A stretch of DNA of 64,000 nucleotides, from assembly GCF_000151315.2 (NCBI RefSeq), contig NW_011887292.1, forward strand, positions 2,519,181 through 2,583,180. Reading direction: 5' to 3'. Source of the DNA: Capsaspora owczarzaki ATCC 30864 (Eukaryota; Opisthokonta; Filasterea). Made by a program: the position numbers and the translations under genes. Below, piece by piece: positions 1 to 64,000 of this stretch (position 1 is its first letter; every line of letters begins with the position of its first letter). The notes beneath the pieces were generated by a model. That model saw only the letters and a program-made list of their open reading frames with translations. It was not told where the DNA came from and ran no database searches.

Positions 1-64
1 GCCACCAACATCGCTCAAAAAAACTCACTGAGACTCCGCTCGTAACCTCATGTTGTGTTAACAG

Positions 65-994
65 ATCGACACCAAATCGCCCCTCAACCCCATCAAGCAG
101 GACGTCAAGAACGGCAAGCTCCGCTTTGTCAAGAACTGCTTCCCCCACCACGGCTACATCTGGAACTATGGTGCCTTCCCCCAGACCTGGGAAGACCCCC
201 ACCATGTCACCCCCGAGACTGGTGCCAAGGGCGACAACGACCCGCTGGACGTGTGCGAGATTGGCGAGGCTGTCGCCACCCGCGGCCAGGTCAAGCAGGT
301 CAAGGTCCTCGGCATTATGGCTCTGCTCGATGAGGGCGAGACCGACTGGAAGATTCTTGCCATCGACGTGAACGACCCCCTGGCCGAGAAGCTCAACGAC
401 GTTGAGGATATTGAGAAGCACATGCCCAAATTCATTGAGGCCACCAACAACTGGTTCAAGATCTACAAGATCCCGGACGGCAAGCCCGCCAACCAGTTTG
501 CCTTCGAAGGCAAGGCCAAAAACAGCGCATATGCCCACAAGATTATCGAGGAGACCCATGGTTTCTGGAACAAGCTCGTCAACAAGACTGCTGACGGCGG
601 TGCTCTGTCGTGGTATGTTTGGAATGGGAGAAGAAGAATTGTGTTGTTGCATGGTGGTCAACTGCTTGCTTTGTTTGCCCTCTCACGCTCACTCTTTCCC
701 CCCCCCCAACTTTGTGGTACTTGCATTACTCTTTCAGCGTTAACACTACCGTTGCCGGCTCCCCCTTCACCGTTTCTGAGGCTGAGGCTGAGAAGATTTT
801 CGCTGCCCAGCCCGCAGCTGGCCCCGCCAACGCTCTCCCTGAGGGTGGTAAGTTTTTTGTTTATTTTCTGCGAGTCGCAGAGATGATGGATGATGCGATT
901 GGGTTTTGGAACGCTTGCTCATTCATTGTTTTGTTTTTTTTGTTTTTGGTTTTTTGTCTCTGCAGTCGACAAGTGGTACTACCCCAACGCTTGA
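65..994 (+). CDS. PPA1: Inorganic pyrophosphatase, 5' end outside the window
   Basis: Soluble family I inorganic pyrophosphatase, which hydrolyses the pyrophosphate released by biosynthetic reactions. Three exons are visible: 65-612, 738-847 and 966-994, with stop TGA at 992-994. Base 64 ends an intron (acag), so the N-terminal exons lie to the left of the window. The sequence has [12 protein letters not shown] followed by [15 protein letters not shown], the family signature whose aspartates bind the metals, then [16 protein letters not shown], all highly conserved in eukaryotic PPases. The C-terminus is DKWYYPNA. Both introns are GT-AG (gtatgt and gtaagt donors) and keep the frame. No organelle-targeting information is visible because the N-terminus is missing, so a cytosolic or mitochondrial form cannot be told apart. 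Confidence 0.95.
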
Positions 995-1744
995 ATTGTG
1001 GTATCCCGGTTGTGACGTTCATATTTGCCGTTCCTTTTTGTATTACGTTCATTCATTACATGCTTTCTTTTGCAGCGCGAGTTCGTGAAGCAACAATATT
1101 TTGTTTTTTTAGTTTTTTGGGGGTGTTTTTGGTCGTTTAAGCCCTCCTGGATGCCGGCCTATTGAAAGTTGGCAATATCGATTTTACTTCTCGGAATATT
1201 AACCCAAGCAACCATCATTCAATTCACTCTGATTTTCTGGTTCTGCTTTCCAAACTCAGGTTGACAGGTTTGCTTGTTGATTTTCGCTTGTTTTGTTTGA
1301 TTGCTGCTTTTCTCTATTGCTTTCCATCCATTTTGCTTCTGGTCTTCGTGCGACGCCATGTCAATCCACACACACACACACACACACACGTCTCAGCCAC
1401 CAAAGCATCGCACGGGTGTCTTGGTGTTGGTTGGTGTCAGAGTCAAAGTCTTTGTTGTGGATTTGGCTGCTTGTGAGCACAACAAATTACTCTCGTTTCG
1501 CTCGGTCCACTAACCGTCCCCCGCACGCAACTGTCATTGTCTTAAGAAGGCATCACTCTGCCAAAGATAACAAACATGCGCCAAATTTCCATCATCGATC
1601 TCAAAACGCGTATTACACATCATACATTCATTTCTGAAAGAACGAATTGAACAGGCAGGGAAGAGAGATTGGATTTTTTTTAAAAAGTACATGGTTGCGC
1701 TCCAGGGCATAGACACAGGGGTGGGGGGGGCAGAATGTCAACGT
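995..1744. other. Convergent 3' intergenic region, no gene seen
   Basis: 750 bases lie between the 3' ends of the pyrophosphatase and uL1m genes. The content is T-rich with a (CA)n tract at about 1367-1390 and a G run near 1723-1731. Open frames here are short and low in complexity. It most likely holds the two 3' untranslated regions. Confidence 0.6.
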
Positions 1745-3487
1745 TTACTTTGTGGCCTTCTTCTTGACAACCTTCTTCTTGGCGGCCTTGATGACGGGCT
1801 TCTTTTGAATAACATTCACGCCCATGGCTTGAGTCAGAGCAGCGTTTGGGACGATTGGGAAGGTGGGCAAATAGCTTCCACCGAGTGCAACCCAGCCGAT
1901 ATACTTGGGGGCTGAAACACGACATTTGAAGGAACACCGAAAAGTTAGACACTGGCGAAAACAACAGGCGAGATGAAACAACAGCCAAACAGTCGTACTC
2001 TCTGATTGGTGGTTAAATTCTGGTGTCCGTGTTGCCTTGAGAACAGCGCGGATGTTTTCAAACAGGTGCTCTGCGGGTTGATTGGTCTGTGAACAATACC
2101 AACAAAAAAAAAAGAAAACACGAAAATCCATGTGAATTCAGCCGAATTCACGCGCTGTGCTGTCACGGGCACAACCATCACAGCAATCTTTTACCTTGCC
2201 AATCTTGACATTGATAAATCCCTTGCGATCTGATCGCATGTCGAGCGCGGTGCCCATGGATTGAACAAGCGTTCCAAGCGCCTCGCCGTCCGCAACGGTG
2301 CCTGTTGTTGGAGACATGTCGTTGAGGGAAAGCATGACAGTCAACGACCAGAAAACCGTTCCATGAAAAGTGTGGACGGCGTCGAGCGCCGATACGCCAA
2401 CCTCTGCAGTCAAACAATCAAAACAGTTCGCCAGACTTGCCTTTTTTCACAGTTGGCGTCGCTTGGCGCAAGTACTTGGCCACGGCCTTGACCTCCGCCA
2501 GCATGTCAGTTGTAGCAAGAACTTTGTCGTACTTGAGCTTGCCGGCTGTGATCTGGCGCGGGTCCAAGAGCGGGGAAAGTTAGTTTCTGCGATCGAAGGC
2601 AAAACCGCCCACACAAGCCATTGAAGGGGGCCCCCAGAGTCAACCGCGTACTTACATCTGCAAAAAGCTCGGGTCCACCAACAACCGTAGCACCAGCGGC
2701 CTTTGCAATCGCCGCATCATCACCCTAAGTACCACCAATTTGTCGAAACACAAAAGTGAGAGACTGCCACGATTTTTTCACTTCTCATCCTACCCTCCTC
2801 GAACATCACACAACCACGAGCAGCGATACGTACTCGAGCAAAGACGAGAATGATTTCACGCTTCTTCTGGACGTACGGGAGCGCAACCATTGCATGGACG
2901 GGATGGCCCATGCGGCCTTTGGCGTCGCGCATCTCAATGCCGAGCGTCATTGCCACGGTCGCTGGCTGTGGGCGCACTGCAAACGCTTTGATGGCCTGTG
3001 TCAGGTCAGGGACAGTGAGCAGTTATTGGACACGGGAAAAAGTTCGATGCGATGCAAAAAAGACAAGAAGGATCCAAAAAAATTGTATGGAAGCACATTG
3101 CGCGCTGCTGGATTGGGAGTTGAGCCTGCTGTTGCTGCTTGCGTCCAACCCAGAGCAAGCACGAGCAGGACAGCTTAAGACTCTGGATCTTACCTGGATG
3201 GCCTCGGTGACGGATCCGAGCGGGCGCTGGGCGAACGAGAGCGGCTGGAGCACCTCAAAGCGGATGCCCTTCTTGTTGCGCTCGGCCTGGGCGCCCTCCG
3301 CCGACGCAGATGAGCTGCTGCTGCTGGTGGTGGTGGTGGTGCTAGTGTTGGTGGTGGTGTCGGCGGTGGTGTCGGAGCCAGCAGCAGCAGGAGCAGAGAC
3401 AGCGACGGTCGAGAGCGATCGCCATGCTGCTGCGCCAGCTGCCGAGCGTCCTCCTACCCTCACAGAACTCAATGTCGCGCTCAGCAT
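1745..3487 (-). CDS. MRPL1: Mitochondrial large-subunit ribosomal protein uL1m
   Basis: Bacterial-type L1 protein of the mitochondrial ribosome, expected at the L1 stalk. Seven exons read on the minus strand: 3487-3194, 2995-2834, 2724-2656, 2552-2441, 2301-2195, 2086-1999 and 1911-1745. The N-terminus MLSATLSSVRVGGRS is Arg/Ser/Ala-rich like a mitochondrial presequence and is followed by a Thr/Ser linker. The L1 core follows: AGATVVGGPELFAD, LKYDKVLATTDM, then GTV...FINVKIGK and HLFENIRAVLKA, matching the usual L1 order. The C-terminus is a Lys-rich tail (KKKVVKKKATK). The fourth intron (2440-2302) needs a GC donor, AAG|GCAAGT, to rejoin the L1 motif in frame. The start at 3487 was chosen because the next upstream Met adds a hydrophobic stretch unlike a presequence. 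It shares a 128-base upstream region with the HAD phosphatase gene. Confidence 0.9.
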
Positions 3488-3615
3488 GAATGAAATGAAA
3501 TCAAAGAGCAACAGACAAAAAAAAAATACGACTAAACCACCCACCGAGCATCATTACCAAACATCAGCTAGTGATCAGACTTCTTTGTTTGTCGCAGTCT
3601 CAGTTTTTCTTAGTG
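3488..3615. promoter_or_regulatory. Divergent promoter region, uL1m / HAD phosphatase
   Basis: Only 128 bases separate the start codons of two head-to-head genes, so both promoters and both 5' leaders must lie here or inside the genes. An A-rich tract at about 3518-3530 is the only visible feature. No TATA box is evident. Confidence 0.4.
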
Positions 3616-4734
3616 ATGGCCAATCAAATGTATCTGGCTGCAGCTCCAGTGGCCGCGGTGCCAGGCGTCGGTCCCATCACGCACGTCATCTTCGACATGG
3701 ACGGTCTTTTGCTGAGTATGTCTCAAGCAACGTTGTGTGTCAAGCGGAGTGAAAGGAGGTTCGCCACGTCCGCCAACATAAAAAAAAAACCGCCAAACAA
3801 AAAAACCACTCGCGTGCGCCCCGCTTCAAACCTCCATGTGTATTCTGTGTGTGTCATCAGGCTTGCTCACTCTGTGGCTTGTGAACAATCAGACACCGAG
3901 TCCATGTACTCGATCGCCTCGGAGACCATTCTGGCGCGCTATGGCAAAAAGTTCACATACGAGCTCAAGGCGCAAATGATGGGCCGCCGAGCCATCGAGG
4001 CCAGCCAGATCCTCGTGGACGCCATGCAAATCCCGATGACTGCCGAGGAGTACCATGTGGAGCGCGAAGCGCAGCTCGAAAAGCTCTTCCCGCAGGCGCA
4101 GCTGCTCCCGGGCGTCGAGCGCCTCGTGCGTCACCTGCACGCACATGGAATCCCGATGGCGGTCGCGACCGGCTCGTCGGCCCGCATTTTCAAGATCAAG
4201 ACCTCGCAACACACCGAGCTCTTCTCGCTCTTCCACCACATTGTGACAAGTGACGATCCCGAGTGCAAGCACTCCAAGCCACAGCCAGACATTTTCCTGC
4301 TAGCCATGAAGCGATTCGCTCCGGCACCGACCAGCTCTGTACGTTTCATCGCCAGTTGAGTTGTCCTTCTTGGCGCCATATCGTGGCAAGAATGTTTTGG
4401 GGGTGGAAGGGTGGGGAAGAGCTGCTGAGCGATGTGTTTTTGGTTGAGTTCCAATAATTGCATGTTGGCACTTGTTTGTGATGAATTCCTCTCACCTTTG
4501 TCGTCCAAATTGAACCCTCTGGAACAGACGCAAGTGCTCGTCTTTGAGGACGCTCCGTTGGGTGTGCAGGCTGCCATCAATGCCAACATGCCGGTTGTGA
4601 TGATTCCAGATCTGCGAGTCGCCCCCGCTGACCGTGCTCGCGCCACACTATCGTTCGATTCTATGGCAGACTTTGACCCTGGCATGGTTGCTGGCCTTCC
4701 TGCTTATTCATCGGCTGCAGGCGCTGGGTTGTAA
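3616..4734 (+). CDS. PUDP: HAD-superfamily phosphatase, PUDP/GS1 type
   Basis: HAD subfamily I phosphatase resembling human PUDP (pseudouridine-5'-phosphatase). Exons are 3616-3715, 3893-4338 and 4528-4734. Motif I is FDMDGLLL, interrupted by intron 1 and continuing NTES; its first Asp is the nucleophile. Motif II is VATGSS, motif III lies in HSKPQPDIF (Lys) and motif IV is VFEDAPLGV. The alpha-helical cap lies between motifs I and II, as in this subfamily. The start at 3616 (MANQMYL) is preferred, though an in-frame ATG at 3571 would add 15 residues. Related enzymes act on other small phosphates (sugar or glycerol phosphates), so the exact substrate is an inference from overall resemblance. 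Confidence 0.88.
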
Positions 4735-4972
4735 TGCAAGCCGTGTTAAAAACAAAAAATGTAACTTCACAATGTACTTGAATTTGAAACATGATCACCG
4801 TTCAGTTTGGCTATTGTGCCCCTGCGTGCGCAGACAGCAGCTCAAGCGACGATAACACGCGGCGAGACAGGAAGAAAGAGAGAGAGAACGAAAGAGCCAG
4901 ATAAAGAAAAAAGAAGGAAAAAAGTGGGAAAACATGAAGCGAACAGCAGCTACAAGTGCGATCGGCGCTGAG

Positions 4973-7577
4973 CTATTTATGTGACTGACGTGTCTTTGGA
5001 GAAGAATGATGGTGAACGCCACACATCTCGCTGAGGTTCTCGAGGAGCACAAATTGCAGCGGCGAGGCAGGGTCCGATTGATTCTGGCGAACGACGCGGA
5101 CTCTGACCGGCTTGGTGTGCAGGCTGCTGATGGGAGGGTAGCTCATGCTGTTTGTCAGCACATACACACCTGGAACAAACAATCACGCAAGTCCAAGCGG
5201 GAGGCATGAAAGTTTGAGCTATGAGAGTATGCATTTAGAAGGCATCACTTCATTTCGCAATCCCTACCGTAGCCTTCTCCAATGGCAAGACTGTCGCTGA
5301 TGGGTACTTTCAATGTCATCCATCGAACCAAGGGATCGCACGTCTTGCCTTCTGGAAGGGCCACAATCACGCCAATGCGGACAGATGATCGGATCGCTGG
5401 TTTGCCTCGAGTTCGCGTTGATGAGGCGGCCACTGCCACAACGTCGCCTAATGTTGAATGATTAAAAGGGGGTGTGGTTAGTTGAAGGACATGAGACTGG
5501 TATCGAGGTGAATGCAGGCGTACCCAAAAGAAGCTGCCTGCCGCCAAAGTTGTGATCGACGCGAGAGCGCTTGGCTTTGCGATGCGTGACTGTAGTGAAG
5601 CCGTCGTTCTCGTTCTCTGCCGCCGCGACCTCTGATGGCGAATTGGATTCGGAGGCAGGCTCATCGCTTCGCTGACGCTGAACGCGAACTCCATCAGGGC
5701 GGAGCGCCAAGTCACTTGAAGCTTTGGGCACCTCGCTCTGTTCGGTAGAGGCAGCTGGGGCCGCCAGCGCAGCAGCATCCGGTGCAGACAAATCTGCTGT
5801 TCGGGATTCTGGCACGCCTGCCGGAGGAGTCTCACAAACGAAGGCTGCAGGCCGGGCGAATTCGGCAACCTCCTTCACGGTGGCTGCTGTTGCCGGTGCC
5901 ATCGCAGAAGGCGTGTCGTTGTTGGCAGGTAATTCGGGCGCATTAGCAGCAGGGTTTGGCATGGCTTCTGCTGATGGCGTTGGTTTCTGCTGTGCCTTCA
6001 CAAACGCATTGTAGTAGGCATCAACATGGCTCGACGCCTCCTCCGAAATGACACGCTCGAGCTCGGTCAGAGGTCGAATGTTCTTCACAGTCACCCTGCA
6101 GCGCACTCGAAGGCAGTTTCGAGTCAGGAAGTTGCTGAACGGGGCGTGAAGCTCTGCCAGGCTCTGTCGAAACAAAAGGCTCAAACATGAATAATGATTT
6201 CGCTTGCGTTTTTCTCCACATCAAGCCCAAACGCCCAACACCTACCAGGCTCAGCTCGGGTGGAGAGACCTGCACGCCAGTGATTTCCCCTCCAGCAGGC
6301 GAGCGAACGAATCGCGTTTCGGACTGACCGTCTGAAGGAAGAAAAGTTATGAGCATTCAGTCCCATTTCGGAACCTAGAAACGCACAGCAGACCTACAGC
6401 GCCACAGGCTCATGTCCTCGTTGTGGTGATCTATCAGCGTCATGCGCCATTCGTACTGCACCGCGCAGTTGACCATTTCGCTCGTTGGAGTGCGTAGAGA
6501 AACGCTGTCAATCAGGCAGAGTAGTTTGGTACAAGATCGATCGCAAATCGAAGGTGTGATCCAATTCCAACTCCACCAGCTCACCTAAAGTTGTTGCGCC
6601 ACATGTACTTTAGGTCGTCGTGGTAGTTGTACGACCCGCAAGGAGTGGCCTACAAAATCAAGCAGTCAACGCAGGACAGGTTGAACAACAGCTAACTGTT
6701 GCTGAAAAATTCAAAGGAAATCAACTTACAAGTAGCGCCCTGGCATAGCAACATCCATACACGACAGTAGGATCAGCATCATGTCAAAGTTTGCGGGGGG
6801 GGGGGAAAGACAACAGAGTGAACCACCAATCTCAACCCCAAAACGGCACATAAGCCAATTCTACTTACCAGCTCACTCGAGACGCACACTTGTGGGCAGC
6901 CGATGATACGAGTGAACTCTGTGGGAAGAGACGAAAGCTGTGGTGTTGCAGCGGCGGAAGTGAGTCTCCAGTCAGTCGAGTCACTGAAAACTCAAACGGG
7001 TGATTTTGCGCGGGAATTAATGTCGTCCCCAAAAGCCGCCTCAGCCTACAAGCGAGGGGTTTGGTCCGATCTGCCTCCCCGTCACGCCCGTAATAGATGT
7101 ATGTACTTTCTATCGAAATAATGTGGGATTCAGGAAGACGAGGCATGCGACTCGGAGCAGAGCGCACAAAACATCAAAACATGACACACGTTTTGTCGGC
7201 GTTGTCCCTTTTATGGAAAACGTTGTTGTTTCGGCACTCCAACGCCGAACGAAAGACCGAGCGAGCGTACAGAGCCAGCAAAGCAGGCGACTTGTGACAC
7301 TTAACTCTTTCAGCGTCCAACAGAACGAGAATGACGAGAAGACAGGCGGCATCGGCGACTCAAAGACGCGAGCGCAGGCGTTGAAAGTGGCGTGGGCGGC
7401 CTCGCTGCCTGCCGATCCGCGCTGTGCTTCGTTCAAGCCTCGCGGTGCCGTGGCAATCGTGCTTGCAGTGAGTTTTGCAAACGGGTGCGTCGATTCCGGA
7501 GGAACTTGGTGCTCATCGTCCCAGCGGAACCGCTGAATGCTGGTGTCGGCCAGCAAGTCCAGCGCCGAAGTGCTCAT
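4973..7577 (-). CDS. Unrecognised multi-exon protein
   Basis: A minus-strand gene assembled from about eight exons, from the start at 7577 (MSTSALDLLADTS) to stop TAG at 4973-4975. Coding segments with good splice sites include a small exon near 6866-6917 (EFTRIIGCPQVCVSSEL), one near 6590-6650 (YNYHDDLKYMWRNNF), one near 6400-6590 (MVNCAVQYEWRMTLIDHH), an Ala/Pro/Glu-rich middle (about 5525-6170) and a C-terminal part (GVYVLTNSMSYPPISSL, then FVLLENLSEMCG). Alternating hydrophobic strands at both ends suggest two beta-rich domains joined by a disordered Ala/Pro linker. No transmembrane segment or catalytic motif is seen. The family was not recognised, and the 5' exon joins (7110-7400) are the least certain. 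Confidence 0.6.
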
Positions 7578-7858
7578 TTTTGGTTGAGGTCAAAAAAAAA
7601 AAAAACGAAAAGTGAAAAGCAAGTTCACAATACAGACTGAAAAATCGAAAACGGAAGCTGAAATGGGAAGGAAAGGACGCGATCTGAGAACATTGCATTC
7701 AAGCAAAATTTGTGTTGATCTGATCTCGTGCATTTGGTTGCTTTGATGAGTTGCTTTTGCATCCCAATCCTCGCTTTCGATGTCAGTGTGTTCCATGCGT
7801 AATCACACACAAGCATACTTGCCAGTCAATAAATCACTCTTTTGCTCTCGCTCAGAAA
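7578..7858. promoter_or_regulatory. Divergent promoter region
   Basis: 281 bases lie between the unrecognised gene (minus) and dynactin subunit 4 (plus). The stretch is A-rich on the left and pyrimidine-rich just before the dynactin ATG (tctcgctcag), which may also be the end of a short 5' intron. Confidence 0.4.
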
Positions 7859-9906
7859 ATGGCGACGAAGAGCAATGCATTGCCGTTGGCCGCCTCGCTC
7901 GGCATCCGCGATGTCGGCACTCCGCGCGGCGAGCACGTGCAGCACACTGCCATCGCGTACACTTGCACATGCGGTGCTCGCTTCCAGCTGCCGTGGCTGC
8001 ACATGTGCTCCTCGTGCGTGGTCCTGCGCTGCCCGAAATGCGTTGCGCGCGAGATTGACACTTACTATTGCAGCGGCTGCCTCGACATTGCGCCCTCGCC
8101 CGAGGTCCAGACCAACAAGAACCGGTGCGTTTTCGTCTTCAATGCGTTCTCTCCAATGTTGGTCTGAGCATGTGTGTGTGTGTGGTGATTGGTCGTTGGC
8201 TGATCCAAAGCCAGCCAAAGCGGAGATCTCACCCTTCGTTTCCCTCTTTGCTGTTTTCCCCCCACTGTTCCCTCATCTGTTTCTGATTGTTTGCTCAACA
8301 CGAATCCAGATGCACAAAGTGCTTTGTCTGCCCCGTCTGCACGTCCACGCTGACTACCATCGCAAGCGCAGATCGCCAGTTCTTTATGGCCTGCGGATAC
8401 TGCCAGTGGAATTCGGTCGAGCTTGGGCTGATTGCCGACAAGATTGAAGGGATTCGCCGGAGCCAGCTCGACCAAGACCAGGTGGATCGCTTTGCCGCAT
8501 TGTCGGCCCAGTTCCAAACATTGGCCACCAAGGACCGGGCGGAACTCGAGCGCGCGGAAAAGCACAATCGCTACCGAAAGCATCTGCTGCCACTCACCAC
8601 CCGCGCCCTGGTCGGCGGTGCCTCCCCCATGAAGGGAATTGGCTCTCCGTTCACGTCGTCAACGGCCTTGTTTGGGTCTGGATTGGGTCTCGGCTCACTG
8701 TCCATCGATGCAGTGGAATTGCTAGCGCCCGCACAGCGCAACGCGCTCTCGCGTCCAGCCAATCTCTCGCTTGCAGCATTGCTCAAAGACACCACGCTCG
8801 ATCCCGCACAATACTGGTTTTCTGGCGAGAATGGCCAAGGGAGCGTTGCTGATGGTGAGCCGCTGATGGAACTCGAAAAATTTCCAATGTTTTGTTTGTT
8901 TGTTTGTTTGTTTGTTTGTTTGCTGCTGATGCCTTCGTTGTCGCGCGAAACTCATTTTGTCTCTTCTCTTCTTTCCATGTTCTGCTCTGCTCGATGCGAC
9001 CCCTGTGCTGCAGTTACGACACTGAAGCAACGCTACACCAAGCCGGATGTCCAGCCAGAACTCTTGTCCGCGTTGTATCCCGACCGCCGCCAGCTTTCCG
9101 TCAAAACCCGGAAACTTTGCCCGCAGTGCAACAGTCAAATCGTCAAGCCGGATATTTCCACATCGGCATCAAAGTTTAAAATCGATATCATGGCAATGTA
9201 GGTGGACTTCTTTGAAGACTCTTTTTGCTTGTGGCTCATGAAACTCACTGTGCGTTTTGGCATGATCTGCAGCTCTTACCTGCCACGACTGTCAATTGTG
9301 AGTATTACGCCGGCACTACGGCGGCCAGGTTTCGTCGACCCACAAGCAGAGCCTGCCGCAGACGGCAGCGCCCCAGCTCCTGTCGATGGCAAATCGTCCC
9401 TTGTTTTGCGCATCACCAATCCGCTAGATCACGATGTAACGGTCACCTTGACGCTGGACGAGCTGGTGCCAGCGAGCTCGCTGGGAATCGAATTGCCTTC
9501 TCGCCCGTTGGTTCTGGGTGCGTTCCACGAAGTTCCGCTCGATGATGACGATCCCGACAAGCCCCGCTATAACGACGATCCTGACATTGTTGTCGCTCGC
9601 AAGGACAACTCGTTGTGCGTCCTTGTTCGATTGACCATGCCGTCCGGGGTTGATCTTTCCGAGGCAATTGTAAGTTCAAAGTTCTTGTCAAAGTTTTGTA
9701 AAGATAAGGATGCATGTTGCTGACTTGCTTGTTGCTTTTGTTGTCAACCCCCTTCTCGTACTCTTGCGTGATTTTATCGTTGTCTATTCCAGCTCCCTCT
9801 TGTGGTTTCGCTTCAGTTCACCCCTCCGCTCATCCCTGCGGGCTCCGCAACAAGCAATGCAATCGCCTTCCCAGTCTCTATCTATCTTGGTCCCGAACTT
9901 TTCTAA
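7859..9906 (+). CDS. DCTN4: Dynactin subunit 4 (p62)
   Basis: Pointed-end subunit of dynactin, the dynein activator. The N-terminus carries the family's zinc-binding cysteine array: YTCTCGARF, HMCSSCVVLRCPKC, YYCSGCLD, then after the first intron CTKCFVCPVCTSTL and FMACGYCQW. A helical stretch follows (QLDQDQVDRFAALSAQ), then a CPQCNSQI knuckle and a beta-rich C-terminal region ending LGPELF. Four introns are visible. Those at 8125, about 8853, about 9199 and 9670 all have GT-AG ends, and the last exon is 9793-9906. The intron at about 8853-9012 contains a (TTTG)n tract. Length and cysteine order fit the family. The start at 7859 is the first ATG that leads directly into the conserved region. 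Confidence 0.93.
8890..8922 (+). repeat. (TTTG)n microsatellite
   Basis: About eight perfect TTTG units lie inside an intron of the dynactin subunit 4 gene, just after its donor site. Confidence 0.95.
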
Positions 9907-10111
9907 CAATCGTCTTGTGAAGATCATCCGCTGGCTGTAAAGAATGCATTCAGAGGCCATGTAAAGTTGACATACAGTTATCTCCAAAAAAAATTGAACT
10001 TTTAACAAGAAATCGTTTTTGTTTTTTCTTCCAAGACACAGAGTACACCAGACGAGACAACACCGAGATATAAGCAGGAATAGAGTGAGATAAAGAGTGT
10101 GCATGGAACTC

Positions 10112-11145
10112 TTAGATGGAAACGGGCTTCAAATTTCGCGAAGCATCCTTCAATGTGTTGACCAAATCTTGCAACTCTTCCAACGACGCGGAAAACTGCA
10201 CGTCTGGTCCTTTGCCGCCGTTCTGCTCGGTCTTGAGACGGATCAAGTACACGGGTTGGTTGACCTTCTCGAGTTGATTGTCCTGTTTCGCCGAAGCGCA
10301 AAAAATGCATCGTTCATTTGTTAGCGCACGGGAACAAATTCGCGCAGGTTCTGTTGAGAGACGTCTACCTTCATGTAATAGTCCAGACGCCAATCTGCAT
10401 CGACGACGTGGGGAAAGCCAAACCCGGTGCTGCTCAGCACTGTCCGCAGCTCGACAATCTCTGCCGCGTACACTGCAGCAATCGGCCCAGCGCGATCTTC
10501 CGATACTTTGGCATCCTCCAATGCGGCTCTACAGAGCAATCGAGGCAAAAAAAAAAGATTGAATGAGTGAGTGAGAATGAGTGAGAATGAGTGCTTGCTT
10601 CAATAATGTGATCAGTTGACTCGACGATTCCCTCAGCCCAAATAAAAGGTCGCGATTCACACACCACCACCCACACGAGTCATCCAACGCAATGCGCTTC
10701 TATCAACAAAGCCAGTGTGGACATACTTGACGTCGGCCTCGGTCTTGTTGTGCTTGGCGGCTTCGAGGAGCAGACTCACGAGTGCAGCGTACGCTTGTTT
10801 GAGCGTTGCTCGGTCGACGCCCTTGAGCGCCGCTTCGCCTGTCGTTCACCAGAAGTTCAGTTGAGGGTTGTGTGCTTGATGAATGATGAATGGTGATGAT
10901 GAGGCGCGATGTGCACGACTGGGAAGAGAGACGCCCGAGATCTCTGTCAATCTCTCTCCCTTCAACTCCCAATCCGTCCGCCGTCGCTGTGTGTACGCAC
11001 CATCGACTGCCTCGGCCTCGGTCGTGACTTTGAGCAGGACGGAAACAGCAGCCTTCGTTAGCGCAACGCCTGCTGCTGGTGTTGCAAAGTGCGCCTTGTT
11101 GCCGAGCAGACCAAGTCCTCCAGTGACCGACGCGGGAAGCTCCAT
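10112..11145 (-). CDS. COMMD3: COMM domain-containing protein 3
   Basis: Subunit of the COMMD/CCDC22/CCDC93 (Commander) complex, which recycles cargo from endosomes. Four exons on the minus strand start at MELPASVTGGLGLLG (11145). The N-terminal helical domain has AALKGVDRATLKQAY and AAVYAAEIVELRTVL. The C-terminal COMM domain begins VDADWRLDYYMKV, the diagnostic tryptophan motif, and ends VQFSASLEELQDLV followed by NTLKDASRNLK. The closing segment resembles human COMMD3 (LQDLVGKLKDAS) more than other COMMD paralogues, which is why this member is named. All introns show GT-AG ends. It stands alone between dynactin subunit 4 and an F-box gene. Confidence 0.88.
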
Positions 11146-12050
11146 TCAAAATTGCAGGAAGAGTGATTTTTTTTTTGTTCTTGCTTTGCATTTGCCAGCA
11201 TCATTCGATCGCCCCACTCCCAAAAACTTTGTATCCCTATCAAGTTCTTCTGAATATGTCTAGTATCAGACACAATGCCTCAAACACTCGATTTGATTTT
11301 CGGGGGAGCTGGGCAGCCAAAACCAATTGCTCGCGCTCTTTTCCTTTCCCAGCAGCTCCAATACCCAACCTGTGGGACGAGGCTTTGCAAAAATAGGTTG
11401 ACGATAATCTGTTTACCAATATGGCGCCCAAGTATAGACGAAAATCCGGACTTTCATTTTACACCTGGAGCTGAGGGTCGACTGCCAAAAAGGTGTCGAG
11501 CAACCTGATTTTGGTCCGTTTTCAAAGATCATGGAGAGCTCTCGAAAACTCTCAAGAAGCTGCCTCTACGAAGCTCATTCTTGTTCCACCACGACATCAG
11601 TACAATAGTGTTTATTATTCGCAGGTAAAATTTCCGAAAAAAGGCAGGGGGTTGGCGTGGTCGACGTTTCAAAAACCTCGCTTCTCGTCTTCCTGCCGAT
11701 ACTCACGATTCCGTCCAATCCGGCGAGACCGTACAATAGAAAACAACTTTGAATAATATTTACCACTAGCTATTCAGGTGCAAGGACAGGGCAGGGTGTT
11801 TTCTTTTGCACTGTGCCATCGCAAACAAGATACTTTTTTTTTGTTCCCAACTGACGTCTCGATTTTATTTTTTTTGATTTCGGTCATGTCAGCCTTTTCC
11901 GATCCCCGTGGGGTCTATTCTCCCTCAAATTCACGTTTTTCTTCATCAAACCGATATGTATTTGGAATAGCTACAGTAACCACACCGTCAAAACAACAAA
12001 AACAAAAGCTTATTGGATCTCCCCACGAGATCGACAAGTCAGCGTTGGAT
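11146..12050. other. Intergenic region with no supported gene
   Basis: 905 bases lie between the COMMD3 start and the stop of the next minus-strand gene. Base composition is lower in GC than the flanking exons. Open frames of 60 to 100 codons on the plus strand lack codon bias or recognisable motifs. It should hold the COMMD3 promoter and the neighbour's 3' UTR. Confidence 0.55.
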
Positions 12051-14542
12051 CTACCAGCGATCCCAATACCCTGGATGGTGGGGGTCGCGCGGGTGAGAAG
12101 ACTGATCAACCATCCAGCTCGGCTTGCTCGGCCGTTTTTCCGACCGGGCGTCGAGGCTGAGTTGGTCGACGGGCAGCATCAACCGGTACTCTCGGTTTTG
12201 CGCATCCACACACGCCAGAACATGCTTGTGATAGGAAGAAACGTGCACCGACGTGCCACAGAAGCCGCAAAACGTCTCATTGTGTTCACATTCCTGGAGA
12301 TGCGCAGACACTGCGGGACTGCGCTTGGAAGTGTGAAACGTGCAACCCAGGTAGGCGAGCGGGCACTTGGCAGCTGGAATGTCACTTGACTGTTTGTCAT
12401 GCTCATCCATGTGCTGGCGACGCTCGAGCAGCGACACAACATCGTCGCAGAACCGGCATATGGTCAAGCCATACCTGCATGCGGGAACCTTGGACAATGT
12501 GCGAGCTTCCTTTTTGCGCTCAGCCTCAAATGCCTTGAAGGTTCCGGGATTCACGCTCATGTGCATTGCAATTTCTTCGGGAGTTCCGGTGAAGCGACAT
12601 CCAGAGTGTTGGCGTGGACAGGTGCGGTGTTTGAGGCAAACCTCGGCGTGGTCTTGCGCCATGCATTCGCGAACGATTTCGTCGCATCCATGCGGACAGC
12701 GAATTCGATTGCAGCTGTGACGCTCTTCGTCGCAGGGGAAGGACAGCAAAGGACGGGCCAAACGCTTGCGGTCGAAAAGGGCAGGACTCGGCCTGTAGAG
12801 CACCTTGACGCCCAAGTCCGAGAGGCGCGTCATTGCCTGGTCGTTTCCAGTAATAGTTCGGATGCCATACATGGCGAGCCGCTGCAGTGAAGCCCCACAA
12901 CGACAACGTGAAAGTGAGTGGTCGGCACAAAGAAAACGCACCACTCCACCCCAACAAAGCAACATTTTGATTCAAAAGTGCGGCGACGGCGGGTCCTACA
13001 TCGAGCGAAATGCCATTCTTTATCATCGAGCCAATCATGTCCTCTGTGACGTGAGTGCAGCCGCTAATGTCGAGATCGCGAAGATCCTTGCACCAAGTGA
13101 AGAGCGATTGCAGTCCAGCATCGCCAATGTTGCGGCAAAACGGAATCCACACGGTTTCCAGCTTCGGACAACTAAGGACGTCCGCGAAACACATCGAGTG
13201 AGCGTGTTAGAACATTGCGAAAGAAGCAAAGAAGACGCGGGCGCTAGAGAGAGATAGATAGAGACGACGGCATACCTCGAGGCGAGAGTGGTCAGACCCA
13301 CATCTGTCATCTGCAAAAAGCTCTCGAGCTTGAGTTCGCGCAGCTTCGGACAGCGTGTCGCAATGGCAGTCAGAGTCGCATCACTCAGTCTGGAGGCGCG
13401 GCCTTGGTTGAGCGAAAGGGATTGCAGATTCGGAAGCAGCGCAAGCCAGTCGTCCACCATTTTATCGGTCAACCCGTCAGCCTCTCGAATCACAAGGTTG
13501 ACGAGGTTGGGGCAGCTTGCGAAAAGCTGCGCAGCAACAGCAACCCACCGCAGTCATGAGCATAGAAACCTCCCGCCCACAAAGCAAAGTAAACAAACAC
13601 GAGGAAAATCCAAAAACTCACAGGGATGTAAGTGTACTTTTGGGTGAAGTTGTATCGAACCGGGTTGTGGAGCTCGAGAGTGTGCAGGTTTTCGAGACCT
13701 GCGAGTGGCTGAGTGACATACACACTGCAGTGGTGCATGCGGAGAGCGGAGAGTCGCACGCTCGAGATGAGACGGTTGAGCTGCTCCGGTCTCTCGTCGA
13801 GTTGCATGCTCGCCACACGGACATCCGTGAGGTACGGCGTGTCTTCCCAAGACCAATCGTTGGAGACGACAAACTGGGATTCCACCCAGAGCTTCTTGAG
13901 GTTTGGAGGCAGCCTGAACTCTGGCGTGAGATGAATGGCCTTGATCACCAATTCCTCCAGATTGGTGAGGTTGTCCATCCGAGTCATCATGTTGTGCGCT
14001 GACACGAGCAAACTTGGCGCAGTCAGCGTTTCCAATGACTGTCCATGGTCCATCAGATAGCCTCGACCCGTCTGTGTGATTTCATCGCAATCTGTGCACA
14101 CAACGAAAGCCAGAAATGTGATGAGTGGTGATGACGGCAGTCGAGAGAATGAATGAATGCGGAATGCTTTTCAGGTCAGCACATCCCCCAGGCATTAACT
14201 CACTGGTCAAGTTCAGCTGCCTGGGCTGCAGCCGCGTCAGGATGAAGCGCAGCGTCTTGTCATCGATGCCACGGTGCTCATGGGTGAGATCGATGCTGGC
14301 CGACAGATAATCGATAGCGACCTACCAACAGCAGTGAGACGAAATTGTTGAGCTGAATTTGCTTACGCCAGCGCTATGTCCCTCACCCCCCCTCCGCTTT
14401 GCTTCCGTGCACTGCATGTGTTGGCCAGCTCATTACTACGCACCTCAAACCAAAAGCGACACACACGGCTCGCAGACAGCACGTCTCGGAACGGAAGCCG
14501 CTCAAAGATTTCCATCACAATTTCAGCTGGGAGCAACTCCAT
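12051..14542 (-). CDS. F-box / leucine-rich repeat / TRAF-type zinc finger protein
   Basis: Starts MELLPAEIVMEIFERLP (14542), a typical F-box that should bind SKP1. Leucine-rich repeats of the FBXL/AMN1 type follow over several exons, for example LRELKLESFLQMTDVGL and LRDLDISGCTHVTEDM. The last large exon (about 12890-12051) carries a Cys/His array: CNRIRCPHGCDEIV, CLKHRTCPRQHSGC, CRFCDDVV, CPLAYLGCTF, CGFCGTSV, spaced like TRAF-type or SIAH-type zinc fingers. Six or more introns with GT-AG ends were seen. The layout predicts an SCF substrate receptor that uses LRRs or zinc fingers to bind targets. The order F-box, LRR, TRAF fingers in one protein is unusual. The LRR and zinc-finger exons are joined by a good acceptor near 12889, which argues against two separate genes. 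Confidence 0.8.
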
Positions 14543-14815
14543 TTCTCAAAATAACAGCAGATTGAAATAAAGACTAAATCCAAGCAAGCCACACACATAA
14601 CGACTGACTATTGGAGATTTGGTTGATGTAGATCTACTAACATTGAAAGTACAAGGTTGCTCACAACAGCAACAAAAGCAGAACAAAACAAAAAACCAAC
14701 ATCTACAATTCCGCAGCTGTTTGTCCTCTTTGAACGTTAGTATCAACAACGAGGATGGCAACAAACCAGTCTTGCACGTCTCATTAGCACAGGCGAACGC
14801 GCTGGCTCTTGGCGC

Positions 14816-17485
14816 TCAAGAAGACTTGCTCGAGTCAGCGGGAAAGAGTGACTTTAGCAGCGCTTTCTTGTTCACCTTGCCCATCGCGTTGCGCGGAATC
14901 TGATCAAGCACCAAGTACTCTTTCGGTTGCCGGTAGCTGGCCACACGATCGCGCATCCATGCCTGCAGCTCGGGCGGTTCGATGCGCAGTCCGGCTTTCG
15001 GAGCCACCAACGCGACAATGCGCTGGCCGTACGTCTCGTCTGGCGCGCCAAGCACCGCCACTTCGCCAACCGAGGGATGGAGCAGGAGCTCTTCTTCAAT
15101 CTGCAGTGCAGACACCTTGTAGCCGCCAGTCTTGATAATGTCCACAGAGATCCGGCCTACGATGGAAAAGTACCCTTCCTTGACGGCTGGAATCGACGAA
15201 TCGACGCAAAAGTCAAAAGCGAGTCAGTCCATGCACAGTTGTTCGAGATGGGTCGTTGCCGGGGAGTTGCCCTTACCAACATTATCACCAGTGCGGAACC
15301 ACCCGTCCTCGGTGAACGCCGCCATCGTTGCTTCAGCGTTGTTCCAGTATGCACGGAAGACACTCGGTCCTTTCACAAGAAGCTCTCCGTCTTTGCCTTC
15401 TTCGGCAGGCTCAGCGTTGCCACCTTCCTGGGATGCGATCGAAACCTGCACCGTTGGCAATGGCTGACCCACAGTGCCCTGTATCATGACGTGAAAACAT
15501 ACAGACAAAAAAAAACCACCCAAAGCCATGAGCACACCCAAAACAAATTCCAGCAACACTGCTGGACACTTGGAGTTGCAACGTACAGAGCGGCGCTGTC
15601 CGGTCAATGGATTTGACAAAGCCATGCCAATTTCAGTCATGCCATAGCGCTCAAGCAGGGTATGGCCGGTCAGAGCGCGCCATTGGTCGAGCACCGGGAC
15701 TGGAAGGGCTGCAGAGCCGCTCACCATGAGACGCAGAGCACCACACCGCTTGCGAATCAGATTGGGATCAATATTGTGGCGGTGGGCGTACTCGATCAGC
15801 TTGGTGTAGATGGTGGGCACAGCCATGAGGACGGAGAGCGGGGTTGTCGATCCGTCGGACGTGGGTTCACGCAACAAGGCGTCCCAGACTTTGGCAGGTT
15901 CGAATCGCGGAGTGCCAAACTCGCAGGTGGCGCCGTTCCACATGGACGTCAACAGCACATTGGTGATGCCATGGACGTGATGCAGCGGGAGCAGATGCAA
16001 AACCCGGTCCGCTGGCGTCCAGCCCCAAGAGTCGGACAGAATGCACATTTGGGTTGTGAGATTGCCGTGGGTGAGCACGACGCCCTTGGGTTTGCCAGTC
16101 GTGCCACTCGTGTACACAATCATGGCAGGTTGGTCGCGGATGGCCGAGGAGGAGAGGAAGGAAAAGAGCTCGGACTGGTGCGGGGGAGCCAACGCCGGGT
16201 CGACATCTGCAGGAGAGACAGATGCAGATGCCGATGCTTGGGACGCTTGATCTGTCGGCTTTGTCGCGGCCAAGGCAGCAGCAACGGCCATCTCGTGTTG
16301 GGCCGCGCCGAGAGCAATTGCACTGGAGGTCGGGAGGGTGACAACGGGCAAATTTCGTTGCTCGGCCAGAAGTTTGATATGGCCCTCGAGCTCTTCATGG
16401 GCAATAATGGCACACACGCCAGAGTCCGAAATGACATGCTCGAGCTCGGCGATTGGGTGGTCGGGTTGGAGTGGCACAGAGCAGCCGCCGAGTCGCCAGA
16501 TTGCCAGCTGGGCGATCGGGTAGGTGACGTCGCGCGGCGCAATGAACGCCACGCGCTTGCCATCGAGGACATGCCCCGCGCGTCCAGAGTACGCAGGGGT
16601 GCCTTCGGCATGGACGGTGAGCGCGAGCGCAACGCTGCCCGCCAGAGCGGCAGATTGTCGGGTGAGCTCGCTGTAGGTGAAGGTGCCGTTTGCATCCACA
16701 ATGGCCGGACGGCGGCCAAACTTGGCGGCCCGGAGGACCAGCGGGGCGACATCCAGCTGCGGGTCAAAGAAGATGGGACCGCCGGGCTCGACCTCGTGCG
16801 GCTGCGGGTGGTGGAACTGAGCGTGATGACGAGGAGCAGCCGCGGTTTCAGCAGCAGCCATCTCAGACGCCAGCGGCACTGCGGCCATCGATCCTGCACC
16901 GGCCAATGAAGCCGTGCTGTTTGGATTTGCAGTCAGCGGAGAGGAGAAGGACGCGACTGCGGGGCGCTGGTGGAAGGCTCGTCGTGCAAAGGGCGACGGC
17001 CAGACGGGAGCGGCAGAACGAGGATGGTCGGCGGTGGTCGGGTGCTGGTTTGTGGCCGACGACGACGACGACGACGAGGACGAGGACGACGAGGACGATG
17101 ATGGGGATACCAGAGCAGCGGTTGCCGGGCCCATGCGCAGTTGAGGGGCTTCCGGAGCAGCTGGCGTGCGATAGCCTCGGCTGGGCGTTGATCTTGCCGG
17201 CGACGGCCGCACATTGCCGCCAACAAGCACACTCAGACGACTGCTGCTGCGACTGCTGGTAAAGCATGTTGATGGCGTCGATGCCGCGGCGGAAGGTCCA
17301 TGATGCACGGCGATCGAGTAGGAGGAGCGCGGCGCAGGGGCGTGTTGTCCCCGTGCAACAGCGGGAGTTGAACAAGAAGAAGAAGAAGCAACAACGCTCA
17401 GCCGTTGCGCCGCGAGCGATGCGCGCTGTGCTGCTGCTACTGCTACTGCTGCTGCTGCTGCTGCTCCGTGGCGTGATGCAAACAT
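14816..17485 (-). CDS. ACSF3: Acyl-CoA synthetase family member 3 (malonyl-CoA synthetase)
   Basis: ANL-superfamily ligase that activates malonate (and methylmalonate) in mitochondria. The long Ala/Ser/Arg-rich N-terminus (MFASRHGAAAAAAVAVAAAQ and on) looks like a mitochondrial presequence that expanded through CTG-type repeats. The AMP-binding core has YTSGTTGKPKGVVLTHGN, HHVHGITNVLL, MVSGSAALP and ERYGMTEIGMALSNPL, all strongly ACSF3-like. The C-terminal subdomain has GWFRTGDN, DIIKTGGYKVS and IPRNAMGKVNKKAL, with the catalytic lysine in NAMGKV. There are two introns: one after RRS (about 15588-15486) and one after DNV (about 15280-15190). The last exon ends with TGA at 14816-14818. A 415-codon open frame on the opposite strand is a shadow of GC-rich codons. 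Confidence 0.92.
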
Positions 17486-18781
17486 GGTTGGCTTGGTTTC
17501 AAAGTGTTGATGGTTGGAATTTCTTTTTGGGATGCACCGAAAAAAAAAAAAAAGCGAACAAAGCGAACAAAGCGAAAACGGATTGAAACGAAAAAAAAAA
17601 AAAAAGACAAAAAAAAAAAAAAAAGACTGCCCAAAAAGATGAACAGAAAAAACGACACTCTCATCAAATCATCATGCAATAGCGATGTGAGGGGATGGGT
17701 TTTTGTAGTTGATTTAGTATCGATAGACAGTTTTAATGGCAAACAAAACATATTCGTCGCACACTCCGAAAACAATCGAACAAAAACGAGTTGCGTCGTT
17801 GAAAAAAGCCGTGAAAACCAAAAACGCAACGTCAAGCAAATTTTCACAAGCAGGTATTAATTTTTTCTCGTCCTTCCCAACAAGTCCGAATGCATGCTCG
17901 AAAGTTGAGCAAACGAAGAACGACGACGGAATTGGGGAAGAAGAGAAGGAAGAGTTCCCAGCAGGGCAGGGCAGGGGCAGGGCAGGAGAGCGGAAGGCGT
18001 TGTTTGTGTGCGCATTGCCTGATGTTCGCAGACAATCCGCGGCAAAAGGCGCAGGCGTGTCATCATGCGAAATAAAAATACCCAAAACACCTGACAGATA
18101 AACAATCAACCAGCAATCCAATCGAAATTCGACGCCGATCGTATTTTCACGGCTTGGCGGCAAGGAATTCGCGCTTTCCGAACAATTCTCCCGTGTGTTT
18201 CTCTCTCTCTCTCTCCTCTGCCAACGCCAGGAATGAAGAGCACGATGCAGCGCAAGTGCAATCATAGTCGACATTATCAGCGAACAAGGATCCTTTGAGA
18301 TTGCCAAACCGAGCAGAAACAGCGTTGCAGATTTTGGTGTGGCCCAAAAGCCGATGCCCGATCTGCCATCGGGCCGAAACAACTTCCCCCAGTGCAGAGG
18401 CAGCACTCGGTTGAGCTCAACCCTGTCTTGAGACTGCAGAGTCAGCAGGGGACTGCATCGCTGCGCAAGAATGGGAGAGTGTTTCAGGGCCGAAACGAAT
18501 GCTGCGAACTCTTTCGGCACGAATGCTCACAAGCTGTTTGTTTCTGACACAAGCACATTCGATGATATGGTAAATCTTCTGCATACTGCAGGACAATTGG
18601 CGTAGGAATGAGAAGATCGCAAAGTCCAACTTGGAAAACGGCTGCCCACTAAGACCTGAGCGTCGCTCTGCGTTTTCACTCTGGTCAACAAACCGACGTG
18701 CAAGCCAGATAGAAATGCTCTATTGATGTCCATCTGGAGCCTAGATTCGGGATCACTCTACCATCTCTTTGGACGAAACAA
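17486..18781. other. Intergenic region, poly-A tracts and a doubtful open frame
   Basis: About 1.3 kb lie between the starts of ACSF3 (minus) and the DUF1764 gene (plus). The left part has A tracts at 17540-17625. A (CT)n tract lies near 18198-18217. A 268-codon minus-strand open frame (18520-17714) has no recognisable motif, a stretch of runaway hydrophobics and codon use unlike the neighbours, so it is not called as a gene. Both promoters should lie here. Confidence 0.5.
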
Positions 18782-19673
18782 ATGACAAAGCCATCATCGC
18801 TCAAACCTGCCCTCAAAGCAGGATCATCTCCATCACATAGAAGCAGTAGCAATTCCAGCGCATCGCACACTGCACCAAGTACAGCGAAATCGCCAATAGC
18901 AGCAGTCGCAGGGGCAGCAGGGGTTGGCGGCAAGAAAAGCTCCAAGCAGCCAGCAACGCGCGCCGCGATTCCCGTCGTTCCTTCTTCCACCAACAAGACC
19001 AAGACTGTCCCACTCACATCCAGTAAAGCCGCTGCGGCCACCAATAGCGAGGTCCAGCTTGCTCGACCACAGGCAGACCAGCAGAGCAGCAAGTCCAAGA
19101 AGGCGGCCAAGAAGGCGGTGAGTGTTGGCACATGTTTCGCTTCACACGCGAGCACGCGAGCAGCAGCAGTCATCGCCGTCGTTGGTTTGTTGCACTCATC
19201 ATGATCGTGCTCACTTTATTGCATCCGACAAAACTGTCCATCGTAGAATGCGAAAGCAGAGAAGGACGAAGAAGACGATGATGACATTGACGCGCTCTTT
19301 GCCGAATCCACCAAGACGCAGGCAAAAGTGAGGGAGGCTAAGGCTGCAGAGGCTGCAATCGAAGCTGCCGCACAAGCCAAAGCAAACCTCCTGGCACGCT
19401 ACGCAGCGGCCGCAGCGAACGACGACGATTCGTTTGGCGATAGTCGAGGCGCAAAGTGTAAGCACGACTTCTCAGACACTGTGGCTGCGCTCAAATGTGG
19501 TTTGTTCAATCGTGTTCGCTTACGAGTGATGCCACCACCCTTTCACACACATTGTGTTTCCAGCTCGCAAGCGCATTGAGGGATATAACGTGTACACTGA
19601 AGACGAGCTGAAATTGTCCACCACCGGCGGCGATACTCCTCTTTGCCCATTCGATTGTGACTGCTGTTTCTGA
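18782..19673 (+). CDS. DUF1764 family protein
   Basis: A small basic and then acidic eukaryotic protein of unknown function. Exon 1 begins MTKPSSLKPALKAGSS and is Ser/Ala/Lys-rich. Exon 2 has the short conserved core DDDDIDALFAEST, the counterpart of the family's EIDDIFA motif. Exon 3 has YNVYTEDELKLSTTGGDTP followed by LCPFDCDCCF at the extreme C-terminus. That cysteine-rich end with the preceding GGDTP is diagnostic for DUF1764. Introns at about 19119-19246 and 19457-19562 are GT-AG and keep the frame. The protein looks largely disordered with a terminal metal-binding knot, which is an inference from the CxCC arrangement. No function is assigned. Confidence 0.85.
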
Positions 19674-19879
19674 CACAACAATAGACTTGATTGTTGCGCA
19701 CTCCTGTTGAGCGTCGGGACTGGATAGCTTGAGCCACCAGACACACACAAAACCCACCTGCCCCAAAACACCAAAACCCACACTCCCCCGACGAAAGCGC
19801 AATAAAAAGTGAAGGAACTGGTATTGTGTACAACGGGGAAACACACAACCGAGAATCACACAGAGCAAAATGAGGACGC

Positions 19880-20899
19880 TTAGAAGATGAGAGCCTGGCC
19901 CTTGCGCTTCTTGTCGCCACCGAGCTCGAAGTGCTTGCAGCGCTTGAGGGCGAGCTGCTTCTTGTACTTGCAGACGGAGCACTCCAGACGAAGAACAATC
20001 TTCTTGGTAGTCTTGGCCTTCTTGTGGAAGACGGGCTTGGTTTGACCACCATAACCAGATTGCTTACGATCGTAGCGGCGCTTGCCCTGGGCGAAGACCG
20101 AAGCCTTGCCGGTCTTGTACTGGGAAACCTTGTGCAGGGTGTGCTTCTTGCACTGCTTGCCCTTGCAGAAGGTCTTGCGGGTCTTCGGCACGTTCACCTA
20201 AAATTGAGAAAAAAAAAACGCGTGTCAGTTGTTTGAACGAAAAACAGACCAAAGCGAGACAGCGATAGCGGAAGAGGATCTCAAAAACAGGCGATGCTGG
20301 TACGGATGTAAGTCACGGGAGAGATCAAATGACGGAATGGCAGGTGGATCGAGATGAAAGGGAGAGAGAGAGAGCTCACGATGGAAGAAAAAGGCCAGAA
20401 CAAAAAAAAAAAAAAAATAGTCCAACCCCAACCGCCTGCCTTCTTGGCGCAGGTCGCTTACTCATACGGGAGTAACAACCCTCACACCACGAGCACCGCA
20501 GGATCCTGAAACGAGGCGACAGGCGACAGGCAGTGCCCCAAACGAAACGGCCTTTGGTTTCACTGCCCTTCAGTGCTCGCTCGCTTCGCCGTTCCATGTC
20601 GCATGTCCCCTCTGGTCTCTCAACAGAGCTGCATCCCACAAAGCCAAACGGATATCGCCACAACATGGACGCCAAGTCGAACGGCCAGGCCAAACGAGAT
20701 GGGAAGGGAGCGAATACCGGCTGAAAAAGTCGGTCGAGCGATTTCAGCGCCGCAGCCGCCAACCTTTTGTTCCCGCTTTCTCCACGACGCTCCATTGCAT
20801 CCCCATCATCTACATGCATGAATCTCCTCAATAAGTCGTTCTCTATCGGATTCGCGCGGCGGATGGGCGCTGGGTGAGGATCTAGGCCGGTCGTACCAT
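19880..20899 (-). CDS. RPL36A: 60S ribosomal protein eL42 (L36a/L44)
   Basis: Cytosolic large-subunit protein near the E site. The main exon (20197-19880) encodes [19 protein letters not shown] through [13 protein letters not shown], complete at the C-terminus. Zinc-binding cysteines are at FCKGKQC and LECSVC. Pro56 (in TKPVFHK) is the residue whose change gives cycloheximide resistance in yeasts, so this ribosome is predicted to be sensitive. The exon opens at an acceptor (caattttag) in phase 0 with Val2, so the initiator ATG must sit in an upstream exon that ends right after it. The only ATG followed by a GT donor found within 700 bases is at 20899-20897 (ATG|GTACGA), preceded by a pyrimidine-rich leader. 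That start is probable, not proven; the ATG at 20465 gives the wrong phase. Confidence 0.85.
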
Positions 20900-21411
20900 T
20901 ATGTGCAGAGGAAGAGAAGAGGCTGAGCTCCAAACTCGGTTGCTGGATTGATATTGATTTTTGATTTTGTTTTTTTTTGACAAAATCCGACAAAATCAAA
21001 ATGCTGCTCAATTTGACTCGAGGTGCACATCAAAGCGTTTAAAAATTGGGAGCAAGCTGCACTTATTTTGCAAACTATTGTGGTGATGACTCTGGGACTT
21101 TGAAGCAGCAGCAGGAGGAGGAGGAGGAGGGCCGAGGGTTGGGCTGTTTCAGATTTGTCAGAATTTTCTCAGTGTTACCCATATCCCACATCCTGGGCCA
21201 GTCTTTCAATTTACCTTGTTAATACCTATTCTCTACCTTCGGGTGTAACACGTCGAAACGCAGATAGGCTTGAACAGGTCCAGACGGATGGATGGATGAG
21301 AAGCTGAGAACTGCACAGTGAAACCGCGAAAGAAAATCGAGAAGCACATCAACAGGTTTATTCCGTTGTGCTGTACACTTAGAAACACTGAAACAAGTTC
21401 ACACAACACAG
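20900..21411. other. Intergenic region, nothing coding seen
   Basis: 512 bases upstream of the inferred eL42 start. It contains a short GGA repeat near 21112-21130 and a stretch near the left end (to about 20960) that would hold the eL42 promoter. No motif beyond this was recognised. Confidence 0.5.
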
Positions 21412-21780
21412 TTACTCGACGAGACGGAGGCATTCAACAGCACTGTACTTTTTGCCAAGCACAAGACGTTTGTTGCCCATCGTCGCGAGCCTCTTACCAA
21501 CGAGAGTGCACGGTAAGTTCAGAAGCAACAAGGGACTGCGAACACCTTCGTCTGTCTCGTTGTATGTACGAACAAGAGAGACGATATCGTTCGGAAACTG
21601 GCATGGATGGACCACCGCGCGGATGACGGTCGTGATGCCCAATCGTTGCCAGTCTTGGGAAAACGCCGAGCTGTTGATACTAGAAAGAAGAACAAAGCAA
21701 AAAAGAAAGTGAGACAGACTGGCTGAAGCTCTTGCAATTGGATACATCTCTTGCTGCTTGTGCTTTCGACAAATTACCAA
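21412..21780 (-). CDS. Possible small protein, unrecognised
   Basis: A 122-codon open frame ends in TAA at 21412. The stretch after a good acceptor (ttctttctag, near 21683) reads like real protein: WQRLGITTVIRAVVHP, NDIVSLVRTYNETDEG. Upstream of that acceptor the frame is a run of Phe/Leu/Ser that looks like intron, so the true protein probably has one short 5' exon. A second possible intron (donor gtaaga after CTLVG, acceptor tacag) would change the C-terminus. It overlaps the leader of CCDC12 on the other strand. The family was not recognised, and a spurious frame remains possible. Confidence 0.3.
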   Translation of the reverse strand: MVICRKHKQQEMYPIARASASLSHFLFCFVLLSSINSSAFSQDWQRLGITTVIRAVVHPCQFPNDIVSLVRTYNETDEGVRSPLLLLNLPCTLVGKRLATMGNKRLVLGKKYSAVECLRLVE

Positions 21781-21863
21781 AACCTTGGTTCTCAGAGCTC
21801 CTTGTTTGGAAACAGCTCACTCGACCCCTCCAACCAACGACCATACCATCGCACCAAGCGGAC

Positions 21864-22747
21864 ATGGCCGACGAGGAGGAGAACGGCGTTGGCAGTCTTC
21901 AAGACGAAGCATACAAGCGCAGGGCACGGCTTCGTGCAATGCGGGAGGGCGCAGCGGCCAGCGCTGTTCGTAGGACGAACGACGACAACGACAACAACGA
22001 CAACGACAACGGCGACAACGATGACGACGGCAAGCAGACACGACACTCCTCACAGGCAACAGGAGGCGATCGCAAGCGCTGGCGAGGCGAAGACAACATT
22101 GACGAGGCGGACGAGAGCAGCGCAATGGACGACGGATCCAACGATGCTGATACAACCCTGCGCTTCCGAAACTACACTCCCAACGACGCCAAGCTAGCCA
22201 ACGCGCAGATCGAGCACCCAGACTTGCCAGAGCCCGAGAAGGACGTCGCGGAGATTGCCAAAGCCGATGCGCGGATTCACGATATTGTAAGGCCTCGTTT
22301 TCTGAGCGCGCGGCTTTCTTTGCTCACTCGAGACGCCGCAGAGTTGCAGACGTTCCCGCTCGTCGTGAAATTCGTCTATTCGGAACAATTGAACTCATGG
22401 ACGGGATGGTTCCTGATGTTTTGTCTGTGTTTGTTGGGTTTGGACAGGATCTCGTGAATCTTGCACCACGCAAGCAGAACTGGGATTTGAAGCGGGATGT
22501 CACCAAAAAGCTCGAGAAACTGGAGCGTCGGACAAATCGAGCGATAGCCGAGCTTATTCGTACGTTTCGGTGGGCTTGAGAGAGCGCGAAGCCCGCGAGC
22601 GAAAGCGACGTTCCAACCGTTGTATCTCACATCTTTTTTCTCTTCTTCTTTCGCGTTGTGGTTGGTTGTTCTGACATGCCGATTACAGGTGACAGACTTA
22701 CAGCTCAAGGCCAGATATTCTCCACGACGCTTCCTTCTACCAACTGA
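21864..22747 (+). CDS. CCDC12: Pre-mRNA splicing factor CCDC12 / cwf18
   Basis: Spliceosome component related to human CCDC12 and fission-yeast Cwf18. Exon 1 starts MADEEENGVGSLQDEAYKRR, with a low-complexity Asp/Asn stretch, then the conserved LRFRNYTPND. Exon 2 carries DLVNLAPRKQNWDLKRDV followed by KKLEKLERRTNRAIAELI, the family's core coiled coil. Exon 3 is short and ends STTLPSTN with stop TGA at 22745-22747. The introns (22288-22446 and about 22561-22688) have GT-AG ends and preserve the reading frame exactly where related proteins continue. The Asp/Asn tract (DDNDNNDNDNGDNDDD) is an insertion relative to animal CCDC12. Confidence 0.9.
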
Positions 22748-23006
22748 GGAGAGCGTGTTTGATACGTTTTGCGCTGTCGATGTTTTCTTGGTTTTGTCAT
22801 GTAACATTTCGATTGGTTATTCCTTCTCGATGACTACATATTTTTTTGAAAAAACCAATTTGTGTCGGGGACACTGAAAGCACTCCCGGAACTCGTCATG
22901 AAGCATTGGAGCATCAACAACAACAACGACAGCCAAAGTAAATGAAATCGATTCGTCAACAAAACAAAATCAACAAGAATAAACGGCAGCGCTAGAGCAC
23001 AACAAG

Positions 23007-24929
23007 CTATGCAATAGGTGCGGTGAAACGAACAAAGAGATCACACGAAGGCGTTGGTGTAGCGTAGGCTCGTTCGAGATGCTCGGGTTGGTGCGACATT
23101 CGTTGCGCAGTACTGATTTTGCGGTTTTTTACTTGTGTTTCCTGCTGGCATTGCGTCCGTAGATGACCGAGATACGTGTCTCTGACAGTTTGCTCAAACT
23201 CTTGCACAGTGGATGGTCGCGCGCGCTCTAGCTGAACATGGATGCTTGGTCGAACGTAATACTTGATGAGCAATTCCCCCTCACCAAACGAGCGTTCAAC
23301 CGAGTATGTGGTGTCTTGGCGCAATGAAAACGTCTCTGCGGGTGATGACGAGGGTGTCAGTAGCATCACCAAGACGATGAGAATCAAAGGGAGGAACTGC
23401 GCAATCGAGCGGAAAAAGTCTGGCGCTTCATCGTTTCTTGCCCGCTGCTGCCGTGCGGCATGAAAATCCTCTCTTTGCCGAGTAGAGAATGTGAATTGAG
23501 CTGTCGGTGAATGAGTGAATGAGTGAATGAGTGAATGAGTGAATGAGTGAATGAGTGAGTGAGTGAGTGCGTGTAGAGGGAATGATGAAGTTACATCGGT
23601 TAGTGATCAGAAAGGCTGGGCATCCAAAGGCCCGAACAATGGTTCGTCATTCACTGAAACTCGAAACTGCACAGATCGGAACTTACGACCTCCAGCTCGC
23701 ATGCCACCGCCAAAGAACATGTTGAACAGCTCTTGGGGATCCATCTCTTCAAAACCGCCGCCACCGCCACCGCGGTGTCTAGTATAGCGCTGCTGTTGTT
23801 GAGGCGACTCGTCAACATCTCCAGTCATATCATAGGTGCGGCGTTTCGAGGCATCCGAAAGGATGGCGAAGGCTTTGGAAATACCTGAAGAACCCCCAAG
23901 CAGCAGAATGAAACAGCAGCAATGAGTCTCCAAGCGCAAAAAAGTCGACAAGCAAGCATTGCGGTGCATCCTCCAAGCAGTAGTCCGAGATGAATAAAGG
24001 CAGGCAGGCAGCAAGCCGCAACAAAGCGCAACAAAGCGCCGCTATCACAGAGACACTATGCCGAAACAAAGCAAACTCACGCTTGAATGCCTCATCGGCA
24101 CCCGGAGCCTTGTTCTTGTCAGGATGGAATTTGAGCGCCAGCTATGCAAAGAAGCGGGGTGGGAGAAGGGGAAAGTGCCAAATAACGAATGCATGAGTTG
24201 GAAACAGCCAAAGCAGAACTCAACCTTCCCCATCCCCTCCCGCACATCGACGGAGCAGCACTCGAAACCAAGAAACCACGCTCGTTTTCGCAAGTGCTTT
24301 GTCGTCTTGTCGTGGTTTACCTTGCGATACGCCTTCTTGATGGCATCCTCGCTGGCGTCGCGCTCAACACCCAGAATCTCGTAGTGGCCCTTGCATGCCT
24401 TGATTTTGCGCACTTCGGCAACCTGCTCTGGGGTATAGTCGCCGCCCTTGGGTGCAGACGAGGCCGGAGCGCTGCCCGAGCCCTGCTTTGACGAAGCGCT
24501 TGCTGAAGAGCCAGAAGCAGGAGAAGACGTAGAAGAAGAAGCATGGTCGCTGCCACTGTTCTTCCGCTTGCGAGCGCCAACGCCAGGCGCACTGTCCGGA
24601 TTTGCAGCATACGACGATGAAGACGAAGAAGACGAAGACGACGATGAAGCGCCGCTTGGTCTGTCGCCGTCGTCGTTGTCGTGATGGGCCGACGCGCTAC
24701 TCCTGCTGCAGCCAGCTGAAGGTGACGTGGAAGCTGCTGCTGCGCCTGCTCCCCCGCCGCGACTGGAGGATCGGCCTTCCAGCTCTGCGACGAACGCAAG
24801 CGCCTGTGGCGTCTCGAACAAGCCGACCGACTTGCGAGCGAGCCGCAACGCGCGTTCCCGGTCGCCCGACGCATGTGCCGTGCGCGCAATGGCCAAGCAT
24901 CGCAGCGCCTCTTCCTTGTTCATCTCCAT
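23007..24929 (-). CDS. DNAJB12: DnaJ homologue of the DNAJB12/DNAJB14 type
   Basis: ER membrane J-domain co-chaperone that recruits HSP70 for quality control. The N-terminus MEMNKEEALRCLAIARTAH is the conserved helical region of this subfamily. A long Ser/Ala/Gly linker follows. The J domain begins HYEILGVERDASEDAIKKA and continues across an intron with LALKFHPDKNKAPGADEAF, so the HPD motif is intact. ISKAFAILSDASKRRTYD closes the domain. A Gly/Phe-rich part with FFGGGMRAGG follows, then a transmembrane segment near 23400 (FLPLILIVLVMLL) and a C-terminal DUF1977-type domain ending RFTAPIA. Stop is TAG at 23007-23009. Five exons are visible. One intron holds a TGAATGAG minisatellite. Start at 24929; a second Met lies two codons on. 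Confidence 0.9.
23505..23570 (+). repeat. GAATGAGT minisatellite
   Basis: About six to seven tandem copies of an 8-base unit (TGAATGAG) degrade on the right into plain (TGAG)n. The tract lies in an intron of the DNAJB12-type gene. Confidence 0.95.
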
Positions 24930-25086
24930 TGCTTTGCGTTCAGGTTGAAGAAATGGGAATGGACTGATCAAATAAATCATAAAACAGAAACGATCTGATC
25001 TGATTGTGCTGAGAACGACAAAACGCTCAGTCCTTGTTTTGGTTGGGAGCGTTGGAGCACAAAGCGAGGACGGGGTTGGGGATTGG
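24930..25086. promoter_or_regulatory. Divergent promoter region, DNAJB12 type / golgin-45
   Basis: 157 bases separate two start codons facing away from each other. Both encode proteins of the early secretory pathway (an ER co-chaperone and a Golgi tether), so co-regulation is conceivable but not shown. No clear TATA box or named motif was recognised. Confidence 0.4.
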
Positions 25087-27177
25087 ATGTCGACGACGGA
25101 TCCCGCGCAACTGGAAGCGCTCAAGCTCAAGGTCAGTGAATGGACAAATACAGCTTGCAATGTTGCTCATGATCGACCCCCAAAGTGTTGTGGTGGACGG
25201 TGCTCACTGGAGTTTGCACAGATGCTGCGGCGGCATCGCGAGGCTGCCAGCAAAGCGTCCTCGCCAACAAAGACCAACAGCAGCAGCAGCAGCAGCAGTA
25301 ATAGTAATAGTAGTAGTAGTAATAGTAGTAATACGACGAGTGCTGTGACAGCCGCAGCCGTGGCCACGCCAGGCCATGTTCCACCAAGCCACGTCGAATT
25401 GGCGCCATCCTCCAGCCACAGCGCGCTCCAAGGCCGGCCTGCTGCTGCGAATCAGAGAGCAGCCGTGGTAGATTCTTCGAGCGCGAGCAATGCTTCTTCT
25501 ACAAGACACGACGAACTCGGTGCGATCGCGCTCCCAAACCATCGACCAGACGCTCATCAGTCTGCGCTGGTTCAGCTGGACACGCAGGCGCTTGTGCACA
25601 ATCCTCATCCGGTGCAGCCAGCTCCCGCAGCGTTCGTCAGAGTACCAACGCTGGCTCACAGGCACGAATCCGTGGGAAACGGGGAGCCAATCTCGGCGTC
25701 GAGCAAGGCGCCAGTACATCGCGCGCTCCAGTTTGGCCAAGCGCCCAATTCTGCAGCATTGCCACTGCCAGCTCCAAGCAGAAGCCTCATAGATACAAGC
25801 AAGCCAGTGCCTTCAACGAGTAGCACGTCGACAGAGGCATCACCAATTCCCATCTTAACACCTGCGGCCCAACAACCGGCCCAAGTCGCGCCTCCTGCCA
25901 ACACGCCCCCCAACGGTCTGGGGCAGCCTTCACCCCCAGCAACTGTCGCACAACCATCTGTACAACAGCCCCCAGCTTTCGCCATGCCACACCTACATCT
26001 TGCGCGCGCACACACCCCGACAGAGGAGCTGGTGGCACGAGCGCCTGCATCGTCCTTTCCGAGTCCTGCCGCCCTGGCTTTGAATGCAACAACGCTTGTT
26101 CGCGAGCAGGAGCGCGACCGCGGCCGCACTGCTTCGCGCGATGTGATTCTTGAGCGTCTCGCCAAGGAAAACATGTCTCTCTCGCACAAACTCGTCCAGC
26201 AATACCAGGTGGATGATGATCTCAAACGGCTGCTCGTCGCGTCTGTGGCCAACCAGTTTCAAACAGAAGTGTCCAAGTTGGTCGAGGAGAAGAGCACGCT
26301 GACACTACACTCTCAGCGGCTAGTCGAGCGTCTGCAAGCCGATGCCGAGGATATCGACGAGTTGTTGAACGAAGTCACGTTGTGGCAAACCAAGTTCCAG
26401 GCCAGTCGTGTCGCCTATACCGAGGCCGAGCAGGAGCGAACCGCGCTCCATCGCCTCTCGCACGGCGCAAGAGCTGCGCTGTCGCAGATGCTCCAGGAAC
26501 GCGAAGCCGCTCAGGACGCACTGGTGCAAGCCAACTGCTTGCTGGCCTGCCTGGTCCAGAAGCCCGACGAAGACAGTCGCCGCAGCCAGTACAGCCTCTC
26601 TGCCTTGAACAAGCGGTCGGGAGTCGAGCTGGCTGCCATGACGCTCGAGCTTGTGCAAACCCTCGGCCGACAGCTGTACTCCGTCGGAGCCATTGGTTCC
26701 GATGCAGAGTGGCGATACAAGCAGCTCGCGCTAGCTTCTACCAGCGACAAGCAACAAGATCGCTCGGCTCGATCCGGCCCGGGGCTATCATTAGGCGAGA
26801 TGGCGGCCGTCCAGGTCTTGCGATCGTACTCTGCCATCAACCCACATTCCGTCCTGTCCTCGGCTCTTATGGGCACGCCGTCAGCTGCTTTTCATCATGC
26901 CGCCGCCGCCACTGATGCTGCTGATGCTGCTGCTGGCAGAGAAGACGCTACCGATATTGGGCATGTGCATGTCGCCACACCTTCCAACCATTTCGACTCG
27001 GCAACTCCAATCAGTCTTGGCGTGTCCAACCTCATCAACAGTGCCGAGGAAGACTACAGTCCGGCGCTCGAGCGTGTCACCACCCTTATGAGAGAGCGAA
27101 CGTCGACAATGCCCTCGAACAGCTCGCAGCTGCTGGACTGCTGCAAGGCATGCCGTGGGCCGATTATTCACCTGTGA
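25087..27177 (+). CDS. BLZF1: Golgin-45 (BLZF1)
   Basis: Golgi tether that binds GRASP55 and Rab2 in animals. The N-terminal half is a disordered Ser/Pro/Ala region with a long Ser/Asn run. The conserved coiled coil begins DDLKRLLVASVANQFQTEVS, close to ELKKLLVASVGDDLQ in human golgin-45, and continues with WQTKFQASRVAYTEAEQE and SQMLQEREAAQDALVQ. The very end, CCKACRGPIIHL, corresponds to the animal C-terminus CCNHCRGELIAL, which is diagnostic because it is the GRASP55-binding tail. A 90-base intron (25132-25221, gtcagt to gcacag) may be removed near the N-terminus; it is a multiple of three and open, so the frame does not decide. The rest is one exon. Confidence 0.9.
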   Translation: MSTTDPAQLEALKLKVSEWTNTACNVAHDRPPKCCGGRCSLEFAQMLRRHREAASKASSPTKTNSSSSSSSNSNSSSSNSSNTTSAVTAAAVATPGHVPPSHVELAPSSSHSALQGRPAAANQRAAVVDSSSASNASSTRHDELGAIALPNHRPDAHQSALVQLDTQALVHNPHPVQPAPAAFVRVPTLAHRHESVGNGEPISASSKAPVHRALQFGQAPNSAALPLPAPSRSLIDTSKPVPSTSSTSTEASPIPILTPAAQQPAQVAPPANTPPNGLGQPSPPATVAQPSVQQPPAFAMPHLHLARAHTPTEELVARAPASSFPSPAALALNATTLVREQERDRGRTASRDVILERLAKENMSLSHKLVQQYQVDDDLKRLLVASVANQFQTEVSKLVEEKSTLTLHSQRLVERLQADAEDIDELLNEVTLWQTKFQASRVAYTEAEQERTALHRLSHGARAALSQMLQEREAAQDALVQANCLLACLVQKPDEDSRRSQYSLSALNKRSGVELAAMTLELVQTLGRQLYSVGAIGSDAEWRYKQLALASTSDKQQDRSARSGPGLSLGEMAAVQVLRSYSAINPHSVLSSALMGTPSAAFHHAAAATDAADAAAGREDATDIGHVHVATPSNHFDSATPISLGVSNLINSAEEDYSPALERVTTLMRERTSTMPSNSSQLLDCCKACRGPIIHL

Positions 27178-27468
27178 AAACAACACGCCCGCGTCTCAGT
27201 TTTACTTTCGGTGCGCAAAAAAACCCACAAACAAACAACAACAAAAACCCAACCAAAAAACCCAAAAGAAAGCCATCTTCGTTAAGATTTGATACATTAG
27301 TTGCAATAAAGGGATGTTATATTTTGTTTCGGTAAAGTAGAGTACAAGGTAGAATGGGAGAAAAGACAAATCCATCATGCCAGCGATAATGTCGAAGGAC
27401 AAACGGAGCACATCAAACAATCAAGCTAAATGAAAACAAGCGCGCGGGTGCGGGGGCACAGACAGTAG
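27178..27468. other. Convergent 3' region
   Basis: 291 bases lie between the stops of golgin-45 and the AlkB-type gene. The stretch is A-rich (acaaacaacaacaaaaac and similar) with a likely polyadenylation signal, aataaa, at about 27305. No gene is seen. Confidence 0.6.
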
Positions 27469-28836
27469 TTACTGGCTCTTGGAGGGATCGACGAACGGGT
27501 TGATGTTTGCACGTTCCCACTCGGCATACTGCTGACGGACGGCAAGCACACGCCAGTTCATAATGCGGAACCAAAGTGGGGGAACGAGGGCGATCAGAAG
27601 CATGGTGGCATAGCCAAAGGGGAGCTGCGGGGAAGATTGCCATGTGCGGAGAATCTGGTAGCGACGACCGGCGTAGGCGTGGTGGTCTGAGTGGCGTTGC
27701 AGCTTGAACAAAAAGTAGTTGGTGCAGCGATGGCCAGCATTCCACGAGTGGGCGGGGGTGATGCGCTCGAAATCTCCGCGTTCGCCCTCGGCAGGCTTGG
27801 CCGGCTTGGGCTTGCGCTCCAGACCATAGTGTTCCACATAGTTGATAATCTCAAGCAGGCTGAACGCCAAGAAGCACTGCCAGGCGAAGAAGATGGTGGC
27901 CTGAGCGCCAAGCACGTGGAAAATTCCAAAGGCGATAAGACCCGTGGAGGCGACCGACTGCACCACACGATTGTGCGGCGACAGCTCTGGCAGGCCGCAC
28001 TTGTTCAGGCGAGCGCGTTCCAGATGCACGGCAGACAAGAACGAGCCAACGACCGAGCGCCACCAGAACGTGTAAAAGATTTCGCCATAACGCGACGAGG
28101 CGGGATCGTCCGGTGTGGACACTCGCTTGTGGTGACCAAACAGATGCTCGACGTAAAAGTGACCATAGCCGACAAACGCAAGGATGGTTCGCCCAAGCAT
28201 TTGCTCAAACACGGGCGCCTTGTGGATGAGCTCGTGCGCGCAGTTGATGCCGAGGCCGCCAACGAGGCCGACAGCGCCAAGAAAGCCAATGTACTCCATC
28301 CAGCTCATTTGCGGATAGATGGCCACCTGATAGCACGCCCAGAGGACGAGTGTGATGTGCATCGGGACCCAGGCCCAGGTCACTGCCCGGAAGGAGATGC
28401 GCTTCTCGAGGATCTTTTCTTCCTCCTTGGTCGGGTTGTAGTCGTCCGTGCCCATGAGGACGTCGATGATGGGGATGAGCACAAAGACAATGCCCAACGC
28501 CGCAAACGTCCAGCCACCGCCCATCCACCAGCTCAGCGGCAGCACCGGGTACGGCAGGAACGCCAGCGTGTACGGCCACGCACTGACATTGCGCAGCTTG
28601 CGTGGAGCGAGTCCAACGCCCATCGCGAGGCCGGAGGACGACGTGCCGTCCTTGGACGTGACCGCCGACGACGCCGTGGACGTGACCAACGTGGTGGTCG
28701 TGTCCCCAGCGCTGTTATCGCCGCCATGCACCCCACCTGTCCCCGTGGTCGTTGTGCCCGCAGTGATCGTAGTAGCGTTGTCTGGTGTCTCCATGACAAA
28801 GCCACCCGAAGTTGTAGAGAAGAGTGAGGCCGCCAT
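27469..28836 (-). CDS. alkB: Alkane 1-monooxygenase (AlkB-type membrane di-iron hydroxylase)
   Basis: Integral-membrane non-haem di-iron enzyme expected to hydroxylate terminal carbons of medium-chain alkanes or fatty-acid-like substrates. 455 residues in one uninterrupted frame. All histidine boxes of the AlkB family are present in order: HELIHK, EHLFGHHKRV, NYVEHYGL (with the preceding EIINY) and LQRHSDHHAYAGRRYQ. About six hydrophobic segments surround them, including TLAFLPYPVLPLSWWMG and FAALGIVFVLIPIIDVL. The first 80 residues are a Thr/Gly/Ser-rich extension not typical of bacterial AlkB. No rubredoxin or rubredoxin reductase is encoded nearby, so the electron donor is unknown. AlkB is mainly a bacterial family. 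Lack of introns amid intron-rich neighbours fits horizontal acquisition. Start at 28836; an in-frame ATG at 28869 is possible. Confidence 0.92.
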   Translation of the reverse strand: MAASLFSTTSGGFVMETPDNATTITAGTTTTGTGGVHGGDNSAGDTTTTLVTSTASSAVTSKDGTSSSGLAMGVGLAPRKLRNVSAWPYTLAFLPYPVLPLSWWMGGGWTFAALGIVFVLIPIIDVLMGTDDYNPTKEEEKILEKRISFRAVTWAWVPMHITLVLWACYQVAIYPQMSWMEYIGFLGAVGLVGGLGINCAHELIHKAPVFEQMLGRTILAFVGYGHFYVEHLFGHHKRVSTPDDPASSRYGEIFYTFWWRSVVGSFLSAVHLERARLNKCGLPELSPHNRVVQSVASTGLIAFGIFHVLGAQATIFFAWQCFLAFSLLEIINYVEHYGLERKPKPAKPAEGERGDFERITPAHSWNAGHRCTNYFLFKLQRHSDHHAYAGRRYQILRTWQSSPQLPFGYATMLLIALVPPLWFRIMNWRVLAVRQQYAEWERANINPFVDPSKSQ

Positions 28837-30268
28837 TTTTGAGTTTGGTGTGGTTTGTTTTTTGGTCAAATCTCAGTTTGGGGGTTTGGCTGCGAATTGG
28901 GCGCTTTGGCTGCTTTTGGAAGTCGCCCGGCTTTTTGGAGTTGGATGGCGTCGAGAGAAGCAAAATAATAATAATAATAATAAAAGAGAAAAAGAAAAAA
29001 GAAAGGAATTGGGTTGATGACAGAGGAAGAGGGCAAGTGTTTGCGACTGGAAAAGAAAACGGAACGGAAGCTGGCAAATTAAAGCGTTTCGGAAGCCGGC
29101 AACCAAACGATTCGAACAGAACGAGAGTGAGTAAACGCAGACAGAAAGCGGATGAGCACAGCACGAGAACAAGAGATTGAAAGAACGAGAGCGAAGCGGG
29201 GTGGGGGGAGGGGAAAGGGAAACGGGGACGGAAGGGCATACGATTGGTACAAAAAAAAAACTCACCAAAAGCGAAAACAATCGAAAAAGCTTTCCAACAA
29301 AATAAAAAAAAGACTGGATGTGCTTTGCATGTGGTCTTCAACCTCCCCCCTTTTAAAGGAGCAGCTCATTTACGAATTTGGCCAGTGGAAGCGTCGGAAT
29401 GGCGGAGGAGGGGCCCGGAGGCAAGGCAGAAAGAGGGCGGCGGCCGGCAAAACGGAACAGCCGGAGCCAACTCCGCTTACACGATGCGAACGACGAAAAA
29501 GGGATGCAGTAAGGTAAACAGACCGCTTCCGTCGCAGCAAAACAAAGTACCACAGCGGGGCAGGGCGAGCGAGGACCTGAGTGACAAATCCGGCTGTGCG
29601 GTTCATCGTCCGAAACTTTTTTTTTTTTGTTGGCTCGGGTCGGATTGGTTATTCTGCACGGCTCTGCAAGAAGACATGTTGGTCCAAAAACAACCCTTCT
29701 GCTGCTGCTTGTTGCTTTGCCGTGGGTTGCACTGGGCTTTGGTTCGAGCCTTCGGAAACGGAAACGGAAACGGGAACGGAAGCGACCCAAAATTTGCCAA
29801 TTTGCAAATTTAACCACGCCCCATCGCTTCCAACGGGGCCCCCATCGACCGGCCACCACACACAAGATTGCTAATAGCTGAACGAGCTCAAAAACCGCAA
29901 AAAGCGATGACCGGCACCGACGGGCACGGAAACGGAAGCGAGATTTACCGAAAAAAACAAAACAAAACCCAAACCGCAGCTCCATACATCCCAACTCTGC
30001 TTGCAGTGCACGGATTGACACTGCCAACTCACTGAGCTGATACATGCATGTCAGGATGGAATAAAGCAAAGGGGTTTATTTGGCAACAAACTCGTCCAAC
30101 GCACAAGTATCGGCTAATCGAGACATGTTGTTGTTTGACGGGCGAAAAAACTCGAACTTGAAACACCATCACCCAAACAGCAAATGCCTGGAGCTCTTTT
30201 TGCTCTCAATCCCATCCAGAATCCAGAAGAGACAGCATCCAGAGGGCAGTCACCTTCTCGTCTCGCAT
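28837..30268. other. Long divergent intergenic region with short tandem repeats
   Basis: About 1.4 kb lie between the AlkB-type and WAPL starts. It holds an (ATA)n tract at about 28965-28983, an A-rich stretch, and a (GGAAAC)n array at about 29753-29785 that recurs shortened near 29926. A 238-codon minus frame in this region is a product of these repeats and lacks motifs. An acceptor-like pyrimidine tract ending at about 30220 may close a 5' UTR intron of WAPL. Confidence 0.5.
29753..29785 (+). repeat. (GGAAAC)n tandem array
   Basis: Four to five hexamer units (ggaaac/ggaacg), the last ones diverged. A two-unit relic stands at about 29926-29944 in the same orientation. Confidence 0.85.
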
Positions 30269-33200
30269 ATGCACAAGCGACCAGCGGCAACATACAGTCG
30301 CAAAGTCGCGGCTTCTGACTCGGCCTCGAATGCGTTCGACACGATGATGGTGCAAGCGTCCCCTCCACCACTTCAACCGTCCGACCAGACTCCTCAAGAT
30401 CGTAGCCCATCAACACAGAGCCATCGCTCCTACTCGACTGGGCGCGCTGTGGTGCCAACTGCGAGCGAAACCACGCGAGCACCACTGAATCCAACCACGG
30501 TGGACCAGGCTCAGACTCGAGCGATCGCGGCACGACCGTCGACGGCGACCTCCTCCTCGCCGTTGCGCTCGACGCAGCAGAGGTCACTGCGTGCATCCAC
30601 GAGCGACAGCACGAGCCAGTCGTCGCTCCAGCAGCCAGCGAAAGCCAACTCCACGCGACCATCATCATCCGTCGATGAAGCCGAAGAGGCCTCGTCCTCG
30701 TCCTCGTCCGCGACGGCTCGCCCGCTGCTGACTGCTCCACGCCCTGGACGGCGATCGCTTGCACTGACGCCACCGAGAGACAGCGTCAGTGCGACGGGCG
30801 GTGCGATCCCAGTCATCAAGCGAAATCCATTCAGTGGGCGTTCTGCACCGCTACCGACGACGAGAGCGAAGGAAGCCACCTTGGCTGCCGCACCCTCTGC
30901 GTTTGACTTTGACGATGACGACGATCCAGCAACCAAGCCATTAAAGCGCACCGCCAGTCCTGCCCGTCGAGTTCCCAATTCCGTTCTTCCGGCTGCATCC
31001 ACCAGCGCTTCCAGTTCAAGCTCTCCGATCGATGCCAAGCCTCCCCGAATAGCAGAGGCGGTCAATACCAAAGCCCTTTCGTCTTCATTTCGCACCTCTC
31101 CTCGAACTCGTTCGCCGCCGGTGGAGCAAGGCTCGCCTGCGCGAGAAACCCTTACCGTGGCCGTTCCTCGCGCGTCCGCTGCTCGGCGGCAGCTTGCTGC
31201 GTCCACTCAAGCGTCTGCACTCTCTACCCTTCAGCAGCCTCCTATCACTACTGGCACGACCTTAGGTCGAAGTATGAGCGCAACAACAACAACCGCAGCC
31301 CCAGCATCCGCCGTCGAGCCCGTTCCTGCGCGCGCCTCCCCTTCGCGGACAGGGCTATCAAAACAATCATCGCCATCCAGCTCTCCTGCGCGCAAGCCTC
31401 CTGTCGCTGCCAGCACCGCCAATCCAGCACGGCCAACCACAAAGCGACCGACGGAAAAGCGCACTTTGGCCGACACAGTCACATTGCAACCGAAACGTGT
31501 GCGCGTGGAAGACCCTTTCGACGATCTGGAATCACCGGTTAGTATAGATTGGGGCGAGAGGGGGCAGGGGTTGGATGGAGCCCGAGTTGCACGTCTTCCA
31601 TGTTCTTGTCTGCTCGATCACTCACCCTCACCGTTAACGCCCAGGACATGTCGCTTGCTCTGACTGGATCACTGGCGTCTCGACAAGCTGGCGAAAACCA
31701 GCAGCTTCGCGACGATCTCGAGTATATGCTGGAAGGTCTCGGCTCGGCCCAGCCACCTGGAGTGCGCTGCAAAAGGTAGCCGAGAATTCGACCAACTGGC
31801 GCTTTAACTTTGTCCTTTGAACAATTCCATCTGTCAACGGCTTTCACTGACCTTCACAACGCTTGGGGCTTGTCTGTTTTTTGTTTTGTTTGTTTGTTTT
31901 TGTTTTGTGCAGCATGTGTACGTTGGCAGAGCAAGCGGCATCGCAAGATTTTCAACTACATTTTCGTGCATTGGGTACCCTTTCTCGAGTCTGCCGGATG
32001 TTGTCAGATGCTCCCCAGCATGCGGTATGGTGATTGTCAATGATGTTGGTTGTTTTCAATTGGTTGTAGGGAGCTGCGCTCACACGACGCTTCTTCTTGG
32101 CAACAGGACTTGGCCATTTGCACTGCTGGTTTTTTGGCCGTCTTTACGCGCGATTCTGCCGTCCTTGATGCATCAAGCGATCTGCTCAAGCTTGCGCTCG
32201 CCTTGTTGGAAACTGCACTAGCACCCAAGCCGATTGCCAACCAGAGTTTGGCAGCTAGCAGCAGCAGCAGCAGCTCGCTCACCCCGCGTATGCGAGCAAC
32301 TGTTGCAGCCATGCTGGCCACCATTCCACAGCTATTGCCCGAACACCGCTCTGGCTCGCTGCTGCTGCCAATAGTTCTCGTCGTCTTGCGATCCATCGCC
32401 ACCTGCCGCAATATCGAAAGCGTGCGCCGGCACTTGCTGGCTTCCACTCCACTGTTGGCCCAGGTAGCTAGCGTATTTGTGCAACAGCAAAGGCACTTGC
32501 AGAGTCAGCAGACGCGCTTGCTGTTTCCGCAAGCGGGCGGTGAAGAAACCTCGCCCGCGGCTGCTGCCACGCTCTGGACGATGCAAGAATGCATGACCAT
32601 CCTCAGCGACCTGACGGTCGCAGCCACACCCGAGACACAACTGCGACTAGTCGTGGCACCAACGCCAGAGACGGACCCGCAGTCGCAAGCCTCATCCACT
32701 TCATCATCGTCATCGTCTGCAGAAGCCATTCATCCCAGTGCGCTGCTTGTTTCGATTGTCGACTTTTGGGCGTGGCTGTTGGAGCAAATCAACGAGCCTC
32801 TCGCTGATGTGAAAGGACCTGGATCGACCGCGCCCAAAAAGCACCAGTCGCGTGCCGCCCCTTTGCCTGCTTTACCTGCCACAACAACTCGTCGAATGTT
32901 GCCAAGTAGCTGCACGAACATTAGCGTGTCTGCGCTGCGTGTGTTGATGAACGCCACAAATAACCAGTCTGAAGCGTGCTTGGCGGTGGCCGCCGCGTCG
33001 CCAGGACTGGCCGTGATTACGGAGACGGCACTCGTCCTGGCATCGCATGTGGTTGAAGACAGCGGATCAGCAACCACGTCGCGCGTTGCGGGTGGCGTGG
33101 CACACCACAACCACATCACGCACGATGTGCGCGTCTACGGGCTTGGCTTGCTTGTCAATCTGACCGAGCATACGTGGAGCAATCGCCAGGCGATAGGAGT

Positions 33201-34071
33201 GCTCAGCTTGTCCAAAGCGCAAGTTCGCGGCCTAGCACCGACCTTTGCAACGTCTCAGCATGAGGAACCGGCCAAGAATAGCGCGCACTTGTTCGACCTA
33301 GCCACCTCGGAGCACTTACCCATTTCGCAAGCCGTCTTTCTCCAGCTCGTGCATCGGCAACCCCAACCGACTGTTCCATCCACGCCAACGACACCGACTG
33401 CGGGCGCGCCGACCTCTTCTGGCACGGCATCAGCAACGACACGAGGGCGTCGAAAAGCAACTACTACTCCGCCTGCTGCTGCTGCTGCTGCCCCACCCAC
33501 CGCGGCTCCTCCCGCTGTTTCGCAGCCGCCGGAGCTTGATGAGCAGTCTGAAACAGATCGCAACATTACCGGCGCCTACGCAGCGTTATTTCTGGGCTGT
33601 CTTGTGCGCGATCATGACTTCAACCGAGCTCTACTGCAGCGTGCCTTCCCGTCCGAGGATTGCTGGGCCCAAATGGTGCATCTTCTTGCCGGATTTGTCG
33701 AGTACCAGCGTGCTCTGGGAATCGTACTGTCCGACGAGACGTGCGCGTGCATTGCCGATGTGATGGACGTGTTTGTCCCGGGTGCGGGCACAGAGCTGCG
33801 CGGCACGACAGATCGTCACACCTCGACCAACACCGGGCAAGGTGTTTATTCGTCCCAGCACGAACCTTTGTCCACCCCGCTCAACTCAGACCTCTCCTCC
33901 GCGGTGCCAATGGCCCTCGAGCCACCACAGGGCGCTTCGGGTTTCACGCAACCACCCGCGTCAAACGAAGCATCCGCACCTATCGAGAGCGACAGCGATG
34001 ATGATGATGATGGCCAAGAGCCTGACTGGCTGCAACAAACGCGAGTCAAAGTCAGGTCGTCTCAGTCGTAA
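30269..34071 (+). CDS. WAPL: Cohesin release factor WAPL
   Basis: Releases cohesin from chromatin together with PDS5. Exons are 30269-31537, 31645-31775, 31913-32024 and 32074-34071, giving about 1169 residues, near the human length. The start MHKRPAATYSRK was chosen because it places TYSRK, the PDS5-binding YSR motif, at the N-terminus as in animal WAPL. A disordered Ser/Pro region follows. The C-terminal HEAT-like WAPL domain begins LRDDLEYMLEGL and continues with RVCRMLSDAPQ, LAICTAGFLAVFTRD, SALRVLMNATNNQSEAC, YGLGLLVNLTEHTWSNR and ITGAYAALFLGCLVRD, each matching the conserved WAPL order. The acceptor for the last exon is placed at 32073 because it keeps phase. The tail is acidic (SDSDDDDDGQEPDW). 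Confidence 0.9.
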
Positions 34072-34238
34072 CAAGCGTTCTTCATGGAATCTTTTGCTTT
34101 GGGTCGGATTGGCGTAACATTTGGATCAATTTTGGGTTTGTATCACTGGTTTGTTTTTTTTCCATGGTTAACAATGAGATTTTATTATCGAAAAGCTCCC
34201 AACAACTCTTGGCGACTCTTAAGGGAAGGCTTGAATCT

Positions 34239-35510
34239 TCACCGGGTAGTCACCGGGAGGTTGTCCACAGGGCAGTTCAACGAAGACTGGGACAGCCAGT
34301 TGTCAATGCAATCGCGGTGGAACTCGTGCCCGCAGCTGAGGGTACGAACAGTTTGCTGGGCATCGAAGGGCATGAGGCAGACGGTGCAGACGACTTCGAG
34401 AATGTCGTGCTCGAGAACGCGGGTCGGGAAGCTGTTGATGGTGCTGCGGCTGACGGTGGGGCGGGCCACCGACGCATCCAAAGTCAGGAGTGCGTCGTAG
34501 TCCTCGGGGGTGATGTCACGGTGCTGGAGCTGGATGAGCAGGTTCATCAGCTGGTTGTCAATGCCAAGCGGGTTGGCGCCCTGAGTAACCGCGTGGCGCA
34601 CACCGAGCGCAGGATCTTGCTCGTGACGGTGACCGCCGCCATACGGGTGCGCATGGCGTGCAGCGGCTTTGCGGGCTTTGGGCTGCAGGGCAGGAATCGT
34701 CGAGGGTGCCAAGCGGCTCGAGAAAACGGCAGCCTCCTGGTTGGGCAGAACCTGCTCAATCCAGTAATCGCGGGCAAAGTTGGGGCGATTCGCCTTCTCG
34801 GCAGCAATCTGATCGCAGATGCGTTGCTTGCGAGCCTCCGCGCGACGCAACATGTTGACATTGTAACGGCGCTTGGGGCGGATCTTGTCCGAGCGGTTTT
34901 CGCTCGTGGATCGACGCACGCTGTCTCCACGGTGCTTGTTGTACAGAGATGCCTCGATGGCGTCGGCTTGGTCGTCCCGGTGGTCGTCGGCGTTTGTGGC
35001 GTCGTCAGCCTCCATTTGGAAATGTGATGAAGTTGCACAATCCGTCATGTGCATTTCGCAGTGTGCCGCGGCCACCTGTCGCGCTGGGTAGCCATAGTAG
35101 CAGTCCATGCAGTAGGATGGTGAAGACACAACAGCGTCGTCGTTGGTGGCGGTGGCAGCGGTGGCATCAGAATCATCGCTCCGGGATTCGTATTCAAACA
35201 GCAGGCTGAGAAGAACGCTGGGATCGTTGGGAGCGACAAAGCGAATGTTTCGTCGCGGGCGCACAGCCTTGGCAGCTGTCGACATGGCGCAGTACGACGT
35301 AGAACCCGACGAAGTCGAGGCAGAAGAAGCAGACGAGGCTGTTCCGGATTTGGCTGTGCTGGTTGGTTGCGCAACAAGAGAAGGAAAGTCGCCCGAATTG
35401 GCTGTAGCGCCTCCTCGCTGGCCGACCTTGGCAGCGGACTCCAGCAGGGCCATGCGCGTCATTGGGTGCTCGGCAATCTCAGAGAGCGCCGGGGGAATGG
35501 TTGGCGGCAT
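34239..35510 (-). CDS. RING-H2 E3 ubiquitin ligase
   Basis: 423 residues in a single exon, starting MPPTIPPALSEIAEHP. The C-terminal RING has CTVC, SCGHEFHRDC and NCPVDN. The first seven zinc ligands fit the RING-H2 pattern C-C-C-H-H-C-C. The eighth is Asp rather than Cys, as also known in RBX1. Just before it lies ITPEDYDALLTLDASV, a short helical motif that recurs upstream of RINGs in many protist ligases. Two CxxC/HxxxH-like pairs (CMDCYYG, HCEMHMTDC) earlier could form another zinc site. It converges on WAPL with 167 bases between stops. The substrate is unknown. The upstream frame to 35663 is AT-rich leader, not protein. Confidence 0.85.
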   Translation of the reverse strand: MPPTIPPALSEIAEHPMTRMALLESAAKVGQRGGATANSGDFPSLVAQPTSTAKSGTASSASSASTSSGSTSYCAMSTAAKAVRPRRNIRFVAPNDPSVLLSLLFEYESRSDDSDATAATATNDDAVVSSPSYCMDCYYGYPARQVAAAHCEMHMTDCATSSHFQMEADDATNADDHRDDQADAIEASLYNKHRGDSVRRSTSENRSDKIRPKRRYNVNMLRRAEARKQRICDQIAAEKANRPNFARDYWIEQVLPNQEAAVFSSRLAPSTIPALQPKARKAAARHAHPYGGGHRHEQDPALGVRHAVTQGANPLGIDNQLMNLLIQLQHRDITPEDYDALLTLDASVARPTVSRSTINSFPTRVLEHDILEVVCTVCLMPFDAQQTVRTLSCGHEFHRDCIDNWLSQSSLNCPVDNLPVTTR

Positions 35511-35687
35511 TTGGCGGGTGCTAGTTGGGGGCTTTTCGTACAGTACAATTTGAGGACTGGAGCGAAAGAATGGGCAAAATTGGGGCGGCTTTTGAAACAA
35601 AAAATCCCAAAAAATCAATAAAAATCTAAAAAAAAAAAAAATAATAATAAAAAATGACGTCAACTTTTCATTACATCACAAAATATT

Positions 35688-37660
35688 TCATTGACGAACA
35701 AACTCGAGACTCTTCGAAGGGGCAGCAGGGAATCTTCGTTGGCACACGGTCATGAGGCGCTTGAGTGCCTGGATGTACTTGCGGGCGGTCTCGTCGTTGA
35801 GCACATCTGAAGAGCGAGAGAGAGAATGAGAGAGCATGGAGTGAAAACGTCAGAAATTTGGACAATCATGTCAACAAAAGATGCGCTGGCAAATGGTTCA
35901 GAGCGCCTAGAAGCTCCTCGAAGGTCCCGGAAGGGGGAGCACGATCCAACAAGTGGGAGGAGCGGGAGGGGGAGACCGAGAAAAACAGAAAACTTACGGG
36001 CAATGTTGCCAGCGGAAATCTTCTCGCGGCCTCCACGAGCGTGAATACCAACCATCGTCACACCCATGGGCCATGGCGCGTTGCCAATCGCCATCTTCAT
36101 GTACGAATCGCCAGCCTGAGAGTACTCGCGCTCGAGCATGAAGCGGACGATGCGGATCAGGAATGGCGCAATGTCGTCTGGCACAGCCTGGACAAACACA
36201 GTCAAAGATGAGCATCGAAAAGCGGAAACAGCACAAAAACACCACAAATCAAACACAGCACCGCATACCTTTTGCTTGATCAGACGGAAAAGCGGTTTCA
36301 GGTACGACAGCGTTTGAATGACGGTTGCACTGAGCAACTTGCCCGCCATTGCGCGCTTTTCCTCTTCAGAGCGCTCATCCAACTCAGTTTCCCAAAGTTT
36401 GAGCAGGTACTGCCAGTGTGTGGAGCAAAGAGTCCATCAGCAAACAGCAATCGAAAAAGAAAAAAAAACCGAAAACGAAACGAGCAAATTCACGCTCCAA
36501 AGCCACACGACCGTACCTTTAAGAGTTTCAAGACGAGAACAAGATTGCCAGGAATGTCATTCTCGTCAAGGCCTCGTGCTTGTTTCTAAAAAGAATACGA
36601 ACAAAGAAGCGCGACAAGACAGTCAGCAAACTCTACGCTCCGTTTCGTGCAGCAGGCCGAGTTCGTTCAAAACAGCTTTCCACCCTCGCACCTGCAACTC
36701 TTGGAACGATGTCTTTTCGCTCTCGATGGTGTCGGCTTTCCTGACTTTGGCCGAGCGCGAGCTTGCTTCTTGCTGCATCAGCTCGTCGAGCATTTCCTGA
36801 TCCACAACGCCAATGGCATCCATGAAGTCGTTCCGGAAGCCCTGTAAGGGTGCAATCGTGGTCAAGGAACAAAGAAGGATGCCACCGGAGTGAGCCACTG
36901 AGCATGAGGGATCAAAATACACACCAAACCCCCCGAAACACACAAACACGTTATTACCTTGTTGGTGTCTGGCTCGACAATCTCCAATTGTCTCAACCGC
37001 TCGAGCACATCTTCATTCGTCTCGCCAAACAAGCGAATGGGGTGATCACGCTCTCGCAGTCGTCGAATGACCTCAGGCTGAGGCAGCCAGAACGTATCGC
37101 GACGGTGCGTATTCGGAACCAGTGCACCTGATGCGTCCGGCTTGGCGTCCGCAGCCGCAGCACCTGCAGACGAGGATGATGATGATGATGATGAAGCAGT
37201 GATAGAGCTGCTTGAAGCGCTGGCCGGAGCTGAGCTTGTATTCATAGGAGAGGCGGACGACGCATTGGCAGCGGCATTGGCAGCAGCGAGCTACAAGCCT
37301 CCCCGCACCCCCGATTTCCAGACCAGCAACCAAAGCAACACGAATCACACACAAAAAGCAAGTCAGATGTTGAGCTGTGTTGATCACCGACGCTGCTGCT
37401 GCTTTTCGAGTACGCTCGAGGCGCTGGACGTTTACCTGTCGTGCAGCCGCATCGAGCACAGGAGTACCGGCATCAGCAGCTGGTGCCGCTCCTGCCGCTG
37501 TCGTCGCAGATCCACCATTGACAATGGCGCTGGCTGCACGCGCGAGTTCGAGCTTGCGCTGGTCGAGGTCGGCCTTGCGAAAGTACTTTTTGGGCTGCCC
37601 GGTGCCGGTCGGATCGAGCAACTTGCGCTTGCGCTCCAGCTCAGCAGCGAGTGCGTCCAT
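35688..37660 (-). CDS. PRPF18: Pre-mRNA splicing factor 18
   Basis: Second-step splicing factor that acts with SLU7 in 3' splice-site joining. The N-terminus [16 protein letters not shown] is followed by [17 protein letters not shown] as in PRPF18. The SFM motif is [19 protein letters not shown]. The Prp18 domain is spread over the remaining exons: [71 protein letters not shown] and [19 protein letters not shown], ending EFVRQ. The invariant loop [12 protein letters not shown] is intact. Seven exons are joined by GT-AG introns, one of them holding two poly-Ser/Ala stretches in its flanking exon. Stop TGA at 35688-35690. The family assignment is secure from the C-terminal domain alone. Confidence 0.95.
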
Positions 37661-37847
37661 AATGAAGAAGATGTACAGGAAAACGGCAGCAAGTTGTGGA
37701 GGTTGGGGGTGGTGTGGTGGATGGGCGGCGTAATAACAAAAAACCCCCAAAAAGACTGACTGGCTCAGAACTCAGTCTTTTATTATTACTGCAACAACAC
37801 AAAGCCGCAAACATTTGGCTGCCATTGTAGTCCTATTTGATTTCACT
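37661..37847. promoter_or_regulatory. Divergent promoter region, PRPF18 / TXNDC15-like
   Basis: 187 bases separate the two start codons. The stretch includes a short inverted arrangement (actgactggctcagaactcagtc) near 37754 and the T/A-rich ttttattatt element. Function is inferred from position only. Confidence 0.35.
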
Positions 37848-38766
37848 ATGCGCTCGTCGGTTGCTCTGGCGTTGTGCGTGGTGATGCTGCTCGGTCTGGC
37901 TGAAGCTGGTTCAGCTGGTTTGGCTGGTTTGGCAGAGTCCACTTGTCATCCGCTCTGGCCACTCACTCGGCCGTTCCTGATGCGGCACAGTATGTCGTGA
38001 TGCTCGCTCTGCTTTTCAATGTGTGCTCCTGGTCCTCGTTGGATGCGATTTGGCGCGCGGTTGGGCGCTCGACAGTGTTCCACTTCCATTGCGCTGCACT
38101 AACCTTCTCCCCCCCCCCTCTTTTCATCTCGTAGTCGACAGCGATGGATACTTTTCACACAAGGTCATCGTCTTGCCATTCAAGCAGGGTCGCGAGCTGG
38201 AGAAGGCCCTCCTCACGTCCGACTACCCTGCGCTCATTCTTGTACGTCTGTCTGTCTGTCTGTCTGTCTGCTCTCAAAGACCTATGGGCATTTTTGCAAA
38301 CAACTCGAAGGGCAATTCACGCATCGACTCATCAACCGTAAATGTGCTCTGCTTGAATTTTTGTTTTTTGCAGGTCCATTCGCCCTCCTGTCCGCACTCG
38401 GTCGCGTTTCTTCCGATTTACCACACGCTGGCCGCGGCGTTTCCGTACTTGCGCGTCATTGCGGTGCAGGCGGATGAGCACGTCGAGACCGTCCCTGTCA
38501 TTCACTATCTCGGACGGCACCTCGACACCCATCTTCAGTTCCAAAGCTCCTACCATGGCAATCGCAGCTTTGAGAGCGTGGCTGCGTTTGTAACGCGGCA
38601 TTCTGGCCAGGTGCCGTTCGAATCCATCTCCGTCTTGCCAGAAGACCTGCCAGATGGGCATTTCGACCTGCGCACCCTCAGCGATGATCGACTAATAGCC
38701 TCAAGCAGTTTTGTCATTGTGGCGACCGTCATTCTCCTTCTGGTTTGGAAGCGACCAGCTCTGTGA
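37848..38766 (+). CDS. Thioredoxin-fold ER transmembrane protein, TXNDC15-like
   Basis: Exon 1 encodes a signal peptide (MRSSVALALCVVMLLGLAEA). Introns run 37990-38133 and about 38241-38373. The middle is a thioredoxin-like fold: VIVLPFKQGRELEKALL, then ALILVHSPSCPHSVAFLPIY, with CPHS in place of the CxxC active site, followed by AFPYLRVIAVQADEH. A transmembrane segment near the C-terminus is SFVIVATVILLLVW with a short cytosolic KRPAL. Signal peptide, single-Cys CxxS site and C-terminal membrane span match TXNDC15 in order and length. The mixed-disulphide chemistry of a CxxS site would favour trapping or isomerisation over reduction, which is an inference. TMX-family proteins are the alternative. 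Confidence 0.7.
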
Positions 38767-39144
38767 GTTTTTCCATCGTTCGAGACAAGTCCGTGTTGGC
38801 TTTTTTTGTTTGCGAACAAGCTTCCTCCAGAGTCAATCAAGCCCCACACGAGACGACAGCACACTATGTTCATGTTAACGACCACCTCTTATTCACACCC
38901 CTCCCTGCCACCCACTCTCACGCGGCAGGAGACACCTCCACCCCACCCCCCAACATTTATTGTACCACCACTTTTGAAGATGGCATCTTCAAACGCCTGC
39001 ATGTCGTGCCGTCCGATTCTTCTGTACTAAACGACCTTTTAGTGACTTTCCATTGTCATTTGTACATTTGTGTTTGCCATGGTCGTTTGCTTTGGTACTG
39101 CATTGTTACAACTATTGACCCAGCTCATTCATAATTTATCACGA
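38767..39144. other. Intergenic region between two plus-strand genes
   Basis: 378 bases with a C-rich patch (38929-38952). The left part is the 3' UTR of the TXNDC15-like gene and the right part the LRMDA-like promoter. No coding sequence is supported. Confidence 0.5.
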
Positions 39145-40818
39145 ATGAGCGAAGAACAACCAAGTCCAGTGGCTTTGGAAGGCGATGTGGTAAGTAAAAA
39201 AAAAAAAAAAACAAAAAAAAAAAAGTCCTTCAATGCATCGAAAAGTCCATTGTGGCTGAGCCTCGTTGTTCTTGTTCATGCGGTGCTCCGACTTCAACGT
39301 CTCCCGCACAACGCATTAAGCCGGCAAAAGTGAATGTGCTCCCGACCACTGCTAGCAAAGCAGAGCGACAGCAGCAGCCCCGCAGCAGCCTGCAGGAGCG
39401 GCGCGGCGGTTTTTCGAGTAGCGTCACATGCCAGTATTAGACTTTTTATCAGCCGAGGCGGACTTGCTCTCTGATGGGGCGTTGGCTTTGGCTTTGGCTA
39501 AGGGGGGGGGGGAATTACGGGATTTGGGGGTGAATGAAAGACGGCGTGTGTTTGGGAGTTGGCTCACCGTGCCTTCTGTTCTCTCTCTCTGTGTGTGCAG
39601 TTGAGCTGCGTTGGTCGAGACTGGACGTCGCTGCCTGCGGAAGCCGGCGCTCGCTTTGGACCCAAGACGCGGAGACTCGATCTCAGCTACAACTCACTCA
39701 AGTAAGCCCACAGAGTGCGACGCGCCGAGCAGACAGGGGGGGGAGCGAAGGGGAAAGGCGAGCGCAGTGTGAACGAGAATGAGAATCAGAGCCACCATGA
39801 TGATTCAAGGGCAAGCTGCTACCACAACGGGCTCGACGCCAAAACAATGCCCCTATGGACTCCTTCTCCTCCTCCTCCAAATGCGCCGGGGCTGGGTGGC
39901 GACACTGCTGTCGTCGCGCTACGTCCCTGGAGCGAGTTCAAACCTTTTCTCCGCTGGTTTTTCTCAACTCCAGAACCTCCTGAACCTCTTGGATTCTGAT
40001 TGCTTTTGTGTTTGTCCACCCATCCCAGATCGCTTGCTGGCATCGAGGCCTTCACGAGCCTGCGCGAGCTCGTGGTTGACAACAACGAGCTGGGCGACGG
40101 CCTGGCCTTCCCTGCACAAAAAGAGCTGGACACACTGACACTGAACAACAACCGCATCACCAACGTCGACCAACTGCTCGAGACCCTTGTCAAGTCGTGC
40201 CCCAAGCTCACCTATCTCAGTTTGCTCGGCAATCTCGCATGTCCGAACGAACTTGTAGCCAAGGACGAGGAGGACTATCAGCGTTATCGGTCCGTGTTCC
40301 GGTGTCTCTTTTTGAGCGGCGCTTGAAGGCTTTGTGTAGTCGCGGGTTGATCTGCGAATGGAATCTCTGACGCGAGGAGATTTTTGTGCATTGATGCTTT
40401 TTGCTCGATAACAGGTACTATGTGCTGTACAAGTTGCCAAATCTCAAGTTCCTGGATTCGCGCACAGTCACCGCGGCAGAGCGAGCGGAAGCCAAGCGTG
40501 TTGGCGCCTTCATGCGTGTGGTGCGCCCTTCAGACGAAGAGGTGGGTCATCCTGGGCGTGGGAGTGTGTGTGTGGGGGTTGCCGTCTGTGTATCCTCACC
40601 TGATTTCCTCATCGACACCTCGAGAACAGATTGCTGCATCCCAACAATCCAAGCAAGTAGTTGAGCAGGACTCGGACAACAACGGGGGCGACTATCAGCC
40701 GCTTCCCGACGACTTGGCACAGGAAGGGCAGAGCCGATCGACCTTTGGCGTCTGCAAATACGTCTATTACGGCCGACACTCGGAGGGCAACCGCTTCATT
40801 CGCAACAATGACTTGTAA
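39145..40818 (+). CDS. LRMDA: LRMDA-like leucine-rich repeat protein
   Basis: Closely follows animal LRMDA (C10orf11), a small LRR protein required for melanocyte differentiation. Starts [15 protein letters not shown]. After a 415-base first intron come LDLSYNSLK, then [36 protein letters not shown] and [17 protein letters not shown]. Next is [19 protein letters not shown], matching the animal [21 protein letters not shown] nearly word for word. The C-terminus [17 protein letters not shown] matches animal [17 protein letters not shown]. Five exons have GT-AG joins, with stop TAA at 40816-40818. The protein predates pigment cells, so an ancestral trafficking role is likely. From memory, animal LRMDA has been linked to RAB32 and Commander; that is not shown here. 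Confidence 0.92.
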
Positions 40819-43342
40819 CCCCTATTTTTTTCGCTTTGGCTCTTGAGCGTGCGCCCTCTCTGCTGTGTGTGCGGGAGTGTTGGCAGAGGTGGCGCTTATT
40901 GGCTGCTGCTGCTGCTGCTGCTGCTTTTTGCTTTTTGTCTTCTTTGTGTTTTGGTGTTTGGTTGTTTGGTTGCCTGATCACATGCGAGTTTTTCGAAATG
41001 TCTTGTTGTTCTTGCTTTGCTTTGGACGAACATTGCAATTTGCATTTGCGAACGCGCCAACCATCTTTCCCATGTTTTTTTTTTTGAACCGTTTGCTTCG
41101 AAGCCAGATCGTTGCGCTTTGTATACTCGCACAAATACCACCATCAACGCAACATAACAAACACGACCCGACCCAAATAAGGGAGGGGACAGGGGGGAAG
41201 ATCCATCAGCTGGCTCTTTTTGGGATTTGTTTTTGGCAGCGTGCCTCTGCTTGTTTTTGTTTGTTCACATTGCGTTTCATTTCCTCGCGCGCTTTTTTGA
41301 CGTCGCCTGCGCTCGTGGAAATTACCTCACTTTCATTGCGTTGATTGGAGTGCTCGCCTTGTCATGGTGTGGTTGTTGAGGGGCTCCTTCCGATGAAACT
41401 CTGACCCCATTTTCCAAGTTCGGTTTTGTTGACGCATTCTTTTTTTTTTTTTTTTTTCGGTTTCACCTTGTATGAAATTCCGATGTGCACTGCACCACCA
41501 GCAAAATCGCCTTCCATGCTACGACAGCACTCGACTTGACTTGCCAGCCTTGCTGTTGCTTTCGGGGGGAAATTGGTTTGTCTGAGACGACGGGCGAGGC
41601 AGATGCAAAAAACAACAACAAAAACTGTGTATCGTGATCGGAATCCTGGACTCCAATGCGCAAGAAGCATCTACGACGCTCCACACACACACACACACAC
41701 ACACACCTCTTTGTGAAACACGCAGCATTTCACGATGACCAGAACAAAGTTGCCCCAACGACGGAAGGCGGGAAGAGAACGACTCTGTGATCTGCGTGTG
41801 GGGGGGGGGATTGTTTTGGGTGGCACTGAAGTTCGCCACGACTCCGTCTCGCGCGTCTTTGCTGGGTGGGTTGGCAGTGCAAGGATGTTTTTTTTTGTTT
41901 TTTATGATTGCACATCGTGCTCTGATGGTCTCTAGCTCGTTCTCGGACATGTACATTGAGCACCATGTGCAGATGCAACGCCGTGTGGACTCAGATCAAG
42001 CGAGAGCTATGCTTCACACTTGCGCTCGCGCTCCCACCCACTCTGCCGCTCGCCCTGTTGCTGCACTCTGGTGGCGCTGGCTGCTGATCGTGTGACTGTG
42101 GCACGCCACGCAAGGTGCAACGAGGCGATCAGTGTGACGTGTGACATCCGCCTCAAAGACGATCCAAATGATGTGCATTTGTTTCGTCCTGCTGATCTCT
42201 TGTTGTGCTTTTGCATCTTGCATCTCGGTGGGGCGCTCTGGCTGGTTTGGCGGATCGTGATTGCTTTTTGCACAATCTTCTCTCTCCTGCGCTTTATCAT
42301 CGGCATCGGAGGAGTCCTGGTCCACCCCATCGCTTTATCGCCGGTTGTGGAATCAGTGTGATTTTTTTAATCTTTTTTTTTTAATGTTTTTTACTTTTTT
42401 TTTTTCTACTCTCTGCAACATTCTTTCTTAATAACAAACAGCCGACAGCACGCGCGGGTTTCTTTCATCATTTTACCATCATGTGACTACCATCGGAGCG
42501 AGGCGGTGTGAGCATATTCCACAAATGCACATGCTTGATGGGAAGGCAAATCTCGTTGATCGTTTCAGCCAGATCCACACTCTATTCTCTCGATCTCTCG
42601 TTTGCTGATTGCTTTGTTGTTTGTTCAAAAACCAACCACACTCGCCCTTTCGTCTTTTGCTGCTGGCATGACAACGCAAATCGGCTTTACACAACCGATC
42701 TTGACGCTTGCTTCGACTCACTCTCCTTTTGCTGTCATCCTGTTTTATTTTTAGGCGCGCCCTTTTTTGTACTTTATATTTTGTTGTTGTCCAGTTGCCT
42801 TTTTGTTTTTTCGCTTTTTCTCTCTCTGTTCGACTTCTCTTCTTGTGGTGCTACTTTGGATCCGATCCTCGTTCCCGTGTGTCCCGGTTTCAAGCATCCA
42901 TCCATTCCGTCATTGTCGCCGCGTGGCTGAGTCTGCGCCGTCGTATCAAATCCACTTTTTTGCGGTAGCAACCGCCGCCTCTTTTTATCAAACAATTTTG
43001 GCCATCCGCGCCACTCATCGTGTCGAGTGTCCGATTCTTCGTCCTCCCACGCGGCACACTCTGCAAGTCTACAGCCCCATCCACTCCTGTCAATAACGCG
43101 TGTCCACGAGGTGCAGCGCGCATCGGTAGGGAGGGCGACGAGTGACAAGACGGGTTCGCAAAAAGTCGTTTTTCGCATTTTTTGTTTTTTTATTAATTTT
43201 TTCCATTTTTTCATTTTTTCTTCTTCTTTTTATTTTTTTTTTCTACTTTTGCATCCGCTTTTGCTTTCACCTTGACTCGATTCAAGGCCTTTTAGCAAGC
43301 ATATCCGCGAGAGCACTGCCATATATCCCCCTGTTGTCAAGC
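40819..43342. other. Largest intergenic region, T-rich with a GC-richer island
   Basis: About 2.5 kb lie between the LRMDA-like stop and the seven-transmembrane gene. It is mostly pyrimidine-rich: (CTG)n at 40901-40924, poly-T at 41440-41458, (CA)n at 41682-41706, a G run near 41801 and T tracts near 42370-42410 and 43195-43250. A GC-richer island at about 41930-42350 carries overlapping open frames of about 100 codons on both strands without recognisable motifs. The right part is probably a long promoter and leader for the receptor-like gene. Confidence 0.5.
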
Positions 43343-44827
43343 ATGGCCGCCGTCATCGTGTGCCCCGAGCCCTACATCAGCCCAAACTGCACGGAAACGT
43401 TTGGAGAGCATTTGGGCGCGGCCCCGATCGTCACACACTCCATCTACGGCGCGCTCGTAGCCGTGCTCTGCACTCTCGCCGTGTACAACTTGTACATGGT
43501 GGTGCGATACAAGAATGGCTGGTCCCTTGACATTCAAAACATTGTGCTGTACTTTGTCGTGTATGGCGCATTCGGCATGCTGCTCCGTGCGTTCGACCCC
43601 ATGTCGTGGTATGGCATTGTGCCGTACTGGGTGAACTCGTACGCGTATGCCACCTCCACCGCCTGTTGCTTTGCCATGTTGTAAGTTTTCTAGGTCTTTT
43701 GGTGAATCGAGTCGGGGGGGGTATGATGCGAGGCAGAATGACATCTCACCGTTTTTTTTTTTTGTTTTCTCGTTCCCTCGCATCCATCATGATATCCCAG
43801 TTTCTCGATGGTCTGGAGCTGGATGGGCTTTGTGTCGAAAACAACCTTCCGCCCGTGGTACCGCAAGTTCCTGAACCGAGTGTACATTGGCTCCCTGATT
43901 GTGATCTTTTTCGTGAGCTACCTCGCCTTGATTCTCAAGTTCACGCACGTCCTGCTGACCTGGGAGGGAGATGTTGTCGTCTTCATCATGCTCATCACTC
44001 TCAACGTGGTATGGAGCTCTGCCGGTGCGTATCACGGCACGCTGATTTGGCGCACCCTCCGCGCAAGTTACAAGCGCTTCGGCTATTCCAGCACGAGCGG
44101 CCAGGACGACAGTTCGCACCCGCCCGTCACTGGGAGCTCCGTGCCTGGCGAGTTAACTACACGAGCAAGCACCACCGCTGCAAATGCCGACAAGGTCAAG
44201 CAAAAGATGATGCGGAAACGAGCGCACGCACTGCGTCGCATTGCCATTCTCAACTTTTTGTCCATTGGCGTTGGGCTGATTGCCATCGGCGTGATTGCGT
44301 ACGGAATTGGCTCTCGTATCAGTGCCAAGCGCGACATTGACACCAACCCCATGGACCCGCCCACTATTGGAACTCTGATCCAAAATTACCAATTCGACAT
44401 TATTCATTTTGTCGTCATGTTCCCTGCGATTTTCTTTTTCCGCTACGCACGACCTCAACGCACCACCGAAGATGTAGATATCGACATGTCAAGCACGTCG
44501 CACGGTCGAAACACCAAGCATGAGGTCACAACGCACATCGACGACGAGATCGAACTGGAAGAACAGGTCGACTCGGCCGGGGTGTCGCCAGCACTGCCCC
44601 GAGCCCAAATACCAGCGGTGGCGCGGATAAAAGAGGAGGAGGCTACACCCTCCACCTCGTCCACCGACCGCATGTCGGTGCACTCGACCACCGTCGAGAT
44701 TATGAATTCCAGCGCGTCGCGACTACCCGATGCCGAGGCGGATGTCGAGCATTTCCAGCAACTCTCTCTTGCGGACGGAGCCAATGTTGTAGTGACAGTC
44801 GACTCTCAGTCCTCGCAACACGAGTGA
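43343..44827 (+). CDS. Seven-transmembrane protein, receptor-like
   Basis: Two exons with one intron (about 43683-43800) inside the third hydrophobic segment. Seven hydrophobic spans can be read: IVTHSIYGALVAVLCTLAV, IVLYFVVYGAFGMLLRAF, YATSTACCFAMLFSMVW, VYIGSLIVIFFVSYLALIL, VVVFIMLITLNVVWSSAG, ILNFLSIGVGLIAIGVIA and IIHFVVMFPAIFFFRYA. The short N-terminus (MAAVIVCPEPYISPNCTE) has two Cys and an N-glycosylation site, consistent with being outside. The long C-terminus is acidic and Ser/Thr-rich, a typical cytosolic regulatory tail. No DRY or NPxxY motif is visible, so it is not a rhodopsin-class receptor. THH1/TOM1-type seven-span proteins or a lineage-specific receptor are possible. Function unknown. 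Confidence 0.8.
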
Positions 44828-45183
44828 GTGAATGAGTTTAAGCTTTTTTGTTTTTTGGTTTTTTGAGCTTTTTGGTTTGTTATGTTGTTTTGTTTGATGA
44901 GATTTTGTGTTGCCGTAATGATCAGGCAATCATACGGCGTTGAATAAGAATTTGCTTTTAGTTGTTTTTGTTTGTCTCGTTGCAAGTGTCAAAGTGCTCT
45001 TTGGTTCGTTCGTTGAGTGATTTCGTTCAGCAACAACCAAAAATTTTTCGTTTCATTCTTTTTTTTTTTTTTTTTTTTTTTTTGTTCGATTCTTCTTTCC
45101 TTCTGATTTTTCAATCACACTTTGTCGTTCTCTCTCTCTCTCTCTCTCGCTTTGTGTCTGCCTTCTGACCATTTGCACACACA
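44828..45183. promoter_or_regulatory. Upstream region of p115 with poly-T and (TC)n tracts
   Basis: 356 bases. The left part is T/G-rich 3' UTR. A 25-base T tract (45059-45083) and a (TC)n tract (45131-45150) stand 30 to 125 bases before the p115 ATG. Pyrimidine leaders of this sort are common at highly expressed genes. The regulatory role is inferred from position. Confidence 0.4.
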
Positions 45184-48100
45184 ATGTCGTTCTTCAACTC
45201 GATCTTCTCCACTGCTGCTCCGACGCAGACTGGGCTCCAGACTGTGGAGAAGTTGTGCGATCGGCTTGAGCATTCAACCCTGCTCGAGGATCGCCGCAAC
45301 GCCGTGCGCTCGCTCAAGTCGCTGGCCAAAGAGTACCAGGTACGATAAACATTGTTGATTCTGTATTGTCGCCGCTGTCACCGTTGCCGTTGGCATGAGC
45401 GAGCGAGCGCAAGTAGGCAAGAATCGCGAGATCTACCAAATTTCGCCTTCCCCTTCTCCTCTCTCCACACAACTCCACACAACTCCGACCGACCTCACAT
45501 CCATCTACATATGAAGCGAACTCCAACCGCGTCCTTCACTGTTGCAACGCGCGTGTTTGAGTTCGACGCCGACAAAGGCGCCACCTCTTCAATTTCTCTT
45601 ACTCTGGTACAACCACTCGCTCTCACTTTTGCTCGGTTCCGTTTGGGGTCGTCGTTGCATTTTGTGACTCGTAGGCGGACGTTGGCCGACTCGGTCTGCA
45701 TCTCTTGCTGCACGTCCTCGAGAACGACAGCACGGACGCCGACATTACACGGTTTGCATTGGAGACGCTGATCGCCCTGTGCACTTCGAAACCAAGCCAA
45801 GCTGCCAACACGACAGCAGCAGGGGCGCCTGCAGACGACGATCTGGGCTTGCGTTTCACGGAAGCATTCATCCAGATGAACGACACAGTCTCGCTGCTGC
45901 TGTCGCTGCTGGCTGAGAACGACTTTTACGTGCGCTACACCACTGTGCAGCTTCTGACACTGCTGCTGACCAACAGGAGCGACCAGCTCCAGAACTGCAT
46001 CCTCGCTGCACCAATGGGCATCTCGCGTCTGATGGATTTGCTCAAGGATTCGCGAGAGAGCATCCGCAACGAGGCGCTGCTTCTTCTCGTCCAGCTCACC
46101 CGCTCCAACCAGGCCATCCAAAAGATTGTCACGTTCGAGAACGCGTTCGAGTTGCTGCTTGACATTATGGAAGAAGAGGGTTTTGCCGAGGGTGGCATTA
46201 TCGTGCAGGACTGCTTGCATCTCATGTCCAACCTGCTGCGCAAGAACGTAACCAACCAAAATTACTTTCGCGAGACAAGCTGTGTTCCGCGCCTCGTGCC
46301 CTTCTTGCGCAGCTTGAGCCCGAGTCACGCCAGTGCCTCGGCGCCTCCGGCTGCGTCGCACCACAACAACGGCTCCTCGCACCACCACCACCAGCACCAG
46401 CACCACGGACACGAGGGTCACGGCCACTCGCACGACGGCGACGACGACCATGAATCGCATGGACACTCGCATGCAGGAGGCCACGGTGGTGGCGACGCAC
46501 AGACTCCCCAACCCGCCCACTGGACGGAACAAAAGACGGCAAACGCGGTGCTCGGCCTGCAGCTCATCCGAATTCTTGTTCCCCCAAACAACACCAGTAT
46601 CGTCATCACACAAAAGACCATGCTCCAGCATGGCATCATTGCGCTGCTAGCCGAAATCGCCCTCTTCGAGGACCTCCCGCCGCGCGTCAAGTGCGAGGCG
46701 CTGAGCACTGCTGCAGAAGTCATCCGAGGGCTGCCAGCCAGCCAAGATGCGTTTGCGCAGTGCCGAGTCTCTGTCAACGGTGCCATTGTGGCCACGCCCC
46801 TGGCCCTGCTGTTTGCCATGCTGGAGCCGCGTCGCGCGTTCGCCGAGCGCTCCGCTGCGCTCTACCTGTTCCAGTCGCTGGTCTTGAACAACGAGGACAT
46901 GCAGACAGCTGTTGCGTCCACGCTCCCTGGAAACTCCATCCCCTTCATGCCCGCGCGCGCCGCTGCTGGTCGAGGGCAGTCGTCCGCGCTGGGCTCTGGC
47001 ATCCACCCGTCGTCCTCAAGCAACAACCTGATTGCGACTGCCGGTCTTGGCTCTGGTGGTGTCACTCTGGTGGCTCATGTGCAAGGCGCAGGCGAGCTCC
47101 TGGCCAACGGCTTGTTCAATGCCCAAGATCCGCTTGCCAACTGGCTGTGCTCGATTGCGCTGGGCTCGGTGATTACCAATAGCACGGTGGCCAAGGACAT
47201 GGCGCTGTCCTCCCACATCTCCGCTCGTCTCGGCGAAAAGCCCCTCTCGCTCATGTCGCAGTGCACCAACGCCATGACCCAGGTGTCGGGAACAGGGGCG
47301 CTTTCCCGCTCGTCGGTCAGCTCTCCGTCTGCCGCCTCCTCCGATCCGTCCAGCACGCCGCGCACCCTGGTGGGCCTGCTTCGCCTTCTCTGCTCGTGGT
47401 TGGCAGACTCGCCTGCTGCCGTCCGCACATTCCTGCACTCGACTTACAACCTGCCTTTCCTGGTCGAGCTTCTCGAGCAACACCACTCGACCTCGACTGG
47501 CGCCGTGTCCGTTGTCATCCAAGGCATGGCGGCACTGCTTCTGGGCCTGTGCTTTGCCCACAACGACGTTGCCGAGTCCACCTTCAATCGCGCATCCATC
47601 CGGCTGACCATCCAAAACCGCATCAATCTCGAGACCTTCAATGGCTATATTGCCAATCTTGGCAGGTGTGAATACTTTACCAAGGCTGCCTCCAACACGA
47701 GCTTTTCAAGCACGAAGCCGGGCGATGTGTGGTTTGATTACGAGTTTACCGTCCTGTTCAAGCGCGCGTCCGTCGCGATCGAACGAGCTCTTGATCCTGC
47801 GTATGAGCATCTTCAAACGCTGCCACAAGCACCCTCGGCACCGCAGGGCTATGCCTTGCCGTATCAGAACTTTGGCCAGAATCCGGGCGTGGCATCTTCG
47901 CCCCAACAACAAGGCCAGCCTTCACCAATGCCACCGCAACAGCAGCCACAGCAGCAGCACCAGCAGCAACAACAACAATACCAACAGCCTCTGACCCCGG
48001 TGCAGCAATCAACCCAGCAGCCCTACTCACCCACGCCGCAAGCGTCGGCACAAGTTGCTGATCACTCGGCAGATCATGCCCTTGTCTTGCAAAACTTCAA

Positions 48101-48552
48101 AGATCTCATCCGCAAGCAAGACAGCGAGATTGCGCAACTCCGAGCCGCCGTATCTCAACGCGATAGCGAGATTGCGACTTTGGTAAAGTCGTGGAATGTC
48201 GTTCTGGTTTGTGGTTTGAATTCTGTTTGCCGGTTTGAAAAAGTCTGTCGTTCTCATTTTGGTGTGCGTGGTTCCCCTCCCTTTTTTTTTTGAATTGGGC
48301 GTGTAGACTACACAGGTCCAAGCTTCCAAGCAGTCCACTCCAACTTTGCCGTCGCAAGGCGAAGTCTCTGCGCTGCAAACTCTGACAACCCTGCAGCAGG
48401 AGCACGACTCTCTGAAGGCAGATCACGAAGCGCTGCTTGGCATTCTGGCCGAGTATGACGACACCAAGGCCAAGTACAGGCAACGAATCTTGGATCTGGG
48501 CGGCGAAGTCACTGATGAAGAAGAAGAAGACGACGGCGAAAGCGAGCAGTAA
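45184..48552 (+). CDS. USO1: General vesicular transport factor p115 (USO1)
   Basis: Golgi tether that acts with RAB1 and GM130. Exons are 45184-45339, 45675-48182 and 48307-48552, giving 969 residues, close to human p115 (962). The armadillo head starts LQTVEKLCDRLEHSTLLEDR and continues with PMGISRLMDLLKDSRESIRN, TRSNQAIQKIVTFENAFE and GGIIVQDCLHLMSNLL, nearly identical in order to p115. A His/Gly/Asp-rich loop (46362-46497) is inserted between armadillo repeats. The head extends to about residue 690. A Gln/Pro-rich linker (QQQPQQQHQQQQQQYQQ) precedes a short coiled coil (LIRKQDSEIAQLRAAV) and the acidic end ILDLGGEVTDEEEEDD, which matches the acidic GM130-binding tail. Confidence 0.95.
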
Positions 48553-48790
48553 TGGCGGTTGCTCTGCAATTTTGGCCCATGTCCTCTTCTTTTTTTGTTT
48601 TTATGTCAACATACGTTTTTGTTTAGCGCGGGTTGGTGTTGTGGAATTTTTTTCGTGAATGTCTTTATTACAGTGTTTTGTTTTCATTGTCTCTCCACTT
48701 TCGTTCGCAGAATTGTCACTACTCTTGTTTAATAATGGCACTTAAATACAAATACATCAAGCAAGCTCCTAGCTTTTTCAAACGCATCGC

Positions 48791-51114
48791 TCATCCAGAG
48801 ACATACGGGGCGATGCGGAGCGGATGCGCTTCGGTGTTGAAGACATACTCGTCCAATGGTAGTACGTCTCGAGGGCTAAACAGCAAAAAGAGGTACTTGA
48901 GCGTCTCAGCCAAGAAGAAGCTCTGCATAGAGTTGTTTTGCTTGGGATTTGGGGAATTGACATTCTCGAGACCAGAGTAGGCACTTGGGGTGCGGCAGTG
49001 ACGCTCGATCGCTTCGAAAATGGCCCACCCCCAGTCCTGGTACACGGGATTGCCCGTGAGACGGAAGAGCACGAACAAGCTCTCGATCGTTTCGGGCCGC
49101 AACAGGTAGTTGGCAGATCGGACGGAATAGCCACGGTCGGTATCGGCGGTTCTATCGGCACTCAAGCGCTCGTCTTCGAGCTGAAGCTGCAACGTAGCCT
49201 GCTCGGCAAGCGTGAGGGGCTGCCATTTTTCAGACGTTTTGCCATCAAAGGCAACGGTTTCTGGACCAATGCCAGACGGCGACTCCAAGTAGAGGCGGGC
49301 GCAAGTGTACGCCAGATCTGCCGCCAGCGCCAAATCTTCGTCAGGGTTGGGACCGCCCTCGGCACCGAGTGCGAGCAGCCCAGGCAGGTAGCAAGACAGA
49401 TGCCCCATTTCATGAACAGCGACATTGTTTCGGCGATCGGCGACATACAGGAGCTTGGTGGCCGCGGAGCGGAAGAGCAAGTGTTGTTTGAGCGCGACGA
49501 CGGCCTCGTCATACATACGACGGTGCTGCACTTCGCGCGGGTGACCCCTAAACAGTAGAGCTTGCTTGAGAAGGTACTCGTAGAAGCTGTCCGCGAGAGC
49601 GCCAAACGAAATGTCGTTGCCAGAGAACAGTCCCGTTTGGGGATGAATGAGCAGAGGATACAGGCCGCTGACTTCAAGAGGCTGCGCCGCAATCGCATCC
49701 ATGGCAGCCTGGGCCTTATCGCCGTAGATGGGTGTTTTGGAGTGCGCGGACAGATACTTGAACTCGAGCTGGAAACTACCGACTTCAGCAAGCAGAGAGT
49801 TGCCCCGCGTCCACTCTGGGTTTTTCGACACGCCCGTCTTGACATTGACCTCGTGATACGGCAGGCCTGTCTTGGTCTCGAGGGCAGGCATCAAGCGGTT
49901 GGCCAGCTCTACGGCTTTCAGCAGATAGATTCCATCCATGCTCAACTCGTACGCACTCAGCAGACCACCCACATAGCGGATGGTCGTCTCAAAGAACGAT
50001 ACGCTCTTGTCGTCGGTGAAGTGCAGGGCAGCAATGTGTTTGCGAGCCTGCGCGAAGGAGGGAAGGGAAGGAAAGGGGAAAAGGGGGCAAGAGCGACATG
50101 GCGCGAGAGCACAAATCAAATGAGCAAGGGGTGAGCACCAAGGCTTGGGTGAACAAAGGTACACTCAGAACAGCAAACATTGACTGTACCTTCAGAACGA
50201 CAGATTCCAGCCCCATCAACATGGCAGTGTCCAGCCCATCAATCATTGTGACACCCCAGCCGTTCCAGCTGTCGTTCGTCGCATTCGTAACAGGTCGAAT
50301 CTGAGGCGTAGACCCATAAAGACGAATACAAATGAATGATGTGGCGCAAAAATGCTGACGCACAGAAAAAAAAAACCCCACAAACAAACCAAAACAAATA
50401 AAACAAACAAACAAAAAAAAAATCTGCCACGCGACATACCTCATCGTGACCCCAGGCGTGAGTCTCATAGCCAGTCCACGCATGAACAAACGCTTGCGTG
50501 ACGGCAGTGCGGTGAGTCTCAATCTTGGCTGCGCGATCCGCCGCTGCTTTTTTCTTGTTGGCGAGCGCAGCTTGTCGCTCACGCTCCTGTCGTGCGCGTT
50601 CCTCGGGAGTCAGCCTGAGACCAGCCTGCTTGAGCTTTTGGTACTCGAGCTGCGCCGCTGCTTGTATCCGAGCATTGGCATTGATCTGGTCCAGGTATTG
50701 TTGCTTTCGCTGGTCGTGCTCCTGCTTGAGATTGAGCAGGCGCTCCATTTCGTCGTTGATTCGCTTCTCCTCCGCCAACCTTTCTCGCTCAAGATGAGCT
50801 TGCATCTGCTGTTCATCGTCCAGCTCCTCTGCAGGCTCCTCTGCAGGTTTCACTGCAGGTTCCTCTTGCGCAGGCGGTGGCGGCGGTGGCTCTGGCTCTG
50901 CTTTCACCGGCTCGGCCTGTTTCGCGCCAATCTTTCAGAATGTTCTGGCCAGGGAGTTTTCCGTGCCTGTTTCTGGGCTTGTTGGGTTTGACGTCTTTCT
51001 TCGGTGCTGCTTCGGTGCTGCCGGATCATCAGCCCCATCGTCGTCGGGAATGTCGGCCTTTGGTTTGCCACCTTGATTCGGCCATTCTTGATGTGAATTG
51101 CATCCCCATCATCG

Positions 51115-51158
<44 letters not shown>

Positions 51159-51743
51159 TGAGCCAGTTGACAGAGCCAGCAGTGCCACGACGGCAAAGCA
51201 GATCAGCAACAGCACGAGCAAGCGTCGACGCTGCGAGCTCGAGCTCTGGTTGAAGACGCCGATCGCGCCGCTCTTGTCGTACACGCGTGTCAGATGAGCA
51301 ACACGCTTCTTGAGCTTGAGACGACCCAGCAGCGCGTCAAACATGGACGCGGACGACGCCTTGCTGACTCCGTACGACCGCGCGCCGCCAGCAGATCCAT
51401 AGCCATAGCCAGACCCGGATCCAGACCCAGAGCCGGCAAACGCATCCGGAGCAGATGATGACGAATGATAGCCGTGTCCATTGCCGTACGACGACGCGTC
51501 CGACGCAGAGGCAGCAGCAGCAGAAGCAGAAGTGTAGCGCCCGGCGCCGTAGCGCGAGTCGCTCCCGCTGTCGAGCGTGATCTCGTCAAAGCCGCTCTGC
51601 ACGTAGCCATTGTTGTAGCCATGACTGAAGCCATTGTGGTAGCCGGGAGTGCCGTTGGAGGGCGGCGCGCCTGGCGACAGCGAGGACTGATCAGCACCCC
51701 CTCCACCACCACCACCACCGCGGCGATGGTACACTGGCAGCAT
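48791..51743 (-). CDS. GH47 class I alpha-1,2-mannosidase, type II membrane protein
   Basis: Trims Man9GlcNAc2 in the ER or Golgi. The N-terminal cytosolic part (MLPVYHRRGGGGG) is Gly/Ser-rich. A signal anchor, RRRLLVLLLICFAVVALLAL, is followed by a run of serines encoded by (CTG)n. A charged stem follows (EEKRINDEMERLLNLKQEH). The catalytic domain has SWNGWGVTMIDGLDTAMLMG, then SVSFFETTIRYVGGLLSAYE, EVGSFQLEF, FSFGALADSFYEYLLK-like, LRPETIESLF and FNTEAHPLR. The last contains the Ca-binding Thr. Reading frame changes between the Ser-rich part and the stem near 50905; an intron from AAG|GTGGCA to aaacag|GCC restores it. The layout fits MAN1A/MAN1B1, which cannot be separated here. Confidence 0.9.
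51118..51157 (-). repeat. (CTG)n tract encoding poly-serine in the mannosidase
   Basis: Thirteen uninterrupted CTG units on the plus strand read as AGC (Ser) on the coding strand, immediately after the signal anchor of the GH47 gene. Confidence 0.95.
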
Positions 51744-51974
51744 AGCGAAAGCGCACAACAATTAAAGAATGAAATCACAAGTGCAAGTCAGAATCAGATA
51801 TCAGAGTGTGGATTGTTGGAGAGAGTTGTTCTATTAACAAAAAATTACAGGATAGGAAATTGGGCGAAACGGTCATGGCAAAAAGTTGCTCAGACTGGAA
51901 AGCCCGGGGGTTTTTTTTCCCTCAACCACAAGCAAGGCCTTTGGTTGTCAAAGAGGAAGGACAAACCAACAGAA

Positions 51975-54611
51975 TTACAAAATGGTGCAAGTACCACTGC
52001 CAGTCGCAGCTGGCGGATTGGTTGGCGTGCGCGCTCCCGTGCCAATGGATGCCGTAGAGTTCCGCGCGCTACCTGGATCTGTACGCGGGACGGAGCGCCG
52101 CTGTGGCGGTTCTGGGGCCTGTGCAGTCTGTGGGTCGGTCCGGCGACCTTGAGCTGCTGTGCCTTGCGGCGCAGGGTGCGGCTGGTGCTGCTGCTGCTGG
52201 TGCTGTTGTTGGTGCTGCTGTGGTCCATTGGGCGGTTGGTGAGCACCTTGCGCCTGAGGGGCGGCAGGATTGGGTTCGCCGAGGACCACAGCACGACGAG
52301 GGTTGTTGATCTCTTCCAGCTTAAACTTGGTGCGCCTCAAGTTCTCGCGTACGCGGGCCGTGTACGGATGGTCCGGTCCAAGCCAGCGCTCGCGGATGGC
52401 CAGCGCACGCTCGTACAGGGGGATGGTCTTTTGCAGCTCGCCTCGAGACTTGTACAAGGCGCCGAGATTGACGCACACCCGAGCCACCTTGGGATGGCTC
52501 GGGCCGTGTATCCGCTCGCGGATTGGCAGTGCCTTGAGATAGTGCTGCTCTGCAAGGTCAAACTCACTCAAACCATCGTACGCCAAGCCCAGGCCGACAA
52601 ACGTCTGGGCCATTTCTTCGCTATCTTCGGCAAACAGTTTTTGTCGAATCCGCAGGGCCTCTTCATACAACGGTAGGGCTTCCGAGTAGTCGTGCAGCAC
52701 GTAGTGAATGTCGGCAAGGGCAAACGTGGCGTTCGCAACCTCTTCTCGCTCCGAGCCGAGCGTCGCCTTGTACATGACGATTGAGCGCTCGCGGAGCCGC
52801 TTCGCACCGTTCTCGCCAGTCAAGCGGCCCTGGTTGCCCTTGACGAGCGACAAGTTGTACAGGGCATCGGCCAGCCGCTTGGCTGCACAGCCGCGTGTCA
52901 GCACGGCAAGCGCACTTGAGGACAGCTTTGTCGACACGTCAGCCAGAGTAACTTTCTGGCACACCAGGGCACGAACGCACAAGGTTTGAAGATCCGGGAC
53001 ACCTGCAGGAGCCGCCTCTTTGGTGGTGGCAGACGCCAGTTTCGTTGTGGCCGAATCCAATGGCGGACGCTGTGTCGAGTCTTGCCGGTGTAATCCCGCG
53101 GCGGCAGACGCATCTCCCGAAGATTGCCCTTGCCCTGCGGCATGTCCATGAGCATGCGCAGAGCCATGTGCGTGGTGCCGACGACTAAAGTTGGATGCGG
53201 CAAACGTGTTTACATCTTGGTCGCTGATGGCAAAGGTGGAAACCTTATCCTGAAGGGCCAGCGCCTCGAATAAAATCAACGAAATGTCGTACGCATGCTG
53301 GAAGAGGCCCTCGGCAATCTTGTACGCGCCATACTCGCGAATTTTATGAGCCGCAGAGGTCATCCGGACGACGATGGCGTCGTCCTGCATGAATGCCAGA
53401 GCTACATAGTTGACGCGATCGATCAGCTCCTGACGCGTCCGCGGCGCAATGTGCCTGTTCCAAAAGCCAGGAGGAACATGGCCGTGTTGCTGCTTGAACG
53501 AGGCGGCTTCTGCCGCATTCGGGGGCAAAAATAGCGTGGGCGGGTGCCCATCGCTGCCATTTGGCATGAAGGGAGAGCTGCCTGGCAAAGAGGTCGACAA
53601 AGACCCGGGGCTCGGCAGGGAAGGAGAGTCCTTCCTCAGGGCGGCCTCGATTGAATGGGGCGTGCCGCCGGGCGAGGACGGAATGGTGCTGCTGCGACGC
53701 CTCCCGCCACCCGTGGCCAACAGCCGTGTCATGTGCGGAGTGAATAGAACGCACTTTAAAGGGTCGTATTTACACAAGGTGAGCACCACGAGGCGCCAGT
53801 CGACATTTGGCTCGCGCGTGTGCAGCACTTTCAAGTGGTCGCGCTTGCAAATGTAGTACCAGACCTCCAAGAGCGAGCCAATGTGGTACATCATCCTGCA
53901 GGTGAGAGAGAGATTGCCGAGACTCACAACATCCAGCTGCATGCAAAGGAAGGCGAGAATTTCTGGAGGTAACCTGAGCAGCGGCGACTGTTGCCGCAAC
54001 TCGAGCTCGGTCTGGGTTGGGTCGACAAACGACGAAATGGAGGACGATGTCGAGTTGCGGCGGGATGAGGTGGCAGTGGAGGCCTCTGATGGCGATCCTA
54101 CCCCACCGTCGTGAAGACTTGCATCGCTGGCAACGGCAGGTGTGGAAGAAGAAGATGCAGAAGAAGAAGAAGACGGCTTGGAGTGCCCCTGTTGTTGTTG
54201 ATGGTGCTCAGCGTGCAGTTGCTGCGGCTGCTGGTGTTGGTGTTGATGCTGTTGCTGTTGTTGTTGGGTCACCAGTTGCGAAAACCAACCAGTCACCTGG
54301 GGTTTGGGTTGATGGTTGCTGCTCAGGGCGTTTGGAAGCTCAAGGGCCGAGGCTGTTGCTGTTGCAGCCGAGAGCCACGGATCGACACGTTGCAAAGCGG
54401 GATCGGTCTCGCCCAGCTCCTCGTCATCATGCTCATCGTAGCGCGAAATGCGGCTCGACGCCGGACTGCCGCGAGACATGTTTGAACTGGGGCTGGCTTC
54501 GCCTGGCGTCCCCGTGCGACTGGGACCGGCGCTAATCGGCATCCATCGGTCACTTGCCCGTCCGCCACTTGAGGATGGTCCCGACGGCGCGATGTATGGT
54601 CGCTTTTCCAT
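51975..54611 (-). CDS. F-box and kinesin-light-chain-type TPR protein with a CaaX end
   Basis: 878 residues in one exon. The start MEKRPYIAPSGPSSSGG leads into a disordered region with a Gln/His tract (QQQQQQHQHQHQQPQQ). An F-box follows: SPLLRLPPEILAFLCMQL, then SLGNLSLTCRMMYHIGS. A middle region with low-complexity loops follows. The C-terminal third has TPRs of the kinesin-light-chain kind, for example DYSEALPLYEEALRIRQKL, FDLAEQHYLKALPIRERI and LQKTIPLYERALAIRERWLG, at 42-residue spacing. The protein ends GSGTCTIL, a CaaX box whose final Leu favours geranylgeranylation. The predicted role is a membrane-anchored SCF substrate receptor. No intron was needed to read it. The family has no settled name known to me. 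Confidence 0.85.
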   Translation of the reverse strand: MEKRPYIAPSGPSSSGGRASDRWMPISAGPSRTGTPGEASPSSNMSRGSPASSRISRYDEHDDEELGETDPALQRVDPWLSAATATASALELPNALSSNHQPKPQVTGWFSQLVTQQQQQQHQHQHQQPQQLHAEHHQQQQGHSKPSSSSSASSSSTPAVASDASLHDGGVGSPSEASTATSSRRNSTSSSISSFVDPTQTELELRQQSPLLRLPPEILAFLCMQLDVVSLGNLSLTCRMMYHIGSLLEVWYYICKRDHLKVLHTREPNVDWRLVVLTLCKYDPLKCVLFTPHMTRLLATGGGRRRSSTIPSSPGGTPHSIEAALRKDSPSLPSPGSLSTSLPGSSPFMPNGSDGHPPTLFLPPNAAEAASFKQQHGHVPPGFWNRHIAPRTRQELIDRVNYVALAFMQDDAIVVRMTSAAHKIREYGAYKIAEGLFQHAYDISLILFEALALQDKVSTFAISDQDVNTFAASNFSRRHHAHGSAHAHGHAAGQGQSSGDASAAAGLHRQDSTQRPPLDSATTKLASATTKEAAPAGVPDLQTLCVRALVCQKVTLADVSTKLSSSALAVLTRGCAAKRLADALYNLSLVKGNQGRLTGENGAKRLRERSIVMYKATLGSEREEVANATFALADIHYVLHDYSEALPLYEEALRIRQKLFAEDSEEMAQTFVGLGLAYDGLSEFDLAEQHYLKALPIRERIHGPSHPKVARVCVNLGALYKSRGELQKTIPLYERALAIRERWLGPDHPYTARVRENLRRTKFKLEEINNPRRAVVLGEPNPAAPQAQGAHQPPNGPQQHQQQHQQQQHQPHPAPQGTAAQGRRTDPQTAQAPEPPQRRSVPRTDPGSARNSTASIGTGARTPTNPPAATGSGTCTIL

Positions 54612-55412
54612 CGCAATCTGCTGGTGGGAACACAACAAGGTGAGGAAGTTGAGGCCTTGTGTTTGGGGTCAGCTCTGTTTTTGTTGGCAGTCGGTCTTAC
54701 AATAAGAAGCGGGGGGACTTTCAAATCAATCTCGATAAAGCTTGTATTGGTTTCGTCTCGATGTCGCCTGCCAATGGCCGCTCGTTGCGATACGAAATGC
54801 TTGTTCGATATGTCCAATGTGGTTTCCTGTCAAACAATCGCCGCGTTTGAACGCTGTCAAATCGGCCAGTGAGTTCAGCAGCAGCCATTGCAACCACCAC
54901 CCCCACGCCCACCAACCGCCACCCAAACCACACAGCAACTAGCATAAATGAGTATCGGGATGTCAGCTCGCCCACCGTCGCCGACAACAGGAAGAGAGGC
55001 GGAATTTGAGTGAGTGTCAAGGTTTGATGACGAACGGGAAGAAAGAACCCCCGCTCTCCTTTCCCCGGCTTGGATAAACCGTGAGCTTGGAAGCCATCTT
55101 GGACTGAGCATGCTTATCAGACGCACTGAAGCCCCACACACAAGCACTGGGCCCGCGCTTCCCCTCTTCCCCCTCTCCTACGACAAAGGCTTGAGAAAAA
55201 TAGAAAAAAAAAAAAAAAAGGGAACGAGTTTTCCGCTTTCTATCTCTTTCATTTGTTTTTTGCCACACTTGTGCTCGCAGTGCATTCATTCATTGTGCGT
55301 TAGCAACTCGATCATTTCGCCCTGTGCAGTGCCCCAAAAAGTCAAAACGCAAGAGTCGCTACTGTTCTGGTTGGATGAGGCGAGTACGAAGCGGCATAGC
55401 GAACCCCCGCTT

Positions 55413-55450
<38 letters not shown>

Positions 55451-55825
55451 ATTTGGCCCTTCATCACGAGCGCGCGTCATCAACGAGCCAGAATGGAGTG
55501 GAGGTGGTGGAGAGACAGATAGAGGGGAGAGTGAGTGAGTGAGTGTGTGTGTGTGTTTGTTGCCAAGAAGCCCCGACTATGTGGTTGGTTGTGCGCAATG
55601 GAGCACCGCTGCCGTACCTTGATGGAAACCAACCCGTAAAGTAAAGTGTGAAAATGGACGACTGAAGCTGGACAAGTCAGACAACAACAAAAACACAAAA
55701 CAAAGAACGGTGGTCGAGGTTTGCTCGTTGAGAAGGGGTGGAGAAGCTTGGTGTATTTTGACGATCGGACGAAAACTTGAAAACACAAGCGAGATTGATT
55801 GAAGCGCCTTTTTCTGTACTGTAGC
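54612..55825. other. Intergenic region with a 34-base T tract
   Basis: About 1.2 kb upstream of the F-box/TPR gene and 3' of the Mpv17-family gene. It holds an A tract near 55203-55219, T tract 55415-55448 and a short (GT)n at about 55545-55555. A 174-codon plus-strand frame crosses both homopolymers and is not credible. No motif was recognised. Confidence 0.5.
55415..55448 (+). repeat. Poly-T tract, 34 bases
   Basis: The longest homopolymer in the window. No LINE or SINE body and no target-site duplication was seen beside it, so it is not called as a retroposon tail. Confidence 0.95.
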
Positions 55826-56752
55826 TTAGTGCTTGGGTGCCATGCGCTTGGAAAGATAGATCGTCCACAGGAAGGCAACAGCGTTGGCAAAGAGAACGCG
55901 GTACTGGAGCGGGATGTAGTTCAGGTTGATGAACTGGGCGGGTGTCCAGACAATCAAGTTCATCTTGACAGCACCAGGGTAGAGGGTGCGCACCTTGTGC
56001 ATGGTTTCCTCCCACGTCTTGCCCTAGACAATACAAGACAAAGGGAGGGGGTGGGGGATTGGTCGGACGCGAAATCCATGCCAGGTGAGCACTGTGACAA
56101 ATACTAAAATCAACAACACACACTCAACCTACCTCAAGCAATGACACCACGATAAAGAACAAGAGAGTGAAGAGCGGTGCGAAAATGAATCGCTCGCCGA
56201 GCAGCTTGATGAACTGACGCGATCGCGACGGTGGCTTGCCGGGAGTGGAGAAGCGCTCCAAGATTTCGTAAAACTTGTGAGTGATTGGTCCGTTAAAGCA
56301 GAGTCTAAGCAAGCAGCCGCAAAAGCAACCATTCAGAGGCATTTTCGACGTGATGCATTCGGGTGAGTGAGTCAGACAAGGTCTGTGTTACCCAAAGATC
56401 GCATAGGATGCGATGGAGCGATAGTCCACGCGAGGAGTGTTCCGGATGCGCTGCGAGAGAACGTTGCCTGCGCCACCAAAGGCCAACAAAAGCACCAGTG
56501 AATGAGCTGACTTCTCAACAACATGCATGCACAGACATTCAGGCCGAGCCCTTGAGTGGGACAGCAGGAGAGGGGTTAGCAGGATGAGTTGTCGGATTTC
56601 GTCTGCCCCCTCCAGCAGCAGCCAAACAGCTCGACGATCGGAGGGAAAGACGCACCGAGTGAGGCAATGACACTTGCAGACACGGCTTTGGTGAGCATCG
56701 GGCGTCGTTGGAGCGCGCCGAGGTACGCCTGCAGCAGTGCGTTGTTCGCCAT
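55826..56752 (-). CDS. Mpv17/PMP22-family membrane protein
   Basis: Small multi-span protein of peroxisomal or mitochondrial inner membranes. Four exons start MANNALLQAYLGALQRRPML, matching the family's LW..YL..L...P..TK pattern, followed by TKAVSASVIASLGNVLSQRI. The second exon has VDYRSIASYAIFG and the third LCFNGPITHKFYEILERF, the conserved GP..H.WY position. The C-terminal exon has NLIVWTPAQFINLNYIPL followed by QYRVLFANAVAFLWTIYLS, the family signature. About four transmembrane helices are expected. Stop TAA at 55826-55828. PXMP2, MPV17 and SYM1-type members cannot be separated from the sequence alone. It faces the first GILT gene across 153 bases. Confidence 0.88.
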
Positions 56753-56905
56753 CAGAGTTCAGCAAGCAAGGACGACTAGACTGCCCTCAGCGATCGTCCC
56801 TTTTTGATACTTGTGATACATGTACAACGACCACATTTATTTGCACAGCTCCTTACTTGTATGTGTACTGTACCTCATTGTGGCTGCCAGTCAGTCTATT
56901 CTTCA
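56753..56905. promoter_or_regulatory. Divergent promoter region, Mpv17-family / GILT copy 1
   Basis: 153 bases. The right part (attgtggctgccagtcagtct) is repeated in near-identical form before GILT copy 2 (about 58495), so the GILT promoter-proximal segment was included in the duplication. Confidence 0.45.
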
Positions 56906-58155
56906 ATGCGAAGCTCTGTCGCCCTGTTCGCGCTCGTCGCTCTGCTCGGCTTTGCGGCCGCCGGTGCGTCTGCCATGCCCGCCCACAAGTTCCACCACCG
57001 TCCCGTTCACCACAACGGCGACGCTGACACTGCTGCCTACCCGCTCATCGAGATCACGCTCTACATGGAGTCGCTGGTAAAGCACTTCATCAGCCTCTTT
57101 CTCCCGCTCGCTTTTTGTCGTCATTGCTCAACGCTCAGTGCTCGTGTCGACGGCAACCGGCGAACAGCCATTCTGGCCAGATGAGTGTTGGCGGTGTTGG
57201 TGGTGGGGTGGGGTTTGAGGGGCGGCTCTTGAACCGGGGTCTGCTGGGTGACTCGTGATGATACCTCCGACACGCACTGATTGACAGACATGCACACATA
57301 CACGAGCACACTTTTGGCTGACCTTGTTTCTGACCTTGCTTCGGTTTTGTTTCTGTTATCATTCTTAGTGCCCCGACTGCCAAGCGGTAATAACGAAAAG
57401 CAGGCTCAAATGTTTGGAAATCATCTCCAAAAACTCACTTGTTGTTCAACGTGTAAACAGCTCATTGCTGGCGATCTCTGGAACGTCTGGAACTCGAGCA
57501 TCTCTTCCATCATGAACTTGACCCTTGTTCCGTACGGTAACGCCAAGGAGTCGCAGTCCGGATCGACCTGGGAGTTTACTTGCCAGCACGGGTAAGTCAG
57601 GTCCTGATTGCTCGTGCCCCTTTGGATTCATGATTTGCTCATGGTATTGGTTTGGTGTATCCCGATCGCTGCTTGCAGCATGTACGAGTGCGTTGGTAAC
57701 GTTCTCGAGGTAAGCCGAGTGCTCAATTCGTTGTTTTGTTTTGTTTGGGTTTTTTTTCGAAGAAGTTTTCCGCTCACTCAACGCACGCTTCCTCTTCACC
57801 ACAACCCCCCCCCATCCCTCCGACATAGACCTGCGCCATCAACTTGCTCCAGAACTCGACCGTCTGGTTCCCGTTCATTCACTGCCTCGAGGGCACTTCT
57901 GCCCCCAACGCTGCCGGCCCCGCTTGCGCCGCCAAGCTTGGCATCAACTTTGACCCCATTGATGCCTGCATGACCTCCGCCCAGGGCAACGCCATGGAGC
58001 ACGAAATGGCGCTCAAGACGGCCGCGCTGGTTCCCGCCCACACCTACGTTCCCTGGGTCACGCTCAACGGTGCCCACTGCGTCCCATGCGAGAACGGCCA
58101 CCTCAAGCAGGCCATCTGCGGTGCCTACACTGGCCCGAAGCCCGCTGACTGCTAA
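56906..58155 (+). CDS. GILT-type lysosomal thiol reductase, copy 1
   Basis: Gamma-interferon-inducible lysosomal thiol reductase family; reduces disulphides in endolysosomes. Five exons: 56906-57076, 57369-57386, 57461-57591, 57679-57709 and 57829-58155, encoding 225 residues. Signal peptide MRSSVALFALVALLGFAAAG. Exon 2 is only 18 bases and encodes exactly CPDCQA, the CxxC active site. Exon 4 is 31 bases. Exons 3 to 5 together give CQHGMYECVGNVLETC, a perfect match to the GILT signature CQHGx2ECx2Nx4C. Possible N-glycosylation at NSS, NLT and NST. A C-terminal CVPCENG and ICGAYTGPKPADC add further cysteines. It shares exon sizes and most sequence with copy 2. Confidence 0.95.
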
Positions 58156-58545
58156 ACCAAAGCCAAATCTACCCCGACGTGGACTGCACACACAACAGCC
58201 GTCCCCTCTTCGAGGGTCCAGCAGTTTGTGTGTGCGCGGATGATCTTTTCACTGATTTCTCACTGTTTTTGAGACCCCCCTGGTTAAAAGAATTCGAAAA
58301 GATTTTTGGATTTGTTTGAAGCTTGTTGATCAGTCAAACAGTGCAAGTCGGGCTACACCAAACCAGTGTGTGGTTTTCCCCGAGCTTGTTGGATTTTTTT
58401 TCTTTTGTCTTGTTTGAGATGACATTGGGACACAGAATACAAACTCGCTCCCGTTTCGGAGACAGCAACATTTGGCACGCCATTCATGTACATCATTGTG
58501 GCAGCCAGTCAGTCTTTTCTTCTGCATCCATTTGTTTGTTTCCCA
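58156..58545. other. Spacer between the two GILT copies
   Basis: 390 bases. The part from about 58358 to 58480 is nearly identical to the sequence following copy 2 (59940-60060). The 195 bases at 58163-58357 are present only here and are bounded by CCAAA on both sides. No coding sequence is seen. Confidence 0.7.
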
Positions 58546-58948
58546 ATGCGAAGCTCTGTCGCCCTGTTCGCGCTCGTCGCTCTGCTCGGCTTTGCGGCTG
58601 CCGGTGCGTCTGCCATGCCCGCGCACAAGTTCCACCACCGTCCCGTTCACCACAACGGCGACGCTGACACTGCTGCCTACCCGCTCGTCGAGATCACGCT
58701 CTATATGGAGTCGCTGGTAAAGCACTGCACCTTATCAGCCTCCTTCCCCCCCTCGCTTGTTGTCATTGCTCAACGCTCGTGTCGGCGGCAACCGGCGAAC
58801 AGCCATTCTGGCCAGATGAGCGTTCGTGGTGACGGGGGGTGTGAGGTTTGATGCGAAAAACAAAAAAACGTGGATCAGGAAAGTGTCGCGACCGGCCTGA
58901 CTCGTGACCTGTGATGTTACCTCGTGATGATAGATCAACTTCACACTT

Positions 58949-58995
<47 letters not shown>

Positions 58996-59933
58996 CTCTC
59001 TCTCTCTGCCATACACGAGCACGCTTTTGGCTGACCTTCATGCTGACTTTGCTTCTGACCTTGCTTCTTTGGTTTTCTGTGATTATTCTAGTGCCCCGAC
59101 TGCCAAGCGGTAAGAACGAAAAGCAGACTCCAAATGTTTGGATCTCTCGAATCCATTTCTCGTATCCAAAAACTCACTTGTTGCTCCACGTGTAAAACAG
59201 CTCATTGCTGGCGATCTCTGGAACGTCTGGAACTCGAGCATCTCTTCCATCATGAACTTGACCCTTGTTCCGTACGGTAACGCCCAGGAGTGGCAGTCTG
59301 GATCGACCTGGGAGTTTGAGTGCCAGCACGGGTAAGTCAGGTCCTGATTGCTCGTGCCCCTTTGGATTCACGATTCGCTCATGTTGTTGGTTTGGTGCAT
59401 CCCGATCGCTGCTTGCAGCGCGCGTGAGTGCATTGGAAACGTTCTCGAGGTAAGCCGAGTGCTCAATTTTTTACTTTTTTTTTTTTTGTTGTTGTTGTTG
59501 TTGTTGTTTGTTGTTGTTATTTCCAAAAGAAGTTTGCCGCTCGTTCTCTCGCACTCACTCAACGCACGCTTCCTATTCAACACAACCTCCCATCCCTCCG
59601 GCTTAGACCTGCGCCATCAACTTGCTCCAGAACTCGACCGTCTGGTTCCCGTTCATTCACTGCCTCGAGGGCACTTTCAACCCCTGGTCTGCCGGCAACC
59701 AATGCGCCGCCTATTTTGGCATCGACTATGCGCCCATTTATGCATGCATGAACTCTGCCCAGGGCAACGCCATGCAGCACGAAATGGCGCTCAAGACGGC
59801 CGCGCTGGTTCCCGCCCACACCTACGTTCCCTGGATTACGCTCAACGGTGCCCACTGCGTCCCATGCGAGAACGGCCACCTCAAGCAGGCCATCTGCGGT
59901 GCCTACACTGGCCCGAAGCCCGCTGACTGCTAA
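58546..59933 (+). CDS. GILT-type lysosomal thiol reductase, copy 2
   Basis: Tandem paralogue of the preceding gene with identical exon lengths: 58546-58716, 59092-59109, 59201-59331, 59419-59449 and 59607-59933. Exon 1 differs from copy 1 by a single Ile/Val change, and the 18-base CPDCQA exon is identical. The GILT signature reads CQHGARECIGNVLETC, so all its fixed residues are kept. Most replacements cluster in exon 5 just after HCLEGT (FNPWSAGNQCAAYFGIDY against SAPNAAGPACAAKLGINF), while the 3' half of that exon is again nearly identical. Intron 1 has gained a long (CA)n tract. Same predicted lysosomal role, probably with different substrate preference. Confidence 0.95.
58952..59007 (+). 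repeat. (CA)n followed by (CT)n microsatellite
   Basis: About 20 CA units run into about seven CT units inside intron 1 of GILT copy 2. The matching place in copy 1 lacks the expansion, so it arose after the duplication. Confidence 0.95.
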
Positions 59934-60144
59934 ACCAAAGCCAAACCAGTGTGTGGTTTTCCCCGAGCTTGTTGGATTTTTGTCTTTTGTCTTGTTTGAC
60001 ATGACATTGGGACACAAAATACAAACTCGCTCCCGTTTCGGAGACAGCAACACTTGGCACTTCATTCATTTCGTAAACGCTTGTCTCAGTTTTTTTTTTT
60101 TTTTTTTTGTTTTTTTTCCCCCGTTCGTTTCTTCAGACTTTTCA

Positions 60145-61627
60145 ATGTCGAGTTCAAGCAGCGTTTACAGCGGCGACTACTCTGCCGACGATCGCAGCCT
60201 CAACGTGCCCGGTGCGTTCACCCTGAGTGCTCAACTACGCTGTCCTAGTTTAATATCAGTAGATGGAGGGTGGAGTGGTGAGTGGTGAGTGGGGATGGGG
60301 GTGTCGTGGTCAGAATGCTGGTCTCTTGGCGAAACCAAAAAAAAAAAAAAAAAAAAAAAAAAGACCTGTTTTTCTTTTGGCTTCTTTGACAAGCAAGAAC
60401 TCTGACACGCTGCTGCTGGGCTTCTTCTTGTGTGATGCTCACTATTGCTTGCATTATTCGACCAACACAATGAAAGCGGAGCGAGAGGGGGGGGGAGAAG
60501 GCACTTGGGAGAAGCGAACCATTCGAGGGAATCAGTGAAAAGCGAGAGAACCATGTGCCGAGTGACTGTGACTGTGATTGTGGCCGCCCGCATAAACCCC
60601 TGACTCTTGTCCCCCCCCCCCATTTGGCCACTTTGGCTGGTGAGGCCAGGATAGACCGCCGTGGGATTATTTTGGAGGACGGGAAGGGGAAGGGGAAGGG
60701 AAGGAGAACGGGGAAGGTCTTCGCTTGGCTCTTCTCCCACTGTCTCTCTCTGTCTCTCCGGTGCTGACTGTGCGATACCGTTGTAACTCACGATTTGGCA
60801 TGCGGTCCCTTTTGGAACACAGTGACACCGAACGTCAACCAAGTCGGACGAATGCTCTCGTCGTATGCCTGGCAGTATGACCCGGCTGTCTTTGCCAACA
60901 CGAACATGGAGCTGCTTGCTCCCGAAAGCGTCTCGCAGGCTCCCCTCGGCATCGGCCATCGTGTCTGCTATGGTAAAGCTTCTTCTGCTGCTCTACGAAA
61001 AAAAAAGCCAACGCACAGGATCGAGGATGGTGGAAATTGCTGCAAAGGGGGTTTTTTTTTTTCCTTTTTCCCCTTTGTTTGTTGCACTCATTTCGTCCAC
61101 TTGTTCTCGGAATGTCAGGCACTGGCACGTCGTACTTGGCTGGTGCAGCGCTTGGCACGCTTTATGGCGTGGGCTCTGGTCTGCGCAACCCTGACGCCAC
61201 CTCCACCCGCCTGAAGGTCAACAGTGTGCTGAACAGTGTGACACGGCATTCCCAATCGGTCGCGCACACTGTCGGTGTTGTCGCGCTCGTATACACAGTC
61301 ATGGATGGCGTTACCATCCGCCTTCGCGATGGCCAAGACGATGCCTACAACACAATCGGATGCGGTATTGGCACGGGCCTTCTTTTGCGCTCAGCGTGTA
61401 AGGAGTGTTTTGTGCAATGTTTTGTTTTTTGTTTTTTATTTTGATTTTGGAAACGAGTTGGGGGGGCGGTTTCTTGAGGAGCTAATCACTGTTTCCGCTG
61501 TGTCATCCCAACAGCTGGCCTGAGGCGTTGCTTGATGGCCGGTGCCCTCGGTGGCGCCATGGCCGCAACATACTATTTCGGCAACCAGATGCTCAATAAG
61601 AACGAGGATTCGGCACCACAACATTGA
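60145..61627 (+). CDS. TIMM23: Mitochondrial import inner membrane translocase TIM23
   Basis: Channel-forming subunit of the presequence translocase. Exon 1 starts MSSSSSVYSGDYSADDRS. After a 600-base intron with a 26-base A tract come VTPNVNQVGRMLSSYAWQYD, the intermembrane-space receptor part, and LLAPESVSQAPLGIGHRVCY. The membrane part has GTGTSYLAGAALGTLYGVG, the G-rich first span, then VNSVLNSVTRHSQSVAHTV, VVALVYTVMDGVTIRLRD and TIGCGIGTGLLLRSAAGLR. It closes with MAGALGGAMAATYYFGNQM. Four membrane spans and GxxxG-like packing match TIM23 rather than TIM17, because of the hydrophilic N-terminal domain. Four exons have GT-AG introns. Stop TGA at 61625-61627, with AATAAA three bases later. 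Confidence 0.93.
60337..60362 (+). repeat. Poly-A tract, 26 bases, in TIM23 intron 1
   Basis: A homopolymer in the first intron, flanked by non-repetitive sequence. No retroposon body was recognised next to it. Confidence 0.95.
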
Positions 61628-61629
61628 TC

Positions 61630-61688
61630 AATAAATAATAAAAGCATTCATTTTCAAAGCCTTAAGAGAGTCAAAAAACAGCTTTATT
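61630..61688. terminator. Facing polyadenylation signals of TIM23 and the alpha-kinase
   Basis: AATAAA on the plus strand at 61630-61635 serves TIM23. TTTATT at 61683-61688, that is AATAAA on the minus strand, would serve the alpha-kinase. The signals point toward each other about 50 bases apart, so the two transcripts should end within a few tens of bases of each other or overlap. Confidence 0.6.
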
Positions 61689-61702
61689 GAAAGATCGCTC
61701 GA

Positions 61703-64000
61703 TCACAGCGTGTCGCGCTAGAGAATAAACAAAACAAAAACAGAATTAACAAAAACAAAAACTAACAATGTTCAATCCCAATTTTAAAGAATGCTACAGC
61801 AACCGAAAACACTTGGCGACTGGTAAGGCTGTAGGTGGTGTAAAGTAGCAGACAGAGACAGATACTCAGATGAGCTCAAGCAGCCAGCCAGCATCAATAC
61901 GCAAAACACAGCACCACCAAACTTGCCTTGTTGCCGAGCAGCCGAGTCGTTTCCGCGCTCGCTCGTCGGCGGACACTGCTGCTATTGATGGTACTATTGA
62001 CGCTGGACTTGGTTGACACCATGCCGAGCGACGCCACGTACGACATTTGCCGAGGAGAGGCTGGCGCCGAATTGACGGGTGTGGATGCCGGGATGGACAA
62101 GCTAATGCCCTCCACGGCGTTAGATGACATGAAGCGCGTTGATGGAATGGTACCTACGTCGTACTGCTTGGCGTTGATACTGGGCAGTTTGAGGTAGCGA
62201 CAGATGGCCGAGCATCGATGGGTCTGGAGGAATTTCTCAATGCCCTTAATGCCCAGGTTGCCCTTTCCAAAGCCTACCCGGTCGATGGTGTGCATTTGAG
62301 GGTCTGTGTACCGGTCACCCACTCCCTGGACGTCGCAGACAAGGAGCTGGTGCTTGGACGCCTCGTAGGTAAAGTGCGAGAACGCTTGCGGCGTGTTGCG
62401 CTCGTCGTCATCGTTTACATAGCCATAATTGTTGTTGTGCTTGCGGTATGGTCCGTCGATAAAGTGCTCTACGGCGCACAAGGGATGATTGGGACGATCC
62501 GTCAGCGAAATGAGCCACGCTTCGATAAACTCGATTTTCTTTGGCGGATTGTACGCATTGTAGCGATCGGCCCACAGGCGGCAAAACATTTGCATTTCTG
62601 CAAAAAGTGGTGATGGAGACGACGGGTGTGAGCTCATATCCACGAAAGGCATGAAAGCATGAAAAATAAAACAACAAACACAAACGGAAAAAAACAAACA
62701 AATAAAACAATCCGCACCTGCATCTTGGAAATACTGCTCGCGCTCCTCTTCCCCGACAGCCATCTTTGCCACAAAAGTAACACCCTTGTTGGCTTCAGAC
62801 AAGTCCATCATATGATAGGCCGCACGCAAGCCACCGCGCGCAAACGGCTCGCTCTCAATTTTCACGCTGATGGGCGTGTTTGTCCAAGTGCCCAAAGCGA
62901 CACTGAAAGTGTGCTTCATGGCGCTCTCGCTAGCAAGTAGGGCAAAGTCTGGAGGTGGCCGATGAGCGACGGTTGTTGGGCCTAGAGAGCGAGAGCGAGA
63001 GAGAGGATGAGCTACAATTCTCAGCATGTTGTCCGCCCCCCCCCCTCCTTCTGAACAAGCAAAAACCATCAAGACATAAGAATCTCTTCGCCCTTACTGT
63101 GTGACTCGCCGCGAGGACTGCCGCCAGCCGTTGTCGACGTCACTGAAGTGCAGGTGGTGCCCGTCAGCTCGTCGACCAGCTGGGCCTTGCGCTCTCGATA
63201 CTCGGTCACAGTAATGTAATCTTGTTCGTAGAGCTCCTTGAGGTTCTTGAGACGCGCCCAGTACTCGACCTGGCGTATGCTGGGAACGCCTTTGGTTGCT
63301 GCACGACCGCCCACATCGCTGGCAAACTTGGCGTGTCGCGAGCTTGGCCGTGTGTCAGAGCCATGCGAAGACAGTTCATCCGACGATGACGACGGAGGTG
63401 ATGCCATTGTGCCAAACGCAAGCGTAGCCGAGAGACGTTGGCGCGATACGTGCGAACGGCGCTTGGTCGAGTGGGTCCCGGACGACAGCGACGAGGATGA
63501 CGAGGCTGCCGACGGTGGCGGAGACGGCATAGACTCAGTGGCTGCCGTGGTGCCAAGCCCGTTGTTCAGCAGCGCCGGAATGGACGGTGCGGACGCGGCA
63601 GCAGCGAGTGGCATCATTGCAGCATTCAATTGCGGATGGTTCAAATCAGCAGACGCAGACGCAGACCCAGCAAGCGCACCGTCAGCTGCAGTCGACGCAG
63701 CAGCAGCAGCAGCAGCGGCGGCAGTGTCAGTAGCACTTGGAGTAGTCGCAGTAGTCGTTGAAGCAGTAGTAGTAGGAGTAGCAGCAGCAGCAGCGGTCGG
63801 AGCGGGTGAATTCGCTACGGAATGTCGGAGGTGAGATTGGCGTGGGTTCGCTGATGATGAGGCATCGCTCTTGTTGCTGCTGCTGTTGGCAGCCGACTCG
63901 TCGTCCTTGTCGTCGTCGACGTCCGCATCAGCACCGGCGTCTGCGTCCTCGTGCAGGCTGGCTGGACGGAGGAGTGCCCGTGGTGGTGGTGGTGATGGTG
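61703..64000 (-). CDS. eEF2K-like alpha-kinase, 5' part beyond the window
   Basis: Atypical alpha-kinase; the kinase domain resembles eEF2 kinase and myosin heavy-chain kinases. It is open to the right edge, so the N-terminus is missing. The visible N-terminal region is Ala/Ser/Asp-rich, then LKELYEQDYITVTEYRERK, a SHOCT-like helical pair. The kinase domain starts FSVALGTWTNTPISVKIESE, with the ATP-binding lysine in TFVAKMAVG, then EFIEAWLISLTDRPNHPL, LLVCDVQGVGDRYTDPQ, GFGKGNLGIKGI and THRCSAIC, the zinc-binding end. These match eEF2K closely. No Sel1 repeats follow, unlike animal eEF2K. The last 7 residues probably come from a GC-AG intron (61926-61718) and a 15-base exon giving GNKRDTL; reading through instead ends at 61894. 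Confidence 0.85.

Follow-up and report, generated by a model that had tools for sequence, protein, structure and literature searches.

The CxxC active site of two tandem GILT genes in Capsaspora owczarzaki lies on a predicted 18-nucleotide exon that is probably included as a rule

Results

Two tandem GILT genes with a shared layout

The window, a stretch of 64,000 nucleotides from contig NW_011887292.1 of Capsaspora owczarzaki ATCC 30864, contains two GILT genes that lie head to tail, both on the plus strand (Table 1). Each copy has predicted coding exons of 171, 18, 131, 31 and 327 nt, which together encode 225 amino acids and contain no internal stop codon. The GILT profile of Pfam (PF03227) matches the products of copy 1 and copy 2 with 113.1 and 109.9 bits, the curated cut-off being 22.4 bits. 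The N-terminal CxxC (CPDC, residues 58–61) aligns gap-free to 6nwx, a solved GILT structure, and the signature CQHGX2ECX2NX4C is present as CQHGMYECVGNVLETC and CQHGARECIGNVLETC, assembled from exons 3, 4 and 5. The copies share the N-terminal CxxC, this signature and the PF03227 match with the GILT/OSH1 thiol reductases, and the report on poplar OSH1 names both motifs (PMC7017176). Judging by these similarities, both genes encode putative lysosomal disulfide-reducing GILT thiol reductases. Unlike 6nwx, which has no cysteine pair at the aligned position, the two copies carry an extra CxxC (CVPC, C201–C204) near the C-terminus, the same in both.

A Pfam GILT search of the genome (27.46 Mb, 29 contigs) gave two matches, which are these two copies, and a protein search at E ≤ 10 gave six, all of them exons of the same two genes; both searches score the best candidates only, and a distant third copy could escape them. 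A pattern scan with one GILT protein, which reaches close relatives only, found no match in a viral contig collection; in a collection of non-eukaryotic genome contigs, the same scan produced seven pattern matches, none of them a relative. Pfam assignments for neighbouring genes are included in Table 1. Two of the ten stretches scanned, 30269–31537 and 25225–27174 (+), had no Pfam family match. Searches of the genome for transcription factor domains located Runt at 2 places, p53 at 1 and T-box at 6, the last in two contigs; a Rel-homology search came back empty, as it also did in controls. NF-κB, Runx and T-box have all been reported for Capsaspora owczarzaki (PMC6001378).

Table 1 Features of the two GILT genes and of neighbouring genes, in positions of the window; slashes within sequences mark exon boundaries
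Feature	Position	Strand	Details
GILT copy 1 exon 1	56906..57076	+	171 nt coding, N-terminus to ...ITLYMESL
Copy 1 intron 1	57077..57368	+	292 nt, GT-AG, acceptor 8.6 bits, top in region
Copy 1 micro-exon 2	57369..57386	+	18 nt, phase 0/0, CPDCQA (active-site CxxC)
Copy 1 intron 2	57387..57460	+	74 nt, GT-AG, donor GCG/gtaata 5.0 bits
Copy 1 exon 3	57461..57591	+	131 nt
Copy 1 micro-exon 4	57679..57709	+	31 nt, GILT signature core CQHG/MYECVGNVLE/TC
Copy 1 exon 5	57829..58155	+	327 nt including stop; contains CVPC, residues 201–204
GILT copy 2 exon 1	58546..58716	+	
Copy 2 intron 1	58717..59091	+	375 nt, GT-AG, CA repeat and CT run
Copy 2 micro-exon 2	59092..59109	+	18 nt, same as copy 1; donor GCG/gtaaga 7.2 bits
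Copy 2 intron 2	59110..59200	+	91 nt, GT-AG
Copy 2 exon 3	59201..59331	+	
Copy 2 micro-exon 4	59419..59449	+	31 nt, ARECIGNVLE
Copy 2 exon 5	59607..59933	+	stop included
Mpv17/PMP22 family	55829-56023	-	Pfam
Tim17/22/23 family	61121-61396	+	Pfam
Alpha-kinase	61897-63093	-	Pfam
TPR protein, F-box matches near cut-off	51978-54668	-	Pfam
Uso1/p115 vesicle tether	45675-48290	+	Pfam
Glycosyl hydrolase 47	48794-50044	-	Pfam
AMP-binding enzyme	15590-17626	-	Pfam
WAPL-like	32071-34068	+	Pfam

The two proteins are 90% identical (overall dN 0.065, dS 0.078). At the nucleotide level, the copies agree at 98, 95 and 92% of positions in exons 1, 3 and 5 and at 77% in exon 4; introns 1–4 show 76, 89, 94 and 84% identity over aligned bases. 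Gap columns number 107 in intron 1 and 17 in intron 2, a count that comes from two recent paralogues only. By sequence comparison, the shared layout is best read as one ancestral event, passed on to both genes when they arose by a fairly recent tandem duplication. Since the genes are recent tandem duplicates, the occurrence of a feature in both copies provides no independent support for its function. Intron 1 of copy 2 holds, at 58952–59010, a CA repeat of 41 bases and, after it, a CT run; both are missing from copy 1.

The differences between the copies are strongly clustered in codons 92–112 and 141–166, with changeless stretches between them. Thirteen of the 22 amino-acid-changing codons fall within one 26-codon stretch, a concentration reached in none of 20,000 permutations. 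This clustering could stem from selection acting on a substrate surface or from gene conversion in patches. Exon 4 was compared with the neighbouring introns for faster change that might point to selection; it differs at 7 of 31 ungapped positions, against 11 of 121 in the introns (Fisher p 0.057), and we do not rely on this comparison.

A predicted 18-nt exon encodes the active site

The initial annotation had described exon 2 of both copies as an 18-base exon, in phase 0 on either side, that encodes CPDCQA, the CxxC active site and nothing else. Its coordinates, flanks and reading frame were confirmed. The exon reads TGCCCCGACTGCCAAGCG in both copies, is preceded by AG and followed by GT (canonical GT–AG) and joins the 171 nt of coding sequence in exon 1 with phase 0 at both of its own edges. 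By length and GT–AG flanks it counts among internal micro-exons of ≤51 nt. The exon does carry the CxxC; the words 'nothing else' go slightly too far, because it also encodes the residues Gln and Ala.

Removing exon 2 from copy 1 lowers the GILT profile score from 113.1 to 87 bits, and the match then begins only at profile position 16. The exon adds, gap-free, the residues that align to the active site of 6nwx. These observations bear on whether the micro-exon has been misread, in which case the true transcript would join exon 1 to exon 3 or would use another segment. Room for such an error is left by the 16 in-frame AG..GT segments of ≤150 nt that lie between exons 1 and 3 in each copy, exon 2 counted, and by a self-trained gene finder, which took a different path in copy 1. 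A CxxC is borne by seven of the 16 segments in copy 1, four of which are exon 2 or extended versions of it, and by one of 16 in copy 2, namely CPDCQA. When the copy 1 interval from exon 1 to exon 3 was subjected to 1,000 dinucleotide shuffles, an in-frame CxxC segment of ≤150 nt arose in 253, so a bare CxxC is weak evidence; a short CxxC segment (≤30 nt) arose in 38 of the same shuffles and a six-residue CPxCQ in none. Against a misreading, the six residues required to complete the GILT alignment are exactly what exon 2 gives in both copies. On the strength of the alignment, this precise fit is not chance, and we consider a misreading extremely improbable. We infer from protein homology that the micro-exon is present in spliced mRNA.

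The accompanying claim, that micro-exons are hard for gene predictors, held for the one crude predictor used here, which placed exon 2 correctly in copy 2 and wrongly in copy 1. This gene finder was self-trained on 264 kb, made up of the window and 20 further stretches of the genome. In copy 1 it fused micro-exon 2 with intron 2 and exon 3 (57369–57591) and invented an exon in front of it (57139–57202). It detected micro-exon 4 in copy 1 but not in copy 2, where it also shortened exon 3, and it merged both GILT genes with the next gene. Loss of the active site from an annotation could pass unnoticed, because a model minus the 18 bases keeps an open reading frame and its Pfam GILT match. Exon 4 (31 nt) is itself a second micro-exon, overlooked in the initial annotation; at a length not divisible by three, it cannot be skipped without a frameshift.

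Splice sites and intron lengths

Splice sites were scored against 310 predicted introns, none of them from the predicted gene covering both GILT copies; this background consists of predictions, not transcripts. The acceptor of micro-exon 2 reaches 8.6 bits in copy 1 (69th percentile) and 7.6 bits in copy 2 (56th), and in both copies it is the top-scoring one among the AGs that lie between a point 30 nt into intron 1 and the exon 3 acceptor, the latter included. The next-best acceptor scores 6.3 bits in copy 1 and 6.5 bits in copy 2, where it is that of exon 3 itself; the exon 3 acceptors stand at 5.0 bits (25th percentile) in copy 1 and 6.5 bits (42nd) in copy 2. At the other edge of the micro-exon, the donor of copy 1 (GCG/gtaata, 5.0 bits) lies at the 32nd percentile and faces an equal-scoring decoy after position 57411, 25 nt downstream. 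The donor of copy 2 (GCG/gtaaga, 7.2 bits) lies at the 70th percentile.

Predicted introns have a median length of 129 nt, with 10th and 90th percentiles of 81 and 327 nt. Intron 2 (74 nt in copy 1, 91 nt in copy 2) is therefore near the short end of the predictions, and intron 1 (292 and 375 nt) is long for the genome. Intron 2 contains the pentamer CTCAC at −27/−28. Among 196 predicted introns of ≥110 nt, CTCAC is the pentamer most enriched 10–55 nt before acceptors (28 occurrences versus 5 after donors), and it may serve this genome as the branch-point motif. The tandem CTGAC repeats that precede the micro-exon were considered as branch points and rejected, being unenriched before other predicted acceptors (11 versus 10). 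The predictions include 28 exons of ≤51 nt and 11 of ≤18 nt among 264 internal exons; these counts, likely inflated by false exons (only 4 of the 28 have a length that is a multiple of three), were left unused.

Consequences of skipping and retention

Retention of intron 1, 2 or 3 introduces an early stop and retention of intron 4 alters the C-terminus, in both copies, so keeping any single intron would yield no alternative working form. Skipping of exon 2, as had been predicted, stays in frame and gives a product of 219 amino acids from either copy. This product was expected to be without thiol-reductase chemistry. It does lose the N-terminal CxxC, but it keeps the CVPC at C201–C204, and loss of all thiol chemistry is for that reason not to be assumed. 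The suggestion of a binding-only form is not supported: in copy 1 the skip form loses 26 GILT profile bits and the alignment before the active site, so a stable 'binding-only' fold may be out of its reach. Nor did we find the enzyme likely to be switched off by splicing; with the best acceptor found on the micro-exon in both copies, a splicing switch is, judged on splice sites, less likely than routine inclusion.

Discussion

In the five-exon layout shared by the two GILT copies, two introns only 18 nt apart flank the active site. We think it probable that the exon between them is included as a rule, a reading favoured by the position of the top acceptor on the micro-exon and by the short downstream intron. 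Intron 2 would be recognized across the intron (intron definition) and, in the order that we infer, removed first, so that the micro-exon and exon 3 would become one; splicing of intron 1 to the strong acceptor of the micro-exon would follow. In plants, introns upstream of micro-exons are the ones more often detained (PMC8831610). Both the length of the exon, a multiple of three, and its CxxC content would be by-products of where two introns sat, and the exon would have been kept because its loss would destroy the enzyme.

Part of the evidence points the other way. Intron 1 is long, and across eukaryotes the exons that are skipped have been described as tending to be short, to have weaker splice sites and to lie between longer introns (PMC6142364). 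The exon 2 donor of copy 1, in addition, is below the median and has the equal decoy 25 nt downstream. The long first intron and this weaker donor leave room for skipping. On the side of routine inclusion, about 81% of surveyed human micro-exons (≤51 nt) are reported to be constitutive, with stronger sites and shorter flanking introns; the numbers of constitutive micro-exons fall sharply with size, whereas those of alternative ones stay roughly constant (PMC4317164). Because constitutive micro-exons thin out in this way, 81% overstates the prior for an exon of 18 nt. The GILT exon resembles constitutive vertebrate micro-exons in its size, its above-median acceptor and its one short flanking intron (PMC4317164), and differs from them in that its upstream intron is long for its genome and its donor strength is mixed.

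Any skipping that does occur could simply be splicing noise, that is, low and unregulated omission of a hard-to-recognize 18-nt exon, yielding a non-functional product of little import. Exons of ≤51 nt tend to be skipped (PMC4317164), and copy 1 combines a weak donor with an equal decoy; the strong acceptors and the short downstream intron speak against it. We regard such noise as a substantial possibility, if not quite an even one. At a level below about 10% it is compatible with routine inclusion, and the odds of the two readings overlap.

Skipping regulated by life stage, in one or both copies, would have a different meaning: the 219-residue GILT without its N-terminal CxxC would then be a decoy, a form that only binds, or the off state of the enzyme. 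The preserved frame in both copies and the weak exon 2 donor of copy 1 are consistent with such regulation, and so are two reported precedents, the stage-dependent cassette exons of Capsaspora (PMC3870316) and the mini-exon of potato invertases (told in PMC6270675). Several observations weigh against it. The best-scoring acceptor found is that of the micro-exon. A length that is a multiple of three is shared by 85 of the 264 predicted internal exons, about one-third, and is for that reason no sign of design. RNA structure around the micro-exon, considered as a regulator, gave no signal and is unremarkable (z −0.09 and 0.09), and the skip form forfeits the profile bits and the alignment before the active site described above. 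Taken together, stage-regulated skipping seems unlikely to us. A version in which the paralogues have divided the roles, with copy 1 (gtaata, equal decoy) as a stage-regulated, skippable and redox-dead decoy and copy 2 (gtaaga) as the constitutive enzyme, appears quite improbable.

Reported transcript data for Capsaspora give the scale on which such events occur. In one or more stages, 191 cassette exons fall below a PSI of 95%; 29 exons change by at least 15% between stages, and annotated domains are overlapped by two-thirds of the exons under regulation; intron retention is commoner, with 2,986 of 25,677 introns at ≥20% in at least one stage (PMC3870316). For its junctions, that study drew on annotated splice sites and took a minimum of 8 bp to either side (PMC3870316), so the GILT micro-exon, if missing from that annotation, would not be scorable there.

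A catalytic motif on its own micro-exon is already known from plant GH32 enzymes, and the GILT case adds another enzyme family and lineage. Mini-exon 2 of the plant GH32 invertases and fructan exohydrolases comprises 9 nt and encodes DPN of the β-fructosidase motif; like the GILT exon, it encodes essentially only catalytic-motif residues. The GILT exon, in contrast, has 18 nt and phase 0 rather than 9 nt and phase 1. Skipping has been observed for the GH32 mini-exon and would be hypothetical for the GILT exon. In cold-stressed potato, the DPN mini-exon is lost from invertases by alternative splicing (told in PMC6270675); in chicory, deletion of the mini-exon marks a putative non-functional allele of 1-FEH IIb (PMC4477480); and in rice and maize, the mini-exon was missed in annotation (PMC8831610).

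The GILT exon also resembles the SRRM4-dependent neural micro-exons of animals in being short and a multiple of three. Those neural micro-exons mostly alter interaction surfaces. A Pfam SRRM_C search of the Capsaspora genome returned no match, but neither did it in controls, hence absence is not implied. An earlier report of a GILT micro-exon or of a GILT exon layout was not found among the papers listed from an open-access literature subset. The main text of the poplar OSH1 paper contains no word starting with 'exon' (PMC7017176), and for Capsaspora together with micro-exons the open-access texts returned only methods passages of a Creolimax study.

If the 18-nt exon is always included, as we consider probable, the two GILT genes would serve well to test gene annotation, and a protein that lacks the 18 bases in an annotation could be mistaken for a catalytically dead one. 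If the exon is instead skipped under regulation, the precedent of the plant invertases would be extended to a single-celled relative of animals.
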